DNA of 64,000 nt from Elusimicrobiota bacterium (GTDB lineage Bacteria > Elusimicrobiota > Elusimicrobia > Elusimicrobiales > UBA9959): the NCBI GenBank assembly GCA_026388155.1, contig JAPLKI010000007.1, positions 62,001-126,000 of the forward strand, written 5' to 3'. Positions 1 to 64,000 of this stretch are shown one piece after another. The stretch's first letter is position 1, and each line of letters starts with the position of its first letter. The position numbers were made by a program, and so were the translations under genes. The notes beneath the pieces are model-generated. The model was not told where the DNA came from and ran no database searches. It saw only the letters and a program-made list of their open reading frames with translations.

Positions 1-1288
1 AATGGTTGCAGGCGGCATGGATGCCGGCTATGGGGTCCGGCGGGGTGCAGGGCGCGTCGGAGCCGCCGCTAAGCACAATTCCCATTTCCGTCATTTGCCG
101 CAGGGGGGAAATTTCCTCCGCCCGGCCGCCCAGGAGCGTGCGAAGATACTCAAGGGGTTCAAGGTCCCACGCCAGGAAGGCGGGCTGAAGGGGTATCTGG
201 ATGCCGAGCGCGGCGCATTTCCGGAGCCCCTCTTCGGAAGGAAGACAGGCGTGGATGATGCCGTGGCGGTGGTCGGACCTGGGGCAGTCCTTCAGGGCCG
301 CCTCAAGGGCCATGACAGCCTGCTCAAAGGCCGCGTCGCCGACGGCGTGCATCTCGATCTGAAAGCCCTCGCGGTTCGCCTGTTTTGTAAATTTTACAAC
401 CTCTTCATCGCGGTAGAAGAGAACTCCCCTGTTTTGGGGATCGTTGCTATAAGGCAGCCGCAGCGCCGCGTCCTGGCTGCCAAAGCAGCCGTCAAGGGCC
501 GCGGCGAAACAGCCTCCCACGCGGGGAAACTTTCGCTTTTGCACCTTTTTTAAATCCATGGTCTGAAAGAAGAGGCGGGTCTGGAAACCGCTGCTGAGCC
601 CCCTGCCCAGGAGCGTCTCCAGGGTGACGTCCAGATCGAAAGGAAAACCCACGCCGGAGGCCGTATGCATCAGCCCGATCCCTTTCAGCGCCATATCATC
701 CACCGCGAGAAGCATGTTTTGAACGGTCCGCAAAAGGGGAATCTTTCTGGTAATAAAATCGGTGACGGCAAAAAAAGTTTCCTGATTCATTTCCCCCGTG
801 TCCTGGTGAAAGCCCCGGAGGGTTTTTACTTTAGCCGGCAGCATGGCGATCAGCGCGCTGTTGAGAATGCAGGCGTGCCCGTCGTACTTGACCAGGTACA
901 GCGGCCTTTCCGGGCAGGCCTGGTCAAGCTCGGCTTTTAAGATCAGCCGGCGCTCCGCGACGCAGTGCGGCGACGCCCCGAAGCCCATCAGTATTTTGTC
1001 CCGGCGGCCGGACGCGAATTTTGTTATCTTCCCGCACATTTCAGGCAGGCTCCGCGCGGACCGCACGTCCAGCCCGGCGTTAAAGAGAGCATAGGAGGCA
1101 AAGTGCAGGTGGGTATCTCCGAAGCAGGGGAGCAGCGCCCGGGCGCCAAGCGCCTCCCGCGGCGCGCCCTGATACGCCGCCGGAAGCTCCGCCCCGGTAT
1201 AAAGGATGCGCCCCTTGTCTTCTACAAGGTATTTGTGCACCCGGTTTTCCCGGTCGCACGAAATGATAGTCCCGTTATAAACTTTCAA
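1..1288 (-). CDS. YtcJ-like amidohydrolase (partial, 3' end outside window)
   Basis: Reading the minus strand gives about 429 codons without a stop, running off the left edge. The protein opens with the short beta-rich N-terminus of composite-domain amidohydrolases. It then has a metal-site region (LPCFGDTHLHF), a distal HAVGDAA segment and, near the cut end, SGGSDAPCTPPDPIAGI, which is typical of the YtcJ/metal-dependent hydrolase family (Amidohydro_3). Such enzymes hydrolyse amide or ester bonds with a metal centre; the substrate cannot be told. The start is TTG at 1288, with GGAG 8 nt upstream and an in-frame stop just before it. The plus-strand open frames across this stretch are shadows. 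The family call is firm, the substrate unknown. Confidence 0.85.
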   Translation of the reverse strand, partial: MKVYNGTIISCDRENRVHKYLVEDKGRILYTGAELPAAYQGAPREALGARALLPCFGDTHLHFASYALFNAGLDVRSARSLPEMCGKITKFASGRRDKILMGFGASPHCVAERRLILKAELDQACPERPLYLVKYDGHACILNSALIAMLPAKVKTLRGFHQDTGEMNQETFFAVTDFITRKIPLLRTVQNMLLAVDDMALKGIGLMHTASGVGFPFDLDVTLETLLGRGLSSGFQTRLFFQTMDLKKVQKRKFPRVGGCFAAALDGCFGSQDAALRLPYSNDPQNRGVLFYRDEEVVKFTKQANREGFQIEMHAVGDAAFEQAVMALEAALKDCPRSDHRHGIIHACLPSEEGLRKCAALGIQIPLQPAFLAWDLEPLEYLRTLLGGRAEEISPLRQMTEMGIVLSGGSDAPCTPPDPIAGIHAACNH

Positions 1289-1442
1289 TCTTGTCGCTCC
1301 AGCCTATGATCGCTTTCCAGAAAACTATTCTACCAAATGAGGGAATTCCGGTGACATAATACTTAATTCCAGGGAAACAGGTATTGTGTCACCTTATTTC
1401 CCATAGGCCTTTTGGCCCATTACCTTTTGGGCATTTTTGCTC

Positions 1443-1471
1443 TTACCAAACCAGTCGAAACAGCGTATAAT
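1443..1471 (+). promoter_or_regulatory. Promoter with TATAAT abutting the start codon
   Basis: A perfect TATAAT lies at 1466-1471, with TTACCA (4 of 6 matches to TTGACA) 17 nt upstream at 1443-1448. The start codon of the next gene is at 1478, so transcription would begin at or next to the ATG. No Shine-Dalgarno sequence is visible, which points to a leaderless transcript. Confidence 0.5.
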
Positions 1472-1477
1472 ATTTTC

Positions 1478-1942
1478 ATGAAAAACAAAATTGCATTCCT
1501 TACAATAGTTTCCGGATTCGTTTTATCGATGGGTTGCGGTTTAGCTTCAGCCGAAAACAGCCCCACGTATGACCTGCTGAAGAATGCGAATGATATTCCA
1601 AACTATGACAATACGGCCGCGCATAAAGCCGCGCCGGCGCTTAACGTGGCGGGGTTTTTGCCCGATAAAGCTGCAACTACCACAAAAGCGACTACCACGC
1701 TGAAAGCGGCACCGGCCGTCTCGTCCGGCACGGCGGTAGCTGCGGCGACGGCGGCGCCTGCAGATCCGACACTGCTTGAAAAAATGGGCAAGGATCTTAA
1801 AGACCACAAAACGGACTATGCCATAGCGGGCATGACCGGCGCGCTCACCGGTTATTTTCTGGCGGGATGCGTCCTGTCGGGCGCGCTGCTCGGATTCGGC
1901 ATAATAGTGGTGTTCCTGCTGCTGTTCAGGAATGTGAGTTAA
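1478..1942 (+). CDS. Small exported protein with C-terminal membrane segment, unknown function
   Basis: About 154 residues. It begins with a signal peptide (MKNKIAFLTIV then a hydrophobic core) with a plausible signal peptidase I site after GLASA; a cysteine in LSMGC makes a lipoprotein possible but the lipobox is poor. The middle is Ala/Thr/Pro-rich and low complexity (residues about 50-90). The last 35 residues form a Gly-rich hydrophobic stretch ending in FLLLFRNVS, likely one or two membrane spans. An upstream in-frame ATG at 1412 is unlikely because it would precede the promoter and bury the signal peptide. It converges on the next gene, 8 nt apart. I do not recognise a family. Confidence 0.7.
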   Translation: MKNKIAFLTIVSGFVLSMGCGLASAENSPTYDLLKNANDIPNYDNTAAHKAAPALNVAGFLPDKAATTTKATTTLKAAPAVSSGTAVAAATAAPADPTLLEKMGKDLKDHKTDYAIAGMTGALTGYFLAGCVLSGALLGFGIIVVFLLLFRNVS

Positions 1943-1950
1943 GCAAAGAT

Positions 1951-3378
1951 TTACAGCCCTTCCTCAAAAGAATCCACCGTGTAAACATAAAGCGCGGTGG
2001 ATTTTTCTTTCCAGGCGTTCGCGTCAAGCCCCGCTTTTTCAAGGCAGAGTGAAGAAAGGAATTCGTCCCGGGTTTTGAAATGCTCCCACACCTGCGGCAG
2101 GTAGGTGCCGCTCCTTGAGCCCTTCTGCACATAAACTCCGTGCCTGCGCGGCTCCACCTCCGCGTAAGAAGCAACCGGTTTAAGGGGTGAAAGGACGGAA
2201 ATTTCAATTTTTATTTTTGGCAGTTCATTGCGCGTTACAGGGGAAAACCGGGAATCCTCAAAAGCGGCCGCAACGGCATAAAAGTTTACCGCGTCGGCGA
2301 GCGCCGCGCGCGGTTCCATTGAACCTATGCACCCGCGCAAACGGCCATTTTCGGTAAGCGTCACAAATACCGCCGCCGGCTGGTTAAATTCAAGCCTTTC
2401 GCTCATGGGCAACGGCGTTATCCTGTTATTCTTGAGATAGTCACCTATGCTTTTGCGGGCCTGGGCAAGCAGTTCCAGTTTTATTTCCGCGTTCAGCGCT
2501 ATGGCACCCGGCTTCTTTTTCCCCGTTTTTGAAAACACTCCGGCCGCGTAACCCACCACATTGTTGTCATCGCCCGAGGTCATGCCGGAGTGGGAATACC
2601 CGGCAAGGTCAAAGTCATCCCCGCCTAGTTCAAGCGCGGCGGCGGCCCCGGCTATTATGGCCGCCTGGCCGCAGGCGGCCGTGTCCATTTTGGAGCGGTT
2701 CTTTTCAAGCGCCAGGCGGCAGGCCAGGTCAAAATAGCCGGGGTCCGCGTTCCTGAGCGCGGTTTGAAGAGAGAGCATTATTGACTTATCAGATACGGCG
2801 GCCACATCGCCCGGCGGATAGTGGGACAGATCTGAAGAAACGCAGATAACTGCTTTGCGGCCTTTCAGGCAGGCGGCCAGGGCTTTGCCGGCCTTAACCA
2901 GCGTGTCGGCGTTTTCGGTGTTAAACAGAAGCGGCAATATTTTAAAATCACCGCTATTTAAGACCTGTAAAAAAGGCAGCTGCACCTCTATGGAATGTTC
3001 GGTTTCGTGGGCTTCAGGCAGGTTTTCAAAAAGGGAGGGGGTTTTCATCAGTTCCGCAGCCAGTTTTGTATCCACCGGAACCGGGCCCAATGGAGTTTCA
3101 AAAAGACCGCCGGCCATAAGCGCACCCCGCTCCAAAGCCATGGTATGCCCGGTACCGATAATCACAAAAGTGTCAGCCTTGATTTCCTTAAGCCGTGCAA
3201 AGGCCCTGCCGGCCATTGCGCCTGAATAGACATATCCCGCGTGAGGCGCCAGCACGCCTATAATTTCGCCCTCTGTTTTTGCAGGTCCGCAGTCCAAATA
3301 TTGTGAAACTGTTTTTTTGAGCTTCTCCGGGTCCGCTTCGTAAAAGCTTCCCGCCACCGCCGGTTTGCGTGTTTCCAT
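1951..3378 (-). CDS. Memo (AmmeMemoRadiSam B) / AMMECR1 (AmmeMemoRadiSam A) fusion protein
   Basis: 475 residues with two joined domains. Residues 1-280 match the Memo family: the RKPAVAGSFYEAD opening, APHAGYVYSG with His46, GTGHTM with His78, SSDLSHY with His186 and DTAACG with Cys236, the positions used for metal binding in Memo proteins. Residues about 298-475 match AMMECR1: LRGCIGS at 347-353, then FEDSRFSPV and the GVYVQKGSRSGTYLPQVW block. In many genomes these two domains occur with a radical SAM protein; the fusion is a known arrangement, but no radical SAM gene is visible nearby. The biochemical role of the set is not established. The start is ATG at 3378. Confidence 0.93.
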   Translation of the reverse strand: METRKPAVAGSFYEADPEKLKKTVSQYLDCGPAKTEGEIIGVLAPHAGYVYSGAMAGRAFARLKEIKADTFVIIGTGHTMALERGALMAGGLFETPLGPVPVDTKLAAELMKTPSLFENLPEAHETEHSIEVQLPFLQVLNSGDFKILPLLFNTENADTLVKAGKALAACLKGRKAVICVSSDLSHYPPGDVAAVSDKSIMLSLQTALRNADPGYFDLACRLALEKNRSKMDTAACGQAAIIAGAAAALELGGDDFDLAGYSHSGMTSGDDNNVVGYAAGVFSKTGKKKPGAIALNAEIKLELLAQARKSIGDYLKNNRITPLPMSERLEFNQPAAVFVTLTENGRLRGCIGSMEPRAALADAVNFYAVAAAFEDSRFSPVTRNELPKIKIEISVLSPLKPVASYAEVEPRRHGVYVQKGSRSGTYLPQVWEHFKTRDEFLSSLCLEKAGLDANAWKEKSTALYVYTVDSFEEGL

Positions 3379-3522
3379 TATTTTTTCTCCAGCTTCAGCC
3401 CTCAGCCTAGCCTATTGCCATTAATCTTATAAAATTTTAGAATAGTCTTTCAGCGCCCGCCTAAGAGATTGAAAGGCGCGCCCTGAATGCCACGAACAGC
3501 AAGTCTTCCGGTATTCTTTCAT

Positions 3523-3599
3523 GGTGGTTGTAGCTCAGTGGTTAGAGCGCTCGGCTGTGGCCCGAGAGGTCGCGGGTTCAAATCCCGTCAGCCACCCCA
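3523..3599 (+). tRNA. tRNA-His (GTG anticodon)
   Basis: Full cloverleaf. The 7-bp acceptor stem is formed by 3524-3530 with 3589-3595. The anticodon loop CTGTGGC, with GTG, sits on a CTCGG/CCGAG stem, and the T-arm has the TTCAAAT loop. The histidine-specific extra 5' G (3523) can pair with discriminator C3596, followed by an encoded CCA (3597-3599). The 3' end overlaps the serine recombinase reading frame on the other strand, marking this gene as the probable integration site of the adjoining element. Confidence 0.97.
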
Positions 3600-5216
3600 A
3601 TTTTGACGGTAATCGAACAATCCTTCCAAGCGGGCCACATCGCCCCAAGCGCGCGAAAGCGGCCTTAAAGCTATTTTAACGCGCGAATTCTTGCCATCAT
3701 AGGTAACCTCGCGGATCAATATCTTCAACAGCTCTCTCTGCTCCTCGTAGTTGCATTGCCCGAAAATAAGGAGAAAGTTCTCAATGTTCTGACGCACGAT
3801 CTCCGCGTCAACCGCGCGGCTCTCGTGCTCCAATATCTCTTTGTCCAAAGCGAACAGCTTTGTCCGCACCGTTTCCTTTTTGGCCTGCGCTTCGTCTAGC
3901 CTCTCCATGATAACCGTGTAACGGGGGGAAGTGGTGCCTTCCTGTGCCAAAACACCCACAAGGTTTTTGATGTCTCCGTCAATGTTGCCAAGTTCAGCGC
4001 ACACCCGGCTTTTTTCTTCTTTTTTAACAGGGAGGGCCCGACTGGAATCCTCCAATGTCCCTTTAATGACTTTTTCCACAATGTCTTTGCTCTTACTCAG
4101 CAATTCGAGCCGTTTCATCACGAAACTTTCGAGCGCTTTAGCTGGCACCCGCCTGACCTCACATGCGGTTCTGTCCATCTTGTTGACCGAAGAGCAATGA
4201 TAATAAAAATATCTTTCGCCTTGGCGCGGCCGGCTGGTCGTTGGAGTCATACCAGAATGGCAGAAAGCGCACCTGACCAGACCGCCCAAGAGGTAGCTGT
4301 ATTTTCGCTCTTCTATGTGTCTTTGTGTCACTCCGTGCCCATTAGCCCTGAGGATTCTGTGCGCCTTTTCGAAAACGTCGTCCGGGATGATGGGCAGATG
4401 CTCGCCCTTAATTATGGTATCCCGCTTATAAACTATTTTGCCGGTGAAAATCAGATTATTCAGGAGATAGCTCAGGTTGGCCTTGTTGAATTGCCGCCCA
4501 CCTTTGCGCTTGCCGCCGTCCGTAACCCACGCTTTCATGGTGTAGCCCTTAGCGGCCATCGACTTGGCAGTAAGCATTAAGGACGCCGTCCGGATGTATG
4601 TGTCGAAAATATCCAGGACCTGCTTGGCTTCCTCAGCGTTGACCACCAGAAGCTTATTCTTCCGGTCATAGTCATAGCCCAGAATAGGATGGCCGCCGAT
4701 CCACTTGCCCTTTCTGGCCATTGCCGCCATTTTATCGCGCGTCCGCTCGCTTATCATTTCGCGCTCGAACTGGGAGAAGTCCACCAGGATGGACCGCATA
4801 AGCCGACCGACCGAGGAGGTGGTGTCTATCGGCTGGGTTACAGAAACAAAGGCCACTCCGTTACTTTCGAAGATGTCCAGGATGTGGAGAAAATCTCTCG
4901 TATTGCGACTGAGGCGGTCGTATTTATAGCAGACAACGACCTGGAATTTTCCCTGCCGCGCATCGGAGATGAGCTTTTTCAGGCCCGGGCGGTCCATGTT
5001 GCCGCCCGTAAACCCCGGATCGGTGTATTCCTCGAGGTTTACGCTCCAGCCTTCCGGCTCCCGGCTCTTGATAAAAGCCTGGCAGTATTCCCTCTGCGAG
5101 TCCAGAGAGTTAAAGCTCGTATTCAGGTTTTCGTCAGTGGATTTGCGTGTGTAAATGGCGCACGAATAGCTCTTTGGTTTTTCCTGTTGAACCGTGGCGG
5201 TTTTCCTGCTTACCAT
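3588..5216 (-). CDS. Large serine recombinase (site-specific integrase)
   Basis: 542 residues from ATG 5216. The N-terminal resolvase domain carries YTRKS with catalytic Ser26, SLDSQREYC, and the DRLSRNTRD Arg-rich active-site block. It is followed by the Recombinase domain (RKGKWIGGHPILGYD, DTYIRTASL), a zinc ribbon (CAFCHSG then HCSSVNK...C) and a coiled-coil C-terminus. This is the layout of phage integrases that insert and excise DNA without long homology. I prefer ATG 5216 (AAGGA 7 nt upstream) over ATG 5252. The last codons, including the TGA, lie within the tRNA-His gene, so the present C-terminus was fixed by integration. It is downstream of, and probably co-transcribed with, the small gene at 5227-5403. 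Confidence 0.93.
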   Translation of the reverse strand: MVSRKTATVQQEKPKSYSCAIYTRKSTDENLNTSFNSLDSQREYCQAFIKSREPEGWSVNLEEYTDPGFTGGNMDRPGLKKLISDARQGKFQVVVCYKYDRLSRNTRDFLHILDIFESNGVAFVSVTQPIDTTSSVGRLMRSILVDFSQFEREMISERTRDKMAAMARKGKWIGGHPILGYDYDRKNKLLVVNAEEAKQVLDIFDTYIRTASLMLTAKSMAAKGYTMKAWVTDGGKRKGGRQFNKANLSYLLNNLIFTGKIVYKRDTIIKGEHLPIIPDDVFEKAHRILRANGHGVTQRHIEERKYSYLLGGLVRCAFCHSGMTPTTSRPRQGERYFYYHCSSVNKMDRTACEVRRVPAKALESFVMKRLELLSKSKDIVEKVIKGTLEDSSRALPVKKEEKSRVCAELGNIDGDIKNLVGVLAQEGTTSPRYTVIMERLDEAQAKKETVRTKLFALDKEILEHESRAVDAEIVRQNIENFLLIFGQCNYEEQRELLKILIREVTYDGKNSRVKIALRPLSRAWGDVARLEGLFDYRQNWGG

Positions 5217-5226
5217 ACACCATTCC

Positions 5227-5403
5227 TTACCATCTTTCCCGCCGAGAATCAAGGCCCTTTTTATTCGGAATGCCCGCTTCCTCTTTGGCTTGTTTTTGCT
5301 TCTTCAGAAGCCGGATAGACGCGATGGTCAAAATTTCCACAACGCGCCGAAACCGCTCATCCTCAGTCATTTCTTCTATAAATTGAATCCGGATATCCGT
5401 CAT
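5227..5403 (-). CDS. Small protein upstream of the recombinase, possible recombination partner
   Basis: 58 residues, mostly predicted helix, acidic in the N-terminal half (FIEEMTEDERF) and basic in the second (LLKKQKQAKEE). The ATG at 5403 follows AGGTGG at good spacing; a GTG at 5409 is less likely. Its end overlaps an alternative recombinase start and lies 10 nt upstream of the preferred one, so the two genes form one operon read from the motif at 5421-5451. The size and position are those of a directionality factor or accessory protein, but no family is recognised and that role is inference. Confidence 0.6.
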   Translation of the reverse strand: MTDIRIQFIEEMTEDERFRRVVEILTIASIRLLKKQKQAKEEAGIPNKKGLDSRRERW

Positions 5404-5420
5404 AACCACCTCATATGAAT

Positions 5421-5451
5421 AAAGACGAATGAAGAGGCGGAAATGACGAAA
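5421..5451 (-). promoter_or_regulatory. Two-block early motif, copy A (recombinase operon)
   Basis: Read on the minus strand: TTTCGTCATTT, 9 nt, CATTCGTCTTT. The same two 11-nt blocks recur at 8095-8126 on the plus strand with a 10-nt gap. In both places the second block ends exactly 17 nt before the ATG of the first gene of an operon. TTCGTC occurs in each block 21 nt apart here, close to two helical turns. It could be a promoter for the phage sigma-like factor or a direct-repeat operator. Confidence 0.6.
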
Positions 5452-5454
5452 AAT

Positions 5455-5483
5455 TTGACATAGTGAACAAATGTTTACTATTC
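5455..5483 (+). promoter_or_regulatory. Repressor promoter with LexA/DinR-like box in its spacer
   Basis: TTGACA at 5455-5460 and CTATTC at 5478-5483 are 17 nt apart. The spacer holds an almost perfect palindrome at 5461-5480, TAGTGAACA-AA-TGTTTACTA (8 of 9 bases symmetric). Its core fits the GAAC-RNRY-GTTY box of Firmicute-type LexA (DinR) proteins. Binding there would block RNA polymerase, so the downstream LexA-like repressor is probably autoregulated and responsive to DNA damage. Confidence 0.7.
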
Positions 5484-5522
5484 TTTGATTCGGGGGTTAA
5501 ACCGCAGATACAAGGACGTGAG

Positions 5523-6164
5523 ATGGAACCGACTCAAAAACAACGGCAGGTACTGGACTTCATTTCCAGGTTCATTCAGAAGACCGGCGCTTCACCGACT
5601 TTTAGGGAGATAGGCACTCACTTCGGCTTTGCTTCGCTTAGAGCCGTGGCCGGGCACATTGACGCCTTGGTTAAGAAAGGTCTCCTGAAAAAAGAGAAGC
5701 GAAAATTCCGCAGTCTTATGCCTACCACTGGGACGTTTCGGCCTGACTGGTCCGCTTTAACCCCGGTTCCGGAATGCCTGGCGACCGTTCCGTTGGGGAG
5801 CCCAAAAGCTTTATCCGACGAAATGGATGAGGTTCACTGGATCTCAAAATCTTTGACCGGCGCGGGAGAGTTTTGCATGTTTCCCGTTAAAGGCGATAGC
5901 ATGGTTAAGGCTGGGATTTTCTCTGGCGACTATGTGATAGCCAAACAGCAGACAAGCGCGGATGTCGGCGACATCGTGGTTGCCATTTATCAAGGAGGAG
6001 CTACGTTGAAAAAATATGGCCGCGATTCAAAAGGGAACCATCTACTGATACCGGAAAATGACAGCATGGCGCCGATTATCATCGCACCGGATGACTCTGA
6101 CTTTCGTATCGTAGGGAAAATGACGCTTTTAATTCGGAAAGCCAAGAATCTACGTCGAGCATAA
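5523..6164 (+). CDS. LexA-like self-cleaving repressor
   Basis: 213 residues from ATG 5523 (AAGGA 6 nt upstream). The N-terminus matches the LexA winged helix (QRQVLDFISRFIQKTG, SPTFREIGTHFGF). The C-terminal S24 peptidase domain has Ser126 in GDSM and Lys163 in ATLKKY, the catalytic dyad. The expected cleavage site, 34 residues before the serine as in E. coli LexA, is Leu91-Gly92 rather than Ala-Gly. It is divergent from the recombinase operon with a LexA-type box between them, so it is probably the prophage repressor or a phage-borne SOS regulator. An upstream ATG at 5463 lies inside the operator and is rejected. Confidence 0.9.
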   Translation: MEPTQKQRQVLDFISRFIQKTGASPTFREIGTHFGFASLRAVAGHIDALVKKGLLKKEKRKFRSLMPTTGTFRPDWSALTPVPECLATVPLGSPKALSDEMDEVHWISKSLTGAGEFCMFPVKGDSMVKAGIFSGDYVIAKQQTSADVGDIVVAIYQGGATLKKYGRDSKGNHLLIPENDSMAPIIIAPDDSDFRIVGKMTLLIRKAKNLRRA

Positions 6165-6177
6165 TCATGGGGGAATT

Positions 6178-6354
6178 ATGGATGAAGTCACAACAAAGAG
6201 AAACACCTGGGTCGCCTGTCCAAAATGCGGACACAAGGTAGCCAAGGTCCGGACCTGCGACATGGAGCTGAAATGCAAGCATTGCGGGTGTGAGTTTGAA
6301 GCCGTTATAGGCATATCAACCCCATCCAAGAATGTCCCATCGTCTAAAGAATAG
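6178..6354 (+). CDS. Com-like zinc-ribbon protein
   Basis: 58 residues in a frame directly after the repressor gene (13 nt). It contains two CxxC knuckles, CPKCGHK and KCKHCG, about 19 residues apart, separated by an acidic turn. The pattern resembles the Com family, small zinc-finger proteins that in phage Mu activate translation of mom. A Mom-like gene exists in this prophage at 17268, but not adjacent, so the link is inference; a generic zinc-ribbon role is equally possible. The downstream gene starts 24 nt later, suggesting co-transcription. Confidence 0.6.
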   Translation: MDEVTTKRNTWVACPKCGHKVAKVRTCDMELKCKHCGCEFEAVIGISTPSKNVPSSKE

Positions 6355-6378
6355 AACGATATTAAAAGGATATTTAAC

Positions 6379-7350
6379 ATGACTACAATTGCCGAATGGA
6401 TTGATGCACGGCTTGCCATCGTGATTGGCAGCGACGGACGTGGTGGCTCTGGAATTTGCATAGAAACGGCTGAAGGAGAAGTAGCTGTTCTTACTGCCCG
6501 GCATGTTGTTGTGGATTGCATTCGCACAGGCGCACTGTTGGTGGGCAGAAGATCTCAGCACTCTACAATTCGGCCGACAAGAATCAGAATATCTTCGCAA
6601 AGCGATGTCGCGTATCTCATCGTTGATAAAAATGCTTTTCAGGGGGATTATCTCTCATATCCCGAATGGACAAAGCCATATGCATCAATTACAAATAGCC
6701 AGTCAGTCATGGCTTATGGTGCTTTGGGATCGGAGAAAGAGATTGACATAGAAGCCAGAACTATTTCATCCGTTAAAATTTTATCCTATCTCACTAAAAT
6801 CTCGAAATTCAAAGATGACCTCATAACATGTGACATAATCCCTGACCGGGACACCCCGAAGACTTTCAAGGGCATGAGCGGTGGCCCGCTTTTTGATCTC
6901 AATGGCAATTTTATGGGAGTCTTAATAGAAGAAATACGACGTGGCGGTGAATCTATACCCACAGCGCTTCAGATAGCACCTGTTAATGAGTTAAAAGAAT
7001 TACATGTGCCATTCCAATCTCCATTGAATGATTATTTCGGAGAAAAGATAACAGCCCGAACCTTGGACATCGTCAACCCCGAAAACACCGGTATTACCGA
7101 CAAGCTGGAAGTTAATGGCGAATTCTATTGGTCAGACAAGACGCCTGACGCCCTATATGGGAAAATGGGCAAAATCCTATTTTTACGTTTTCTAACCGGT
7201 AACGCGCAGTATTATCCTATCAATACAGAAGCGTTATTTACTTGGGACACTAACACGAAAGCCGAAAGGATTAAATCATTCGACGAAGCGGTCCGTTTTT
7301 TTCTCTTTAGCATTGGATGGGGAATAGACCCTAAGCAAAAAACAATCTAG
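6379..7350 (+). CDS. Trypsin-like serine protease
   Basis: 323 residues. The first 200 have the chymotrypsin-fold signature: the histidine in VLTARHVV, an aspartate in SDVAYLIVD, and the serine in FKGMSGGPLFD. There is no signal peptide, so it acts in the cytoplasm. The last 120 residues (from about TGITDKLEVNG) match nothing I recognise. It sits between the repressor and the early operon, a usual place for lysogenic accessory (moron) genes, and its base composition is more AT-rich than the genes after it. Cytoplasmic trypsin-like proteases in such positions often act in defence or toxicity; that is inference. Confidence 0.8.
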   Translation: MTTIAEWIDARLAIVIGSDGRGGSGICIETAEGEVAVLTARHVVVDCIRTGALLVGRRSQHSTIRPTRIRISSQSDVAYLIVDKNAFQGDYLSYPEWTKPYASITNSQSVMAYGALGSEKEIDIEARTISSVKILSYLTKISKFKDDLITCDIIPDRDTPKTFKGMSGGPLFDLNGNFMGVLIEEIRRGGESIPTALQIAPVNELKELHVPFQSPLNDYFGEKITARTLDIVNPENTGITDKLEVNGEFYWSDKTPDALYGKMGKILFLRFLTGNAQYYPINTEALFTWDTNTKAERIKSFDEAVRFFLFSIGWGIDPKQKTI

Positions 7351-7367
7351 TTGTAATAACGAAACTT

Positions 7368-7511
7368 CGGACCCGCAGCCACGGCTGCGTGATCCGGCGA
7401 CCTTAAAAGAGCCGCCATAGCAGGCCAGAGCCCCATGAGGGCCAGCGCCTGCTTGAGCCTGGTCGTTAAATTCGGGATGCGTTCCCGTTTTTAGCGATCA
7501 GGCTCTTTTTT
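7368..7511 (+). ncRNA. Structured non-coding stretch, candidate small RNA
   Basis: The 214-nt gap between the protease and sigma-like genes has no convincing reading frame but several hairpins. 7368-7396 forms a stem (CGGA/TCCG with GCAGCC/GGCTGC). Next comes a GCAGGC/GCCTGC pairing, and the stretch ends in a strong terminator hairpin (7455-7511). A discrete transcript ending there is plausible. No known RNA family is recognised and no promoter is obvious, so this remains a candidate. Confidence 0.3.
7455..7511 (+). terminator. Rho-independent terminator with nested hairpin
   Basis: Arms 7455-7470 (GAGCCTGGTCGTTAAA) and 7490-7505 pair along 16 positions with two wobble pairs, and the loop itself folds (CGGGA/TCCCG). 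A run of six T follows at 7506-7511. It separates the accessory/repressor genes from the early operon. Part of its left arm and loop can also pair with 7534-7550, next to the ribosome binding site of the following gene. Confidence 0.75.
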
Positions 7512-7564
7512 ATTGGAGCCGCTGCACTCGCGCGAACGCATCCCTTAACGCGAGGAGGCGGCTT

Positions 7565-8080
7565 ATGTCCGTTAAAGGGAAGGCTCATGCACGTCCAATC
7601 GAGGGATGGGAGGTGGAACTGGCGAAGAACGTGGCGCGTTCGTTCGCCGGGTTTCCGGAGTGGAACGACTTGGAGGCGGAATTATTCAGGAAGTTGTCCG
7701 TCATAAAGAGCGGAAAGCGGGAGGGGATAAAAGACTGGAAGGCGTTTCTCGCCAAATCGCTGTTCAATTCCGCGCACGACTACATCCGCAGATGGAAAGC
7801 CGGCGCGAAGCTGTTCCAGCCGATGGAAATACCCGGTAAAGACGGCGAAATGCTTTCGCTGGAAGAAATCATCGCGCATCCCGGAGATCCAAAGGACTCC
7901 GGCATAGACATAAGGCTTGCGGTCGAAAGCCTGTCGCCGGAACTCCAAGAGCTGTGGGCCCTGCTCATGGAAGAGGGCGGCAATCAGGTCCGCGTGGCCG
8001 AAAGGCTAGGCAAGCCCCGGATGACGGTCAAATACTGGATAGACAAGCTCAAGAGTTCCTTGGTAAAGCGCGGTTTTTAG
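7565..8080 (+). CDS. Sigma-70-like transcription factor of the phage
   Basis: 171 residues. The first half resembles sigma region 2 (LFRKLSVIKSGKREGIKDWKAF..., then SAHDYIRRWKAG). The second half ends in a region-4-like helix-turn-helix (NQVRVAERLGKPRMTVKYWIDKLKSSL) after the LSPELQELWALL helix. The size and layout fit small phage or ECF-type sigma factors. It has a strong GAGGAGG ribosome site 6 nt before the ATG. It precedes the early replication operon and is followed directly by one of the two copies of the two-block motif, so it may direct transcription from those sites. It could instead be a sigma-like regulator without core-binding activity. Confidence 0.65.
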   Translation: MSVKGKAHARPIEGWEVELAKNVARSFAGFPEWNDLEAELFRKLSVIKSGKREGIKDWKAFLAKSLFNSAHDYIRRWKAGAKLFQPMEIPGKDGEMLSLEEIIAHPGDPKDSGIDIRLAVESLSPELQELWALLMEEGGNQVRVAERLGKPRMTVKYWIDKLKSSLVKRGF

Positions 8081-8094
8081 CAGGTAAAAAATAG

Positions 8095-8126
8095 TTTCGT
8101 CATTTCGCATACCCTCATTCGTCTTT
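8095..8126 (+). promoter_or_regulatory. Two-block early motif, copy B (replication operon)
   Basis: TTTCGTCATTT, 10 nt, CATTCGTCTTT, ending 17 nt before the ATG at 8144. It is the partner of the minus-strand copy at 5421-5451, with identical 11-nt blocks and identical distance to the start codon. It lies between the sigma-like gene and the first gene of the recombination/replication operon. Confidence 0.6.
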
Positions 8127-8143
8127 AGATAGCGGAGGGCAAA

Positions 8144-8443
8144 ATGGCGAAAACATCATCCGCGATAATTTACAAGTTCACAGTGCCGAAGCGAGGGAGC
8201 GCTGAAATTCTGAAAGCCATCCTTACGCTGGCGGTCAGGGAGACGGAAATCATATACGGTAGGGCCAAGCTTAAGCTGGAGACGGACTACAAGCTGCCCC
8301 CGAACCGCCCGGCCTGCCTTATAGAGGGCGGGACCGAGTGTGGCGAGCACCTGGCGAAGCTGATGTCCGGGTTCCTCATAAAGCAGTTCGGCGAGAACGG
8401 CTTCCGGGTGGATCGGCTCACGAAACAGGGCGGTCGGCCATGA
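8144..8443 (+). CDS. Hypothetical early phage protein
   Basis: 99 residues starting at ATG 8144 with GGAGGG upstream. The N-terminal half alternates hydrophobic and basic residues (IIYKFTVPKRG), followed by a helical segment and a Gly/Cys-containing turn (IEGGTECGEHLAKLMSGF). No family is recognised. It is the first gene of the early operon behind motif copy B, and its stop overlaps the next start (ATGA), so the two are translationally coupled. Confidence 0.7.
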   Translation: MAKTSSAIIYKFTVPKRGSAEILKAILTLAVRETEIIYGRAKLKLETDYKLPPNRPACLIEGGTECGEHLAKLMSGFLIKQFGENGFRVDRLTKQGGRP

Positions 8444-8970
8444 GCTGCGAATCCGAAATCTGCCCGACTTGCGGCCGGAAGCTGAAAGCGGGCGTGAAAT
8501 CGCTCGACCGGTTCATGACACTGTTGTTCATCGCCGCCGTTAAGCTGTCGAAGGACACGACGGTGAAATGGCGGGCCGACCGCGCAGATTCCAAGAGCAC
8601 CGTCAAATCCGCGTTTCTGCGCGACGTCGTATTCTCCAAGGACATCCGGAACGCTGGATTCACCACCCGTTACGCCCGCATGGGAGACCTCAAGTACTGG
8701 CACCTGCTGGAACAAGACCCGGAGCATTGGCACCAAGGCATATACCAAGTCACCGCCCTCGGCAAGAAGTTCCTAAACGGCGAGATAGCGGTCCCCAAAC
8801 AGCTTAAAGTCAGCAACGGCAGGATTCTGGAGGCGTCCCATGAGCGAGTGGACGTCAAAACCGCGCTCGGCAGCAAGTGGAATGAGATCGGCGATTGGAT
8901 AAGCGACTGGCGTAAGGAACACGCGGATGCCAAGGACGAACAGGGTGGCCTGTACCAGCAAAACCAATAA
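8440..8970 (+). CDS. Hypothetical early phage protein with N-terminal zinc knuckle
   Basis: 176 residues from ATG 8440, which overlaps the preceding stop. It starts with CESEICPTCGRK, a probable half zinc finger. The body (residues 20-110) looks like a helical/winged domain with conserved-looking aromatic turns (GDLKYWHLLEQDPEHWHQGIYQVTALGKKFLNGE). This resembles small phage proteins of unknown function seen near recombination genes. A charged C-terminus follows. The role is unknown; co-transcription with the nuclease and recombinase genes suggests DNA metabolism. Confidence 0.7.
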   Translation: MSCESEICPTCGRKLKAGVKSLDRFMTLLFIAAVKLSKDTTVKWRADRADSKSTVKSAFLRDVVFSKDIRNAGFTTRYARMGDLKYWHLLEQDPEHWHQGIYQVTALGKKFLNGEIAVPKQLKVSNGRILEASHERVDVKTALGSKWNEIGDWISDWRKEHADAKDEQGGLYQQNQ

Positions 8971-8986
8971 ATAGGAGTAAAAAAAC

Positions 8987-9862
8987 ATGCAAAACACTGA
9001 TATTCCGTCAGCATCGTATAAAGCGATGAAACTTCCGGAGCCCAAATACACCGTTAGCGCCGACAACCACAAATACAGCATTATTCTCCCAACCGGCGAG
9101 ACTGTCGGCCCGCTCAAATCTGTGACCGGCATTCTAAATGTGCTGGCAAAAGACGCGTTGATCGGCTGGGCAGCCAGAGAATCCGCGAATTTCTTTAAGA
9201 CTGAAATTCTCCGAATGGGCCGCGCGGCGCTCGACCCGGCGATGCTTGAGCAGATCGCAAAGGACGCAGCGGGCGCGCACCGCCGCATGGCCAAGGATGC
9301 CGCAGACTTGGGCTCAAAGTGCCATGACGCCTTTGAGGCCATCATCCTCGGCCGCGAGCCGGAGGGACACCCCAAGGAACTTAATGAGCCGGTCTCCGCT
9401 TTCAAGACTTACCGCCTCCAATCAGACATCGAGGTCGTCGCCACCGAGGTCGCCGTCGCCAGCGCCAAACACCGTTATGGCGGCCGCCTGGACTTCTTGG
9501 GTTACTCAAAGGTTCGAGGCGGATGGGGTATTGGGGATCTAAAAACCAGCAGCGGGTTCTACGGTTCGGAATATGCCTATCAGGTCGCCGGTTACGCTGC
9601 TGCCGTAGAGGAAATGTTCGACATCAAGATCGCATGGGCCGAGATCGTACGCTTCTCAAAAAAACCGCCTTACGAAAGCGAAGCCAGACCTGTCACTGAT
9701 ATGGCCGCCGCAATCTTGGGCTTCATCACCGCCCTCAACATGGTGCGTAGCAATGAAATCAAGCTAATCGGTGCGCCAACGTTCTCAAGCGCCGGAAAGC
9801 CCGAGATGGTGCCCGCACTGCCCAAGCCGAAAAAGAAGCCTGCGTCACCACTTGGGTTTTGA
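8987..9862 (+). CDS. PD-(D/E)XK phage exonuclease-like protein
   Basis: 291 residues. The nuclease core is seen at GGRLDFLG (Asp169) and GIGDLKTSSG (Asp184, Lys186), followed by YAYQVAGYAAA, the pattern of RecB/Cas4-type and phage recombination exonucleases. Upstream helices (KDAADLGSKCHDAFEAIILG) carry the usual His of the family. Next to a Sak4-like ATPase and an SSB-like gene, it probably resects DNA ends for phage recombination. The assignment rests on motifs and context. Confidence 0.8.
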   Translation: MQNTDIPSASYKAMKLPEPKYTVSADNHKYSIILPTGETVGPLKSVTGILNVLAKDALIGWAARESANFFKTEILRMGRAALDPAMLEQIAKDAAGAHRRMAKDAADLGSKCHDAFEAIILGREPEGHPKELNEPVSAFKTYRLQSDIEVVATEVAVASAKHRYGGRLDFLGYSKVRGGWGIGDLKTSSGFYGSEYAYQVAGYAAAVEEMFDIKIAWAEIVRFSKKPPYESEARPVTDMAAAILGFITALNMVRSNEIKLIGAPTFSSAGKPEMVPALPKPKKKPASPLGF

Positions 9863-9910
9863 TGATGCGCAAAATAGCATTCACGAATAAATAAGACAAG
9901 GAGACCACAC

Positions 9911-10786
9911 ATGACCACAGAGAAACAAGAAGCGCAGACACAGACCGTTCCGCCGCCCGCCCATCAACTGGTGAGCGCGCGCAAGAAGAAAAAGACAGGT
10001 ATGCCAAAGTCCGGCATTTGCATCATAGTGGGTTACCCTAAGACCGGGAAAAGCAAGTTCACTGCTTCATTCCCCAACTCGTACGTTCTCAATATGGACT
10101 GCGGTGATGCCGACCATATAGATGGCCGCATCGAGGATATTGAGGATGTCGTTGACGCTCACGGCAATATCGTTAAGACCAAACTGGATAATTTCCGCGA
10201 GGCACTCCTGGTTGCGATTAAGGACCCGATTATTGAGGTAATCGTTATTGACACAATCGACACTCTCGTAGAGAACATCTGCGATGAGATAGCCAACAAA
10301 GCCGGGCTGTCCAAGATCACGGACCGGCTGCCAGGAGTCGATGGCTTCTCTCTCTGGGGCGAGCTCGGAGCGCGCATCGACGGCATGATTAATCTCTTCA
10401 AGAAGAGCGGCAAGCTGTTCATCCTCAATGCCCACCTGCGCGAGCCAAAACTCGACGACAACAACAAGGTCATCACCCCCGCTGGCATTAACGTGCCGGG
10501 CAAGAGCGGCGACAAGCTGGCCTTTGCCGCAGACATGATCGGCTACACATTCAAACGCGAGGTCGGCGGCAAGACAGAATACTGTTTGACGTTTCAGGGG
10601 GGAGTTGCTGGACGCTGGGGTTCACGCGTCGAGGAACTCAGTGACAAGACGATTAAGCTCGACGGCGACAATCCATATAAGTCTTTTGCGGCGCTATTTA
10701 CCGAGAAGGCAGCGATGCCCGAAGCAGGTGAGCCCGCGAAAACGCTCGAAAAGAAACCGGCCACAAAGGCCAAAGGAGGCAAATAA
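9911..10786 (+). CDS. Sak4-like recombination ATPase (RecA-fold)
   Basis: 291 residues with Walker A GYPKTGKSKF (residues 41-50), Walker B in EVIVIDTIDTLVE and the FSLWGELGARIDGMINLFKKSGKLFILNAH segment found in phage Sak4/AAA_24 single-strand annealing proteins. These assist strand annealing together with a cognate SSB, which is the next gene (2-nt gap). The C-terminus is Lys/Ala-rich and probably disordered. AAGGAG precedes the ATG at 9911. Confidence 0.8.
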   Translation: MTTEKQEAQTQTVPPPAHQLVSARKKKKTGMPKSGICIIVGYPKTGKSKFTASFPNSYVLNMDCGDADHIDGRIEDIEDVVDAHGNIVKTKLDNFREALLVAIKDPIIEVIVIDTIDTLVENICDEIANKAGLSKITDRLPGVDGFSLWGELGARIDGMINLFKKSGKLFILNAHLREPKLDDNNKVITPAGINVPGKSGDKLAFAADMIGYTFKREVGGKTEYCLTFQGGVAGRWGSRVEELSDKTIKLDGDNPYKSFAALFTEKAAMPEAGEPAKTLEKKPATKAKGGK

Positions 10787-10788
10787 TC

Positions 10789-11376
10789 ATGGCGAGAATA
10801 AATTACAAAGGCGACGCCGGTGCGGAGAGCCCCAGACAGGGCGGCCAGGCGAAGTTCCAGCCGGCCCCGCGCGGAATCTACACGTTGCAGATTTCCGACT
10901 ATTCGGACGGGGAAGTCACCCAGAGCGGCAAGAACCCGGGCACACCCAGAACCAAGCTGATCTGCGAGATAGCCGACAAGGGCGAGCATTTCGGCAAGCG
11001 CGTGTGGCACAACGTTGTCTGGATTCCGCGCGGCAACGGCGAGAAACCGAATCCGGGGCACGGCATGGCCGTCCACTTCCTTCATGCCGTCGGCATGCAA
11101 TACGACGGCGAGTTTTCGTTCGAGGAGTCAGACCTGCAGGGCCGCCAGTTTCGCGCGCTCCTGGGCGTGACGACCTATGACAAGGTCGCCAACGGGCGAA
11201 CCTACACCAACGAAAAGAACGTCATCGAAGATGTTTACACGGAACGGCATCCTGAGCCCGCATCCACACCGCCCCCTCGCAAGGACGCTTTCAAAGACGC
11301 AAGGGAAATGCTTAAGCACAAACAGCCTACGCCGGAGCCTAGCAAGTCTTCCGACGGCGAAGAAATCCCATTCTGA
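10789..11376 (+). CDS. Phage single-strand DNA-binding-like protein
   Basis: 195 residues. The N-terminal 120 form an OB-like beta domain (RGIYTLQISDYSDGEV, RTKLICEIADKG, KRVWHNVVWIP). The tail is Pro/Ser-rich and ends in DGEEIPF, the acidic-aromatic tip that SSB proteins use to recruit partners. This matches DUF669-type phage SSBs. It directly follows the Sak4-like gene, with which such SSBs act. GGAGG precedes the ATG at 10789. Confidence 0.75.
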   Translation: MARINYKGDAGAESPRQGGQAKFQPAPRGIYTLQISDYSDGEVTQSGKNPGTPRTKLICEIADKGEHFGKRVWHNVVWIPRGNGEKPNPGHGMAVHFLHAVGMQYDGEFSFEESDLQGRQFRALLGVTTYDKVANGRTYTNEKNVIEDVYTERHPEPASTPPPRKDAFKDAREMLKHKQPTPEPSKSSDGEEIPF

Positions 11377-11393
11377 CGCCATAGGGAGGCATT

Positions 11394-12335
11394 ATGTTCA
11401 TCGACGACATTTTGATGTCGGAAGAAATACCCAGGGAGTGGCCCGGAGGCGGGGTCCCCCGGGAACGGATGCTTCGCGCGTTCCGTACCGTTTTCGTCGT
11501 TAAAAACCAGAACGTCTGGGAATACTTTCAGGCGCATATGATGGACGATGAAAATATGAGCGCGAATTGTCCCAATGTCGCGCCCACCATGCCGGGCATG
11601 TGGTTCGAGTGGCTCGCGGAGACCAAAACAATACTCGATCCGGCCAGCGGCGAGTACCGGAACGGCAGGCTGAGAATAGGCGTTCTCTGCTCCGCCGAGG
11701 ACCTGACACTGATCGGACCGGAAGACGCAAAGCCGATTCTAGATAAATACCGGGAATCCGGGGTAAATCCAGGGCGGGAAACGCGGTGGAGCGTGATGGG
11801 CATGGTTTTCACGCAAGTAATGGAGCCGGGGAAATTGCCGCACATCCTGGGCGTTATAGCATGGCGGGTCGGCCACAACGGCGAACTGCTGCCGTCCGGT
11901 GAAAACAACGGCTTCGCCTATATGCTCCGTCCGCCATATATGGGGAAACGCCAGGATGACTTCGGCGGGAGCATGGCCATCGGCGCACGGGCGTGCTGGC
12001 TGGCGCTTTCGCTCATGCACTGCAAGAACGTCCCAATCTCCAAAAGCCCGCCGATACCAGATGCGCTACGACGCGCCCGCGAGCGTAGGGGGAAACCGCC
12101 GCTGTTCCGTCACCACACGCTGGTCATAGACCCGTCCAGGCCAGTGACACGCGGCCAGGCGACCGGAAATGTGGGAATCGGCGACACCGCGCTTCACATC
12201 TGTCGGGGCCATTTCAAGGACTACGGTGAACGCGGGTTATTCGGTAAGTATACCGGGACATATTGGTGGCCCATGCACGCGCGCGGCTTGGCCGCGCACG
12301 GGACGGTGGACAAGGATTACGAGGTGCGAACATGA
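11394..12335 (+). CDS. Conserved phage protein of unknown function (replication operon)
   Basis: 313 residues, beginning at ATG 11394 behind AGGGAGG. It is a mixed alpha/beta protein. The most motif-like part is the C-terminus, with HICRGHFKDYGERGLFGKYTGTYWWPMHARG, rich in His, Cys and aromatic residues and possibly a metal or nucleic acid site. Its stop overlaps the start of the primase-helicase (ATGA), so the two are coupled. Function unknown; a replication accessory role is inferred from position only. Confidence 0.7.
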   Translation: MFIDDILMSEEIPREWPGGGVPRERMLRAFRTVFVVKNQNVWEYFQAHMMDDENMSANCPNVAPTMPGMWFEWLAETKTILDPASGEYRNGRLRIGVLCSAEDLTLIGPEDAKPILDKYRESGVNPGRETRWSVMGMVFTQVMEPGKLPHILGVIAWRVGHNGELLPSGENNGFAYMLRPPYMGKRQDDFGGSMAIGARACWLALSLMHCKNVPISKSPPIPDALRRARERRGKPPLFRHHTLVIDPSRPVTRGQATGNVGIGDTALHICRGHFKDYGERGLFGKYTGTYWWPMHARGLAAHGTVDKDYEVRT

Positions 12336-14389
12336 GCAAGCTTAAATGGGCCCTCAGCCTCGCTGAGCAGGGCTGGCCTGTCTTTCCGCTGGAGCCCAAC
12401 GGCAAGAAACCGATTACACGCAACGGATTCAAGGATGCCACCACCTCGGCTGAGGCCATACAGCAATGGTGGGAGCGCAATCCGGACGCGAATATCGGCC
12501 TGGCAACGGGCGTGGTGTCCGGCATCGCCGCCGTAGACATCGACGTCAAAAAGGGCGCGAAAGGCCGCGAGTCTGCCGCCGGGCTGAATGGCGGCCTGCC
12601 GCCAACGCTCAAAGTCCTGACGCCCAGCGGCGGCTGGCATCTCTACTACGTCTGTCCCGAGGGCGGGCTGCGCAGCAGGAACGGCCTGCTGCCGGGCGTG
12701 GATCTGAAAGCGGACGGCGGATACGTGGTCGCGCCCGGGTCAACGATAGACGGGAAGGCATACGAGTGGAACAACGCGGAAGAGCATCTATCGGCCATGT
12801 CGGAGGAGATTCTCGCCCTCACGCGCAAACCAGTCCAGCCGCCGAGCCTGACCGGCGCGCTGCGGGACGGCACACGGAACTCCACACTTGCCAGTATTGC
12901 GGGCACGATGCGCAGGCGCGGCATGTCTGCCGGCGAGATAAAAGCGGCGCTTGCGGCCATAAATATGCAACGCTGCGACCCGCCGCTGCCGGACAAAGAG
13001 GTAAACGACATCGCCGCGAGCATAAGCCGCTATCCTCCGGCCGCGCGGGATGATGAAGACGAACCGGTTCCGCCCGGCTTCACTGACGATGCTCTGGCGC
13101 TCAAATTCACTTCCAAATACGCCGACGACTGGCGTTACGTCGCCCCGTGGGGACACTGGCTGCACTGGGACGGCGCGCGCTGGCTCAGGGAGACGACGCT
13201 CAAGGCGTTTGACCTCTCAAGGCGAGTCTGCCGCGAAGCGTCAGCCAGCTGCGAGAAGGCAAATATCGCGGCCAAGGTGGCAAGCGCGAGCACGGTGGCC
13301 GCCGTTGAGCGGCTCGCCCGGGCCGACAGGAAGCACGCCGCTGGCATGGATATCTGGGACCGCGACCAGTGGCAGCTCAACGCGTTCGGCGCCGGTACGG
13401 ACTTACGCACTGGCGAGCTGAAACCGCACGCGCGGGCGGACTACATGACGAAGATAGCCGCCGCCACGCCGCAAGGCGACGCGCCGACCTGGCTTAGGTT
13501 CCTGGCGGATATCACCGGCGGGGACGAGGAACTCCAGCGATATCTCGCTCGCATGGCGGGATACGCGCTTACCGGCGTCACAACGGAGCACGCGCTCTTC
13601 TTTCTATACGGCACCGGCGCAAACGGAAAATCGGTATTCCTGAACACGCTGTCGGCTGTAATGGGCGATTATGCCGTAAGCGCGCCAATAGACACGTTCC
13701 TGGAAAACAAAAACGAGAAACATCCCACAGATCTGGCCGGGCTGCGGGGGGCAAGGCTCGTCACTTCCATTGAAGTCGAGAAGGGAAAGCGGTGGGCCGA
13801 AAGCAAAATAAAATCGTTAACGGGTGGAGATAAAATCGCGGCCAGATTCATGCGGCAGGATTTCTTCGAGTACAAACCGCAGTTCAAGCTTATCATCGCG
13901 GGCAATAACAAGCCCGCCATCCGCGACGTAGACGAGGCAATGCGGCGCAGGCTGCATCTGGTGCCGTTTACCGTCACTATCCCTCCGGAGAAACGTGACC
14001 AGACGCTGTCAGACCGGCTGCTGGCCGAAGGAGACGGCATACTGCGCTGGATGCTGGACGGCTGCCTTGAATGGCAAAAAACGGGACTTAAACCGCCCAC
14101 CAGCGTGGTGTCGGCCACGGAGGAGTATCTTGAATCCGAGGACGCACTGGGAAGATGGATTGACGACGAATGTGTCCGTGACATCAATGCCGAGGCCGTC
14201 ACAGACGACCTCTTCGCGTCATGGAAGGTGTGGACCGAGAAGTGCGGCGAATATGCGGGGACAAAGCGGCGGTTCTCTGATGATCTTGATAAACGCGGGT
14301 TTATAAGACGGCGTTCGGGTCGTAAGGGCAATCGCGCGTTTCAAGGAATCGGGCTGAAAGGCAAAGAGGTCCAAGGGACGATACTATGA
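12332..14389 (+). CDS. Prim-Pol / D5-type primase-helicase
   Basis: 685 residues. The N-terminal bifunctional primase/polymerase domain (residues 5-165) shows GWPVFPLEPNGKKP, VDIDVKKG with the catalytic DxD, and GGWHLYYV. A PriCT-like helical region follows (GTRNSTLASIAGTMRRRGMS). The C-terminal half has the D5_N region and an SF3 helicase with Walker A GTGANGKSVF, Walker B, KPQFKLIIAGNNKP and RRRLHLVPF. One protein therefore supplies priming and unwinding for phage DNA replication. I chose ATG 12332 because it overlaps the preceding stop; an upstream in-frame start would run deep into that gene. Confidence 0.92.
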   Translation: MSKLKWALSLAEQGWPVFPLEPNGKKPITRNGFKDATTSAEAIQQWWERNPDANIGLATGVVSGIAAVDIDVKKGAKGRESAAGLNGGLPPTLKVLTPSGGWHLYYVCPEGGLRSRNGLLPGVDLKADGGYVVAPGSTIDGKAYEWNNAEEHLSAMSEEILALTRKPVQPPSLTGALRDGTRNSTLASIAGTMRRRGMSAGEIKAALAAINMQRCDPPLPDKEVNDIAASISRYPPAARDDEDEPVPPGFTDDALALKFTSKYADDWRYVAPWGHWLHWDGARWLRETTLKAFDLSRRVCREASASCEKANIAAKVASASTVAAVERLARADRKHAAGMDIWDRDQWQLNAFGAGTDLRTGELKPHARADYMTKIAAATPQGDAPTWLRFLADITGGDEELQRYLARMAGYALTGVTTEHALFFLYGTGANGKSVFLNTLSAVMGDYAVSAPIDTFLENKNEKHPTDLAGLRGARLVTSIEVEKGKRWAESKIKSLTGGDKIAARFMRQDFFEYKPQFKLIIAGNNKPAIRDVDEAMRRRLHLVPFTVTIPPEKRDQTLSDRLLAEGDGILRWMLDGCLEWQKTGLKPPTSVVSATEEYLESEDALGRWIDDECVRDINAEAVTDDLFASWKVWTEKCGEYAGTKRRFSDDLDKRGFIRRRSGRKGNRAFQGIGLKGKEVQGTIL

Positions 14390-14425
14390 AAACGCTTATT
14401 TTTACGGGCTTTTTTAACTTTTGCA

Positions 14426-14518
14426 GACGCAGCAGACGCAGCTTCCGGTTAACCCGTTACGCGCGTACGCGCGCGCACACGCGTGACGGGGATATACAGG
14501 GACTGCGTCTGCTGCGTC
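14426..14518. repeat. Long GC-rich inverted repeat after the primase-helicase gene
   Basis: A perfect 16-nt arm at 14426-14441 (GACGCAGCAGACGCAG) is inverted at 14503-14518. Inside it, 14453-14463 and 14480-14490 pair over 11 positions with one wobble, around a CG-alternating core (GCGCGTACGCGCGCGC). There is no T-run, so it is not an ordinary terminator. Position after the primase gene suggests a replication origin, a regulatory site or an RNA structure. Confidence 0.6.
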
Positions 14519-14533
14519 AGCATGGGAGGAGCG

Positions 14534-14887
14534 ATGAATAACAGAGCGAAGGGAAACTTACACGAAAAAAAGGTCGCGGATTACCTCAAGAGCCAGGGCT
14601 ATCTGGTAGAACGCACATTCGGCAAGCCCGGCTGGCTGCCGGGCCGGGGGATAGTATTCTGCGCGCGGGATCTGTTCGGCGCGTTTGATATTGTCGCCAT
14701 CCGGCAGCCGGGAGAAGTCCGGTTTATCCAGGTAACATCGGGCGCGGTGGCTGTCCGGCGCAATAAGACGTTCGCGGTCTGGCCGCAGGCAGAGGTCTGG
14801 GAACATTTAAGAGCCGGAGTTTACCGGATTCATAAAGCGGACGGCGCGTCCAGCGTTCTCGACGTAAAGCAACCGGAGGGGGCATGA
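14534..14887 (+). CDS. PD-(D/E)XK nuclease, Holliday-junction-resolvase-like
   Basis: 117 residues from ATG 14534 behind GGGAGGAG. It opens with NNRAKGNLHEKKVADYLKSQGY, the N-terminal helix of archaeal Hjc/VRR-NUC-type nucleases with the catalytic Glu. It continues with DLFGAFDIVAIRQPGEVRFIQV, the core Asp and the strand carrying the E/QxK-type position (here RFIQVT). Probably it resolves or trims branched DNA during phage replication or packaging. The final active-site residue is less canonical, so activity is not certain. Confidence 0.7.
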   Translation: MNNRAKGNLHEKKVADYLKSQGYLVERTFGKPGWLPGRGIVFCARDLFGAFDIVAIRQPGEVRFIQVTSGAVAVRRNKTFAVWPQAEVWEHLRAGVYRIHKADGASSVLDVKQPEGA

Positions 14888-15135
14888 ACTGGTTAAACAG
14901 TTTATGGACTTTTGACATGAAAGCGTCCAAAATAGATCAAGGCCGGTATGAGCCGCGAGTATGCGAGCACTGCGGGAAGAGGTTTCGACCCTCTTTCCCG
15001 AATCAGCAACTCCACAGAACCTGCATCCGCCCCTGGCGGCGCAAGTATATCCGCGAGTATCACCGCAAGGTTAGGCGGGAATTGAAACGGGATTATCACG
15101 ATGAAACGCAAGGGTCCGCAAAAACACTCAAATGA
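14884..15135 (+). CDS. Small Cys-rich DNA-binding-like protein
   Basis: 83 residues, overlapping the preceding gene by ATGA with GGAGG upstream. It contains CEHCGKRFRPSFPNQQLHRTCIR, a zinc-finger-like Cys/His set, then a strongly basic segment (WRRKYIREYHRKVRRELKR) suited to nucleic acid contact. An internal ATG at 14917 is possible. Its first codons coincide with one copy of a 23-bp repeat also found at 22014. Lying before the terminase genes, it may be an HNH-like or packaging accessory protein; unproven. Confidence 0.65.
   Translation: MNWLNSLWTFDMKASKIDQGRYEPRVCEHCGKRFRPSFPNQQLHRTCIRPWRRKYIREYHRKVRRELKRDYHDETQGSAKTLK
14887..14909 (+). repeat. 23-bp repeat with dyad, copy 1
   Basis: Identical over 23 bases to 22014-22036. 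The first 16 bases, AACTGGTTAAACAGTT, form a dyad (AACTG/CAGTT). Here it lies across the first codons of the small Cys-rich gene. The second copy overlaps the -35 of a good promoter, so the dyad looks like an operator. Confidence 0.7.
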
Positions 15136-15652
15136 AACCATCCATACCGCGATCACGAAATTCGAGGGCGGCGCGCGGCTCAGCGCCATCGCAAGGGAGC
15201 TTGGAGTTGAAAAGTCCACTGTCAAATACTGGCTCGATAACGCGGCCAGATTTATGCCGGACAAACAAGGCCCCAACCCCGCTGCCGCCAGAATACAAAC
15301 CCGCCTCACCCGCGAAGCGTGGGACATCATCTTCCTGGCGCTCAAAGAAATCAAACGGAAACTGTCCGAGGCCACAATACGCGACCTGGTCTCCGTTATG
15401 GGCGAGCTGTTTGACCGCCAGGCGCAGTTCGGAATGCTCACAGGAAGGAACGCTGTCCCGGAGCGAGTACTTGAGAAGTCGGAAGAACTCCGCATCACTG
15501 TGCGGCAGTTCCTTCACAATAAATCAGCAGGAGAAAAAGCTTCTGCTGAAGGCCTGGGCGTCGAGCCCGTTAAACAACCCGGAGCGCAGGAACCACCTGA
15601 GGCGCAGACAGAGCCCGGAGAGCACAAAAAGGACGGGAATGACGCCGTTTAA
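15101..15652 (+). CDS. Terminase small subunit-like DNA-binding protein
   Basis: 183 residues. The N-terminus has a helix-turn-helix (IHTAITKFEGGARLSAIARELGVEKSTVKYWLDN), followed by a helical oligomerisation-like region and a Pro/Glu-rich, probably disordered tail. It sits directly before the large terminase, overlapping the previous gene by 35 nt. Its layout fits a small terminase that binds the packaging site. Sequence alone does not exclude a transcription regulator. Confidence 0.65.
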   Translation: MKRKGPQKHSNETIHTAITKFEGGARLSAIARELGVEKSTVKYWLDNAARFMPDKQGPNPAAARIQTRLTREAWDIIFLALKEIKRKLSEATIRDLVSVMGELFDRQAQFGMLTGRNAVPERVLEKSEELRITVRQFLHNKSAGEKASAEGLGVEPVKQPGAQEPPEAQTEPGEHKKDGNDAV

Positions 15653-15663
15653 CGCCGTATTCA

Positions 15664-15690
15664 CTAAACATAATGCGCGATTATGTTTAG
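15664..15690. repeat. Perfect hairpin between terminase genes
   Basis: CTAAACATAAT (15664-15674) and ATTATGTTTAG (15680-15690) are perfect 11-bp arms around GCGCG. It begins 11 nt after the small terminase stop. The following CTTTTC is too short for a convincing terminator. It may be a regulatory or packaging-site element. Confidence 0.55.
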
Positions 15691-15852
15691 GCTTTTCTCG
15701 TCGGAGAAGCACTCCGCGACAAGGCGCGGAAAATTTGCGTAAAAATCCAGACCGGAACCGCGTATGCTCCCCAAAAGAATTTATTTCGCACGTTCAAAAG
15801 GGACATACCCATATATTTTTTGTACGAAACCGCTCAATGGAAAATCCTTCGT

Positions 15853-15887
15853 CCATTCTTCGCACAAACGGCCATTTTCTTCGCACA
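15853..15887 (+). repeat. Short direct repeat just before the large terminase gene
   Basis: CCATTCTTCGCACA at 15853-15866 and CCATTTTCTTCGCACA at 15872-15887 differ only by two extra T. They lie in the 249-nt gap between the terminase genes, which otherwise holds the 15664-15690 hairpin and no convincing short gene. They are possible subunit-binding repeats of a cos or pac site. Confidence 0.4.
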
Positions 15888-15901
15888 GGAAAAATGGGGC
15901 T

Positions 15902-17284
15902 ATGAAAGACCACGAACAACGGCTTGAAGACCTGTATTTCTTCGCAAAAGAGGTGCTTGGCTACACCCAATTGACCGAATTGCATCTGTCGTGGTTTGAT
16001 ATTTTGCTCCGCGAGCAGTACGTTCTGCTGCTGGCTCCGGTCGGCCATCTTAAAACCAGTTCCTGCACCATAGCCTACCCATTGTTCCGGCTGACAGAGA
16101 ACCACAACCTGCGGATTCTACTGGTCAACGAAGTATTGGACAACGCCAAAGGCTTCCTGCGTGAGATTAAAGGGCACCTGACCCAAAGCGCGCGATTCCG
16201 CGAGCAATACGGCCACTGGGACCTGACAGCCGATACATGGACCGAGGAACGCATCCAGATCCCGCGCACTGAAATACGCAAAGAGCCGTCCATAGCGGTG
16301 GCCTCGGTGTTAGGAACTGTTGTCAGCCAGCATCCAGACCTGGTTATTGTGGATGATCCTTGCAGCAACAGAAACACACAAACGCCGAACCAGCGGCAGA
16401 AAGTAATTACCTGGTTCCAGAAGGACCTGTTACCCCGGCTGGATGACGGCGGCCAGATAATCGTGGTCATGACCCGCTGGCATACTGACGACATCGCCGG
16501 ATTCCTGAAATCCGAGCCCGGATTCGCCAACTGGAAGATTATAGATCTGGCGGCGGAATGGCTGGACGAGTCCGGCAAACAGCACATTCTGCTCCCTGAG
16601 AAATTCAGCAATAAAAAACTCGCCCAACTTAAAGCACAACTGGGCACGAGCTCCTACAATTGCCTGTATCTCAATGATCCATCCGGCCAGGAGGGCTCTG
16701 ACTTTAAGGCGGCGTGGCTTGATTCCGGCAGGTATGACCGCGTGCCGGAGGGAATTCCGGTGTTCGTAGGCATCGACCTGGCTATCTCCAGGCGGGAGGG
16801 CAGTTCACGATTTGCTTATTGCGTCATCGGCAAGGACAAAGCCGGGAATGTATACGTCATTGACGCCTACCGTGACAGGATTCCGTTTAATGAGCAACTC
16901 AAAGCGGCTAAACGGGTATTTCACCAGCACCACCCATGTCTGATGGCGGTTGAATCCAATGGCTATCAGGCGGCCTTTGCCGAGTCGCTGCGTACGGACG
17001 AAGAGACCAAGCATATGCCGCTTAAGACTATAAACGCGTCCGATGATAAGCATGCCAGGTTACGCGGCTTAACCCCGCTTTTTGAGAACGGCGCTATACG
17101 CCTGCCAAAACCGAACGGCATGGCCTGGCTAACGCAACTTGAAGAAGAACTGCTCCACTTCCCCCACGGCTCTGAGGATATGCTGGACGCGTTATGGCTG
17201 GCCATTCAGGCACTTGAGACGCAGCGCGTAGTGCCGCGAATATATTATGTGGGGGATTCCAGGCGGCATGATGAATACATCTAA
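15902..17284 (+). CDS. terL: Terminase large subunit
   Basis: 460 residues from ATG 15902. The ATPase half has a variant Walker A, APVGHLKTSS (residues 45-54), and Walker B DLVIVDDPC, then the VVMTRWHTDD block characteristic of phage terminases. The nuclease half shows FVGIDLAISRREGS (first catalytic Asp), AVESNGYQAAF and SEDMLDALWLA. It translocates phage DNA into the prohead and cuts it. The upstream in-frame ATG at 15764 would add an uncharacteristic 46-residue leader across the repeat region and is not preferred. It overlaps the next gene. Confidence 0.93.
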   Translation: MKDHEQRLEDLYFFAKEVLGYTQLTELHLSWFDILLREQYVLLLAPVGHLKTSSCTIAYPLFRLTENHNLRILLVNEVLDNAKGFLREIKGHLTQSARFREQYGHWDLTADTWTEERIQIPRTEIRKEPSIAVASVLGTVVSQHPDLVIVDDPCSNRNTQTPNQRQKVITWFQKDLLPRLDDGGQIIVVMTRWHTDDIAGFLKSEPGFANWKIIDLAAEWLDESGKQHILLPEKFSNKKLAQLKAQLGTSSYNCLYLNDPSGQEGSDFKAAWLDSGRYDRVPEGIPVFVGIDLAISRREGSSRFAYCVIGKDKAGNVYVIDAYRDRIPFNEQLKAAKRVFHQHHPCLMAVESNGYQAAFAESLRTDEETKHMPLKTINASDDKHARLRGLTPLFENGAIRLPKPNGMAWLTQLEEELLHFPHGSEDMLDALWLAIQALETQRVVPRIYYVGDSRRHDEYI

Positions 17285-18050
17285 ACTGAACGGCACTGCC
17301 GAAATTTTATCCGTAACTCCCATCGCCAACACAACGGGGCGGGATTTTGTTGCGGCGCATCATTACGCCGTCATCTGCCCGCCCATAACGAAGATAACAT
17401 ATGGCCTGTTCAAAGGCGAGAAACTGGTTGGCGTTGCGCTATGGGGCTTCGGCACGCGGCCGATGCATACCATCCGCAGGCTATTCCCGTCGCTTGGCGT
17501 GAACAATTACCTGGAGCTGAACAGGTTCTGTGTGCTGGACGAAATGCCCCGCAATACCGAGAGCATGTTTTTGAAGCATTGCTGCCGGCGGATAAAGCAG
17601 GACTTCCCCGGTGTCCACGTATTATTCAGTTGGGCCGACGGACTCCGGGGCAAGCCCGGTTACGTTTACCAGTCGGCGAACTGGCTTTACGGCGGATTTA
17701 TCAAGAGCCAGTTCTACTGCACAGCGGATGGAGAGGTTGTCCATCCCAGGCTTTTGATAACCCGCTACGGGACCAGAGCCAACGGGTTCACCCGCAGCAT
17801 CGGGCTGACCAAAATATCGGGCTTTCAGTTCAGATACTGCAAATTCATGTGCTCGCACAAACTTATGAAGGCGCTGCTCAAGGAATCGCCATTCAACTGG
17901 CGCAGCAGTTATCCAAAGAAGTGCGACCTAAAGTGGTGGATAGATGCGGAGGAGGGCTCAAGAGAGAGCTTTGAGTGTCCCACACTCAAGGGGTCGGGGC
18001 GGTTCCGGCACTCCGCTTTAATTTCCAAAGGGGACAGCTTATGGGCATAA
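17268..18050 (+). CDS. Mom-like DNA modification protein
   Basis: 260 residues starting inside the end of the terminase gene. The pattern ITYGLFKGEKLVGVALWGF, NYLELNRFCVLDEMPRNTESMFL, VLFSWADGLRGKPGYVYQSANWLYGG, and HPRL is that of phage Mom proteins, GNAT-fold enzymes that convert adenine in DNA to a carbamoylmethyl derivative and so block restriction. Here the gene sits among packaging and head genes. No dedicated regulator is adjacent; a Com-like zinc ribbon lies 11 kb upstream. Confidence in the family is good, in the exact modification moderate. Confidence 0.8.
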   Translation: MMNTSKLNGTAEILSVTPIANTTGRDFVAAHHYAVICPPITKITYGLFKGEKLVGVALWGFGTRPMHTIRRLFPSLGVNNYLELNRFCVLDEMPRNTESMFLKHCCRRIKQDFPGVHVLFSWADGLRGKPGYVYQSANWLYGGFIKSQFYCTADGEVVHPRLLITRYGTRANGFTRSIGLTKISGFQFRYCKFMCSHKLMKALLKESPFNWRSSYPKKCDLKWWIDAEEGSRESFECPTLKGSGRFRHSALISKGDSLWA

Positions 18051-20002
18051 GGGAAAGACTTGTGAAGGCTTTGTTCGGCGGCGTGATACGCGCCGAGGTT
18101 GAAAAATCGTCAAAGCAGATAATTTCTTATGTGACCGGCTTGCCGTCGTCGACCGAGGGCATCCTGCCGGATATAGACTTCGAAATTTTCAACATGATGT
18201 ATGAGCAAACCTCCTGGGTCCGCGCTGTGGTCGGCGTCATCTGCAAGGCGGTCACCGCCCGGGGGTATTCGCTGTCGCCGGCAAAGGCCAATGCCGACTC
18301 CAATAACGCCGAACTTCTGCAGGAGTTCTTCGCCAACTGCAATCCCAACGACACCCTCCTGGAAATACTGGACGATATCGCCCGTGACGTGTATGTGTTC
18401 GGCAACGCGTTTCTTGAGGTGGTCTACGGTGCGGACGGCAAGCCCAGAGAGTTATGGAATCTTGACGCGACCACTATGCGGGTTATAGCGGATGAACACG
18501 GCACCATTACTGGTTATATCCAAGTCCCCAGGAGCCAGCCGGGAAAGGTCGAATTTACACCCAGGGAAGTTATTCACTTCAAACTGGGAACCAAGGGGGC
18601 TACCCTCTACGGCCTTTCCCCGCTGGCTTCATTGATCCTGCCGGTGACGGTTGATAAATACGCGCAGATATACAATCGGGCGTTCTTCCTGAACGGCGCG
18701 AAAATCCGGGGCGCGTTCATAATGAAGGATGCTACTCCGGAGCAGGTGGAACGTAATCGCGAATATATGGAAGCCCGAGTAAAGAATCCGGATATGGCGC
18801 ATTCGGATTTGGTGATGGAGGGCGACATCGAGTTCAAGCAGATAAGCACGACACAGAAGGACATGGAGTTTCTGGAACTCCGTGAGTTCACCAGAAACGA
18901 GATACTGGCGGTCTACGGTGTGCCGCCGAGCAAGGTATCCATCATCGAGACCGGCAACATCGGTGCTGGCAGCGGTGACCAACAGACAGCCACGTTTTAT
19001 GATGAAACTATTTCACCCTTCCAGATGCGGCTGGCTGAGAAGCTGACAAAGCATGTCATCCGGCAGGGATTCGGCATCAACGACTGGTCGTTCCAGTTCA
19101 ATAAGCGTGCCATAGACGAGAAAGACCAGGCCGAGATTTTCAATATCTACCTGCAAAACAGTGTGTTCAGCCCGGATGAAGTGCGCCGGATAGTAGCGCC
19201 CAGGATGCCGGAGATGCAGAAATCGCTGAATCCCCGTGAGACCATAGCCAACGCCACGCGGGCCATCGTATCGCTTGAGAACAAGTTTGTTGAGGCTGTA
19301 AGGGCAATGTTCCGCAAGATCGGCGACGCGGTCAAAGCAAAACTGCCGGGCATCAAGCGCGAAGGTGATTTAGAGATACTGCTCCAGCTGGTTGATAAGG
19401 ACGGCATCGCCAGAACCATAGAGAGGTTCTCTTTGGAGGCCGCGCGAAAGGGGCTTGCCTTAGCGGCACAGAGAGACGGGCTTGAAAGCGTAGATGACCT
19501 AAGCCCCGGTATACAGGAGAAAATCAAAAGCGAGGCAGCCGCGTTGGCAGGTGATTTAGCGGGTGGGATGGCCGCCCGCCTCCGTGAAGAACTATCGGCA
19601 GGAATTACGGCCAATGAAACCATCCCACAGCTTATGCGGCGCATTGAGAACTGGGTCGGCAGCCAGTCCATTACAGTCAAGCCGGTCACAGATGCCGAAG
19701 GGAATATCATACGGGGGACGAGCACCCGTGTAATCGGCAAGGACGTTCTGGCTGAGGTAATAGCCCGCACAGAGGCAAACCGCGCATATAATGCAGGCAA
19801 TCTGGACGCGCTTAAGCAGGCCGGAGTTGAAAAAGTCCAATGGCTGCTCGCGGGCGACGCGTGTCTTGAGTGCGCAGATGCGGCCGAGACGGCGCCCGGT
19901 GAGAAGCTTGGCAAGATCATGGCATTGGACGAGGCAGCCGACGTATTGCCTGCGCATCCAAATTGCAGATGCACCTTTGTTTCGGTGCTCGAGGAGAAAT
20001 AA
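18041..20002 (+). CDS. Portal protein fused to MuF-type minor head protein
   Basis: 653 residues from ATG 18041 behind AAAGGGG. Residues 1-400 match HK97-type portals (WVRAVVGVICKAVTARGY, YVFGNAFLEVVYGADGKPRELWNLD, VYGVPPSKV). The C-terminal 130 residues are a MuF/SPP1 gp7 domain (VIARTEANRAYNAGNLDAL, WLLAGDACLECADAAE, HPNCRCTF). In most phages these are separate neighbouring genes; here they form one uninterrupted frame. The portal is the DNA gate of the capsid; MuF proteins are ejected or structural minor head proteins. The 10-nt overlap with the Mom-like gene suggests coupling. Confidence 0.9.
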   Translation: MGIRERLVKALFGGVIRAEVEKSSKQIISYVTGLPSSTEGILPDIDFEIFNMMYEQTSWVRAVVGVICKAVTARGYSLSPAKANADSNNAELLQEFFANCNPNDTLLEILDDIARDVYVFGNAFLEVVYGADGKPRELWNLDATTMRVIADEHGTITGYIQVPRSQPGKVEFTPREVIHFKLGTKGATLYGLSPLASLILPVTVDKYAQIYNRAFFLNGAKIRGAFIMKDATPEQVERNREYMEARVKNPDMAHSDLVMEGDIEFKQISTTQKDMEFLELREFTRNEILAVYGVPPSKVSIIETGNIGAGSGDQQTATFYDETISPFQMRLAEKLTKHVIRQGFGINDWSFQFNKRAIDEKDQAEIFNIYLQNSVFSPDEVRRIVAPRMPEMQKSLNPRETIANATRAIVSLENKFVEAVRAMFRKIGDAVKAKLPGIKREGDLEILLQLVDKDGIARTIERFSLEAARKGLALAAQRDGLESVDDLSPGIQEKIKSEAAALAGDLAGGMAARLREELSAGITANETIPQLMRRIENWVGSQSITVKPVTDAEGNIIRGTSTRVIGKDVLAEVIARTEANRAYNAGNLDALKQAGVEKVQWLLAGDACLECADAAETAPGEKLGKIMALDEAADVLPAHPNCRCTFVSVLEEK

Positions 20003-20004
20003 TT

Positions 20005-22014
20005 ATGGAAATAGTAAAAATTGACTTTGCGGATTACGGCGAGTTGTTCCGCTCGGACCCGGCCAAGCTGCCGGACCAAGAACTTTTATCTATGGACTTC
20101 ATCCTGCACAGGGCGTGGGCCATGCTGCTGGGCGGGCACAAGATATTTGACTCGACTACAAACTGGGACGCGCAGGATATCCTGGCATTGCATATCGTAG
20201 TCCAGCTGGAGATGACCCGCCGTGGCTTCCAGCATACCATTCAAGACGCGTTGCAGGAGCAGACCCTAGCTATGATTGCGGAGGATGCCGCAGAGGCGGA
20301 CTATGCTAACGACGCAGAGAAGGGCGTACGCCAGGCATTCGGCTCTTACGGCGGCAAGCGCTATCTGGCGCACCGGATAGCTTCATATATCCCGCACCAC
20401 CGCACCTATGTCGAGCCATTCGCAGGCGGGGCGGCGGTGCTCTACGCCAAGGACCCATCACCACAGGAAGCATTAAACGACCGCGACGCGGAGATTGCAT
20501 TCATGCACAAATTTATCCGGGACCACAGCCCGGAGGATAGTAACACGCTGGCAAAACGCGAATGGAAAATCCTCAGGGAGACCCACGAACGTCTTAAAGC
20601 TATGAAGCCGGAAACCGACCGCGACCGCTTCTATAAATCATTCTATCTGACCCGGTCATCCTATGGCAAAATGCGAGGCGGCTCATTTAACCCCGCCAAC
20701 GAAGGCGTAAAAATAGACTTCCCGAATACCGTGGATCGCGCACAAGAGCGGCTGCGCAACGTGGCGGTCACCAATAAAGACTATTTGCAGGTGCTTAAGG
20801 ACTATGACAGCCCGGAGACGTTTTTCTACATGGACCCGCCATATCCCGGCAAATTCAACCTCTTTGACTTTGGCTTCAAGGAAGAGGATTTTCTGAAAGC
20901 CGTTAAGGGCCTTAAGGCGAAGTGGATAATCTCCTATCCATCCGAACGAGCCAAAGTGTTCAAGGGCTACAACGTTTACATAGTTAAACGCAGGAACCAG
21001 ATGCGGGGCCCGGGCGGCAACCAGGAGTGGGTCACGGAGATGATGGCTTCCAATTTCCCGTTGAAGCCGCTTAACCTCTACATCGAGAAGGACCTAACAC
21101 CCGAGCCGGAAGGCATGGAGGACAAGGCACCGTCATTTCTACCGCAGCTTGAGGACGCGCCTGATGTAGAGAAAGTGCATGGCGCTTTCAAAAGCCCAGG
21201 CGGCAAATACCGGCTTTACAAGAAAATCCTGGCGCTTATCCCGGAACACAAAACATTTGTTGAGGCATTCTGCGGCGGCGCGCAGGTGTTCTTCCATAAG
21301 AAGCGGTCTGACGCTGAAATAATCAACGACGTTAATTCCGACCTTATATTCTCATATCGGTTCATCAAGAGCATGACGCCGGAAGATTTAGACTGGTTAA
21401 AAAAGCAGGACTGGGTCATACACAGAACCTGGGCCCGGAAGCTGTTTGAGAGCCAGCCCAAAACGCCGAGGGAACGGTTTTACCGTTTCGCCTATCTGAA
21501 CAAGGCGACCTACTGGGGCAGGTCTGACACATGGGAAGGCGTTAGAACGGGCAGAAACGGAGAGGGCTATCACATCAAACTGCCGCTTAAGTTGCCCGAC
21601 ATACAGGAGAGGCTTAAGAACGTAACACTGCGGTCCTGGGATTGGCAGGATATTCTCAAAGAGTACGATGGCGACAATACGTTTTTCTACCTTGACCCGC
21701 CCTATCCCATTCATTGGCCCAAGGAGGGGGGAGACCACGGCGGTAAATTCTTCAAAGAGGAAGATTTAATCCCGGCGCTCAAAAGCATTAAAGGGAAATT
21801 CATCCTGAGTTACGAACTGGAAAAACTGGGGCTATTCAAAGGCTTCAAAACTTATCGCGTAAAAACCTTGTGGACCGGCATGCACCAATTGGGAGTGCGT
21901 CATAAATACGAACTCCTTGTTTCAAACTTCCCGCTCAAGCCGCTGAATCTCTACTTGGAGAAATCACATGAGGCCGATATAGAGCAGGCCGATGTCAGCA
22001 ATAAGACGGCATAA
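20005..22014 (+). CDS. Tandem double Dam-type (D12 class) adenine methyltransferase
   Basis: 669 residues from ATG 20005, two bases after the portal stop. There are two complete D12-class methyltransferase units in one chain. Unit 1 has GSYGGKRYL (113-121), VEPFAGG (136-142) and DPPY (277-280). Unit 2 has SPGGKYRL (397-404), VEAFCGG (419-425) and DPPY (564-567). Both end in SNFPLKPLNLY, so the fusion arose by internal duplication followed by divergence. The first 100 residues are a separate helical domain of unknown role. D12 enzymes methylate adenine N6, commonly in GATC; the two units may have different sites. Probably protects phage DNA. Confidence 0.9.
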   Translation: MEIVKIDFADYGELFRSDPAKLPDQELLSMDFILHRAWAMLLGGHKIFDSTTNWDAQDILALHIVVQLEMTRRGFQHTIQDALQEQTLAMIAEDAAEADYANDAEKGVRQAFGSYGGKRYLAHRIASYIPHHRTYVEPFAGGAAVLYAKDPSPQEALNDRDAEIAFMHKFIRDHSPEDSNTLAKREWKILRETHERLKAMKPETDRDRFYKSFYLTRSSYGKMRGGSFNPANEGVKIDFPNTVDRAQERLRNVAVTNKDYLQVLKDYDSPETFFYMDPPYPGKFNLFDFGFKEEDFLKAVKGLKAKWIISYPSERAKVFKGYNVYIVKRRNQMRGPGGNQEWVTEMMASNFPLKPLNLYIEKDLTPEPEGMEDKAPSFLPQLEDAPDVEKVHGAFKSPGGKYRLYKKILALIPEHKTFVEAFCGGAQVFFHKKRSDAEIINDVNSDLIFSYRFIKSMTPEDLDWLKKQDWVIHRTWARKLFESQPKTPRERFYRFAYLNKATYWGRSDTWEGVRTGRNGEGYHIKLPLKLPDIQERLKNVTLRSWDWQDILKEYDGDNTFFYLDPPYPIHWPKEGGDHGGKFFKEEDLIPALKSIKGKFILSYELEKLGLFKGFKTYRVKTLWTGMHQLGVRHKYELLVSNFPLKPLNLYLEKSHEADIEQADVSNKTA

Positions 22015-22036
22015 ACTGGTTAAACAGTTTATGGAC
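22014..22036 (+). repeat. 23-bp repeat with dyad, copy 2
   Basis: The second exact copy of the repeat at 14887-14909. Here the dyad extends to AAACTG/CAGTTT. Its end overlaps the -35 element of the promoter at 22032-22060, which is the position expected for a repressor or activator site. Confidence 0.7.
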
Positions 22037-22060
22037 AAACCGCAGCCGATGCATTAGAAT
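22032..22060 (+). promoter_or_regulatory. Promoter for the YezD-like gene
   Basis: TGGACA (22032-22037), 17-nt spacer, TAGAAT (22055-22060), each one base off consensus. The ATG at 22067 follows at 6 nt, so the transcript would be leaderless or nearly so. The upstream 23-bp repeat overlaps the -35. Confidence 0.6.
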
Positions 22061-22066
22061 TTAGAC

Positions 22067-22246
22067 ATGGCAGAAACGCGAGCGCCGGAAACACTGGAAT
22101 CAAAATTCGAGGAGCTTACAGCGAAGCTCCGACGGGAACGTTTCTACGGCACACTGGAAGTGCATTATCAGGACGGACGGCTTGTGCGGGTTAAGAAGCA
22201 TGAGACTGTGCTCGTAAAGGACATGCAGAGTTTGAAGGAACAATAA
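22067..22246 (+). CDS. YezD/DUF2292-like small protein
   Basis: 59 residues. The core YGTLEVHYQDGRLVRVKKHETVLV matches the short beta-hairpin family YezD (DUF2292), small proteins with an I-H-DGR-V-I-E pattern whose role is unknown. The N-terminal half is a charged helix. It has its own promoter and is followed by a terminator, so it forms a single-gene transcript within the late region. No ribosome binding site is visible, in keeping with a leaderless start. Confidence 0.7.
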   Translation: MAETRAPETLESKFEELTAKLRRERFYGTLEVHYQDGRLVRVKKHETVLVKDMQSLKEQ

Positions 22247-22274
22247 TCTTTTAGCGCTGTCGAACTGAGTCGAA

Positions 22275-22317
22275 GCGCTGTTGGTCCCGCTGTAACAGGG
22301 ACCGGCAGCGCTTTTTT
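22275..22317 (+). terminator. Rho-independent terminator after the YezD-like gene
   Basis: GCGCTGTTGGTCCC and GGGACCGGCAGCGC form a 14-bp stem with two wobble pairs around a short loop, followed by six T (22312-22317). It lies only 14 nt before the protease gene, so head-gene expression beyond it must depend on read-through, antitermination or another promoter. Confidence 0.85.
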
Positions 22318-22330
22318 GTTTTGGGTAAAT

Positions 22331-23413
22331 ATGAAAACACAAACGATGCTTACGGAAAAAATCGGCTTCTCATTTCCGGTCCAGGTCTTGAAGTTTGCCG
22401 AGGAGGCCGGTGAGTTCCATGTGGTCGGCTATGCTGCCACGACCGATTTTGATTTACAGGGCGACATCATAACCGAGGATGCCCTGAAAGCGTCATCTCT
22501 CGACCTGCTCAAGAACTCCACCGTACTCCTTAACCACGATATGAAATTGCCAATCGGCAAAGTGACCAAGGTGGAGTTTGACCAACATGGCCTCTTGATA
22601 GACGCGCTCATCTCAAAAACCGAGCAGGACATCATCCAGAAGATCAAAGAGGGCGTCCTTAATAAATTTTCCATTCGCGGACAGGTGCTGGAACGGGAGC
22701 GCAAGTTTTCTCCGGAGCACGACCGCATGGTCAACGTGATCCAGCGCATGAGCCTGGTTGAAGTATCGCTTGTGTCGGTTCCCGCAAATCCCGAGGCCAA
22801 GGCCATCGGGTGGTACATAGCGAAGGCCCTTAACAAAACAGCAGAACAAGGAGACAAGACAATGCCAGATGAAGTGATCATAGAGGAATTACCCGCGCAA
22901 GACGGTAGTCCAACGCCGCCGCCGGCCGCTGAACAGCCTGCGCCGGAACCTGCGGCCGCCAAAGCAAACAAACCTGCCCCGGAGGAAAAGCCCAAAGCCG
23001 CCGACGCGTTCGCTCAGGCGCAGGCGCAGAAGCCGACGGAAATCCATAAAACCGATACGGGCATCATGAAAGCACGGCTCGAACCGGCGTTTGTCCTGCT
23101 GGACAAGCTGATATCCCTGGGCGGCCAGGCCGGGAGCATAGCTCAGCAGGCTAAAACCCTGCTCAAGCAGATGGCCGGGGAGACCGTTCCCGCCAATCCG
23201 GTGACCGCCAAGACAATCGACGCGAACGAATTGGCGAAACTGGTTGCGGGCGAGGTCGCCAGGCAGGTGGAAACCGCGCTCAAAGCCATCCCGACCCTGC
23301 GGAAAGGCCTCATCCAGTCGGATATCGAGGCCGACGAAGTAAGAAAGCAATTCGACAGCCTATCGCCGGAGAAAAAGCTCCGGGCGGTGCTGGCGGTTCG
23401 GGAAAGCAAATAG
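22331..23413 (+). CDS. HK97-type prohead protease with scaffold-like C-terminus
   Basis: 360 residues. Residues 20-170 match the HK97 prohead protease: VVGYAATTDFDLQGDII, VLLNHDMKLPIGKV (catalytic His), and MSLVEVSLVSVPANPEAKAIG (catalytic Ser). The remaining 190 residues are Pro/Ala/Glu-rich, then helical (LEPAFVLLDKLISLGGQAG, LAKLVAGEVARQVETALKAI), as expected for a fused scaffold that is digested during maturation. The start is weak: ATG 22331 has no good ribosome site and follows a terminator; ATG 22346 is an alternative. Confidence 0.88.
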   Translation: MKTQTMLTEKIGFSFPVQVLKFAEEAGEFHVVGYAATTDFDLQGDIITEDALKASSLDLLKNSTVLLNHDMKLPIGKVTKVEFDQHGLLIDALISKTEQDIIQKIKEGVLNKFSIRGQVLERERKFSPEHDRMVNVIQRMSLVEVSLVSVPANPEAKAIGWYIAKALNKTAEQGDKTMPDEVIIEELPAQDGSPTPPPAAEQPAPEPAAAKANKPAPEEKPKAADAFAQAQAQKPTEIHKTDTGIMKARLEPAFVLLDKLISLGGQAGSIAQQAKTLLKQMAGETVPANPVTAKTIDANELAKLVAGEVARQVETALKAIPTLRKGLIQSDIEADEVRKQFDSLSPEKKLRAVLAVRESK

Positions 23414-23425
23414 GAGGAACACGTA

Positions 23426-24328
23426 ATGAATGATTTAGAGCAACTGAAGAAGGCGTTAGACATGGCCAGCGCGGGCGGCACTATGCAGCAGCCCATGATT
23501 GACAAGGTGCTGCAGGAACTCATTGAAGTCAACAACCCCCTGCGCGTGAATCTACCCCGCAAGCCGGGGGCAGGCTCCGCGTGGATACTGAACCAGCGGA
23601 CCTCCCGTGGCGCGGGCGCCGGGTTCGTAAACGACACGGAGGAACCGACTGAAACCCAGGGGAGTGTCATCCCGAAGTCCTTCCCCTACCAGACCATCCT
23701 GGACCGCCGCAAGATTACGCGCAAGCTCCAGGCCGTGGGTAAGAGTCTCCTGGACGTAGAGGCTGATGAGGTTGAGAGCGGCCTGCAGAACGTGCGCGAC
23801 TCGGAAGAGAACGCGCTCATCAACGGCGACGCGGTTGCCAACCCGAAGCAGTTTAACGGCATGAGGAAGCTCATCCCAACCGGCCAGGTGGCGGTTGCCG
23901 GAGCAAACGGCGCGCCTTTGAGCCTTGAGCTCCTGGATGCGGCCATTGACCTAAACCGCGGCAATCCCAGCATGCTGATAATGTCCAAGAAGGCCAACCG
24001 CAAGTTGAACGGCCTGCTCCAGGCACAGCAACGGTTCACGGACACAATGGAAGTCAAAGGCGGCTTCCGCTTGCAGAACTATAACAGCATCCCGATTTTC
24101 CGGTCCATCTGGATATCGGACGCACAAACGCAGGGCACAGCCACCAACTGCACAGACATCTTCGTGCTGGACACAAGCGCCATCTGGGTCGGGGAACTTA
24201 CCCCCTTGAAGATGCTGCGCCTGGCGCAGAAATCCTCACAGGGCAGCGAGTTCGACATCTTCGAGGACATCACGCTGGTTCTGGCCAATGACATAAAGGC
24301 GTCAAGGCTGGCCGGTGTGACCCTGTAA
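23426..24328 (+). CDS. Major capsid protein (HK97 fold)
   Basis: 300 residues behind GGAGG. Features of HK97-fold capsids: an N-terminal helical arm, the long-loop region (GAGFVNDTEEPTETQGSVIPKSFPYQTILDRRKITRKLQA), the spine helix with DSEENALINGD, and the P-domain (PSMLIMSKKANRKLNGLLQAQQRF, then FRSIWISDAQ). It is placed 12 nt after the protease. There is no obvious long N-terminal delta domain, matching the scaffold-like tail on the protease. Confidence 0.88.
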   Translation: MNDLEQLKKALDMASAGGTMQQPMIDKVLQELIEVNNPLRVNLPRKPGAGSAWILNQRTSRGAGAGFVNDTEEPTETQGSVIPKSFPYQTILDRRKITRKLQAVGKSLLDVEADEVESGLQNVRDSEENALINGDAVANPKQFNGMRKLIPTGQVAVAGANGAPLSLELLDAAIDLNRGNPSMLIMSKKANRKLNGLLQAQQRFTDTMEVKGGFRLQNYNSIPIFRSIWISDAQTQGTATNCTDIFVLDTSAIWVGELTPLKMLRLAQKSSQGSEFDIFEDITLVLANDIKASRLAGVTL

Positions 24329-24337
24329 GGAGGCCGG

Positions 24338-24550
24338 ATGTTCAGGCTAAAAAAACTGTATCCACCGTTCGGCACTAAGGACGCGCCGGTCATTGAGGCC
24401 TCTTACGCAGAAGGCACTGTTGAGGTCGTGGACGGACTCTGCGAGGTTAAATTACCGGAAACCAGAGACCGGCTGCTTAAAATGGGATATGCCGAATTAC
24501 CCGCAGACGCACCGGCAAAACCGAATGGGAAGGAAAAAAAGAGGAGATAG
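24338..24550 (+). CDS. Small head-region protein, unknown
   Basis: 70 residues behind TAAGGAGG, 9 nt after the capsid gene. It is beta-rich in the middle (APVIEASYAEGTVEVVDGLCEVKLPE) with a basic KEKKRR end. Position and size fit a capsid cement or head completion protein, but no family is recognised. Confidence 0.7.
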   Translation: MFRLKKLYPPFGTKDAPVIEASYAEGTVEVVDGLCEVKLPETRDRLLKMGYAELPADAPAKPNGKEKKRR

Positions 24551-24553
24551 CCA

Positions 24554-24979
24554 GTGGCACATCCTTTCCCCCTGCCACCGCCGCCCAATTTCAGGGTGGC
24601 GCAAGTGGAGCCGACGTATATACGGCTTACCTGGTCCGATTACCCGGTGGAGTTTAAGGCAAACCGCCGGTTACGCGGGTTCAGGCTTTATAAATCGGCA
24701 GTCAAGAATGAATTAGGCCGGCGAATAGCCGATGAGAAAACTTTGGGCACGGGAGTATTCCATTATGACGACCATGAGCCTGACGCGGGCCCGACAAGGT
24801 TTTACACCATGGTCGCAGTTGAAGACTCCGGCTGGGGCGATGGCTTATTCGGTGTCGGGCCATACGGCCAACCCGATCCCGGCGGCTTTGATCTGATGCC
24901 TTTTAATACCCGCCCTTGGGGCGCACCCGTGAGAGGCTGGAGCGAAGCGCCCTATGGCAGCGAGCCTTATGGCTTTTAG
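24554..24979 (+). CDS. Fibronectin type III-like structural protein
   Basis: 141 residues starting with GTG at 24554 behind GAGGAGA. The first 100 residues read as an FN3-like fold (PPNFRVAQVEPTYIRLTWSDYP, LRGFRLYKSA, FYTMVAVEDSGWGDG), followed by a Gly/Pro/Tyr-rich tail. Placed directly after the capsid genes, it may decorate the head surface. FN3 domains on phage particles often bind carbohydrates. Confidence 0.7.
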   Translation: MAHPFPLPPPPNFRVAQVEPTYIRLTWSDYPVEFKANRRLRGFRLYKSAVKNELGRRIADEKTLGTGVFHYDDHEPDAGPTRFYTMVAVEDSGWGDGLFGVGPYGQPDPGGFDLMPFNTRPWGAPVRGWSEAPYGSEPYGF

Positions 24980-24990
24980 GATGATTGAAT

Positions 24991-26748
24991 ATGGCTGAGA
25001 CTCTAAGCGATAAACTTAAACTGTCCAAGCGTGACACCGGCGACCTTAACTGGGGCCAGGGCGCGAACGCGAACCTGGACTCTATCGATGCGCACGTCCA
25101 GCAAGCACTGTTAAGGCCACCCCGAACGCTAATCGCTACTCTTGGCAGCGGCGGGGTCGGCGCCAACCTGTCGGGCAATACCGCTTATTTATATAAGGTA
25201 ACAGCGGTCAATACCGCAGGCGAGACTACCGAAGGCACAATACCGGCAATCGTAGAAGCGCAGGTTACCCAACCGGTAACACCGCTGCCGGTCATCATCC
25301 AGTGGGAAACGGTCAAAGGCGCAACCGGTTACAAGATTTATAAGTCCACAGCATCCGGCCAGGAGAAGTTTCTGGCTTCCGTATCCGGCGAATCCACCGC
25401 CACCTATACTGACAGCGGCAATACCGCGACCAATCCAGCAATTTCGGTTCCGGTCTCAAACTCGGCCAAGACCTCAGTGTCAAAGATCATCGCCGGAACA
25501 AATATGACGATTTCGCCTTCAGACGGCACGGGTGATGTGACCGTCAATGCCACAAACCAGACACCGGTCGACGCGTCGGACACGGTCAAAGGCATCGCCA
25601 AGCTTTCCGTAGCTCCGGCTTTGGCCGCCAACCCCATCGCAGTTGGCGACAACGATGCCAGAAACACCAACGCAAGGACACCGACAGGCACGGCAAGCGG
25701 CGACCTCAGCGGGTCATATCCCGGTCCCACGGTTTCAAAAGTCAACGGCACCAGCGTACCGGCAGCCCCTTCTGCTGGACAGGTTTTGACGGCGACCAGC
25801 GCGACAGCAGCGGCGTGGCAAGCCCCAGCTGGCGGCGGCGGTTATTCAACAACCGTGGTGCCAGCGCCTACCGGAGTGGCCGCGACCGACACGGCGAATA
25901 TCCAGACCGCATTGAATGCCAAGGGCGTTTATACCGGCGCGAGCACTGTTGTTTTGCGGGAGGGCACATACATTGTTAACGCCACCTTGAACATCCCGGA
26001 TAACACGATACTTAAAGGCCAGGGCATGAACGCCACAATAATCAAGGCCGATGCCGCCCTTGGGGCGGTTCCGATAATCAGCCATATCGGGAATGGCACC
26101 TATATTGAGCTTAGGGACTTCAAGGTCAACTGTTTCTTTTCGGGGCGCGGGGCGGTTGCGTCTAACGATATCTCGCTTAGCGGCCGCCTGACACGCCTTG
26201 AACGAATCTGCATGGTCGGCCACACAGCTTCCACGGGCGCATTTTCCGCGATACGGCTGGTGTGCGGCTCAAGTGCCGTAGGTGGCTCGGTAATCCGTGA
26301 TTGCGAGTTTCAGGTTATGGGTGATATGGGCTCAGCAGCGCCTGCCTGCGGGAGCGGATACATCAGCGCGAACTCTGTGCTTATCCAGGGATGCGTATTC
26401 CGCGCTTATTCCGGTGATATCACGCTCATTCACGGCAGTCCGGGCACGAATAACAACGGCAGGGTCGCCATAATCGACAACGAGTTCCATCTTCTGTCCA
26501 GCAACATCACGTACCTGATCAAAATGTATACCGGCATCGTGGCGCACAACAGGTTTTACCGCGAGTCGGGAACAACCACGGAATCCGTCAGCACTGCCGG
26601 TATAACCGCGACAAACATATCAGTCACCGGCAATGTCGCACTGAATTCAGGCAACGGGGCGATCAATGCTTATGGCACGCTTATAACTGTAACCGGCAAT
26701 GTCGGCTTTAGCGCATACACCGGGGGAACTCCGGTAAACAACGTCTGA
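24991..26748 (+). CDS. Fibre/spike protein with FN3 domain and beta-helix
   Basis: 585 residues from ATG 24991. It has a short N-terminal anchor (LKLSKRDTGDLNWGQGANANLDSIDAHV, common in phage fibre heads), an FN3-like domain (residues about 40-140, with VKGATGYKIYKSTASGQEKFL), a Gly/Ser/Thr/Pro-rich collagen-like linker, and a right-handed beta-helix from about residue 300 (TANIQTALNAKGVYTG... ILKGQGMNATIIKAD ... repeated IxxNxF turns), as in tailspikes. It probably binds or degrades a surface glycan. It lies in the head cluster, not with the tail genes. Confidence 0.8.
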   Translation: MAETLSDKLKLSKRDTGDLNWGQGANANLDSIDAHVQQALLRPPRTLIATLGSGGVGANLSGNTAYLYKVTAVNTAGETTEGTIPAIVEAQVTQPVTPLPVIIQWETVKGATGYKIYKSTASGQEKFLASVSGESTATYTDSGNTATNPAISVPVSNSAKTSVSKIIAGTNMTISPSDGTGDVTVNATNQTPVDASDTVKGIAKLSVAPALAANPIAVGDNDARNTNARTPTGTASGDLSGSYPGPTVSKVNGTSVPAAPSAGQVLTATSATAAAWQAPAGGGGYSTTVVPAPTGVAATDTANIQTALNAKGVYTGASTVVLREGTYIVNATLNIPDNTILKGQGMNATIIKADAALGAVPIISHIGNGTYIELRDFKVNCFFSGRGAVASNDISLSGRLTRLERICMVGHTASTGAFSAIRLVCGSSAVGGSVIRDCEFQVMGDMGSAAPACGSGYISANSVLIQGCVFRAYSGDITLIHGSPGTNNNGRVAIIDNEFHLLSSNITYLIKMYTGIVAHNRFYRESGTTTESVSTAGITATNISVTGNVALNSGNGAINAYGTLITVTGNVGFSAYTGGTPVNNV

Positions 26749-26773
26749 TAGTCAAAAAAAGGAGAAATAATAT

Positions 26774-28105
26774 ATGGCAACTCTTGAATCCCAACTTTCG
26801 CAACAGGTCTTAGGCAATCTTGCGGCCGACATTCTGTCGGCGGAGCCCGCTATCCTGGGGCTTATACAGGCCAGCCAGTTCATTGACGGCCCGACGCCGA
26901 AAGGCAAGACGCGCATAACTCTTAACTGGACGGCTCCAACCAAAAACGAGTTTATAGGTGGCGAGCTGCTTAAAAACCCGGATGGCACGCCCGACCTTGC
27001 GGACGGCGCGGCGAATGCCGTTCATGAAACACAGTTCGACCCAATAGCGGCAGGCTCATTTACCGTCTTTGAAAGAACCTCCGCGTCATCCAACACGAAG
27101 ACGCTTACGGCATCAACGGTTCACGGCCAGCGCATCATAAACATAGGCACGCCGGTTCCCGTCGATATCATAGTCGGCGCCAAGATACTCATCGATGACG
27201 GCGTGACCAACAAAGAAGAGTATGTGGGCGTTAAAGCGGTAAACACGTCTACCGGTGACATCACTCTCACGGACGGCCTTTTCTATCCACACGCTTCGGG
27301 AGCAGTGGTCAAGCAGACTGTTGTGATTACCAAGACTCTGTCAACGCATTACAACCTTGATTTGTCTACCGGCGTTCTGACTGAGTTAGCCGGTGGATTC
27401 ACCGCAGGCAACAGGATCGCTATGCGCTATCAGGGAGTGCTGCAGGACCTTGACCATTATGAGCTTTACCGCGTGCCGGGCAATGCGCCTGTCTCAATCC
27501 CCACAAAAGTGAACGTGTTGGCGGCGGCCGGCGTTTCCGCTGTCAGCTCGGCAATCCTGTCAACCGCTACTTCGTTTCAGGACCAGACACCACTGGACCC
27601 GGACAACGGCAAGGACTTCACGTATTACCTGTTCGCCGTGGACGATCAGGGCAACGCCTCCAATCTTATAAGCGAGGTGATGACAGCCAATCCGCACATG
27701 GCATTCGTCGAGCTTATCCCGACCGTTCCGCAGAATCTTTCTCTTGATGTGTCGAGCAACAAGGTCAATATAACGTGGGACGCGGTCTCGGATGCGAACG
27801 CCAACGGCTACAACATCTTCCGCGCGCCCGGCTCGTCATTCGACCCCGCGCAGGCGCTCAAGGTCAACTCAACGCTTATCGCAAAAGGCACGGGCCGGGT
27901 AAGTTTTGACGACAGCGCGAGCAATGCGTCCAACCGCAGGCCTTCCGCTCAAGTGCCCTATCCGCTGGACGGCCAGACCTATAGCTACAAGGTTGAAGCC
28001 GAGGACACCACAACGTATTGGACTGACGGGACATCCAATATCCCTACGCTGGACACAAGCGCGTCAAAGACCTCAGGCACGGGTGACGGCACGGGTGGGA
28101 GATAA
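26774..28105 (+). CDS. Large structural protein with FN3-like repeats
   Basis: 443 residues behind AAAGGAG. The middle region resembles a beta-sandwich (HGQRIINIGTPVPVDIIVGAKILIDDGV). Two FN3-like units follow (DHYELYRVPGNAPVSI..., VSSNKVNITWDAVSDANANGYNIFRAPGSSF). The C-terminus is Thr/Gly/Ser-rich. With the two preceding genes it forms an FN3-rich set between the capsid and connector genes. Probably a virion surface protein; whether on head or tail is not decided by sequence. Confidence 0.7.
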   Translation: MATLESQLSQQVLGNLAADILSAEPAILGLIQASQFIDGPTPKGKTRITLNWTAPTKNEFIGGELLKNPDGTPDLADGAANAVHETQFDPIAAGSFTVFERTSASSNTKTLTASTVHGQRIINIGTPVPVDIIVGAKILIDDGVTNKEEYVGVKAVNTSTGDITLTDGLFYPHASGAVVKQTVVITKTLSTHYNLDLSTGVLTELAGGFTAGNRIAMRYQGVLQDLDHYELYRVPGNAPVSIPTKVNVLAAAGVSAVSSAILSTATSFQDQTPLDPDNGKDFTYYLFAVDDQGNASNLISEVMTANPHMAFVELIPTVPQNLSLDVSSNKVNITWDAVSDANANGYNIFRAPGSSFDPAQALKVNSTLIAKGTGRVSFDDSASNASNRRPSAQVPYPLDGQTYSYKVEAEDTTTYWTDGTSNIPTLDTSASKTSGTGDGTGGR

Positions 28106-28111
28106 CCTCTC

Positions 28112-28435
28112 ATGGCAGAGGACAACGACAATGCCGTTCTGCACGTTAACCAACCGGGGCAAGCGCCCAGGGCGATTGTGTTTCTTGACAAAACACAGCG
28201 CCCTTTGACTCCGGCGGAGGCTAAACGCGCACGGTTCATCAAAAACCTGAAAAACAACTATGCCCGGCTGAACGAAGCGCTGGCTTTCTTTGAATACTTC
28301 GCCGCCATCTGCGAACTTTCATTGGAACGCAGGGAGTCAATACGCAAGGCTAACAAGGAGGCTATTGATGAACTGAGCAGGAACTTCGAGGATAAACTGG
28401 CCGAGTATGACAGACGGCGAAAGGGGGTCGTGTAA
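28112..28435 (+). CDS. Small helical phage protein, unknown
   Basis: 107 residues behind GGAGA. A short beta segment (AVLHVNQPGQAPRAIVFLDK) is followed by a long charged helix, probably coiled coil (residues 30-105). The next gene starts 1 nt after its stop. No family is recognised; it may be a connector accessory. Confidence 0.65.
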   Translation: MAEDNDNAVLHVNQPGQAPRAIVFLDKTQRPLTPAEAKRARFIKNLKNNYARLNEALAFFEYFAAICELSLERRESIRKANKEAIDELSRNFEDKLAEYDRRRKGVV

Positions 28436-28436
28436 G

Positions 28437-29030
28437 ATGGCGACGCTGGCCTCTTTACTCTCACAGGCGGTCATGGCTGTTATTCCGACAGCCTACACGA
28501 CACCAGCGCTCGTTTCCAAGATGACCGGCGGTGAAGTGCCGGAGGAAGACATCCTTCCCGAGTGGATAGAGGCCGCCACCGAAGAGATTGACCGGCGCTC
28601 AGGCATGTGCTTCCGCACTAAGCAGTTCACGAATGTCTTAGACGGCGACGGTTCCGACGCTATTTTTCTGGACTGTTTCCCGATCCTTGAGATTGACTCG
28701 TTTGAGATAGACGGCGACGAAATCCAGCCGAAAGATTACGTCCTTAAAAAGGCAACTGGAATCATACGGCTTAAAAGCCATCTTACGCCGTATGGGATAG
28801 CCAATGTAATCGTTAGCGGCATTCACGGCTATGCCAAAGTCCCGGCTTTAGTCCAGAAGATAGCCACGCTCATAGTAGCAAAGACAGCGCTGTCGGCCAG
28901 GTTCGAGCCGTTGGTTGACAGCGAGAATATAGGCGATTTCTCGCAGACACGCACTTTCAAGAAGCTAAACGACGAACTGGACAGGGCATGGGACACGCTG
29001 GGTAAGCGGTTCAGGATATTCACCCTATGA
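28437..29030 (+). CDS. Head-tail connector (gp6/adaptor-like)
   Basis: 197 residues from ATG 28437. The pattern of a helical adaptor: EDILPEWIEAATEEIDRRSGMCF, then a beta excursion (IFLDCFPILEIDSFEIDGDEI, YVLKKATGIIRL), then VPALVQKIATLIVAKTALSARF and the C-terminal helix. This is the layout of phage head-tail adaptor proteins that dock under the portal. It overlaps the next gene (ATGA). Confidence 0.72.
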   Translation: MATLASLLSQAVMAVIPTAYTTPALVSKMTGGEVPEEDILPEWIEAATEEIDRRSGMCFRTKQFTNVLDGDGSDAIFLDCFPILEIDSFEIDGDEIQPKDYVLKKATGIIRLKSHLTPYGIANVIVSGIHGYAKVPALVQKIATLIVAKTALSARFEPLVDSENIGDFSQTRTFKKLNDELDRAWDTLGKRFRIFTL

Positions 29031-29350
29031 TTGAAACGCGGCTTTTGACTGAGAATATTACCATCCGCAAGCCTGTCCAGCGGTTTGCGACCGGCACCAG
29101 GCAGCCGGTATTCGACTATCAGGCAATCGCCACCGGAGTTAAAGCCCGGTTCAACCCGGGCGGCACCGCCTCAAGCCGGAATGTGCTGGGGCAAACGCCT
29201 AAACACTCGTTTCGGCTGTTTCTGAATCCGACCGAGCTAAAAGAGAACTACGAAGTAATGCGCGAGTCGGACGGTGAGCTGTTTACCGTAACCGGGGTCA
29301 AGAATTTTTGGAACCACCACCTGGAAGCCACGCTGGAGGAGAAGAAGTGA
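29027..29350 (+). CDS. Head closure protein (SPP1 gp16-like)
   Basis: 107 residues overlapping the adaptor gene by 4 nt. A small beta-barrel with TENITIRKPVQRFATGTRQPVFDYQ at the start and GELFTVTGVKNFWNHHLEATLEE at the end, typical of head-tail joining proteins. Its stop overlaps the GTG of the next gene. Confidence 0.7.
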   Translation: MIETRLLTENITIRKPVQRFATGTRQPVFDYQAIATGVKARFNPGGTASSRNVLGQTPKHSFRLFLNPTELKENYEVMRESDGELFTVTGVKNFWNHHLEATLEEKK

Positions 29351-29835
29351 TACGCATTGTGTTGAAAGAGAAAGGCGAAATAACCAAACTCCTGCCGCAA
29401 CTGCCGCAGCGATTGCGCGGGGCTATTGTGCGAGCCATGCGTGAGTCGGCGGTTCTCCTGCAAAGCTATGCCAAGCTCTACGCGCCTGTATTCAGGGGAC
29501 TCCTGCGCGTTTCCATAGCCCAGAACGTATCGGAAGAAGGCAACCGGATAACCGGCGAGGTCGGCTCAGGTTTGGCCTATGCCTCCGTGATTGAAGAAGG
29601 CAGAAACCCGTGGTCCGGCGCTATGCCGCCGCCGTCAGGCGATTTACGGACCTGGGCGCGGCGTAAACTGGGCGATGAGCGGCTTGCGTTTGTGGTAGCC
29701 AGAGCCATCAAGCGGCGCGGGTTCAGGGCGCAGCCGTATCTGAAACCCGCGTTATTGGGCGCAACGCCACGGATTCAGATGATCTTCCAGTCGCGTATTT
29801 TGGAAGCGCTGCAGCAGGCGGGAGGCACACTCTAA
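29347..29835 (+). CDS. HK97 gp10-like tail completion protein
   Basis: 162 residues starting with GTG 29347 (GGAGGAG upstream, start overlapping the preceding TGA). The features LLQSYAKLYAPVFRGLLRVSIAQNV, YASVIEEGRNPW and GFRAQPYLKPAL match the gp10/HK97 family, which joins head and tail. The ATG at 29308 in the same frame lies deep in the previous gene and is not used here. Confidence 0.8.
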   Translation: MIRIVLKEKGEITKLLPQLPQRLRGAIVRAMRESAVLLQSYAKLYAPVFRGLLRVSIAQNVSEEGNRITGEVGSGLAYASVIEEGRNPWSGAMPPPSGDLRTWARRKLGDERLAFVVARAIKRRGFRAQPYLKPALLGATPRIQMIFQSRILEALQQAGGTL

Positions 29836-30326
29836 TGCCTGCGCCACGACTGCACGAAACGCTTATCGCCGACAGAATCGTCGAGCTCATAGACCAGAAC
29901 CTGGCCGATCAGTTGGGCCTTAAGGTTATCGCCATCGGCGCGTTGGAGTTCTTCCCGGCGTTGGAAAATCTGGTAAATAATGTCCCAGCGGTGTTTGTAA
30001 AACCCGCACCCGCGACAAATCTTGAACGCATCACAACCGGCCAGACTTACAGGATCGTCTACGGCTTTAGAATAGTATTCGTTAAATCGTTCGGCCCCGG
30101 TGAGGAGATAGTCAAAACAAAAACTGTGGAAACGCAGAAAATAGCCGAGCTGCTTATAGACAACGTGGACCTGGGCGGGCTGTCATTACCCAACGGGCAG
30201 GTGCTGTTCTCAAGTCTGAAGGCGATTGAATGGGAGCCGCCAGAGGATAATCTGGTCGCCACCATCAACGCCAATATGACAGCGGCCGCTCTGGTATTCA
30301 CCGTGGAAACCACAAGCCGTAAATAG
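29835..30326 (+). CDS. Tail terminator/completion protein
   Basis: 163 residues, start overlapping the previous stop (TAATG), GGAGG upstream. An alpha/beta layout with an N-terminal helix (ADRIVELIDQNLADQLG), a central beta sheet (YRIVYGFRIVFVKSF) and a C-terminal strand ending LVFTVET fits tail terminator proteins, and the position between the gp10-like and tail tube genes supports this. Confidence 0.65.
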   Translation: MPAPRLHETLIADRIVELIDQNLADQLGLKVIAIGALEFFPALENLVNNVPAVFVKPAPATNLERITTGQTYRIVYGFRIVFVKSFGPGEEIVKTKTVETQKIAELLIDNVDLGGLSLPNGQVLFSSLKAIEWEPPEDNLVATINANMTAAALVFTVETTSRK

Positions 30327-30341
30327 TGAAGGAGATAAAAT

Positions 30342-31304
30342 ATGCCTTTTGCAACAGAAAATCAAAAATATGGATTCAAGAAAGAAGCCACCCGGGGAAT
30401 AGCCGAGGCCACGCCGCAGAAGTTTTTGGCGGTCGGAGCTGAAGCGCTGCTGGATTATAAATCCCTGCTCATCGCCGATGACAAAATCAGAGGCTCAAAA
30501 GAGGTTTTCCCTTCCGCCACTGGAATACGTGAAGGCGGCGGGACGCTGCCTGCCATTGACCTGGAAGCAGACACCTTAGGCGATCTATTACTCGGCTGTC
30601 TCGGCAAGGTGACAACGACTCAACCCGACGCTATCAACTCGCCGACAGTTTTTAAGCATACCTTCAAGCCTGACAATAGGGTGCAGTTCCCGTCATTCAC
30701 ATATTTTGTGGACAGGGGGCTTGGCATCAAACGCTATCCGCTCACAGTAATAAAGAAGCTGACAATGGCCGGCTCGGTTGACGGCAAAGGCCAGGTGGCG
30801 GCAGATGTGCTGTTTAAGACCGAAGAAACCACGTCAGCTTTCTCGGCGGTATTTGGCACACCCAAACCTTTGATGTTCTTCCAGACCGAATTTAAGCTGG
30901 ACGGGGTTTTAAGCCAGGACGTCAAAAGCTGGACTTTGAGCATTGATAACGCCTCAGCAGCGCACAGAACACTGAGCCAGTCCAGAGACCCGAAGGACAT
31001 AGTATCCTCCGGCAGATTCGCGATAGAAGGCGGCTATGAAATATATTTTGAGACCGAAGCCAACCGGCAGAAATTCCTGGATAACCTGCCGCAGGCCATT
31101 GATTTAGCTCTGACCGGCGATATCATTGAGGACGCTTTCAAGAGCAAGCTGGAGTTGAGCATCCCGAAAGCCAAATATACCGCCTATGCATTCGGCACGT
31201 TGGAAGGGCTGTTCGGCTCAGCCGTAGCCTTCCAGGCCGAGCTGGACCCCGCCTTGGGTTACAGCCTGCAGGCCGTCCTAACGAACGGAGTAACGGGGTA
31301 TTGA
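30342..31304 (+). CDS. Major tail tube protein
   Basis: 320 residues behind GAAGGAG. Matches the phage_tail_tube_2-like layout: YGFKKEATRGIAEATPQKFLAVGAEALLDYK, IREGGGTLPAIDLEAD, GRFAIEGGYEIYFETEANRQKFLDN. It is a long version of the family. With no sheath gene nearby, it should form the tube of a flexible non-contractile tail. Confidence 0.82.
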   Translation: MPFATENQKYGFKKEATRGIAEATPQKFLAVGAEALLDYKSLLIADDKIRGSKEVFPSATGIREGGGTLPAIDLEADTLGDLLLGCLGKVTTTQPDAINSPTVFKHTFKPDNRVQFPSFTYFVDRGLGIKRYPLTVIKKLTMAGSVDGKGQVAADVLFKTEETTSAFSAVFGTPKPLMFFQTEFKLDGVLSQDVKSWTLSIDNASAAHRTLSQSRDPKDIVSSGRFAIEGGYEIYFETEANRQKFLDNLPQAIDLALTGDIIEDAFKSKLELSIPKAKYTAYAFGTLEGLFGSAVAFQAELDPALGYSLQAVLTNGVTGY

Positions 31305-31306
31305 TT

Positions 31307-31684
31307 ATGCTTGAACCTGTTTCAGCAACTGAGCTTAAGGAACGGTTGAAGAAAGAGAAAACCGTTGAGGTCTGCGGCCTGGCGTTCAGGATACGACGGG
31401 TGCCGCTGCTGTTTCTTGGCGATGAAACCGCTGATTTCTGGAGCCTTGCCCGCCAGGGCAAAGACGCGCTGGCTAAACGCATAAATGAGTTGATAGCCAA
31501 TCCCAAGTTGCCGCAGTTCCGGCGAGTGCTGTTATACGGAATCATTTCACCTAAAATTGGCGTTGGTGACGGTGATCGTGACGCGGTCCCGGTAGACGCA
31601 ATCCTTGCCGAGTATCCGCTGGCCGTCGGGCTTTACGTTGAGATCATAAATTTCACACTTGATTCCATCCCCAAGGAGGCTTAA
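31307..31684 (+). CDS. Tail assembly chaperone
   Basis: 125 residues from ATG 31307; the previous gene ends 3 nt upstream. Small, helical, placed between tail tube and tape measure where assembly chaperones lie. It has LKKEKTVEVCGLAFRIRRVPLLFLGDE and FRRVLLYGIISPKIG. No slippery heptamer is visible near its end, and no second overlapping frame precedes the tape measure gene, so it seems to lack the usual frameshifted partner. Confidence 0.65.
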   Translation: MLEPVSATELKERLKKEKTVEVCGLAFRIRRVPLLFLGDETADFWSLARQGKDALAKRINELIANPKLPQFRRVLLYGIISPKIGVGDGDRDAVPVDAILAEYPLAVGLYVEIINFTLDSIPKEA

Positions 31685-31686
31685 TC

Positions 31687-33669
31687 ATGGCTGGCTTCGA
31701 GATACTATTCGAGGCCGTGGATCAGGCGTCCCCTGCCATTCAGAAGCTTTCCCAACAACTCCTCGATGCCGCGCAGCGCTCTGATAAGTTCGCTGGCATG
31801 GTTGAAAAATCCACCACGCGGGCCGATAAGGCCTTCACGGCACTCCCCCCCAAAGTTAACGCTACAGCACAATCAATGACGGCGGTCCAAGGTGCGGCAG
31901 GCCAGCTTATGAACCAGTTGGCTGGCTTTGCCACGGTCGCCGGGATAGCGGCTTTCTTTAAGTCCGCAGCAGACGCGGCCTCAGGGGAAGAGGACGCTTT
32001 AAGACGGCTCCAGTTTGCGGTTGAAGCAACCGGCGGCTCTTTTGGCAAGGAAAAAGAACGCATCATGGCGTTCGCGCAAGAGCAGCAAGCCCTGACCAGG
32101 TTTTCAGATACGGACACTTATGAGGCCCTTGGCAAGCTTACCAGAATTACAGGCGATGCCGGACAAGCCATGCAGGCGACAAAACTGGCATTCGGGTTAG
32201 CGTCCGCGTCAGGCAAGGACTTCAACCAAGTCCTGGAACTCCTTGGTCCCATCTTAAATGGTGACTCCAGTCGCATGAGAGCGCTTAAGACCGAGTTCGG
32301 CGCATTCATAGGAGATGCGAACACTTCACAGGAAGTTATAGATGCCCTCTCAAAAAAGTTTCTGGGCGCGGCTGAAAGAGAGACCGGTTTTTCACAACAA
32401 CTCCAAACCTCACGAAACCGGCTGGACGATTTCAAAGAGGTCGTCGGCATGGGTGTATTACCCGTTTTTAACTTCTTGCTGGCCGCGCTCTTAAAAGGGA
32501 CACAATTTTTTGAGGTCCTCGGCGTAGTCATGGCTAACTGGGGCGCTAAGGCGATGGTAATCATTGAGCAGACTGCCAGCGGCTGGGGCGCTATCTTCAA
32601 GGGGCAATTCGACCGGCTGCCGGATATCGTGCAGGATGCCAATGTAAAGATGCAGGCCATAGAGGAGGCATCAGTTGAGCAGGCAGCCGAGGTTCACAAG
32701 CGTTATTCAGATGAGCGCCAAGAGCTGATCACACAGGAAGTTGAGCTTAAAGCCAAGGTTACCGAGAAATCAATCCAGGACTCGCAAAAAGAAGCAGACG
32801 AGAAAAAACGCCAAGCGCAAGACGCGCATGACAAGCTAATCCAGCTTGACGCGGAACGCCTGGAATCCGAGGGGCAGAATCTGGAATCCAGGCTGATGCT
32901 CATTGAGCAGGAGAAGGCTCAACGGCTACAGCAATTTGAGGACTTGCGAACCAAGGGCTTAATAACCGAGGACGAGCTTACCGCAGCCAGGATGAACGCG
33001 ACAGCCATTTCTATTGCGGAATCCCAGAAGGCAAGGGATGCCATAAACGGCGACCTCATAATGGTACACGACACTCAAAAGGCTGTATCGGAAGCCTTTG
33101 CCTCTTCATTCTCCGGTGCCGTGGCTGACATGATCCTGCAAGGCAAGAGTTTCGAAGATGCCTGGAAAGCCGTAATGAATACGGTCTTAAGGACAGCCAT
33201 TGAAACTTTTACCCGCATAGCCGTAGAGAGAGCATTGTCAGACTCCGCAACATCATCTGCGGCGGCAGCCTCTGGTGGCATTGGTGGCGGGCTTTTAACT
33301 GCCGGTTTCATGGCTATCGCGCCTTCGATATCCAAAGGGTTGAAGAAGATTTTTGGCTTTGCCGAGGGCGCTATCGTCACAAAGCCTGTCCTGGCAACCA
33401 TCGCGGAAAACGGCCCTGAGGCAGTTATACCGCTTGACCAGTTAGACAAGTTTAGCGGTGACGTATCTGGCGGGAACATATCTGGCGGAGACGTAAGCGT
33501 GTCAGTCATACAACACAACACTATTACGGTCACTGGCGTAGGCGATGAACAGGTAAGGCAGTTAATGCGGCGTATGTCTGAGGTTACCCGCTCTGGCGCA
33601 GCCGAGGGCGCGGAACTTGTTAAATCCATCATCTCAAAGCAGGGACGGCTGTCCAAGGAAGCCGTATGA
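31687..33669 (+). CDS. Tape measure protein
   Basis: 660 residues behind AAGGAGG, 2 nt after the chaperone stop. Mostly helical with long coiled coils (residues 330-470, Glu/Lys/Gln-rich). Hydrophobic stretches occur near FATVAGIAAFF, VLPVFNFLLAALL and GGIGGGLLTAGFMAIAPS. The end has the GPEAVIPLDQL motif of many tape measures. It sets tail length, here by a shortish protein. It overlaps the tail tip gene (ATGA). Confidence 0.88.
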   Translation: MAGFEILFEAVDQASPAIQKLSQQLLDAAQRSDKFAGMVEKSTTRADKAFTALPPKVNATAQSMTAVQGAAGQLMNQLAGFATVAGIAAFFKSAADAASGEEDALRRLQFAVEATGGSFGKEKERIMAFAQEQQALTRFSDTDTYEALGKLTRITGDAGQAMQATKLAFGLASASGKDFNQVLELLGPILNGDSSRMRALKTEFGAFIGDANTSQEVIDALSKKFLGAAERETGFSQQLQTSRNRLDDFKEVVGMGVLPVFNFLLAALLKGTQFFEVLGVVMANWGAKAMVIIEQTASGWGAIFKGQFDRLPDIVQDANVKMQAIEEASVEQAAEVHKRYSDERQELITQEVELKAKVTEKSIQDSQKEADEKKRQAQDAHDKLIQLDAERLESEGQNLESRLMLIEQEKAQRLQQFEDLRTKGLITEDELTAARMNATAISIAESQKARDAINGDLIMVHDTQKAVSEAFASSFSGAVADMILQGKSFEDAWKAVMNTVLRTAIETFTRIAVERALSDSATSSAAAASGGIGGGLLTAGFMAIAPSISKGLKKIFGFAEGAIVTKPVLATIAENGPEAVIPLDQLDKFSGDVSGGNISGGDVSVSVIQHNTITVTGVGDEQVRQLMRRMSEVTRSGAAEGAELVKSIISKQGRLSKEAV

Positions 33670-36416
33670 AAACCACGTCTCCAGGATACAAAGCTGCGCA
33701 AGTCTCGAACCTGATTTATCCGGTCAGAAAAGTTGAGCTTTTCCGAAGGCTGGCAGACGGCTCCAACTGGGAAGGCACGCCTATTGATATTACCACCGAG
33801 GTCGTAAGGCTTGACCGGCTTTCCTGGAAGCTGGATACAGAAGCCCTCAACGAATATAAGGCATCCAACATCCGCATAGAGGTAGAAAACGCAAAGCGGC
33901 AATGGGACGCCGGATCGGCAGGCCGCTTCGCGGGATTCCAGCGATTCCACTCAAAAATCAGAGTTTCGCTTGGGCTTAAGGTCTCCGGCGCTGATGAGAC
34001 TTTCCCGACCTTCACCGGGGTCATTGAAGACACCATAGAGGACTCCGGCACGCCCACCCTGCAACTAGACATCCAATCAACAGACCAGCTGCTTGAAGAT
34101 GCCGACGCTGACAAAGCGGCTATCCTCATAAGCAATGAACTCCTCGGCATTGGCGATGGCTTAAAAGCTGAGTTTGAACTCGCCAACACACCTGTAGGAG
34201 CTGTGAAGGCTGTGCGCGTCGGCGGCGAGGTAATGCGGCCTGGCACCAGATGGAGCGCCACAGGCCTAAATGATCCGACAAAGACCGCTGTGATTAAATT
34301 TGAGACTGTTCAGCCGCCGCCGGGCGCGGAGGTGCGGGCGGATTATGTGGTCTGGAAACGGGACCAACGCATCCACAGCGTAGCAAGCGACCTCATAGCA
34401 TCAGTACCACAGGTCCAGGCAGCGACGATTGAAACCGTACAGTTTGAGCCAGCCGCTCAGCGCGAGATACTACACACGCAGTTAGTGGATTTCGCCTCTT
34501 ATAGTTTATACCGAGCAGCAGTTGTCTCTGAAGCGGAACCACCAGAGGGCGACGGACAGCTTACTATCAATCCGTATGACACGCAAGCTGAATGGGAAGC
34601 GGTGTTAAATGTTAATCGCATTAATTTCCGCCGAATAAAAGATGGGATTCACCCTAAATGGACTTCGCAATACGAAGGCGACTACGCACCGGCTTTAGAA
34701 AAAGGCACGGTCGACGGCGATTATACATTCCCTTGGTCAGAAACCCTGCCGACGGGTTCGACAGCCACCCTTACCGATAGTATAAGAACGGTGACCCACA
34801 ACGGCGGCGCGGATTACATGCTCTACAACCAGGCCGAAGAGTTCGGGCTCTCAAGATGCGTTTGCGCCAGAATGAGATTCTCAGCAGTCCACGGAACCAT
34901 CACACTGGGAACGATGATTGGACAATCTCCTTATCGAGGCGCACAAATTGAAATAACAGACCTAAACAAAGTAAAAGTTCGGTCTGCCACACTTAGTCCC
35001 GGTTACAATGTGGATCTTACGCAGTTCCATACATTTAGGTTGGCGCTTACTATGACAAGCGTATCGGTTGGGACTTGGACATTATTCATAGATGGCACAC
35101 AGGTTTTAACCGGCACACTGGGGACGCTCTCCGGAGGGACTTCTGGAGTTCGACTACAATCCAGCACTGGAACAAATAGTGCTTTTGACATAGATTTTAT
35201 CCGCTATAACGGCATCAGCCCTACCCCCGCAACAGGGCAGTTAACACTTTGGGTGGATTATGGGATGATATTGTCTGGCATAACGACATTCGCGCTTATA
35301 ACCACCTTAGGGCCGTTCTTCGCAGAGCTGCAAGGATTACCTGCCGGAGCACAGTTTTATTGGTGCTGGGGCAACGACACCTACTCTTACCCGACAGAAA
35401 TGCTTGTGGCAAATGGCGGGAATATCGGGAATTGGACAAATGTTGATTCTCCCAGATATATAACGCTCAAAATTGTTTTAACCGACACACTTGAGTCGCT
35501 CCCTTATGGCGTTAAGCGGGTCTGGCTGCCAGCTATCGCGGTCTCACCGGCAATTGATGGCGGCTCGGGGATAGCTTCCTGGGATACCTGGAAGGCAGCG
35601 GTTATCCCAAACAATGGCACCGTCCAGAGATTTACCGCAGTTGTCACGCCGCTTACGATGTCGGGCTACGGCTACCACCGGGCGCTGGGGCCGAATGACA
35701 CGATAATCTCCGACGAGTTCGCAGTAGCCAACGGCTTTGGGATGCCGTCAAAGATGGCTTTCATTACTTTGCTAAACACCTCTGGTGCAAATCCCCCCGC
35801 GCATACCCTTAGCATTATTACCCTGACCACCAAAGATATCCTTATCACGATGGCGAACTTTGGCAGCCGATCTGTGCTGGATGTAATTAAGGAGTTGGCG
35901 AAAATAGCCGACTTCGATATCGGCCTGGATGGGGACGGGCGTTTCTTTTTCAAAAACAAAACAACGGCAACTGCACCATTGATTACCCTGGACGGCTCAA
36001 ACATTGAGAAAGTCCAAAGCATCAGTCCCGGCTGGGACAGGGTTTATAACAGCATAAGGGCAAACTTCGGCGAGTTCGTTAAGACTGCCGACTCCCAGAC
36101 AGAGGGAGACCCATCGCCCACCTCAAACCAGCGCTTTGGGATAAGGCCGCTGTCCGTCGGCGGCGGCGGAATGCTATTCCAAGCCGACGTAGACCTGGCG
36201 ACTGTAATGGCAAAGCGCTACTTCAGCCGCTACAAGGAGCCCAAGCGCCGGGCAACGCTTACTACCAGGTTTATGCCGGAGATGGAGCTGAGCGACCGGG
36301 TCAGGCTTAACATCCCGGACCCAAGGCAAATCGGAGAGGCTTTCGATGCCAGAATTATCGGCATCGCGCATGACCTAATGAATTTCAGAAGCGAGATGGA
36401 CCTTTTGGAGATTTAA
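33666..36416 (+). CDS. Tail tip/hub protein with inserted lectin-like domain
   Basis: 916 residues. The N-terminal 150 and C-terminal 250 residues resemble tail hub proteins (VVRLDRLSWKLDTEALNEYKASNIRIEVEN; SRSVLDVIKELAKIADFDIGLDGDGRFFFKNK; MELSDRVRLNIPDP ... DARIIGIAHDLMNF). Between them is a long beta-rich insertion with a concanavalin/LamG-like section (residues about 340-515). The hub closes the tail tube and joins the host-contact machinery; the insert probably binds a surface sugar. It directly follows the tape measure. Confidence 0.75.
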   Translation: MKTTSPGYKAAQVSNLIYPVRKVELFRRLADGSNWEGTPIDITTEVVRLDRLSWKLDTEALNEYKASNIRIEVENAKRQWDAGSAGRFAGFQRFHSKIRVSLGLKVSGADETFPTFTGVIEDTIEDSGTPTLQLDIQSTDQLLEDADADKAAILISNELLGIGDGLKAEFELANTPVGAVKAVRVGGEVMRPGTRWSATGLNDPTKTAVIKFETVQPPPGAEVRADYVVWKRDQRIHSVASDLIASVPQVQAATIETVQFEPAAQREILHTQLVDFASYSLYRAAVVSEAEPPEGDGQLTINPYDTQAEWEAVLNVNRINFRRIKDGIHPKWTSQYEGDYAPALEKGTVDGDYTFPWSETLPTGSTATLTDSIRTVTHNGGADYMLYNQAEEFGLSRCVCARMRFSAVHGTITLGTMIGQSPYRGAQIEITDLNKVKVRSATLSPGYNVDLTQFHTFRLALTMTSVSVGTWTLFIDGTQVLTGTLGTLSGGTSGVRLQSSTGTNSAFDIDFIRYNGISPTPATGQLTLWVDYGMILSGITTFALITTLGPFFAELQGLPAGAQFYWCWGNDTYSYPTEMLVANGGNIGNWTNVDSPRYITLKIVLTDTLESLPYGVKRVWLPAIAVSPAIDGGSGIASWDTWKAAVIPNNGTVQRFTAVVTPLTMSGYGYHRALGPNDTIISDEFAVANGFGMPSKMAFITLLNTSGANPPAHTLSIITLTTKDILITMANFGSRSVLDVIKELAKIADFDIGLDGDGRFFFKNKTTATAPLITLDGSNIEKVQSISPGWDRVYNSIRANFGEFVKTADSQTEGDPSPTSNQRFGIRPLSVGGGGMLFQADVDLATVMAKRYFSRYKEPKRRATLTTRFMPEMELSDRVRLNIPDPRQIGEAFDARIIGIAHDLMNFRSEMDLLEI

Positions 36417-38287
36417 TGGCCACCAAAGAGACTTTGAACCAAGCAGCGCAGTTCCAGAATAACGCGGGCACAACCGGCCTGGATCTGACGGCTATACCTA
36501 TAAAACTTCAGCAGACCTTGACCTTTGAACTGGCTGACGACTTTAACGACGGTATAAAAGACCCGCGCTGGCTTTTGGAAACGCCAAGCACCCAGCCCAC
36601 CGAGGCAGGCGGCTTTCTGCAGTTTGCTTACCCCGGCGCCACGCCCACCAGCAACGAGGCGATATTCAATTCCTCGCGCGGGTCCATAGAGTTGGAGACC
36701 CGCTTCATCTGCGAAACCATCTCCAGCAGCATATACCCGTACTCGGATTACTTCGTTCCTTTTGGCCCCGCAATACTGGGCGGCAACATTAATCCGCCAC
36801 ACCTGACGGATGCAGACCGTGAAAGCCGGCTGATATGGGAATGCTGGACCGACTGGAGCCCTTACACGAATTACTTAGCCTTCCTGCCATTTTGCTACGG
36901 GGCCAATGGAGTCCGATACTGGTGGAGCCAATCAACGAATCAATGGATACAAGACCCGGGGGCGGCAATGCGACAAGGGATTTTCTTAAGTAACCCGGCG
37001 AACATCCCTATAACTCTGAAATGCGAAATCAGCGGGCAGGGGATAATAATCAAGGCTTATAAAAACGACAACCCGGCGCAGCTTATTTTCCAGACCGGGA
37101 CCAGCCCCGCAATACGCCAGCTTGATAACTACCACCTGCAGCTCGCTCATGCCGCTAACCTCGGCGGTGGCCGCACCAAGTATGATTACTTTAAGCTCTC
37201 GGGCGCGGTAATTGAACCAAACTCAGGAGAGGTCATTCTACGCCGGACTTACCCCATTAAGACCAAGGTCACCAAATACACGATGAATCGCGTACTGCCA
37301 GCGGCAGGCTCCAAGATAAATATTAAGGCCCGCTCCGGGGATACCCTTGCTGCGCTCCAGGCGGCTCCGTTTAGCGATATAGCCGGGGGCGCTGTCGCAG
37401 GGAATGTGGAAACAGGGGACGTAACCATAGCGGCAGGGCTATTATTCGACATCAAACTTGAGTTCGTAAAAGCCAGCCCAAGCCCGCTGCTGAACTCTTT
37501 TGATTTCACAACGAACCCGCAGGCTGTTGAAGAGGACCAACCCATAATCCTCTCACTGGACGAGGCAGGGCCGGGGCTTGCTATGGTGACCTCCAGCGAG
37601 GAAGGCTTAAGCGAAACTGCAAACACCCGAAAGCTTATGGACGGCGATACCGATACACCGTGGACCTCGTTAAATGCCTCGGACGCGACTTCGGCGACTT
37701 TACAAGTCAGCTTCTTGACCCCGGCTGGAGGTGGCGATGTAAGGACATACAACGCTGTAATTCTGCGGAACACGAATATAAAGAACTTGAGAGTTTATGC
37801 CGGTATCACAACCTTTTTTGATGGCGAGATTCTGGACGATGACGTGATCATTCCTTTTCCAATGGTAACAATGCCGGTCATCCAGCTTGAGGCAAAGACC
37901 ACCAAGGTCCCCAACCAGAACAAGAAAATCGGTGAGCTTTACTGTGGGCAGATACTTGTCGCGCTGCCGAATTTTGATTCATACACGCCGCAAAGAGAGC
38001 TTTTTGAGTCAGGCAGTTTCAGGACTTTGGGGGGAAAGCTGATCGCTTATCGGGGAAAGAATAAATACGCGGGCAAGTGGCGTGTAATGCTGACGGATTC
38101 GACCGCGAAAGACACTGTTGAACTGATTTTCAAGCAAAACCCGCTTCTTACGTTTTGGCCGGAACCCAAAGCCAGGCCACGGGACCTTTTTGACGTCGGT
38201 TGGAAGATTGAAGCCTTGCCATTTGCCTACAGTGATGTGTTTAAGAACGCGGGCCACACCATTGAAGCCGAGGTAACGGAAATATAA
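36416..38287 (+). CDS. Tail fibre-like protein with carbohydrate-binding-like domains
   Basis: 623 residues, start overlapping the previous stop (TAATG). Residues 35-270 form a concanavalin-like beta-sandwich (FELADDFNDGIKDPRWLLETPS opening, YHLQLAHAANLGGGRTKYDYFKL closing). Residues about 385-500 look like a discoidin/F5-8-type domain (TANTRKLMDGDTDTPWTSL ... NLRVYAG). The end is a beta-rich distal module. Likely a receptor-binding component at the tail tip. Confidence 0.72.
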   Translation: MATKETLNQAAQFQNNAGTTGLDLTAIPIKLQQTLTFELADDFNDGIKDPRWLLETPSTQPTEAGGFLQFAYPGATPTSNEAIFNSSRGSIELETRFICETISSSIYPYSDYFVPFGPAILGGNINPPHLTDADRESRLIWECWTDWSPYTNYLAFLPFCYGANGVRYWWSQSTNQWIQDPGAAMRQGIFLSNPANIPITLKCEISGQGIIIKAYKNDNPAQLIFQTGTSPAIRQLDNYHLQLAHAANLGGGRTKYDYFKLSGAVIEPNSGEVILRRTYPIKTKVTKYTMNRVLPAAGSKINIKARSGDTLAALQAAPFSDIAGGAVAGNVETGDVTIAAGLLFDIKLEFVKASPSPLLNSFDFTTNPQAVEEDQPIILSLDEAGPGLAMVTSSEEGLSETANTRKLMDGDTDTPWTSLNASDATSATLQVSFLTPAGGGDVRTYNAVILRNTNIKNLRVYAGITTFFDGEILDDDVIIPFPMVTMPVIQLEAKTTKVPNQNKKIGELYCGQILVALPNFDSYTPQRELFESGSFRTLGGKLIAYRGKNKYAGKWRVMLTDSTAKDTVELIFKQNPLLTFWPEPKARPRDLFDVGWKIEALPFAYSDVFKNAGHTIEAEVTEI

Positions 38288-38337
38288 CCGCGTCAAAGGC
38301 GGACGGAATGCAGTGTATAGCTCAAGAGGAGGTATTT

Positions 38338-38910
38338 ATGAACAAGCCAAAACTAGCGCTGAATATTGATTTATCCCGGTCCAGACCGTGGACCGGCATC
38401 GTCTGGCATCACTCGGCCAGCCCGGACGGGTTAACGCGGGACTGGGACGCCATCCGCAGATACCATATGTCCTACCGGATAGACGGTGACAGCGTTTCGG
38501 AGGGCGATTATAATCGCAGGCTGGCCGCCGGAGCAGGGCAGTCATTTCAGCCGCCTTGGAGCGATATCGCCTACCACGGCGGGACAGAATGGGTAAACGG
38601 CCAGGTCGTTTTCAACTGGGGCAGGCCGCTCGGTCAAATTGGCGCTCATTCCGGAGTCAAAGGAGCCTCAAATATTTACAACACAGACTACCTTGGCCTG
38701 TGTGCCGTTGGAGATTTTGATAAAGCCACGCCTAAACCTGAGCACTGGGAATTTAATCTGCAGCTAACGCGTGCCTTTATGGAAGCCTTCCGCATCCCAG
38801 CCAGTCACGTAATCGGTCACCGTGAGGTATTTGACCGCCTCGGTGTGCCCAGGCAGAAATCATGTCCAGGAAAATGCTGGGACCTGGAACTTTTCAGGGG
38901 GGAACTGTAA
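38338..38910 (+). CDS. N-acetylmuramoyl-L-alanine amidase (endolysin)
   Basis: 190 residues from ATG 38338, strong AGAGGAGG upstream. Amidase_2/PGRP fold: WTGIVWHHSASPDG with the first zinc His, GDYNRRLAAG, IGHREVFDRLGVPRQKSCPGKCWD with the second His and the Cys ligand. It cleaves the peptide side chain from peptidoglycan at lysis. No signal peptide, so it depends on a holin, which is the next gene (1-nt overlap). Confidence 0.92.
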   Translation: MNKPKLALNIDLSRSRPWTGIVWHHSASPDGLTRDWDAIRRYHMSYRIDGDSVSEGDYNRRLAAGAGQSFQPPWSDIAYHGGTEWVNGQVVFNWGRPLGQIGAHSGVKGASNIYNTDYLGLCAVGDFDKATPKPEHWEFNLQLTRAFMEAFRIPASHVIGHREVFDRLGVPRQKSCPGKCWDLELFRGEL

Positions 38911-39245
38911 TGGACAGAATAAAACGGCTTACTTTCGCCCTGGCCAAGAAAACGGCGAACAGCGACTTCGCCAAGAATCTGATGCGCGACATTAAGTCGC
39001 TTCGCGCCCTGTGGAACTGGGTTTATATGGCGCTTTACGTCTGGATTTGCGTCTGGACAGTGCTTTATCACCCCGATGCTATCGCAACCGTGGTTACCGT
39101 GACCGGCGGCGTGGTTTCGGTTATTTTCACCGGCTATGTGCTGACCAAGACCTACGAGCGGATAAAAAACGGGAATGGCAATGGGAACGGCCACGGCCCG
39201 GCGGGAAACTCCCAGGGAGGGGACGAGAATGGCGCAAGCGATTAA
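38910..39245 (+). CDS. Holin-like membrane protein
   Basis: 111 residues. Two membrane segments: WVYMALYVWICVWTVLY (about 36-52) and AIATVVTVTGGVVSVIFTGYVL (about 56-77), joined by a tight HPD turn. The N-terminus is basic and amphipathic, the C-terminus a Gly/Asn-rich tail. Size, topology and position after the amidase fit a class II holin that releases the endolysin. Confidence 0.75.
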   Translation: MDRIKRLTFALAKKTANSDFAKNLMRDIKSLRALWNWVYMALYVWICVWTVLYHPDAIATVVTVTGGVVSVIFTGYVLTKTYERIKNGNGNGNGHGPAGNSQGGDENGASD

Positions 39246-39831
39246 AACACTATGCGGAGCCGTTAAAGCCGCCGCACTATTCATCGTCCGACGGCCCAAG
39301 GACGCGGCTTTCGTCATTTGCGGGTTCTTGTTCGTCTTCATACTCATGGAACTTCGGCATGAGCAATCACACGTGCGGGAGCTGACAGCCAAAACAGAGG
39401 GACTGCCGCCAGGCACCAAGGAAGAGGTGGTCGTATACCGCGACCGCATAATAGAGAAATGGCGCACCGGCCCGGCACAGGTTGAATACCGGGAGCGGTA
39501 TCTTCCGCCAGAAGGACACGTGGAGATCGTGACGAAGGAAAACGCACCGAATAAGCCGCCGGAAGTCGTGGTCAAGGACTGGGGATTTGCGATGCGACTG
39601 GGCGGGGGGGTGGTTTACTCGGACCGGATTTTGCCGATGCTTGATCTGAAGTGGTTCTACTGGAAGCGGTATAGCCTGACAGTTGGGATAACACCGAAAT
39701 TCGGTGGGCTATGTCTCTCAAGGCACATAGATGATTTTACACCATTCTGCAATTTGGAGATCTTCAGTATTGTAGGAATTACCTGGCAGGGCAACAGAGA
39801 CGTGGGAATGGGTGTTCGTATAAACTTCTAA
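39229..39831 (+). CDS. Spanin-like envelope protein (candidate)
   Basis: 200 residues from ATG 39229, overlapping the holin gene by 17 nt, GGGAGGGG upstream. A single membrane segment (VICGFLFVFILMEL, about 28-42) is followed by a charged periplasmic helix/linker, then about 70 residues of alternating beta strands ending in GMGVRINF, reminiscent of an outer-membrane-type C-terminus. An inner-membrane anchor plus an envelope-spanning part, next to holin and amidase, suggests a spanin role in breaking the outer membrane. This is inference from layout. Confidence 0.5.
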   Translation: MAQAIKTLCGAVKAAALFIVRRPKDAAFVICGFLFVFILMELRHEQSHVRELTAKTEGLPPGTKEEVVVYRDRIIEKWRTGPAQVEYRERYLPPEGHVEIVTKENAPNKPPEVVVKDWGFAMRLGGGVVYSDRILPMLDLKWFYWKRYSLTVGITPKFGGLCLSRHIDDFTPFCNLEIFSIVGITWQGNRDVGMGVRINF

Positions 39832-39889
39832 ATATTTTGCGACTATCTCCGTCGTGGGAGAAAAAGCACCATCTATTCTGTGTCATTTT

Positions 39890-39919
39890 TTGTTAAGATT
39901 GTCTTAACATGTCTTTATA
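39890..39919 (+). promoter_or_regulatory. Promoter with dyad before the ParB-like gene
   Basis: TTGTTA (39890-39895), 18-nt spacer, TTTATA (39914-39919). A perfect dyad, GTTAAGA-TTG-TCTTAAC (39892-39908), covers the -35 and most of the spacer, so a repressor could occupy it. The remaining leader to 40058 holds a hairpin at 39963-39984 but no gene. Confidence 0.5.
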
Positions 39920-40057
39920 GGCGCGTTTACTGTTGGTGTGGCGAACGCAAAACTAAGAGCCTCTGCTTGTAAATCACGAAGCAGTCATTCAGATCATTTA
40001 TTTTCGCCTCTTCAAAGTTATTAATGTGTCGCCTGCTATAGAGGGAAGGAGCTACTA

Positions 40058-41179
40058 ATGACAAAGATAAAACCCGTACAGGACAATCAATCCGCACAAA
40101 ATATTACTGACATGAAAGTTGACACACTTCTTCTGGACCAGGACAATCCTCGGCTCGCGTCAGGCTCAAACGCAAAAACCCAGGAAGATCTTCTCCAGGT
40201 GCTTTGGAATGAAATGGCCGTGGACGAAGTGGCTCTGTCAATTGCTGCCAACGGATTCTTTAGAGAGGAACCATTATTTGTTGTTCCAGATGGCAAAGGA
40301 AAATATATCGTAGTTGAGGGAAATCGACGATTGGCGGCCGTCACGCTGCTTCGAGATGAGGCGAAGAAAAAAAAGGTTGGGGCAACAGATCTCCCCACTT
40401 TAACAACGGTGCAGAGAGCGAAGCTCGACACTCTGCCAGTTTCTGTTTACAGTCGCAGAGAAGAACTTTGGCAGTATTTTGGGTTTCGTCATATCAATGG
40501 TGCCAAACCATGGGACGCATTCAGTAAAGCTCAATATGTGGCGGAAGTCCATGAAAAATACAAAATCCCGCTTGATAAGATTGCAAATAGCATCGGGGAT
40601 AGACATACCACTGTAAAACGATTGTATCGCGGGTACAAAATTCTTGAACAAGCCGAAAGCTCAGCAAGTTTTAATAGGGAGGACCGAGTTAGAAATCGCT
40701 TCTACTTCTCTCATTTATACACAGCAGCAGATCAACCAGAATTCCAAAAATTTCTCGGTCTAGACCCAAATAAATCATTGGAACAAAATCCAGTCCCGAA
40801 AGGGAAACTTCCTGAACTAAAGGAGATGATGATTTGGCTCTATGGCAGCAAAGCAAGCGGGAAAGAACCCATAGTAAGGTCTCAAAACCCAGACTTAAAC
40901 CTACTCAGAGAAGTTGTCAGCAGAAAAAATGCTCTAGCAGGGCTGCGGACTGGACTTCCATTAGAAAGAGCTTTTGAAATCGGTATTGGAGATAAACGTA
41001 GATTTAGGGAATCCCTGACTCGCGCGAAAGAAGACCTCCAGCAGGCAAAAGCCACCGTAACCACTGGCTATTCAGGGGAACAAGACCTTTACGACACCAT
41101 TAAAGATATACTGGCATATGCAGAAACAATCAAATCCGAAATGGATGCGAAGGATGGGAAGAAAGCCGGTGGCCACTAA
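40058..41179 (+). CDS. ParB/Srx-domain protein of a defence module
   Basis: 373 residues behind GGGAAGGAG. The N-terminal 140 residues match the ParB/sulfiredoxin fold: MKVDTLLLDQDNPRL, LSIAANGFFREEPLFVV, and the phosphate-binding IVVEGNRRLAAVTLL box. A helical region like the ParB HTH follows (YKIPLDKIANSIGDRHTTVKRLYRG), then a charged helical C-terminus. Chromosome-partition ParB proteins are shaped differently, and no parA is present. Such ParB-like proteins also occur as nucleotide-dependent DNA-binding or nicking components of defence loci. It overlaps the next gene, so the trio is one operon. Confidence 0.78.
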   Translation: MTKIKPVQDNQSAQNITDMKVDTLLLDQDNPRLASGSNAKTQEDLLQVLWNEMAVDEVALSIAANGFFREEPLFVVPDGKGKYIVVEGNRRLAAVTLLRDEAKKKKVGATDLPTLTTVQRAKLDTLPVSVYSRREELWQYFGFRHINGAKPWDAFSKAQYVAEVHEKYKIPLDKIANSIGDRHTTVKRLYRGYKILEQAESSASFNREDRVRNRFYFSHLYTAADQPEFQKFLGLDPNKSLEQNPVPKGKLPELKEMMIWLYGSKASGKEPIVRSQNPDLNLLREVVSRKNALAGLRTGLPLERAFEIGIGDKRRFRESLTRAKEDLQQAKATVTTGYSGEQDLYDTIKDILAYAETIKSEMDAKDGKKAGGH

Positions 41180-42101
41180 AAAAGTTCTGTCTTTTCCATT
41201 GCCCGACTCTCCAAAGGACGTTATTAAATTAGCGGACTGGTTGGAAATTCATGCTCTTATTTCTCCAGATGGCAACGCCAGTCGCGGCGACCTGGAACGA
41301 CCACTCAAACGTGCCTCAATATTTCAATCTGCGACAGGAAATGAATCCAATGATATTGATGAGGCCATCAATCAGGCATTTTTAGAGTTGGAAGAACGAT
41401 TGATCTCCACGGGTGATGGATACCCCTTTCAAATTATTGGCGGCATACTTCATCTCCGGGACAACCCTAGAAATTTCCCCGCCTACATATTTTGCCTATT
41501 TCTGTCCTATTTTAAGTGGACACAAAAGAAAAATGCCAAGATAAACCCATGGAAACTTTTTGAGGAACTCTCTTGCAGAGCAGCCGGACATTATATGCGT
41601 GGGGATGTGTTTTGGTTTGCAGCACGTGGGTCGGGAAAGAAAAATACCGCAAAAAGAAAAACAACACTTTTTCAGCAAAATGTTAGCGGCTTATCCACTC
41701 TTATAGGGGAAGGGAATGGATTCAAAAGTCAACCCACACTAAATAGCCAGGATGACAAGGTCGATTTAGTTGCATGGCGGGACTTTCCAGATAGACACTC
41801 GAGCAAACTGATCATGTTCGGTCAATGTGCGGGAGGCAACAATTGGGCAGACAAAACTGCTGAATTACAACCTGAACGTTTTTGGGATCAGTGGATGCAA
41901 GATGGGAAAGTTAGCCCCCTGATTCGTTCTTTCTATATGCCATATCGAATCCCCCGTATAGCTTGGACATTTCACGCCCGCAGTGCAGGGATATTATTTG
42001 ACCGGTGTCGGATAGCTTACTGGACAAGAAACGCTGAAGATATATTGACCGATAAACGCTATATGGATTGGTGTGGGTCAGTCGCTCCAATCCGACAGTG
42101 A
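41169..42101 (+). CDS. PD-(D/E)XK-like nuclease candidate of a restriction module
   Basis: 310 residues if GTG 41169 is used (GGGAAG 7 nt upstream, overlapping the ParB-like stop); ATGs at 41145 and 41154 are alternatives. The N-terminal part is helical. A nuclease-like core is seen at DDKVDLVAWRDFP (Asp199) and LIMFGQCAGGNNWADK (Gln219, with Lys228 further on). This resembles PD-(D/E)XK restriction-type folds in which the E/QxK position is altered or the lysine has moved. Placed between a ParB-like and a DNA methyltransferase gene, it is the likely restriction partner. Activity is uncertain. Confidence 0.6.
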   Translation: MATKKVLSFPLPDSPKDVIKLADWLEIHALISPDGNASRGDLERPLKRASIFQSATGNESNDIDEAINQAFLELEERLISTGDGYPFQIIGGILHLRDNPRNFPAYIFCLFLSYFKWTQKKNAKINPWKLFEELSCRAAGHYMRGDVFWFAARGSGKKNTAKRKTTLFQQNVSGLSTLIGEGNGFKSQPTLNSQDDKVDLVAWRDFPDRHSSKLIMFGQCAGGNNWADKTAELQPERFWDQWMQDGKVSPLIRSFYMPYRIPRIAWTFHARSAGILFDRCRIAYWTRNAEDILTDKRYMDWCGSVAPIRQ

Positions 42102-42102
42102 T

Positions 42103-43266
42103 ATGAGAAACCGTTTGCACTCCATTTGCCCATATTTTGCCATGTTTCCTGAAGAGTTCGTCCGGGAACATGTGGAAGCGCACACCCACCCTGGCGATTA
42201 TGTTTTAGACCCATTTTCAGGAAGAGGAACAACAATTCTTGAGTCGTTATTGCTTGGACGCAAGGCTGTGGCGGTGGATATTAATCCAGTTGCATATTGC
42301 ATATCGAAGGCAAAAGCTGAGCATCCGAGCCTCGTAAAGGTTCAATCACGCCTAAAGGAATTGAAGACGCTTTGGCTCAGTATGGAGCAAACGCCCTGGA
42401 TACAGCTACGGGACCAAATGGATGAGTTTTTTCATAGGGCTTTTTTTCATAGCACACTGCTGGAGCTCCTTTTTTTACGACAAGAACTTAAATGGAAATC
42501 GGATTCGGTAGACCGTTTTATTGCAGCCTTGGTACTAGGATCGTTGCATGGGGAGCGAGATAAATCGCCCAATTACTTCAGCAACCAAATGCCACGCACT
42601 ATAAGCACAAAGCCCAGATATTCTTTGAAGTATTGGCGCAAGCATAAGCTTTGGCCGCACAAACGCGATGTCTTTGGGATACTCCTAAGCAGAGCGGAAT
42701 ATAGGTTGAATGATACGTGCCCCACCATAAACGGCCAAGTAGAAATGGTCGACGCACGCCGAGTATCAGAAACTTTTTCAGACCTCAAAGGCAAAGTAAA
42801 ACTAGCCATAACATCACCACCATATTTTAATGTAACAAACTATGAAGAGGATCAATGGCTTCGCCTCTGGTTTTTGGGCTATGCACCGAAACCGACATAC
42901 CGGACGATTTCAAGAGATGATCGGCACGGAAACAAAAAAGAATATTGGAGGTTTCTTAAGGATGTATGGCAGGGCATTGCGCCCCTGATGGCTGAAGATG
43001 GAATTTTCGTTTGCCGGATTGGAGCTAAGGGAATAGATCGCGCACGTCTGACCCGGGGGATTAATTCCTCCATTAGAACATCGTTTCCACATGCAGAGAT
43101 AATAGGCACTCCGGCTGTTTCGAAGATCAAAAACCGCCAGACGGAATCCTTTCATCCCAATACGATTGGGTGCTCTTATGAAATTGATTACGTCTTTCAG
43201 CTCGGCAGGTTCTCGGAGCCGGCAAAAAGCACTCCGCATCCTGTATCCCAACTTGCAACCAATTAA
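42103..43266 (+). CDS. DNA methyltransferase of the ParB/nuclease module
   Basis: 387 residues from ATG 42103; GTG 42073 is an alternative. SAM-binding motif I is VLDPFSGRGTT (about residues 34-44) followed by AVDINPVAY, and catalytic motif IV is ITSPPYFN (about 236-243). The order I then IV, with an SPPY tetrad, fits amino-methyltransferases acting on adenine N6 or cytosine N4. The stretch between the motifs is a probable target-recognition region. Next to a nuclease candidate it should protect host sites. Confidence 0.85.
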   Translation: MRNRLHSICPYFAMFPEEFVREHVEAHTHPGDYVLDPFSGRGTTILESLLLGRKAVAVDINPVAYCISKAKAEHPSLVKVQSRLKELKTLWLSMEQTPWIQLRDQMDEFFHRAFFHSTLLELLFLRQELKWKSDSVDRFIAALVLGSLHGERDKSPNYFSNQMPRTISTKPRYSLKYWRKHKLWPHKRDVFGILLSRAEYRLNDTCPTINGQVEMVDARRVSETFSDLKGKVKLAITSPPYFNVTNYEEDQWLRLWFLGYAPKPTYRTISRDDRHGNKKEYWRFLKDVWQGIAPLMAEDGIFVCRIGAKGIDRARLTRGINSSIRTSFPHAEIIGTPAVSKIKNRQTESFHPNTIGCSYEIDYVFQLGRFSEPAKSTPHPVSQLATN

Positions 43267-43646
43267 TCTCTATTTACTGCAAAACCCGTGACAGGGTACG
43301 GATTCATATACCTCGCAGACCACCGCACGCCACCGCCTTTATTGGTAAATATCTTATTCCATGTGTTATTCTGGATGGCAAATGGTGCGTTCGGTTCAAC
43401 TTCTTAAGTTCACCAGGGCATATAGACAAAAATGGGCAAGCGTTTGGCGTAGAATAATTTTGCCGGCGCCACCAACCTCAAAATCGAAATCAGATTAAGT
43501 TTCTAATCATTATAATTACCATTCCTTAAACTAGCCGCAAGGCTTCCCTTGACTTCATTTCACCTTTTGAGCGGTTAGTATACCACTGCCGTCCAATAAA
43601 ATGTTATTGTTTTATAAGGTCTTTTTCAATTAATAACAAAAAGGGC
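43267..43646. other. Non-coding gap before the BREX operon
   Basis: About 380 nt without a convincing gene; stops are frequent in all frames. It is AT-rich, especially 43480-43640. A weak hairpin (ACCC/GGGT at about 43285-43296) follows the methyltransferase stop, without a T-run. The BREX promoter lies at its right end. Confidence 0.6.
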
Positions 43647-43675
43647 TTGCATTTTATAAGAAGCTCTGATATACT
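43647..43675 (+). promoter_or_regulatory. BREX operon promoter
   Basis: TTGCAT (43647-43652), 17-nt spacer, TATACT (43670-43675): two strong sigma-70-type hexamers. Transcription would start near 43682, directly at an 8-bp dyad. Confidence 0.75.
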
Positions 43676-43682
43676 ATTTAAG

Positions 43683-43706
43683 TTAGCCGGCAAACTGGCC
43701 GGCTAA
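43683..43706 (+). promoter_or_regulatory. Dyad at the BREX transcription start
   Basis: TTAGCCGG (43683-43690) and CCGGCTAA (43699-43706) are perfect inverted arms around CAAACTGG. Located at the predicted +1 and ending 5 nt before the brxA ATG, it may be an operator or a 5' hairpin covering the translation start; no ribosome binding site is otherwise visible. Confidence 0.55.
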
Positions 43707-43711
43707 AATAT

Positions 43712-44548
43712 ATGGATTTACAAACGATAACTTCAGAGATTGGCTTCTCGCTTTCCGACCAACAACTGGGGATAGCCTCCCAGGAAAAAATTGGTTTCCG
43801 GTTTGGCGATAAAGGGGCACACACCAGCCGCACCATCATGTTAGCGGAACTGACATCACTATTACGTGACTCCAGTCCAACCGCGACCCGCGCAGAATAC
43901 CGCTCATTGATTATTGACCACAACTGCCTCGGAAAAAGAACAGCCGCAACCCGGAAACTTTCATATCAGCGACTAAGCGAACTTTATGGGCTAGACTCAT
44001 GCATCGTGCTCTTTCGCCTAATGCGCCGTCTCTGGGAGGTGGATGAGAATGGCCGTCCGCTTCTGGCATTACTGCTTTCACTGTCGCGCGACCCGCTGCT
44101 GCGCATGACGGCTCAGCCAATTATTCGCATGCGTATCGGAGAAGAGTTGGGACGCCAAGCCTTGACTGATGTGTTAAACAGGGGGACAGGTTCTCGATTT
44201 AACGAAGCGGTGCTGGACAAGATAGTTCGTAATGCCGCTGCATCATGGACACAGTCCGGCCATTTAACAGGCCGTAGCCGCAAGAGCCGGCAAATGGTTC
44301 GCCCAACAGCGGTAGTGGCCACTTATGCTCTTTCTTTGGGTTATATTCTGGGTGCGCGCGGCCATGCTTTGCTGGAAACCCTTTGGGCAAAAGTTCTGGA
44401 TGTTTCTCCAGATGAGCTAATCTCCCTTGCTATGGATGCAAAACGGGCGGGATACTTGGATCTCAAATCATCCGGTGGTGTTGTTGATATATCTCCGGTT
44501 CAGCTATTTACAGAAGAAGAGAGGCGATTGCTTTATGGGACGTATTGA
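43712..44548 (+). CDS. brxA: BREX protein BrxA (DUF1819)
   Basis: 278 residues, longer than the roughly 200 of E. coli-type BrxA. The core shares LGKRTAATRKLSYQRLSELYGLD, the LLALLLSLSRDPLLR helix and DKIVRNAAASWTQSGHLTG, which align with the KRSPATAKR..., LFAAAIKHSALLGDFL and NKLRQVVFRVLTESGYL regions of known BrxA. BrxA is a small DNA-binding, helix-rich protein needed for full BREX defence. First gene of the operon; its end overlaps brxB by 14 nt. Confidence 0.82.
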   Translation: MDLQTITSEIGFSLSDQQLGIASQEKIGFRFGDKGAHTSRTIMLAELTSLLRDSSPTATRAEYRSLIIDHNCLGKRTAATRKLSYQRLSELYGLDSCIVLFRLMRRLWEVDENGRPLLALLLSLSRDPLLRMTAQPIIRMRIGEELGRQALTDVLNRGTGSRFNEAVLDKIVRNAAASWTQSGHLTGRSRKSRQMVRPTAVVATYALSLGYILGARGHALLETLWAKVLDVSPDELISLAMDAKRAGYLDLKSSGGVVDISPVQLFTEEERRLLYGTY

Positions 44549-45098
44549 AGATTTATCGCAACGATACTACAGCCACATTTCAGCACCGTGGCAGCGGAAT
44601 CTTGCCGGGGCTCAGAAAACTATTTTTGTCGTTTACGATAAAGATGATGAACGAAAACTCCGCGCCAGGTTGGAAGAATTTGAAACACGCACTGTTGAAG
44701 CCGGACATCCGTGGAAATCTTTTGATTTCACGCCGGTGTTTGCGAAATGGATGTCCAATATGGATTACAGGGAGTCGTATTTTGAAGAGCCAGACGATTT
44801 ATCCATGAAATTACAGATAGAATTCGTCCGCTATGCTGCTGAAGAACTGCGCAAGATTCTCAGCGCTCCAGATGTTACCGAGGACACTGTTATCGGCGTC
44901 TATGGAGTGGCAAGCCTCTTTGGATTTACCAAGGTTTCATTGGTACTCAAAGAAGTGGAGCAGAGCATAAAAGGCCGGCTTGTCTTATTTTTCCCTGGAG
45001 AATACGAGAATAATAACTACAGACTACTTGATGCCCGGGACGGGTGGAATTATTTAGCGGTTCCTATTACTCTACATGGTGGGGTGACAATAAAATGA
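44535..45098 (+). CDS. brxB: BREX protein BrxB (DUF1788)
   Basis: 187 residues from ATG 44535. Typical features: TIFVVYDKDDERKLRARLEEF near the start, a central helical part, VIGVYGVASLFGFTKVSLVLKEVEQ and RLVLFFPGEYENNNYRLLDARDGWNYLAVPI, the strand-rich end common to DUF1788. Its molecular role in BREX is not established, but it is a core component. It overlaps brxA and brxC (ATGA), so translation is coupled. Confidence 0.9.
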   Translation: MGRIEDLSQRYYSHISAPWQRNLAGAQKTIFVVYDKDDERKLRARLEEFETRTVEAGHPWKSFDFTPVFAKWMSNMDYRESYFEEPDDLSMKLQIEFVRYAAEELRKILSAPDVTEDTVIGVYGVASLFGFTKVSLVLKEVEQSIKGRLVLFFPGEYENNNYRLLDARDGWNYLAVPITLHGGVTIK

Positions 45099-48000
45099 AA
45101 AACAGCGAAATATTTCAACGCGATCCATCAACAGCCAAGCTATTAAACGATGGCGTTGCCGCGGTATCAGAAGGCGCGACCAAGAAAGAAATTGACACCC
45201 TGCGTTACGAGCTGGAGCATTTTGTATGCGAGGGGCAATATAAGGGAGGAATGATCCGTGCACTAGAGTCCTTTATCGGCAATGTGGGGTCGCCAGTCCA
45301 GCCGGCGGCGTGGGTAAGCGGATTTTTCGGAAGCGGCAAATCCCACCTATTAAAGATGTTGCGGCACCTTTGGGTGGATACACAATTCTCAGACGGAGCC
45401 ACGGCTCGCGGATTAGTTCGCCTTCCGTCAGAGGTAGCTGACCTTTTCAAAGAACTTAGCACTGTCGGTAAGCGCCATGGTGGCCTTCATGCCGCCTCTG
45501 GCACACTGCCTTCCGGTGGGGGAGCCAGCGTACGGCTAACCGTGCTTGGGATAGCCCTCAAATCCAAAGACCTTCCGGAGTCTTTGCCGCAGGCCCGTTT
45601 CTGCATCTGGCTTAAGAAAAACGGCTTCTATGACACGGTGAAAAAGAGCGTAGAAACTGCGGGGAAGGACTTTAATCGTGAACTTCAGGACCTTTACGTC
45701 AGCCCGCTATTGGCAAAAGCACTGCTCTCAGCCGACCCCGCTTTTGCCCCGGACGAAAAACAGGCCCGGGCAACTTTACGGGCGCAGTTCCCGGTAGTAA
45801 ACGACATAACAACAGCAGAATTCGTTCAAACAATCCGCGAAGCCTTGACATGCGAAGGACAAATACCCTGCACAATCATAGTGCTAGACGAAGTCCAACT
45901 CTATATTGGAGACAGCACGCAGCGTTCAACCGATGTCCAGGAAGTTGCAGAAGCTTTATGCAAACAGACTGACAGCCGTGTTCTTCTTATCGGTGCAGGA
46001 CAGACCGCCTTGGCGGGAAGCGTGCCGCTGCTGCAGCGGCTACGCGGTCGCTTCACTATCCCGATAGAACTATCCGATCTGGATGTTGAAACCGTCACAA
46101 GACGGGTAGTCCTTGCCAAAAAAGCAGATAAAATTAAAGCGGTTCAGGAATGTTTGGCCACCCATGCTGGAGAAATAGACCGGCAGCTTGCCAGCACCTC
46201 TATTGCCGTACGTTCTGAAGATCGAAACATCATTGTCGATGATTACCCGTTGCTTCCTGTGCGAAGGCGTTTTTGGGAACACGCATTACGCGCGGCGGAC
46301 GTACCTGGAACCACGGCGCAGCTCCGCACCCAATTACGTATTGTCCACGATGCTGTGAGTGAAACTGCGGACAAACCGCTTGGCACGGTTGTCCCTGCTG
46401 ATTATATTTTTGAACAGCTCCAGCCCGACCTCCTGCGGACCGGTATACTTCTGCGTGAGATAGACGAATCTATCCGGAAATTTGATGACGGAACCGTTGA
46501 TGGCCGGCTTAAACGCCGGCTCTGCGGCCTTATATTCCTTATTCGTAAGCTTCCCCGCACCTCCGGTGTGGATATTGGCGTGCGTGCCACAGCAGAAATG
46601 TTGGCAGACCTATTGGTCAGCGACCTTAGCAGCGACGGCGCGGTCCTGCGCCGGGATGTGCCGCGCATACTCCAAAAGCTTGTCGATGACGGAAAGCTAA
46701 TAAAACTGGACGAAGAGTATAGTCTGCAGACCCGTGAAAGCAGTGAGTGGGAGCGGGAATTTCGCAATAGGCAAGCTCGCCTCAACGGCGATCCCACAGC
46801 AGTGTCCGGGAAAAGGGCAGCATTGTTCGCAGCCGCTCTGGATAAATCCGTCGGTGGCATCAAACTACTGCATGGGAAAAGCAAGGAACCACGCAAATTA
46901 GTTCTTCATTATGGTGACATAGCCCCGGTAGCTAAGGGTCATGAAATTCCGGTCTGGATACGGGACGGCTGGGGTGATAGCGAAAACTCCGTCTTAAATC
47001 AAGCTCGCGCCGCCGGCGCTGACAGCCCTATAGTTTTTGTCTTCATTCCTAAGGCCAGCCCCGAAGACTTGAAAAAAATAATTGTAGATTGCGAGGCGGT
47101 AAAGTCTGCATTAGACTTCAAAGGCGTGCCAAATACAGATGAGGGGCGAGAGGCACAGAATGCCATGAAAGCCCGCCTGCAGGAAACAGAAGCTCGAAGA
47201 GATGAACTAGTCCGCCAGATAGTAAACGGCAGTAAGGTATTCCAAGGCGGTGGGACAGAAGCCTTCGGAGTTGAACTCCGCGACAAAGTCCGAGATACCG
47301 CAGAGGCATCTCTTGATCGCCTTTTTCCCAATTTTCGCGAGGCAGACCACGATCGATGGAATGGTGTAATCAACCAAGCCAAAAATGGCGCTGAAGACGC
47401 CCTAAAAATGGTCGGCTTTAATGATAAACCAGAGAAACACCCCGTTTGCGCAGCAATACTATCTACTGTCGGCGCCGGCAAAAAAGGCAAAGAAGTCCGG
47501 ACCATTTTTGAGGAAAGCCCCTATGGGTGGTCGCGGGACTCTGTGGACGCTGGCCTTATTCTTCTACATACAGCAGGCCACTTGCGTGCACTTCACAATG
47601 GTGCAAACCTGGGGATTGGCCAGTTGGATCAGGCAAAGGTCTCAGTTACGGAATTCCGTGTTGAGTCAGTAAATATTGATGCCGCGCAGAAAATAAAACT
47701 TCGCAAACTTTTCCAATCCGCAGAAATACAATGCAGACCTGGGGAGGAGCTTTCAAAGGCCGATCAATTCCTTACTAAGCTGTTTGATGTCGCTAATCTG
47801 GCTGGTGGCGATGCCCCATTGCCGGAGCGGCCACCTTTAGCACGAATTGAGGCGCTCAAAGGTTTAGCCGGCAATGAGCTACTTTCCGCCATCCTTACGC
47901 AATATGACGCCCTCTCCAAAGACCTCAAAGAATGGTCTGGCAAAGCGGAGTTGTCGGCAAAACGACTACCTGCTTGGGAAACTCTAGAAAAACTTCTTGA

Positions 48001-48538
48001 TCATGGCATACCGGGAGCGGAAATAGAAGACCTCCGCAAACAAGCTGCAGCTATAAACGCGGACCGCCGCCTGCTTGATGGTACAGACCCTGTGCCGCCT
48101 GTCCATAAAGCGGCGGTTAAACTGTTACGGGAAGCGGTAAACCGTGCCCTGTCTGGGTATGACGTGGTTTTCAAGAAGCAGATGGAACTACTGGAGACTA
48201 ATGATAATTGGAAAAAGCTGAAGGCTGTCCAGCAGAAAGAAATCTTGGCCGGTGCATGTATAACCGCAGCGCCAAAACTGGATATGGGCGACGATGATGC
48301 CCTACTAAAATGCCTGGAAGCCTGCCCCTTAGACTCCTGGAAGGTTAAAACCACTGCTCTGCCGCAGCAGTTTATTCAGGCCCTGCTGGCCGCCACAAAA
48401 CTTCTTGAGCCCAAAGCCCAGCATGTTCATCTGACCAGCTCCACGTTAAAAACGCCTGAGGATGTAAAAGCCTGGCTGGTCCAGAAGGAAAAGGAACTAC
48501 TGGCCCATATTAAGAAAGGGCCCGTGGTGATTTCATAG
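45095..48538 (+). CDS. brxC: BREX ATPase BrxC
   Basis: 1147 residues from ATG 45095. Walker A GFFGSGKSH lies at residues 76-84, Walker B in TIIVLDEVQLYIG, and VLLIGAGQTAL then LRGRFTIPIEL form the AAA-like core. A long helical C-terminal half follows. This is the large P-loop ATPase of BREX (BrxC/PglY), thought to form part of the complex that recognises and blocks phage DNA. Length is near the family norm. The in-frame ATG at 45044 is inside brxB and is not chosen. Confidence 0.92.
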   Translation: MKNSEIFQRDPSTAKLLNDGVAAVSEGATKKEIDTLRYELEHFVCEGQYKGGMIRALESFIGNVGSPVQPAAWVSGFFGSGKSHLLKMLRHLWVDTQFSDGATARGLVRLPSEVADLFKELSTVGKRHGGLHAASGTLPSGGGASVRLTVLGIALKSKDLPESLPQARFCIWLKKNGFYDTVKKSVETAGKDFNRELQDLYVSPLLAKALLSADPAFAPDEKQARATLRAQFPVVNDITTAEFVQTIREALTCEGQIPCTIIVLDEVQLYIGDSTQRSTDVQEVAEALCKQTDSRVLLIGAGQTALAGSVPLLQRLRGRFTIPIELSDLDVETVTRRVVLAKKADKIKAVQECLATHAGEIDRQLASTSIAVRSEDRNIIVDDYPLLPVRRRFWEHALRAADVPGTTAQLRTQLRIVHDAVSETADKPLGTVVPADYIFEQLQPDLLRTGILLREIDESIRKFDDGTVDGRLKRRLCGLIFLIRKLPRTSGVDIGVRATAEMLADLLVSDLSSDGAVLRRDVPRILQKLVDDGKLIKLDEEYSLQTRESSEWEREFRNRQARLNGDPTAVSGKRAALFAAALDKSVGGIKLLHGKSKEPRKLVLHYGDIAPVAKGHEIPVWIRDGWGDSENSVLNQARAAGADSPIVFVFIPKASPEDLKKIIVDCEAVKSALDFKGVPNTDEGREAQNAMKARLQETEARRDELVRQIVNGSKVFQGGGTEAFGVELRDKVRDTAEASLDRLFPNFREADHDRWNGVINQAKNGAEDALKMVGFNDKPEKHPVCAAILSTVGAGKKGKEVRTIFEESPYGWSRDSVDAGLILLHTAGHLRALHNGANLGIGQLDQAKVSVTEFRVESVNIDAAQKIKLRKLFQSAEIQCRPGEELSKADQFLTKLFDVANLAGGDAPLPERPPLARIEALKGLAGNELLSAILTQYDALSKDLKEWSGKAELSAKRLPAWETLEKLLDHGIPGAEIEDLRKQAAAINADRRLLDGTDPVPPVHKAAVKLLREAVNRALSGYDVVFKKQMELLETNDNWKKLKAVQQKEILAGACITAAPKLDMGDDDALLKCLEACPLDSWKVKTTALPQQFIQALLAATKLLEPKAQHVHLTSSTLKTPEDVKAWLVQKEKELLAHIKKGPVVIS

Positions 48539-48546
48539 GGAATAAG

Positions 48547-51500
48547 ATGCCGCCTTTACCATCAGACCTTCGCAATAAACTTGAGCGAGCCATTATTGAT
48601 GCCCGCGACGTGGCAGAGGCAGGCGCCGAAGCCGCGTTGAAGGCTTTGGCTGTTAATCATCACGAACCATTCCCGCATCAAAGCCCGGAGGAGCGCCGGT
48701 TGCGCAACCATCTGCGCGCCCACGCGCGCCAACTGGGTGACAACCAGGATGCCAGCGGCCGCCTGTATATTTCACACCTTGTGAACGAGTGCGCTTACGA
48801 GCATTGGCACCGGATGATATTCGCGCGGTTCCTGGCAGAAAACGATCTACTTATTGACCCCACGCACGGGGTTGCCATGAGCCTTGAAGAGTGCAAGGAG
48901 CTGGCCGACAAGGAAAAAACCGATCTCTGGGTTTATGCAAGCCGCTGCGCCCAGCAGATGCTGCCGCAGATATTCCGGCCGGACGACCCTCTTCTTAAAG
49001 TGACATTGGCGCGCGAGCATCGAATCAAGCTGGAGGCCCTATTAAACAACCTCCCGTCTGCCGTATTTAAGGCTGACGACTCCCTTGGCTGGGTGTACCA
49101 GTTCTGGCAAAGCAAAAAGAAAGACGAAGTGAACGGCTCTGGTGAGAAAATAAACAGCGATACCTTGCCGGCAGTAACGCAGCTTTTCACCGAGCATTAT
49201 ATGGTGCTCTTCCTGTTGCACAATACCCTTGGCGCTTGGCATGCAGGTAAGGTACTGGCTGCAAACCCCAAACTGGCGGATAGTGCTAAAGACGAGGATG
49301 AACTGCGGAGGGCTGTGGCCCTGAAAGCGGTTGACGGATATTCCTTTGATTATTTGCGTTTTGTGCGCGGCGCGGATGGTAAAACCGGCCCGTGGCGGCC
49401 GGCAGCCGGCGTATTTGAGAACTGGCCTAAGAAAGCCTCGGAGTTAAAAGTATTGGACCCATGCTGCGGGTCGGGACATTTCCTTGCGGCCGCATTTGCC
49501 CTGCTTTTCCGTCTTAGAATGGAAGAAGAAGGAACAAATCTGGCAACGGCGGTGAATGCCGTCCTTCAAGATAATATTTTTGGTTTAGAGCTGGATGCGC
49601 GTTGCACGCAGATAGCGGCCTTCAACTTGGCCCTTTCTGCCTGGAAGCATTTGGGCTGGGCGAGTTTGCCACCTCTTCACGTAGCATGCTCCGGTATAGG
49701 AATAAATGCGTCAAAGGAGCAGTGGTTAAAACTGGCTAAGGGTAATGAGACTTTAATGTTCCCACTGGGGCAGCTATGGGAACTCTTTCAAAAAGCCCCG
49801 CTACTTGGAAGTCTTATTAACCCGAACGCATTGGCAAAAGTAAAAATTGGCACAGTAATCGGTTTTAATGAAATTCGTCCACTGTTGGAGAAGGCAGTAA
49901 AATTGGAAAGTGATGGGGATGATGAGACGGCGGAAATGTCTGTGACAGCTCAAGGTGTAGCAAAGGCCGCCGAAATTCTGGCGGACCACTTTACGCTTGT
50001 AATTACTAATGTCCCATACCTTGGTCGAGGCAAGCAAAATGAGGTATTAAGAAAATACTGTGAGCATACACATCCAAAGGCTAAAGCAGACCTTGCGACT
50101 TGCTTCGTAGAACGCTGCTTAAGCTTCTCTGATGCGTTGGGAACAACGGCACTGGTGACACCCCACAGTTGGCTTTTTTTAGGAACATATAAACATTTCC
50201 GAAAAGATCTGCTAACCACTTCACAATGGGATTCAATCGCACGGCTTGGCCCTGGTGCTTTTGAAACGATTGGCGGTGAAGTCGTAAATGTGGTGCTGGC
50301 GACAATAACAAATGTATCGCCATTAAACACACACTCCATTTCTTCTATCGATGTTGCCGCATCAAATTCAATTGATGTAAAAAATGAAAATCTAAAGCAT
50401 GCGAGCTTGCGAACCCTACTTCAAAAAAACCAGCTTTCAAATCCTGATTCGTGCATTCAAACAGAAGACAGAACTAATAACTTTCCGCTATTAAAAGATT
50501 ATGCAGATGTTTATCAAGGCATTGGGACCACTGATAATCCGAACTATCTTTGCTCTTTTTGGGAAGTCCCAGTAATCACCAAAGACTGGGATTTGTTCCA
50601 ATATTCCCCTGAAATTGATGGTGGATTTTCTGGCTTGTCTGGAATTCTAAAATGGGAACAAGGACGAGGCCCTCTGAACGCAATTCCAACTGCACACAAG
50701 GGATTAAAGGCATATGGAAAACAAGGATTTGCTGTAAGCGTAACTAGCGGACAAAAGTTCACTCGGTTTATTGGTTTTCGCTTTGACAATACAATTGCCG
50801 TCCTGATTGCAAAAAAACCGCAATTTCATAATGCAATTGGAGCGTTTCTAATTTCTAACGATTTTAAGAACGAAGTTAAAATATTAGACCAAGCATTGAG
50901 TGTCACTGAATCATCCTTTCTAAAGGTTCCATTCGATCTGTCACACTGGGAAAAGGTAGCGGCAGAAAAATACCCTCACGGCTTACCCAGGCCTTTTTCC
51001 AGTGACCCCACGCAGTGGCTTTTTAACGGGCACCCTAAAGGCTCAGACCAGCCATTGCATGTGGCCGTGGCCCGAATGTTGGGTTATAAATGGCCCCGCC
51101 AAACTGGCTCAAGCTTTCCCGACTGCCCGGCCCTGGGCCCGGATGATATTGAAAAGTTCAGTGACGATGATGGCATTGTTTGTATCCCCTCGATCCGGGG
51201 AGAGGACACCGCAGCGGACCGCTTATCCACGCTGCTGGCCGCCTGCGGAATAAATCCGGACCGTGATCTTGACGAATGGTTGCGCGATAGCTTCTTTGAA
51301 GAACACTGTAAACTGTTCCACCATCGTCCTTTTATCTTGCACATCTGGGATGGGCGCAAACGCGACGGTTTTCACGCTCTGGTAAATTACCATAAATTAG
51401 CCGGCAAGGGCGGCCATAAACTTCTTGAAAATCTGACTTACGCTTACCTTGGTGAGTGGATCAGCCGCCAGCGGGGTGGTGTTAAAAGTGGCGACGAGGG

Positions 51501-51894
51501 GGCCGAAGACCGCTTGGCTGCAGCGATTGAACTTCAGAAACGACTTGAATCCATCCTTAATGGCGAACCGCCTGTTGACATTTTTATCCGCTGGAAGCCT
51601 CTGTCCAAGCAGGCCATAGGCTGGGAGCCGGATATAAACGACGGCATACGTCTAAATATTAGGCCGCTCCTGGCCAGTGATCTCCCTAATGGCCGTAATG
51701 GTGCCGGTATACTCCGCTGGAAGCCTAACGTGAAATGGGATAAAGACCGAGGCAAAGAACCGCATCGACCAAAAGATGAATACCCTTGGTTTTGGAATGG
51801 CAACGATTTTACAGGCGACCGAGTTAATGATTGCCATTTTACAGGTGATCAGAAGCAAAAGGCAAGGACCAAAAATAGTGTTGAAAAAAAATAA
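48547..51894 (+). CDS. pglX: BREX adenine methyltransferase PglX
   Basis: 1115 residues, the usual PglX length. An N-terminal helical region is followed by motif I VLDPCCGSGHFLAAAF (about 303-318), GLELDARCTQIAAFNLALSAW, and motif IV at residues 488-491, which reads NVPY instead of the normal NPPY. Target-recognition and C-terminal domains follow. In type 1 BREX it methylates host DNA at a non-palindromic site and is also needed for defence. DNA for roughly residues 470-800 is markedly more AT-rich than both flanks, suggesting exchange of the specificity part. 8 nt after brxC. Confidence 0.93.
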   Translation: MPPLPSDLRNKLERAIIDARDVAEAGAEAALKALAVNHHEPFPHQSPEERRLRNHLRAHARQLGDNQDASGRLYISHLVNECAYEHWHRMIFARFLAENDLLIDPTHGVAMSLEECKELADKEKTDLWVYASRCAQQMLPQIFRPDDPLLKVTLAREHRIKLEALLNNLPSAVFKADDSLGWVYQFWQSKKKDEVNGSGEKINSDTLPAVTQLFTEHYMVLFLLHNTLGAWHAGKVLAANPKLADSAKDEDELRRAVALKAVDGYSFDYLRFVRGADGKTGPWRPAAGVFENWPKKASELKVLDPCCGSGHFLAAAFALLFRLRMEEEGTNLATAVNAVLQDNIFGLELDARCTQIAAFNLALSAWKHLGWASLPPLHVACSGIGINASKEQWLKLAKGNETLMFPLGQLWELFQKAPLLGSLINPNALAKVKIGTVIGFNEIRPLLEKAVKLESDGDDETAEMSVTAQGVAKAAEILADHFTLVITNVPYLGRGKQNEVLRKYCEHTHPKAKADLATCFVERCLSFSDALGTTALVTPHSWLFLGTYKHFRKDLLTTSQWDSIARLGPGAFETIGGEVVNVVLATITNVSPLNTHSISSIDVAASNSIDVKNENLKHASLRTLLQKNQLSNPDSCIQTEDRTNNFPLLKDYADVYQGIGTTDNPNYLCSFWEVPVITKDWDLFQYSPEIDGGFSGLSGILKWEQGRGPLNAIPTAHKGLKAYGKQGFAVSVTSGQKFTRFIGFRFDNTIAVLIAKKPQFHNAIGAFLISNDFKNEVKILDQALSVTESSFLKVPFDLSHWEKVAAEKYPHGLPRPFSSDPTQWLFNGHPKGSDQPLHVAVARMLGYKWPRQTGSSFPDCPALGPDDIEKFSDDDGIVCIPSIRGEDTAADRLSTLLAACGINPDRDLDEWLRDSFFEEHCKLFHHRPFILHIWDGRKRDGFHALVNYHKLAGKGGHKLLENLTYAYLGEWISRQRGGVKSGDEGAEDRLAAAIELQKRLESILNGEPPVDIFIRWKPLSKQAIGWEPDINDGIRLNIRPLLASDLPNGRNGAGILRWKPNVKWDKDRGKEPHRPKDEYPWFWNGNDFTGDRVNDCHFTGDQKQKARTKNSVEKK

Positions 51895-51952
51895 TTACTT
51901 AAATAACATTACACTTGCTTTCTGCCTCGTAAAACTATAGAAGTGTGACAGT

Positions 51953-51958
51953 CTATAA
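51953..51958 (+). promoter_or_regulatory. Possible internal -10 element before pglZ
   Basis: In the 72-nt gap between pglX and pglZ, TATAAT lies 8 nt before the pglZ ATG; the -35 region is poor. TTGCTT at 51914-51919 with TATAGA at 51935-51940 is a second weak pair. No ribosome site is visible before pglZ. A secondary, near-leaderless promoter is possible. Confidence 0.35.
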
Positions 51959-51966
51959 TTTAACTT

Positions 51967-54312
51967 ATGACTCAAACTGAACGAGAACATACAACGCTCA
52001 TTGAGGCCCTGCAAAAGTCCCTTTCAAATGCAGGACGCAATGCCCCTGGCGAAGTCCAGCCTGTCGCTATACTCTGGCCGGATGCTGATGGCCAATGGCA
52101 ACCGCTTGTTGAGCAGCTACGCCGCACAATGCCGGAATTACTGGTGTATGGGGCATACACTCCGGAACAACGCCAAGGACCGGCCATCTGGTTGCGCTGC
52201 ATAATAGAGCGTGCATTGGCCGCACCGGCTCTCCCTGAAAAAAGAATTCCAATAGTCTACATGCCAAAGATTACCAGGCAGATATTGCGTGCCGTAGATG
52301 AATGCCCTGAAAGCCTCCGGCCACTGGTGGAGTTGCAATACCGTGGTGTTACTTGGTGTCAGCGCAATGGCAGGGACTGGACCGTTGAAGCGTTTCTGGT
52401 TTCAGAAGAAAGTGGTCTTGGCCTTGATGTGGCCAAAGATGATTCAACCCGCCGCGCTATGCGCGGATCGCTGCCGCAGCTGGCTGTTACTTCATTATTG
52501 CGCCTTCGTGGCAAACGACTTGAAGCCGAGGATTTTGACAAGTTGATGGTTGAAGACACTCCGCGAAACCTTCTTGAATGGCTCAGTGAGCCAAGGGAAG
52601 CGCGGGAACGCTGGGACCACGCACGATGGACCGCTTTCTGTTCAAGATGTAAAGCGGAATACGGTTTTGACCCTGAACGCGATGGCGAGATTGTGGCCGG
52701 CGAGAAGCTCGGCTTACTGGAAGATGCTTGGACAGGAGTTTGGGATCGGTTTGTCGAGGCACCATCCCTATACCCTGGGATTCCAAGTCTCCTGCGCAAA
52801 GCCAAGCCTGCTATCCTGACCTTCAAGAAAGAAACCTGGCCAGATGAGAATGACACCGCTGAAAATAATTTGCGAGAAGCATTATGCGAATTCACCAATC
52901 TTCCGCCAGCCGAAGCCCGAACAACCCTCACGAAGTTGGAGATCGAACATGCCCCAAGACGGCAATGGGTGTGGACACAGCTTGGGATGAGCCCTCTGGC
53001 AAAATCTCTAGAGTACTTGACCACATTATCAGAACGCACCGTGTCATCGCTAGGGGGGGACTCCCCAAAAACGATGGCAGACTTATACGCGCAGGGGGCC
53101 TATTTGGCAGATGATTCAGTGCTTCGCGCTCTGGCTGAAGTCCGTAGTGCCGAGGACTGGCGCGCTGTCTCTGCCGTGATTCACGCGATCTACATGCCAT
53201 GGTTGCAGGATGCTGCCGAACATTTCCAGAAACTTGTCGCGGCAAATCCGCTTCCCACTCATGATAACCAGACCGATGAGATAATAGCAGAATCGGGAAC
53301 ATGCATCCTCTTCGTAGATGGTTTGCGCTTTGATTTAGGAGTCCGTCTCTCACAACTATCGCAGGAGCACAAACTCCGAATAACTCAAAACCGGCGGTGG
53401 GCGGCTCTTCCTACCGTAACGGCCACGGCAAAACCGGCTGTTTCACCAATACATAAAAAGATCGTGGGGCATCGCTTGGCTGCCGATTTTGCTCCAGAAA
53501 TTCAAGATGCCGGTCAGCCTCTTATCTCATCACGGTTCAAGGATATGGTTATTGGAATGGGGTTCCAGTGGCTCTCTGAAACTGAAATTGGAAAACCTTT
53601 TAATGCGGATGCCAAGGCCTGGACAGAGTACGGAGAGTTCGACAAACTCGGTCACACCATGCAGGCCAAACTCGCAACCCAAGTCAGCAATCATTTGGAA
53701 CTTCTTATAAATCGAATTGACTCGCTGATTGACGCCGGCTGGAAACAGGTGCGCGTTGTCACCGATCACGGCTGGCTTATGGTTCCCAGCGGTTTGCCTT
53801 CAATGGTTCTTCCTAAATACTTGGTGGAAAGCCGCTGGTCCAGATGTGCAACCATTAAACCGGAAGCGCATGTGCCGACACCGATGTCCCATTGGTATTG
53901 GAACACTTCCGAGGTCTTTGCATATGCATCAGGGGCACATTGTTTCGGTAATGGCATACAATATGCTCACGGTGGAATCAGCATCCAGGAATGTCTGCTC
54001 CCCGATTTGATTTTTCAAGGCGACGCGGCGGTGCCTGACTCTGTGTCGCGAATTGTTGACGTGCAGTGGGTAAAGATGCGATGCCGGGTGGTGGTAGAGC
54101 CCTTTACGGCCGGCATGACCGTAGATATCAGGACCAAAGCAAGCGATGCCGCTTCAAGCTTGGCTTCACCCAAACCAGTTGACAGCGATGGACGTGCTGG
54201 GTTATTGATAGAGGATGATACGATTGAAGGGACAACAGCTAGTGTGGTTCTTTTGGACGTTTCCGGTCGGGTTATGGCTAAGCGCCCGACAATTATTGGC
54301 GGCGAGGATTAA
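51967..54312 (+). CDS. pglZ: BREX phosphatase-fold protein PglZ
   Basis: 781 residues. The alkaline phosphatase-like PglZ core is in the second half: CILFVDGLRFDLGVRLS (about 447-463), VRVVTDHGWLMVPSGLP and the late YAHGGISIQECLLP block. The first half is helical and specific to BREX PglZ. PglZ defines BREX systems, is metal-dependent and in one characterised case acts as a nuclease. The gene starts after the longest gap in the operon (72 nt). Confidence 0.92.
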   Translation: MTQTEREHTTLIEALQKSLSNAGRNAPGEVQPVAILWPDADGQWQPLVEQLRRTMPELLVYGAYTPEQRQGPAIWLRCIIERALAAPALPEKRIPIVYMPKITRQILRAVDECPESLRPLVELQYRGVTWCQRNGRDWTVEAFLVSEESGLGLDVAKDDSTRRAMRGSLPQLAVTSLLRLRGKRLEAEDFDKLMVEDTPRNLLEWLSEPREARERWDHARWTAFCSRCKAEYGFDPERDGEIVAGEKLGLLEDAWTGVWDRFVEAPSLYPGIPSLLRKAKPAILTFKKETWPDENDTAENNLREALCEFTNLPPAEARTTLTKLEIEHAPRRQWVWTQLGMSPLAKSLEYLTTLSERTVSSLGGDSPKTMADLYAQGAYLADDSVLRALAEVRSAEDWRAVSAVIHAIYMPWLQDAAEHFQKLVAANPLPTHDNQTDEIIAESGTCILFVDGLRFDLGVRLSQLSQEHKLRITQNRRWAALPTVTATAKPAVSPIHKKIVGHRLAADFAPEIQDAGQPLISSRFKDMVIGMGFQWLSETEIGKPFNADAKAWTEYGEFDKLGHTMQAKLATQVSNHLELLINRIDSLIDAGWKQVRVVTDHGWLMVPSGLPSMVLPKYLVESRWSRCATIKPEAHVPTPMSHWYWNTSEVFAYASGAHCFGNGIQYAHGGISIQECLLPDLIFQGDAAVPDSVSRIVDVQWVKMRCRVVVEPFTAGMTVDIRTKASDAASSLASPKPVDSDGRAGLLIEDDTIEGTTASVVLLDVSGRVMAKRPTIIGGED

Positions 54313-54315
54313 TTT

Positions 54316-56364
54316 ATGGAACTGGACAAATTAGATAAGTTAGCAGCCTCATCTTTTGAGGGGTTCATGGTGCGCAAAGATCTGGTCCGGCGTTATAGCC
54401 GGCAGTATCCAATCCCAACATATGTGGTTGAATTTTTGCTCGGCAGATACTGCGCCACCGTAAATGAAACCGAAATCGCCGAAGGGCTCAAGGTCGTAGA
54501 ACGTCAACTCATGGATAAAACAGTTCGCACTGGTCAGGAAGAACTGTTTAAGGCTCGGGCAAGGGAAAAGGGTTCTGTAAAAATTATCGATATCGTAAAA
54601 GCCCGCCTTGACCCCAAAAATGATTGCTTTCTGGCGGAGCTGCCAAGTGTGCAGATTAAAGATGTGCGGATTGATGACCGGCTGGTCCACGAACACGAGA
54701 GGATGTTGACCGATGGGTTCTACGCTGAGGTTACACTCTCCTATGATGCCGCTATCGCTCAGGAACAAAACGGTCGTCCTTTCGCCATACTAAGTCTTCG
54801 AGCCATCCAGCTCTCACAATCCGATGTCTTGAGTATTCTCGCTAAGGGTAGGGCGCAGTTCACAACCGAAGAATGGCGGGACCTCCTTATACGTTCCATC
54901 GGATTAGAGCCAGACACATTGTCTGATCGTGCAAAATGGGTCACCCTTCTGCGAATGATTCCCTTTGTAGAAAGGAACTATAACCTAGTGGAGCTCGGCC
55001 CCAGGGGAACCGGAAAGAGCCATCTTTTTCAGCAAATATCACCTTACTCTCATCTGATTTCGGGCGGTAAGGCCACCGTGGCAAAGATGTTCGTCAACAA
55101 CGCCAGCGGACAGCGTGGCCTAGTCTGCCACTACGACGTAGTCTGCTTTGATGAAATCGCCGGGATTTCCTTTGACCAGAAAGACGGCGTCAACATTATG
55201 AAAGGCTATATGGCCTCCGGTGAATTCTCTCGCGGTAAGGAAAGCATACGGGCTGCCGGCAGCATCGTTTTGGTGGGGAACTTGGACGTAGATGTAGAAC
55301 AGCAACAGCGGGTCGGACACCTCCTCGGCCCCTTGCCCCCGGAAATCCGTGGCGACACAGCTTTTATGGACCGCTTACATGCATATGTGCCAGGATGGGA
55401 CTTCCCAAAACTCAATCCACATGAGCACCTGACAAACCATTTCGGCCTGGTCAGCGACTTTTTATCCGAATGCTGGTCCAAACTACGTGAAACAAGCAGA
55501 GTTTCCAGCATCCAAGGGCGCGTAAACTGGGGCGGCGCTTTGAGCGGTCGCGATATCGAAGCCGCGACCAAAACTGTTAACGGTCTCATCAAGCTTCTAT
55601 TCCCTGACCCCAACGTCCCAGTTCCGAGCGAGGAACTGGAAAAGATCGTCCGCCAGGCACTGGAGTGCCGGCGGCGGGTAAAGGAACAGCAAAAGCGCAT
55701 CTTAAAATCGGAATTCCGCAACACCCACTTCAGCTACTTCATGGGCGTGGAGGGTGTAGAGCAGTTCGTTATGACGCCTGAGTTGCACAGTGAAGACCGC
55801 ATCGACAGCGATCCTTTGCCCCCTGGCCAGGTATGGACGATCAGTCCAGGTGGACAGGACGTATCCCCAGGCCTCTACCGCATTGAATCCACAGTTGGCC
55901 CCGGTAGTGGGGTGAAGATTCTCAACGCCCCGGTCCCGCCGGCGTTCCGCGAGAGCGTACGTTATGGCGAACAAAATCTTTATACCCGGGCGAAAGATTT
56001 GGTCGGCGATAGAGATCCACGATCCCACGAGTTTTCAATACAACTACGAGCACTGGATAATGATCATTCAGGAACAGGACTAGGATTGGCGGTGCTTCTG
56101 TCGCTTTGTGGCGGCCTTTTAGAGCGAAGCAATAAAGGTGGCCTCATCATCGTCGGAGCTCTCAATCTGGGCGGTTCCGTAGAAATGGTGCCAAACCCAG
56201 TAGCAATAGCCGAGCTCGCTGTAGAGAAGGGAGCTACATCCCTCTTGATGCCAATATCGGCGCGCAAGCAGCTCTTTAACCTGTCCGACGACATGGCAAC
56301 CAAGATCAGCATCGAGTTCTACTCGGACTTGTCTGACGCGCTTCTGAAGGCGCTGGTGGAATAA
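54316..56364 (+). CDS. brxL: BREX Lon-like ATPase BrxL
   Basis: 682 residues, 3 nt after pglZ. An N-terminal helical/OB-like region is followed by an AAA+ core (Walker A GPRGTGKSHLF at about 229-239, Walker B YDVVCFDEIAG, VLVGNLDVD, AFMDRLHAYVPGW) and a Lon-protease-related C-terminus. The Lon catalytic serine and lysine positions are not present (GTGLGLAV in place of the Ser motif, LGGSVEMVPNP in place of the Lys strand), as expected for BrxL, a DNA-binding AAA+ machine. BrxL marks type 1 and 4 BREX; the gene order makes this type 1. Confidence 0.93.
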   Translation: MELDKLDKLAASSFEGFMVRKDLVRRYSRQYPIPTYVVEFLLGRYCATVNETEIAEGLKVVERQLMDKTVRTGQEELFKARAREKGSVKIIDIVKARLDPKNDCFLAELPSVQIKDVRIDDRLVHEHERMLTDGFYAEVTLSYDAAIAQEQNGRPFAILSLRAIQLSQSDVLSILAKGRAQFTTEEWRDLLIRSIGLEPDTLSDRAKWVTLLRMIPFVERNYNLVELGPRGTGKSHLFQQISPYSHLISGGKATVAKMFVNNASGQRGLVCHYDVVCFDEIAGISFDQKDGVNIMKGYMASGEFSRGKESIRAAGSIVLVGNLDVDVEQQQRVGHLLGPLPPEIRGDTAFMDRLHAYVPGWDFPKLNPHEHLTNHFGLVSDFLSECWSKLRETSRVSSIQGRVNWGGALSGRDIEAATKTVNGLIKLLFPDPNVPVPSEELEKIVRQALECRRRVKEQQKRILKSEFRNTHFSYFMGVEGVEQFVMTPELHSEDRIDSDPLPPGQVWTISPGGQDVSPGLYRIESTVGPGSGVKILNAPVPPAFRESVRYGEQNLYTRAKDLVGDRDPRSHEFSIQLRALDNDHSGTGLGLAVLLSLCGGLLERSNKGGLIIVGALNLGGSVEMVPNPVAIAELAVEKGATSLLMPISARKQLFNLSDDMATKISIEFYSDLSDALLKALVE

Positions 56365-56428
56365 TTCATCAGGCGGTGAAGATTTTGATTTGCATTCGAA
56401 AGTCTTGGGATAGTGCAAGGAGACATAT

Positions 56429-56749
56429 ATGTCATTAGAAATTCCGCCCGCTTCATTGGAAAACGTGCAGTCTACTCTTCAAGACCAGACAAAACTGGTT
56501 TACCTCATAGTTGGCGATGCATCATCTGAGGCTTGGACCATTGCTCTCGCCGCTGAACAAGAGTTGGCCGGCGTTGCAGCCATACGTTTTACCACCCGCG
56601 ATGATGCACAAAATTGGATTAATCAGGCTGGAATGGTTGCCGCAACCTCTAATTGGGCCGGCAAAATTATTACACTGCTCAATCTCTCCCAGGCGGAAGA
56701 TAAAGATTTTGTACTGACGGCCATAGATCGCGATTCCAGAGTGGCATGA
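56429..56749 (+). CDS. Small cytoplasmic protein downstream of brxL, unknown
   Basis: 106 residues behind CAAGGAGA. An alpha/beta layout: KLVYLIVGDASSEAWTIALAAEQELAG looks like a strand-helix pair, then AAIRFTTRDDAQNWINQAG, then KIITLLNLSQAEDKDFVLTAID. No signal or membrane segment. It lies 64 nt after brxL and 16 nt before the exported protein gene, in the same direction, so it may belong to the BREX transcript. I do not recognise a family. Confidence 0.7.
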   Translation: MSLEIPPASLENVQSTLQDQTKLVYLIVGDASSEAWTIALAAEQELAGVAAIRFTTRDDAQNWINQAGMVAATSNWAGKIITLLNLSQAEDKDFVLTAIDRDSRVA

Positions 56750-56765
56750 AACTTAGGAAAACCTT

Positions 56766-58691
56766 ATGACCTATCGTCTATTATCAATTGCCTGCTTGGC
56801 CATCACCTTATCGGGTGTGAAATTTGTTCAAGCTGAAGAACTTGCAAAAGCAGGGGGGACAAAGTTCAGTATTACTGAACTTGCTGAAGATGGATCATAT
56901 CACATCGACCTCCGTCGTTCTAATGTGTCTATCGACGCTCGAAGCCGCATTGTTCTTGATTTCGATAGCACTCAGCTGGGAAAGTCCGCGAATCAAGACA
57001 GATGGGATCATCTCCAAGCAGTTCTGGAGAATATTAAGGAGCTTGCATCACAGCGGACCACTGCCATATCGGCTCTAATCGCGGCCCAAGGCTCTGGCGA
57101 TATAAAGATTAAGGAAGCACAGAAACTGGCCCAAGACTACAACGGCAAGTATCTAGAATTTAGAGCCAGCATTAAGAAAATACTTGGCGAGGAAATATTT
57201 AAGCAAATAGACCAAGCTGCAAATAAACGGGCTCGTGATGGCCGCGGCGGTTTTTTACCAGAACTTGCGGACTGGACCTCTAAGGAACTGGAATCCCTTA
57301 CTCCTTCGTCAACCGATATTACAGAAAAGGCATCAGAAGTCCTAGTTGAGGTTGCTGCCTTTTTGGAACCTGCCGGGCAGGACCGCAAGCCCATTCATGT
57401 CGAGAATTACGATCAAATTCCAGAGGGAATCTTAAGCCCACTACCGCGTACCGGTCTCCAGATGACTTCGGAAGAACAAGCCAAACTCAATCAGGACCTG
57501 GAATATGCCAGACAAGCATCACAGTCTATCCAAGAGATTCGACGAGAGAAAGATTCCTTAGTGCACGAATTGTTGGGATTTAGAGGGCAACTAAAAGATC
57601 GTATACATCAGTCATTGACTGCGGCAGAACAACAAGCACTACGCCTACAAAAACATATCGAAGCCATTACCACCGACAGTGCCGATAGGAAAACCGAACT
57701 TTTGGCCGCTGTGCCAGCCCTATCAGCGACAAATGCGTCGCTTGCACAAGTTTTCTCCTCTATCCAAGAGTTAAAGGATGAACTCTCTAACTTGGAGAAA
57801 CTTAGGAGCTATGACATCTGCTCTGGAATCGGGACAACGTCAACTATTTTCTCATCCACCCACGTCATCACTGTATTGGGGGCTTTGGATGGAAACCTGA
57901 AAACAGTGCAGTCTCAAATCCCATCCATAACAGACCAGATTGCTGATGGGATAAAAACATTGGCCGCCGATCAACAGGAAGCTATCACATCGGAGATTAA
58001 CTCTCTTAAAACAGACCTTGCTAATCAAACTATAGGAGCCTTTGCACAACTGACTCAAACATTACCAGCGACGACAGAAATGCTGAGAACCTGGGGAAAA
58101 ATATTTGTGGACGCAAGGGAGCAGGCACAAGCCAGCAATACACTTGATCAGCATTCAGTTCCACTTATTCAACGAAAGATTAACGACCTAATACCCGCCA
58201 CAGTTGATCTTCGTCGCTCAGGAGTCAAAAACGGTGACTATCTTACTTTTAAGGTTCGTGTCCGAAATACCAGCAATGTTCTTTTAGAGGAAAAGACCTA
58301 TGTTTTTCAGATTGGATCTAAAGGGCTATATCGAGAATACACTGGTCAACTTCTTTTCTCCGCACCGACTACGGGTCCGAACAAAAACCAATTTCAGGCC
58401 AATGCCGGCGCACTCGTAACATGGAAATATGGTTATCGTCAACCGAAAGGTTTTAAGAATTTTATGGATTGGTTGAATCCCGGCATTGGCATCCATGCGG
58501 CCTCTATGCACCAAGGAACCGCTACAGTTGAGGTCGGAACTGGCGTTGCATTCAGTCTATGGGATGATATTATTACCGGCGGTTATGGTTGGAATCTTGG
58601 TGTTACCAAGGACCGTCATTATGTTTTCATCGGCATCGGGATTTTAGATCTTCTCGACAAAATGACCAAGACCACTCTGCCAAAGCAATAG
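56766..58691 (+). CDS. Exported coiled-coil protein linked to BREX, unknown
   Basis: 641 residues. It starts with a signal peptide (LLSIACLAITLSGVKFVQA, cleavage probably before EE). A long middle part (about 70-480) is helical with extended coiled coil (YARQASQSIQEIRREKDSLVHELLGF; LKTVQSQIPSITDQIADGIKTL). The C-terminal 150 residues are beta-rich (YLTFKVRVRNTSNVLLEEKTYVFQI, GTATVEVGTGVAFSLWDDIITGGYGWNLGV, YVFIGIGILDLL), resembling a membrane-exposed beta domain. BREX acts in the cytoplasm, so an envelope protein directly behind it is unexpected. It converges on the tyrosine recombinase, 10 nt apart. Function not inferable from family. Confidence 0.75.
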   Translation: MTYRLLSIACLAITLSGVKFVQAEELAKAGGTKFSITELAEDGSYHIDLRRSNVSIDARSRIVLDFDSTQLGKSANQDRWDHLQAVLENIKELASQRTTAISALIAAQGSGDIKIKEAQKLAQDYNGKYLEFRASIKKILGEEIFKQIDQAANKRARDGRGGFLPELADWTSKELESLTPSSTDITEKASEVLVEVAAFLEPAGQDRKPIHVENYDQIPEGILSPLPRTGLQMTSEEQAKLNQDLEYARQASQSIQEIRREKDSLVHELLGFRGQLKDRIHQSLTAAEQQALRLQKHIEAITTDSADRKTELLAAVPALSATNASLAQVFSSIQELKDELSNLEKLRSYDICSGIGTTSTIFSSTHVITVLGALDGNLKTVQSQIPSITDQIADGIKTLAADQQEAITSEINSLKTDLANQTIGAFAQLTQTLPATTEMLRTWGKIFVDAREQAQASNTLDQHSVPLIQRKINDLIPATVDLRRSGVKNGDYLTFKVRVRNTSNVLLEEKTYVFQIGSKGLYREYTGQLLFSAPTTGPNKNQFQANAGALVTWKYGYRQPKGFKNFMDWLNPGIGIHAASMHQGTATVEVGTGVAFSLWDDIITGGYGWNLGVTKDRHYVFIGIGILDLLDKMTKTTLPKQ

Positions 58692-58701
58692 TTCTCATGT
58701 A

Positions 58702-59583
58702 TTAGAACCTGGGATGTGTTTTCTGGCAGGAATCCTGTAATAGTTTCGCGGTAACATGAGCATAGCGTTGTGTGGTAGTCACCGAGCTATGCCCCAGTAG
58801 TTCCTGAATAACCCGCAAATCTGCCCCACCCTCCAGCATATGCGTCGCGCAGCTGTGCCGTAGCTGGTGGGGGGTAACCCGCCCCGATAAACCTGCCCGG
58901 CGCGCGGTGGCGGCAAACTTCCATGCAAATCCTCCCCGCGTTATCGCTCCACAGCCTTTGGCGTTGAGGAATATAGCATCCGGCACCGCCGGGAATCTGG
59001 CTGACCGGACAGCAAGATAGCGGCTCAGGGCGGTTGCGGCGCGCTGGCCGAACGGCACCAGCCTCTCCTTTGAGCCCTTGCCCATCACCCGCACCCAGCC
59101 GCCTTTCAGATCCACCTGCCCCAATTTCAGGCCGACCAACTCCGAAACCCGCATTCCTGTGGCATACATGAGCTCAAACATGGCGTGGTCCCGCAGGGCC
59201 GCGAACTTGGCCACCGTTGGCGGGCGAAGCAGCCTTTCAACGCCCTCAGCATCTAGCGGTTGGGGAATTCGCTGCTTAAAGCGGGGAAGGCGCATCCCTG
59301 CGGTAGGATCGGCACCGGCATGGCCAGCCTGCGCCAAATACCGATGGAACTGCCGCACAGCCAGCGCGGCGATGAACAGCGAGGCCGACTTAAGACCGTC
59401 GCCCTTGCGGCGGTCCAGGTAGTCCATAACGTCGCCCCTGGCGGCCGAGGCTGGCCCCCGACCGCCAGATCGCATGAAGGCGGCGTACCTCTCCAGCTGA
59501 TACCTGTAGGACAGGCAGGTATTCGGGGATAGGCCCCGTTCCACCCGGAGATGCCGCATGAACTCGTCCAAGAGGGCGTCCAT
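58702..59583 (-). CDS. Tyrosine recombinase (XerD-like integrase)
   Basis: 293 residues. The N-terminal SAM-like core-binding domain ([33 protein letters not shown]) is followed by the catalytic domain with Arg in [27 protein letters not shown] (His-x-x-Arg), [15 protein letters not shown] (His and Tyr nucleophile). Closest in layout to XerC/XerD. Because it ends an operon of small accessory genes and sits next to defence genes, it is more likely an element integrase than the housekeeping Xer. It is the last gene of the minus-strand operon. Confidence 0.92.
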
Positions 59584-59591
59584 AGCCGCCC

Positions 59592-60035
59592 TCAGCCCTT
59601 CTTCTGGACGACTTTTACCCGCTTCTTGTCGTCCTTTACCACTTGCCAGCCCTTACGGGTATAGCTCACCATGCGCGCTCGCACATTGGCGGCCAGGTCC
59701 TTGCCCTTGCCCGCCTCCCCGGCCTTCTTGGCCAGTTCTGCGGCTATTTCAGCCACAGTCTTGCCCCCGGCCAGCAGGAACGGGTCTATTATGGCCGACA
59801 GCGAGCCAGACTTCTTCGCCTTGGCCTTGCCGTTGACCTTAAGAAGCACTTTGGAGTCCTTGCCGATGCCCTTTTCGTCATATGGCTTGAGCTCGTAGTC
59901 GCCGTTTACCATCGTGAACGTGCCGGTCGTCTTCAGTTTGATGAGGATTTTTCCGTTTTTCGGCCCCATTACTGTAACCGGGATGCCCGTCCTGGAGAGA
60001 TACACACCACCCACCTTCGCTTCATTTGCTTTCAT
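59592..60035 (-). CDS. Hypothetical protein with winged-helix-like C-terminus
   Basis: 147 residues. The first 60 are beta-rich ([31 protein letters not shown]). The second half reads as a winged helix ([52 protein letters not shown]). It may bind DNA. It begins inside the end of the upstream gene (14-nt overlap) and is followed 8 nt later by the recombinase, so both are on one transcript. Family not recognised. Confidence 0.68.
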
Positions 60036-60252
60036 GGCTTTGCCTCCTGGGGCGCATGGCCCCGATTACCTTTGCCTTCTCCCGGGCGTCCGCCCGGCTC
60101 TGGTTGAACTCGTAAACGCCGTGGTGGACGCCGCCTCTGACCGCCGCTTCTACTTCGTCGCGCCGGAAGCCCAACTGCAGAGCCCGGCGGACCTGATCCG
60201 CGACCAGGTCTGTCAGCAAGGCATCCAGCACGTCATCCTTGGGTATGTTCAT
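60022..60252 (-). CDS. Small hypothetical protein
   Basis: 76 residues from ATG 60252, overlapping the upstream gene by ATGA. Helical throughout (DDVLDALLTDLVADQVRRALQLGFRRDEVEAAV) with a basic end ([11 protein letters not shown]). A longer in-frame opening upstream is unlikely because it covers other genes. No family recognised. Confidence 0.6.
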   Translation of the reverse strand: MNIPKDDVLDALLTDLVADQVRRALQLGFRRDEVEAAVRGGVHHGVYEFNQSRADAREKAKVIGAMRPRRQSHESK

Positions 60253-60422
60253 CCGCGTTCCTCCTTGATTTCGCCGCCGGTCCGGCCCGGAGCCGGCCGG
60301 TTTCGCTTTTTTTCCAGCCGCCGCAGAACTTCCTGCGCCCCTTTTTTGTAGACGGCCAGGCATATCAGTTCGCCGCCGTCCGCGTAAACCGCCCAATACC
60401 TGCCCCGCTTTTCTATTTTCAT
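60249..60422 (-). CDS. Very small hypothetical protein
   Basis: 57 residues: MKIEKRGRYWAVYADGGELICLAVYKKG opens with a compact beta hairpin, then a charged helix (AQEVLRRLEKKR) and a disordered basic end. The start overlaps the stop of the upstream gene and its stop overlaps the next start, both by 4 nt; this tight coupling is the main support. The N-terminus resembles short beta-hairpin proteins found on mobile elements. Confidence 0.6.
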   Translation of the reverse strand: MKIEKRGRYWAVYADGGELICLAVYKKGAQEVLRRLEKKRNRPAPGRTGGEIKEERG

Positions 60423-60670
60423 TTTGATTCATCCCACACGGGCCACATGCATATATTCGCCTTTTCATCCTGGGCAATATCGTATTCCTTCCCGCAGGCG
60501 ACGCAAGTCACTCGGCTTTCATCGTTGTAATCCCAGCCCTCAGAGTAGTCAGCTGCCTTATCGTCATACTCCGGGCCGTCCGCTGTTATCTCGCAGGGAA
60601 CGCCCCGCAGCACCAGCGTTATCTTTTGGGCCTTGAATTGTTTACTTCCGCACGCGCATTGTATGTTCAT
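60419..60670 (-). CDS. Small zinc-binding-like protein
   Basis: 83 residues from ATG 60670 with GGAGG 11 nt upstream. Two Cys pairs, QCACGSK near the start and CVACGKEYD near the end, would form one zinc site around an acidic middle (ITADGPEYDDKAADYSEGWDYNDES). No known family; translationally coupled to the gene after it. Confidence 0.62.
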   Translation of the reverse strand: MNIQCACGSKQFKAQKITLVLRGVPCEITADGPEYDDKAADYSEGWDYNDESRVTCVACGKEYDIAQDEKANICMWPVWDESK

Positions 60671-60696
60671 CTTTGCTCGCCTCCTGTCGCCCGGCC

Positions 60697-60900
60697 TCAT
60701 ATTTCCTTAAAGGCGGCCAGGATTCGCTTAGCATCCTTCTCCGCTTCGCCGCGGCCCGTGTAAAGCGCGTGGATATCGTCCTCGCTGAGCCCGCCCCGGA
60801 ACTGCCGGGCCAGCCCCTTGGCGTCGGCCTCAAAGCAGATATCCGCAAGAACGCTCTCCGGACCGGGCTTCGTCACCACCCAGAACTTCGTGATTTTCAT
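60697..60900 (-). CDS. Small hypothetical protein
   Basis: 67 residues. A beta start (MKITKFWVVTKPGPES) and a helical rest (GLSEDDIHALYTGRGEAEKDAKRILAAF). It overlaps the upstream gene by 4 nt. No family recognised; support comes from operon structure and length in frame. Confidence 0.6.
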   Translation of the reverse strand: MKITKFWVVTKPGPESVLADICFEADAKGLARQFRGGLSEDDIHALYTGRGEAEKDAKRILAAFKEI

Positions 60901-61232
60901 TTCGCATCTCCTTTATGTGTCATTACCGCGTTAAAATGGGCAACCAGAAAGTCTGCGGCCAGATGATTGTTGCCGCCAATGTGCCAATCCGTGTTCTTCT
61001 CTGGGGCGAGGGGGGATTTATAGTCGTATAAGGTGAATGGCATGCCGTTGATGCGGCCATACCACTCTGCCTTGATTTTGCCGTCACTGGACAGACCCGC
61101 CTGCGGCTGGCCGAACACGAGCAAAAGGTCGTCGTAGCGGGTTCCGTCCGGCATGTATCCCATGCAACCTGTCCCGCGATCCTTGCGGACGCCCATTTCC
61201 AGCTTCGTTTCCAACGTTATCGTTATATTCAT
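60897..61232 (-). CDS. Hypothetical protein
   Basis: 111 residues behind AGGAGGACAGG. Beta-rich: MNITITLETKLEM, then DLLLVFGQPQAGLSSDGKIKAEWYGRINGMPFTLYDYKSPLAPEKNTDWHIGGNNHLAADFLVAHFNAVM. The end resembles the conserved C-terminus of small phage or plasmid proteins of unknown role. It overlaps the next gene by 4 nt. Confidence 0.65.
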   Translation of the reverse strand: MNITITLETKLEMGVRKDRGTGCMGYMPDGTRYDDLLLVFGQPQAGLSSDGKIKAEWYGRINGMPFTLYDYKSPLAPEKNTDWHIGGNNHLAADFLVAHFNAVMTHKGDAK

Positions 61233-61250
61233 CCTGTCCTCCTTAAAATC

Positions 61251-61463
61251 TTAGGCGCGGGGGAAATATTCGGCCAGCGCGGGAACGGCGCGGTATTCGT
61301 TTAACAGCTTGGCTGCCGCTTTTGCGGCGCGCACGAGCTGTGTCCGCGACTGCCAGTCCAGCGTGGAGTGGAAGATATCGTTCCGCATGATGTCTTCAAT
61401 GTATTCCGCATCCTTTCCACTGGCCGCCGTCGCTTCGATAATAATCTGTTTATAAACACTCAT
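61251..61463 (-). CDS. Small hypothetical protein
   Basis: 70 residues, mainly helical (DAEYIEDIMRNDIFHSTLDWQSRTQLVRAAKAAAKLL). Its start overlaps the stop of the upstream gene (ATGA). No family recognised, but the pattern of tightly packed small genes supports it as coding. Confidence 0.6.
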   Translation of the reverse strand: MSVYKQIIIEATAASGKDAEYIEDIMRNDIFHSTLDWQSRTQLVRAAKAAAKLLNEYRAVPALAEYFPRA

Positions 61464-61690
61464 AGCCGCCGCCCGTTCTTGACCGCTTTGACCACGGTCG
61501 GAATATCACCATCTACCCGTGTTCCCAAGGCCGTAACATCTTCGATAAACAGTTCATCTTCCACCGCCAGGTTGTCCCACTGCACAAACACTTCCTGGCC
61601 CGCAGTGCGAACCACCGTTCCGGTATATTTGCCGCCCCATTTAGCGTCGCGCACCCGGTCCCCCTTTCTGATTTTCTTTGTATTCTTCAT
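61460..61690 (-). CDS. Small SH3-like beta-barrel protein
   Basis: 76 residues behind AAAGGAGG. KIRKGDRVRDAKWGGKYTGTVVRTAGQEVFVQWDNLAVEDELFIEDV reads as a KOW/SH3-like small barrel of the sort found in nucleic-acid-associated adaptor proteins. It is the first gene after the candidate promoter at 61736-61764. Function unknown. Confidence 0.6.
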   Translation of the reverse strand: MKNTKKIRKGDRVRDAKWGGKYTGTVVRTAGQEVFVQWDNLAVEDELFIEDVTALGTRVDGDIPTVVKAVKNGRRL

Positions 61691-61735
61691 AGTGCTTTTC
61701 CTCCTTTCTCCGTCGGCCGCCCGTCGGCATGATCA

Positions 61736-61764
61736 TGATCTACAAGGTTTCTTCGAAGAAAGCA
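61736..61764 (-). promoter_or_regulatory. Candidate promoter with palindrome in its spacer
   Basis: On the minus strand, TTGCTT and TAGATC are separated by 17 nt. The perfect 14-bp palindrome TTTCTTCGAAGAAA (61748-61761) overlaps the first hexamer and most of the spacer, a position suited to an operator. The -10 is weak. It would drive the small-gene and tyrosine recombinase operon. The rest of 61691-61816 holds no gene. Confidence 0.4.
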
Positions 61765-61816
61765 AGGCCTTTCTTCGTCGGGCGGACTGCCCAAATCCGC
61801 CTGGTATTGTGACGCT

Positions 61817-62002
61817 TTACCGCCTTTTCGCCTCGCCTATAAATCCCTGGATTTTTCGCGCATAAGGCAGGAATCCTTCTTGGGGTTTATGGCGCAGCTT
61901 CCACAATAGTAAACTGTCGAAACCGTCGTAATCGATTCTTCCGTCTGAATAGACCCTTATCCAAAACTCTGTAATTAAAACTTGCCTCTGTTTGTTTTTC
62001 AT
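61817..62002 (-). CDS. Small hypothetical protein at the right edge of the element
   Basis: 61 residues behind GGAGG (minus strand). MKNKQRQVLITEFWIRVYSDGRIDYDGFDSLLLWKLRH has a beta-hairpin then helix, basic overall. It is separated from the rest of the minus-strand operon by 126 nt with a candidate promoter. No family recognised; the strong ribosome site is the main support. Confidence 0.5.
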   Translation of the reverse strand: MKNKQRQVLITEFWIRVYSDGRIDYDGFDSLLLWKLRHKPQEGFLPYARKIQGFIGEAKRR

Positions 62003-62104
62003 ATAGCCTCCGAGTATATGAACACACTTACCTTCTTCCCTATGCAGGAATCAAGGCGAAACACCGAAGTCTCTCTGCTATTTCTTTTTTTCGCGGAAAA
62101 GGTA

Positions 62105-62110
62105 TACAAT
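62105..62110 (+). promoter_or_regulatory. Possible -10 element of the metal-uptake genes
   Basis: TACAAT at 62105-62110 lies 7 nt before the ATG at 62118; the -35 region is T-rich and weak. It is within an imperfect dyad (GGAA...TTCC at 62095-62115), which could be a metal-responsive operator; that is inference. Confidence 0.35.
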
Positions 62111-62117
62111 ATTCCAG

Positions 62118-62408
62118 ATGGATGCCATGAAGACTAATCTTGCCGGGACAAAAACACTTAAGAGCCTGATAGCTGTCGTTCTGACGATGGTTTTTCTGGC
62201 CGCTGTTCCGCTTCATCATCATGCCGACGGAAAGGTCCATGACGGCGACTGTCAGTTATGTGCGGTCACGAACCATGCGCTGCTGCCTGATGTGGGCTCT
62301 GTCGCGGCGGTAATTTTTATTCTGCTGTTTGCGGTAATCCTTTGCGAGACGGTCATACCCTCAGTCCGAAAGGATATCCCGCATCTTCGCGGTCCTCCCG
62401 TATTCTGA
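62118..62408 (+). CDS. His-rich small membrane protein, probably metal-related
   Basis: 96 residues (ATG 62127 is an alternative giving 93). An N-terminal hydrophobic signal/anchor (SLIAVVLTMVFLAAVP) is followed by LHHHADGKVHDGDCQLCAVTNH, a His/Cys cluster suited to metal binding. A second membrane segment (VAAVIFILLFAVILCETVI) and a basic end follow. The arrangement resembles small proteins found with metal uptake systems. The next two genes encode an outer-membrane channel and a metal-binding receptor, so a role in zinc or related metal uptake is likely. Confidence 0.7.
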   Translation: MDAMKTNLAGTKTLKSLIAVVLTMVFLAAVPLHHHADGKVHDGDCQLCAVTNHALLPDVGSVAAVIFILLFAVILCETVIPSVRKDIPHLRGPPVF

Positions 62409-62485
62409 ACATAACTTCAAGTTAGTGCGCTATTCCGTATCCAACCGGGATGCCGCATATATCCCATAATTCAAGGAGAATGTTC

Positions 62486-63538
62486 ATGTTTAGAATACGT
62501 TCTATTTTTTCAGTTGTTTCATTGTTGCTTCTTTTGTCCCCTGCATTTCTTTGCGCCGGAGTAATCAATCCTGACATTTCTGTCCTCGGGCAGATCATTT
62601 ATAAATACCACGATGACAAAACTGCCACGGATGCCCGCAAGCCGACGCTTGACCTGGGCGAAACGGAATTGGTGTTTGATTCCTACCTGAACCCCTACGC
62701 GAAAGGAACTTTCGTGTTTACCGTGGGAGATGACGGATTGGGAACGGAGGAGGCGTATATCGACGTAATAAAAGGCCTGCCGGACGGGCTTGCGGTTCGG
62801 GGCGGGAAATACCGTCTCGGATTCGGTAAGTTGAACCCCGCTCATCCGCACGCTTATTCGTTCATTGAGGCGCCGAGGGTCATGTCAGCCATGCTTCCAG
62901 GTTCGGACGGGTTTAACGATATCGGTACGCGCGCATCGTATTTCCTGCCGCTTTCATGGGCCTCCGACATTACAGCGGACGTTCTTAAAGGCGTGTCGTT
63001 CCACCCGGACGAAACAAATGCGGCTGCTGGCTGGTTGGCACATTGGAACAACTCGCTGCTTATCGGAGAAACGACACCGCTGGATATCGGCGTTTCCGCG
63101 ACCCAGGGGACAAATAATGTTGAATGGGGGACAAAGACGGCGGTTTACGGCATGGATATTAAGGCCAAGATTCCGATCTCGAGTCTGACCAATCTCACGT
63201 TGCAGGGCGAGTACTTCTACAACAACAGCAGTGTCGTTGTGGATACCACCACCGGCGACACCAGCCATATGGGCAGGCAGGGCTTTTACGCTTTCGCCGA
63301 CCTGAAATTCAAACAAAGGTGGAACGCAGGCGTCATCTACGACCAGTATAATCCTCCGGAGAACAAGAACCTGACCAACAGGGCTGTAAAAGGGTTTGTT
63401 GGATACTCGCTGCTTGAAGAAACGACCCTGCTCCGGCTTACATGTGAGCGTTTTAAGCCCGAAAACTCCCCGGCTGTCCACACCGTGATGTTCCAGGTGT
63501 TGTTCAGCATGGGGCCGCATAAAGCGCATCAGTTCTAA
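62486..63538 (+). CDS. Outer-membrane channel-like beta-barrel protein
   Basis: 350 residues from ATG 62486 (AAGGAG 7 nt upstream). Signal peptide IFSVVSLLLLLSPAFLCAG. The mature protein is made of alternating amphipathic strands with Gly/aromatic turns and ends in Phe, as barrel proteins do. GGKYRLGFGKLNPAHPHAYSFIEAP carries several His. It is placed between a His-rich membrane protein and a ZnuA-type receptor, so it may be the outer-membrane port of a metal uptake route. Confidence 0.75.
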   Translation: MFRIRSIFSVVSLLLLLSPAFLCAGVINPDISVLGQIIYKYHDDKTATDARKPTLDLGETELVFDSYLNPYAKGTFVFTVGDDGLGTEEAYIDVIKGLPDGLAVRGGKYRLGFGKLNPAHPHAYSFIEAPRVMSAMLPGSDGFNDIGTRASYFLPLSWASDITADVLKGVSFHPDETNAAAGWLAHWNNSLLIGETTPLDIGVSATQGTNNVEWGTKTAVYGMDIKAKIPISSLTNLTLQGEYFYNNSSVVVDTTTGDTSHMGRQGFYAFADLKFKQRWNAGVIYDQYNPPENKNLTNRAVKGFVGYSLLEETTLLRLTCERFKPENSPAVHTVMFQVLFSMGPHKAHQF

Positions 63539-63561
63539 CTGTGTATACAAAAGGAGACATT

Positions 63562-64000
63562 ATGAGAAAGTATTTTATTCTTCTGGCTGTTGTAGTGTTC
63601 GCCGGTATCATGCCTTTGTCTGCCGCGCCGATAAAGATCGCGGCGGCTTTGCCGGACCTTGGCTCCATAGCGTCATATATCGGCGGCGACAAGGTGGATG
63701 TGTTCACGATAGGCAGGAACAATGCGAACCCACACGCAGTGGAGGTGCTGCCGTCATATATGATAAAGGTCTCCCGCGCGGCCATATACCTGAAGGTCGG
63801 GCTTGCGCTGGACCAATGGTCCGACGCCATAATGGACGGCTCGCGCAATAATAAACTGATGAAAGTCGATTGCTCCAACGGCGTAGCGGTCCTCCAGAAG
63901 CCGACCGGAAAAGTTGATGCCTCGCTGGGCGATGTGCATCCGGAGGGGAATCCGCATTATTGGCTGGACCCGGCGAACGGCGTAATAGTCGCCGGAAACG
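63562..64000 (+). CDS. ZnuA-type metal ABC transporter substrate-binding protein (partial)
   Basis: 146 codons to the window end, 3' part missing. A signal peptide (MRKYFILLAVVVFAGIMPLSA) precedes a cluster A-I fold: IKIAAALPDLGSIASYIGGD, RNNANPHAVEVLPS with the first metal His, and HPEGNPHYWLDP with the second. These receptors bind zinc or manganese in the periplasm and hand it to an ABC permease. AAGGAG precedes the ATG. It is the third gene of the host metal-uptake cluster. Confidence 0.9.
   Translation, partial: MRKYFILLAVVVFAGIMPLSAAPIKIAAALPDLGSIASYIGGDKVDVFTIGRNNANPHAVEVLPSYMIKVSRAAIYLKVGLALDQWSDAIMDGSRNNKLMKVDCSNGVAVLQKPTGKVDASLGDVHPEGNPHYWLDPANGVIVAGN

Follow-up and report, generated by a model that had tools for sequence, protein, structure and literature searches.

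Gene content and regulatory features of the prophage

The DNA analysed here, a stretch of 64,000 nucleotides from an Elusimicrobiota bacterium that we call the window, carries a prophage adjoining a tRNA-His gene (3524-3599); the end of this gene, looked for as an attachment site, is not repeated elsewhere in the window. The features on which the argument rests are the following.

3588..5252, minus strand: large serine recombinase (integrase)
5227..5403, minus strand: first gene of the integrase operon, whose small product contains the shared EMTxxER stretch
5421..5451, minus strand: two-block element, integrase-operon copy, a proposed sigma-dependent promoter
5455..5484, plus strand: sigma-70-type promoter of the repressor gene, TTGACA-18-TATTCT
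5461..5480, no strand assigned: palindrome TAGTGAACAAATGTTTACTA in the spacer of the repressor promoter, a likely operator
5523..6164, plus strand: LexA-like repressor (LexA DNA-binding domain and S24 peptidase)
6178..6354, plus strand: small zinc-ribbon protein, weakly matching a phage translational-regulator family and a candidate regulator
7369..7564, plus strand: structured leader RNA ahead of the sigma coding sequence, conserved in most family members
7455..7511, plus strand: predicted terminator hairpin and U tract within the leader
7515..7563, plus strand: predicted hairpin that pairs the sigma gene's Shine-Dalgarno region
7565..8080, plus strand: predicted ECF-type sigma factor gene, 171 aa
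8095..8126, plus strand: two-block element, replication-operon copy, directly 3' of the sigma gene
8144..14389, plus strand: replication/recombination operon, with genes for a 99-aa protein, a zinc-ribbon protein, an exonuclease-like protein, a Sak4-like ATPase and a primase/helicase-like protein (the last assigned from sequence alone)
39309..39340, plus strand: third, weaker two-block copy within a late (lysis/spanin-like) gene, 5' of the cargo region

The ATG at 5403 does begin the recombinase operon, as a preliminary description of this DNA had proposed, with the correction that the first gene there is a 58-codon ORF and the recombinase gene is second. An EMTPxER-like stretch in this small first protein is common to the window and to the related loci L017, L019, L022 and L020. 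The small zinc-ribbon gene, which sits between the repressor gene and the sigma leader, is also conserved.

Several regions of the prophage carry cargo. One variable slot, flanked by the zinc-ribbon gene and the sigma leader (6379-7350 in the window; 2931-4130 in the related phage L006), holds a trypsin-like protease gene with a weak match to LmuA in the window and an unrelated ORF in L006; L005 lacks an ORF of this kind. The window has BREX genes (BrxA, BrxB; 43712-45098 and beyond) downstream of the lysis gene, and L006 has apparent type III restriction-modification genes at the same place. Window positions 40058-43266 contain a ParB-like gene resembling PD-Lambda-5_A / PDC-M38A together with a DNA methylase gene, both candidate defence genes.

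A predicted ECF-type sigma factor

The gene beside the second copy of the two-block element had been described as sigma-70-like, and matches at the level of profiles, profile-profile comparison and structure models place it in the ECF type. Matches to single domains are weak (Sigma70_r4, E 0.005, under the Pfam cut-off), and TIGR02937 (sigma70-ECF) aligns with residues 18-168 at E 1.5e-8 and 34.4 bits, thus below the curated cut-off of 42.9, which is a library threshold and no biological property. A profile built from ten relatives (A6) retrieves ECF sigma factors of hosts with E values of about 1e-9 to 1e-10, profile-profile comparison with host ECF sigma factors gives a probability of 99.3% (E 2.5e-20, residues 21-170), and the homologue L023 clears the Pfam cut-off for Sigma70_r2 (29.7 versus 24). 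ECF sigma factors have only the sigma2 and sigma4 regions, in about 160-200 aa, as does this 171-aa protein. A structure model of middling confidence, built from 23 sequences (pLDDT 72, pTM 0.44), has two helical domains with helices ordered like those of sigma2 and sigma4, and the best Foldseek matches to this model are SigH, SigE, AlgU, SigK and other ECF sigma factors (E 0.005 at best). An earlier model built on four sequences was too poor to use (pLDDT 55), and a specific kinship to gp36 of phage phiEco32 was rejected (hhalign probability 0.7%). The product of this gene is, on these comparisons, a predicted phage ECF-type sigma factor.

Geometry and rarity of the two-block element

The copies upstream of the integrase and replication operons lie where they had first been reported, with identical blocks 9 or 10 nt apart and, at both copies, 17 nt between the end of the last block and the ATG. 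The exact pair had no match in 100 shuffles, and no copy besides these two across the whole 3.36 Mb genome; single blocks are not rare when mismatches are allowed, and it is the pair that is rare. The statement that only two copies exist holds for exact copies and fails for weaker ones, since a third, kept in the relative L006, was detected with a matrix built from six class-A copies. This third copy scores 29.7 bits in the window and its counterpart in the homologous late gene of L006 scores 36.9 bits, against background maxima of 24.7 bits in 1.19 Mb of other real sequence and 18.4 bits in 3.84 Mb of shuffled sequence. Because a conserved membrane stretch (FVI..LFVF) is encoded by part of the third copy, the conservation of this copy may owe something to constraint on the protein.

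Block order is fixed: in all six copies, from three phages, the first block is CGTCATTT and the second is CGTCTTTA, with 13-14 nt between them, so that the blocks are 21-22 nt apart from start to start and the spacing differs by one base. This geometry suits an ECF promoter, and no sigma-70-type promoter directed into the integrase or replication operon was found near the element. CGTC, taken earlier as a sign of an ECF-type -10 element, is not diagnostic; CTCT or CGTTTATTTA replaces it in other lineages.

The blocks could instead be direct-repeat half-sites of an operator over ordinary promoters, bound by the LexA-like protein or another phage regulator, a reading favoured by the presence of TTCGTC in both window blocks and by a start-to-start distance of about two helical turns. 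We consider this very unlikely. The half-sites proposed in the preliminary description are not interchangeable, the blocks never being swapped in the six copies, and the one-base variation in spacing also argues against such an operator, as does the dissimilarity of the two blocks in the relatives L020, L044 and L045. Moreover, the LexA-like protein has a likely palindromic operator of its own: TAGTGAACAAATGTTTACTA occurs once in the genome even with three mismatches allowed, and the repressor gene of L017 carries it nearly unchanged (TAGTAAACATTTGTTTACTA), although the two-block motif of L017 belongs to another class. Neither feature of a LexA-type direct-repeat operator, interchangeable half-sites or the same element at the repressor promoter, was found, and we rejected the two-block element as the operator of this protein. 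Since the palindrome is separate and stable while the two-block motif changes, it is most likely that the LexA-like repressor reads the palindrome and that something else reads the blocks.

Paired copies change together in related phages

The layout and both two-block copies recur in two IMG/VR phages (L005 and L006) and in a metagenome-assembled contig catalogued under Omnitrophota (L009). Absence of the motif from relatives with the sigma-like gene had been named in advance as the refuting outcome; these close relatives keep both copies, and divergent relatives have an altered element at both sites, altered alike at both. The sigma family extends through genomes of the same phylum at 27-50% identity, and in seven divergent lineages a two-block element lies 3' of the sigma gene. 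Its sequence there is TTTCACCGATTTT/CATTCGTCGTTA in L017, TTTCGCCATTTT/GTGCGTCGGT in L019, ATTCGTCACTTTT/ATGTCTCTGTA in both L021 and L022, TTTTGACGTTTT/GGGACTCTCTAT in L020, GTTGTGCACTTT/AAAGACTCTATTTA in L044 and GCGTCAACTTCCGG/ATCCCGTTTGTTTAGG in L045.

A second copy lies 5' of an integrase operon in six of the seven lineages, the exception being L044, where it is not in front of an integrase. Its position is kept in L005, L006, L009, L017, L018/L019, L021/L022, L020 and L045. The operon behind it encodes a serine recombinase in the window, L017, L018/L019, L022 and L045, and a tyrosine integrase in L020; the matching second copy of L021 is divergent, like that of its close relative L022. 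When the copies were compared across seven lineages, one pair from each, the true pairing was the unique maximum of 5,040 permutations (trace, or total similarity, 172). Because paired copies match within each phage, one lineage-specific factor probably reads both, and this is the main evidence for the proposal developed below.

The factor might be a host sigma factor or activator, with the phage sigma-like protein working elsewhere. Adjacency by itself is no proof of a sigma-element pair, and the sigma gene adjoins the element in every case by construction, since the loci were found that way. We nonetheless regard a host factor as highly improbable: the motif is missing from the remainder of the host genome, the element varies with phage lineage, and a loose related pattern gave only 19 matches in 235 genomes of the class, at or below background and fewer than the reversed control.

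The arrangement has a limited range. The more distant family members L049, L050 and L052 leave no space for an element, the sigma gene being directly followed by the next gene, and the stretches examined of L023, L046-L048, L051, L054, L056 and L057 yielded no second copy. No relatives were found among annotated phage records, and viral contigs searched with the L017-L022 subgroup gave no match. Distant IMG/VR phages also have what look like additional copies (before head genes in L059-L062, and in L063/L072); these include terminator-like hairpins and were set aside. In two of these phages (L059, 2445, minus strand; L062, 5176, minus strand), a 38-nt element with a terminator-like hairpin follows an ECF-like sigma gene and is repeated divergently before head genes.

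Leader RNA and Shine-Dalgarno hairpins

The 200 nt 5' of the sigma gene have a predicted fold of -104 kcal/mol (z -6.8), and the leader is 92% identical among close relatives. In most lineages it has the core CGACyCTAACAGAGCC ... GGCCAGAGCC ... GAGCCTGGTCG-hairpin-CGACCAGGCTC-T6; L057 lacks most of this core, and L021/L022 retain little besides the terminator. Nine of the 18 predicted pairs in the consensus have two-sided, pair-keeping changes, some of these pairs being alternative to the outer terminator stem. A search of Rfam with the leader matched no family. The leader is a candidate conditional terminator that would decide sigma production, and the small zinc-ribbon protein is a candidate partner for it.

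Hairpins are also predicted at the starts of the genes behind the element. Shine-Dalgarno bases are paired in 78% of 26 sites, not all of them phylogenetically independent, as compared with 41% of 169 control starts (p about 1e-6), and the folding is stronger than in the controls (z -1.40 versus -0.28). These numbers could favour control at the RNA level, with block 2 forming the loop of a hairpin in which the Shine-Dalgarno sequence is concealed, to be opened or closed in both operons by an RNA-binding protein. We judge this to be very unlikely. Besides the relatedness of the sites, the register of the hairpin varies, and it is absent after the sigma gene in L044 and L045 and at one site in L017. 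RNA-level control would also leave block 1 without a role and would not account for tandem copies in L020 that have no gene of their own. Furthermore, the same hairpin is compatible with a promoter, because its 5' arm, usually in or just 5' of block 2, lies upstream of the expected transcription start; RNA started at the promoter would miss the 5' arm and be open, and read-through RNA would be closed.

A putative promoter array in an integrative element

Locus L020 (genome G195), in a related host, includes a tandem array of about 300 bp (14498-14800) ahead of genes for an excisionase-like protein and a second tyrosine integrase. Three elements in the array are strong, scoring 28.5-31.9 bits against a shuffle maximum of 20.1, and belong to the window/L017 type; two others are weak, at 15-16 bits close to the shuffle maximum, and resemble the L020 and L044 types. 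Our search of G195 found only one sigma factor of the family, of another class: the one with the L020-type element. The array belongs to an integrative element of about 4.5 kb, at 12.2-16.8 kb of the locus (given also as 12243-17024), bounded by two copies of a ferredoxin-like gene end that lie 4,550 bp apart, and carrying genes for a PIN-domain protein, a MazE-type antitoxin, an excisionase and an integrase. No structural genes were recognisable within it. It thus looks like a satellite, being small and integrative, with an integrase, an excisionase and a duplicated target end. We tentatively suggest, from this single case, that it may be a putative satellite that senses phages through promoters, excising in response to the sigma factor of any one of several phages; it could alternatively be a degraded prophage. 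If the array is read correctly, mobile elements can sense invading phages by carrying their promoters.

Proposed mechanism

We think it very probable that a phage ECF sigma factor reads the two-block elements as promoters, firing excision and replication together. The preliminary description had suggested a phage-specific promoter class that joins excision to replication, and conservation of the element, the matched change of paired copies and the separate, likely repressor operator all support that suggestion. The sigma factor would join the host core polymerase and recognise the element, with block 1 (TTCGTCATTT) serving as the -35 element and block 2 as the -10 element, and transcription would start just 3' of block 2, about 10-15 nt ahead of the ATG. 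Once the sigma factor was made, the integrase operon, for excision, and the replication operon would be transcribed at once; the weaker third copy may contribute late or cargo transcription. In the lysogen the operons would be silent, since the sigma factor would be absent, and the leader RNA, with its terminator and Shine-Dalgarno hairpin, would be the likely switch for sigma production. The sigma factor as reader, the start sites, the silence of the lysogen and the leader as switch are the four parts of this proposal that we infer; the motif with its conservation, the homology to ECF sigma factors and the matched change of paired copies in each phage are observed.

If the proposal is true, temperate phages fire excision and replication jointly through an ECF sigma factor of their own. 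The matched sigma-promoter pairs would form a natural series in which specificity is readable by comparison, and such pairs are relevant to the unsettled question of joint change in sigma factors and their promoters.

Comparison with known systems

The leader of phage T4 gene e (lysozyme) contains a hairpin that masks the start site of read-through transcripts, and a phage-specific promoter starts inside this hairpin. The logic of the Shine-Dalgarno hairpins described here is the same, although here it is predicted only.

ECF sigma factors are known in the lytic phages phiEco32 and 7-11, where, as proposed here, a phage ECF-type sigma factor steers the host polymerase to promoters specific to the phage, which precede defined sets of genes (PMC4331800, PMC7881722). 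Those phages are virulent, with middle and late programmes and an anti-sigma factor that ends early transcription, and their published promoter motif, TAATGTATA, is unlike the two-block element (PMC4331800, PMC7881722). The phage described here, by contrast, is temperate, with putatively sigma-dependent integrase and replication operons and a LexA-like repressor; what is new is a temperate variant of the known phage ECF sigma factors. Bacillus phages likewise switch gene sets with sigma factors (gp28/gp34 of SPO1, and sporulation-like ones), but the source does not present these as ECF-type, and its passages on them describe no control of an integrase by the phage's own sigma factor (PMC9429907). 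The excision gene sprB of SPbeta is controlled by alternative sigma factors, as we propose for the integrase operon, but these are host sigma factors (PMC8270828). SPbeta nonA is regulated by sigma factors of another phage, SP10, and is a precedent for an element that heeds a foreign phage sigma factor, as suggested for L020, although SPbeta has no multi-phage promoter array (PMC8270828). Similarly, SaPI islands with the promiscuous repressor Stl are satellites that sense several unrelated phages; Stl does so through protein-protein contact with the repressor, whereas the L020 element would do so through putative promoters (PMC6695447).
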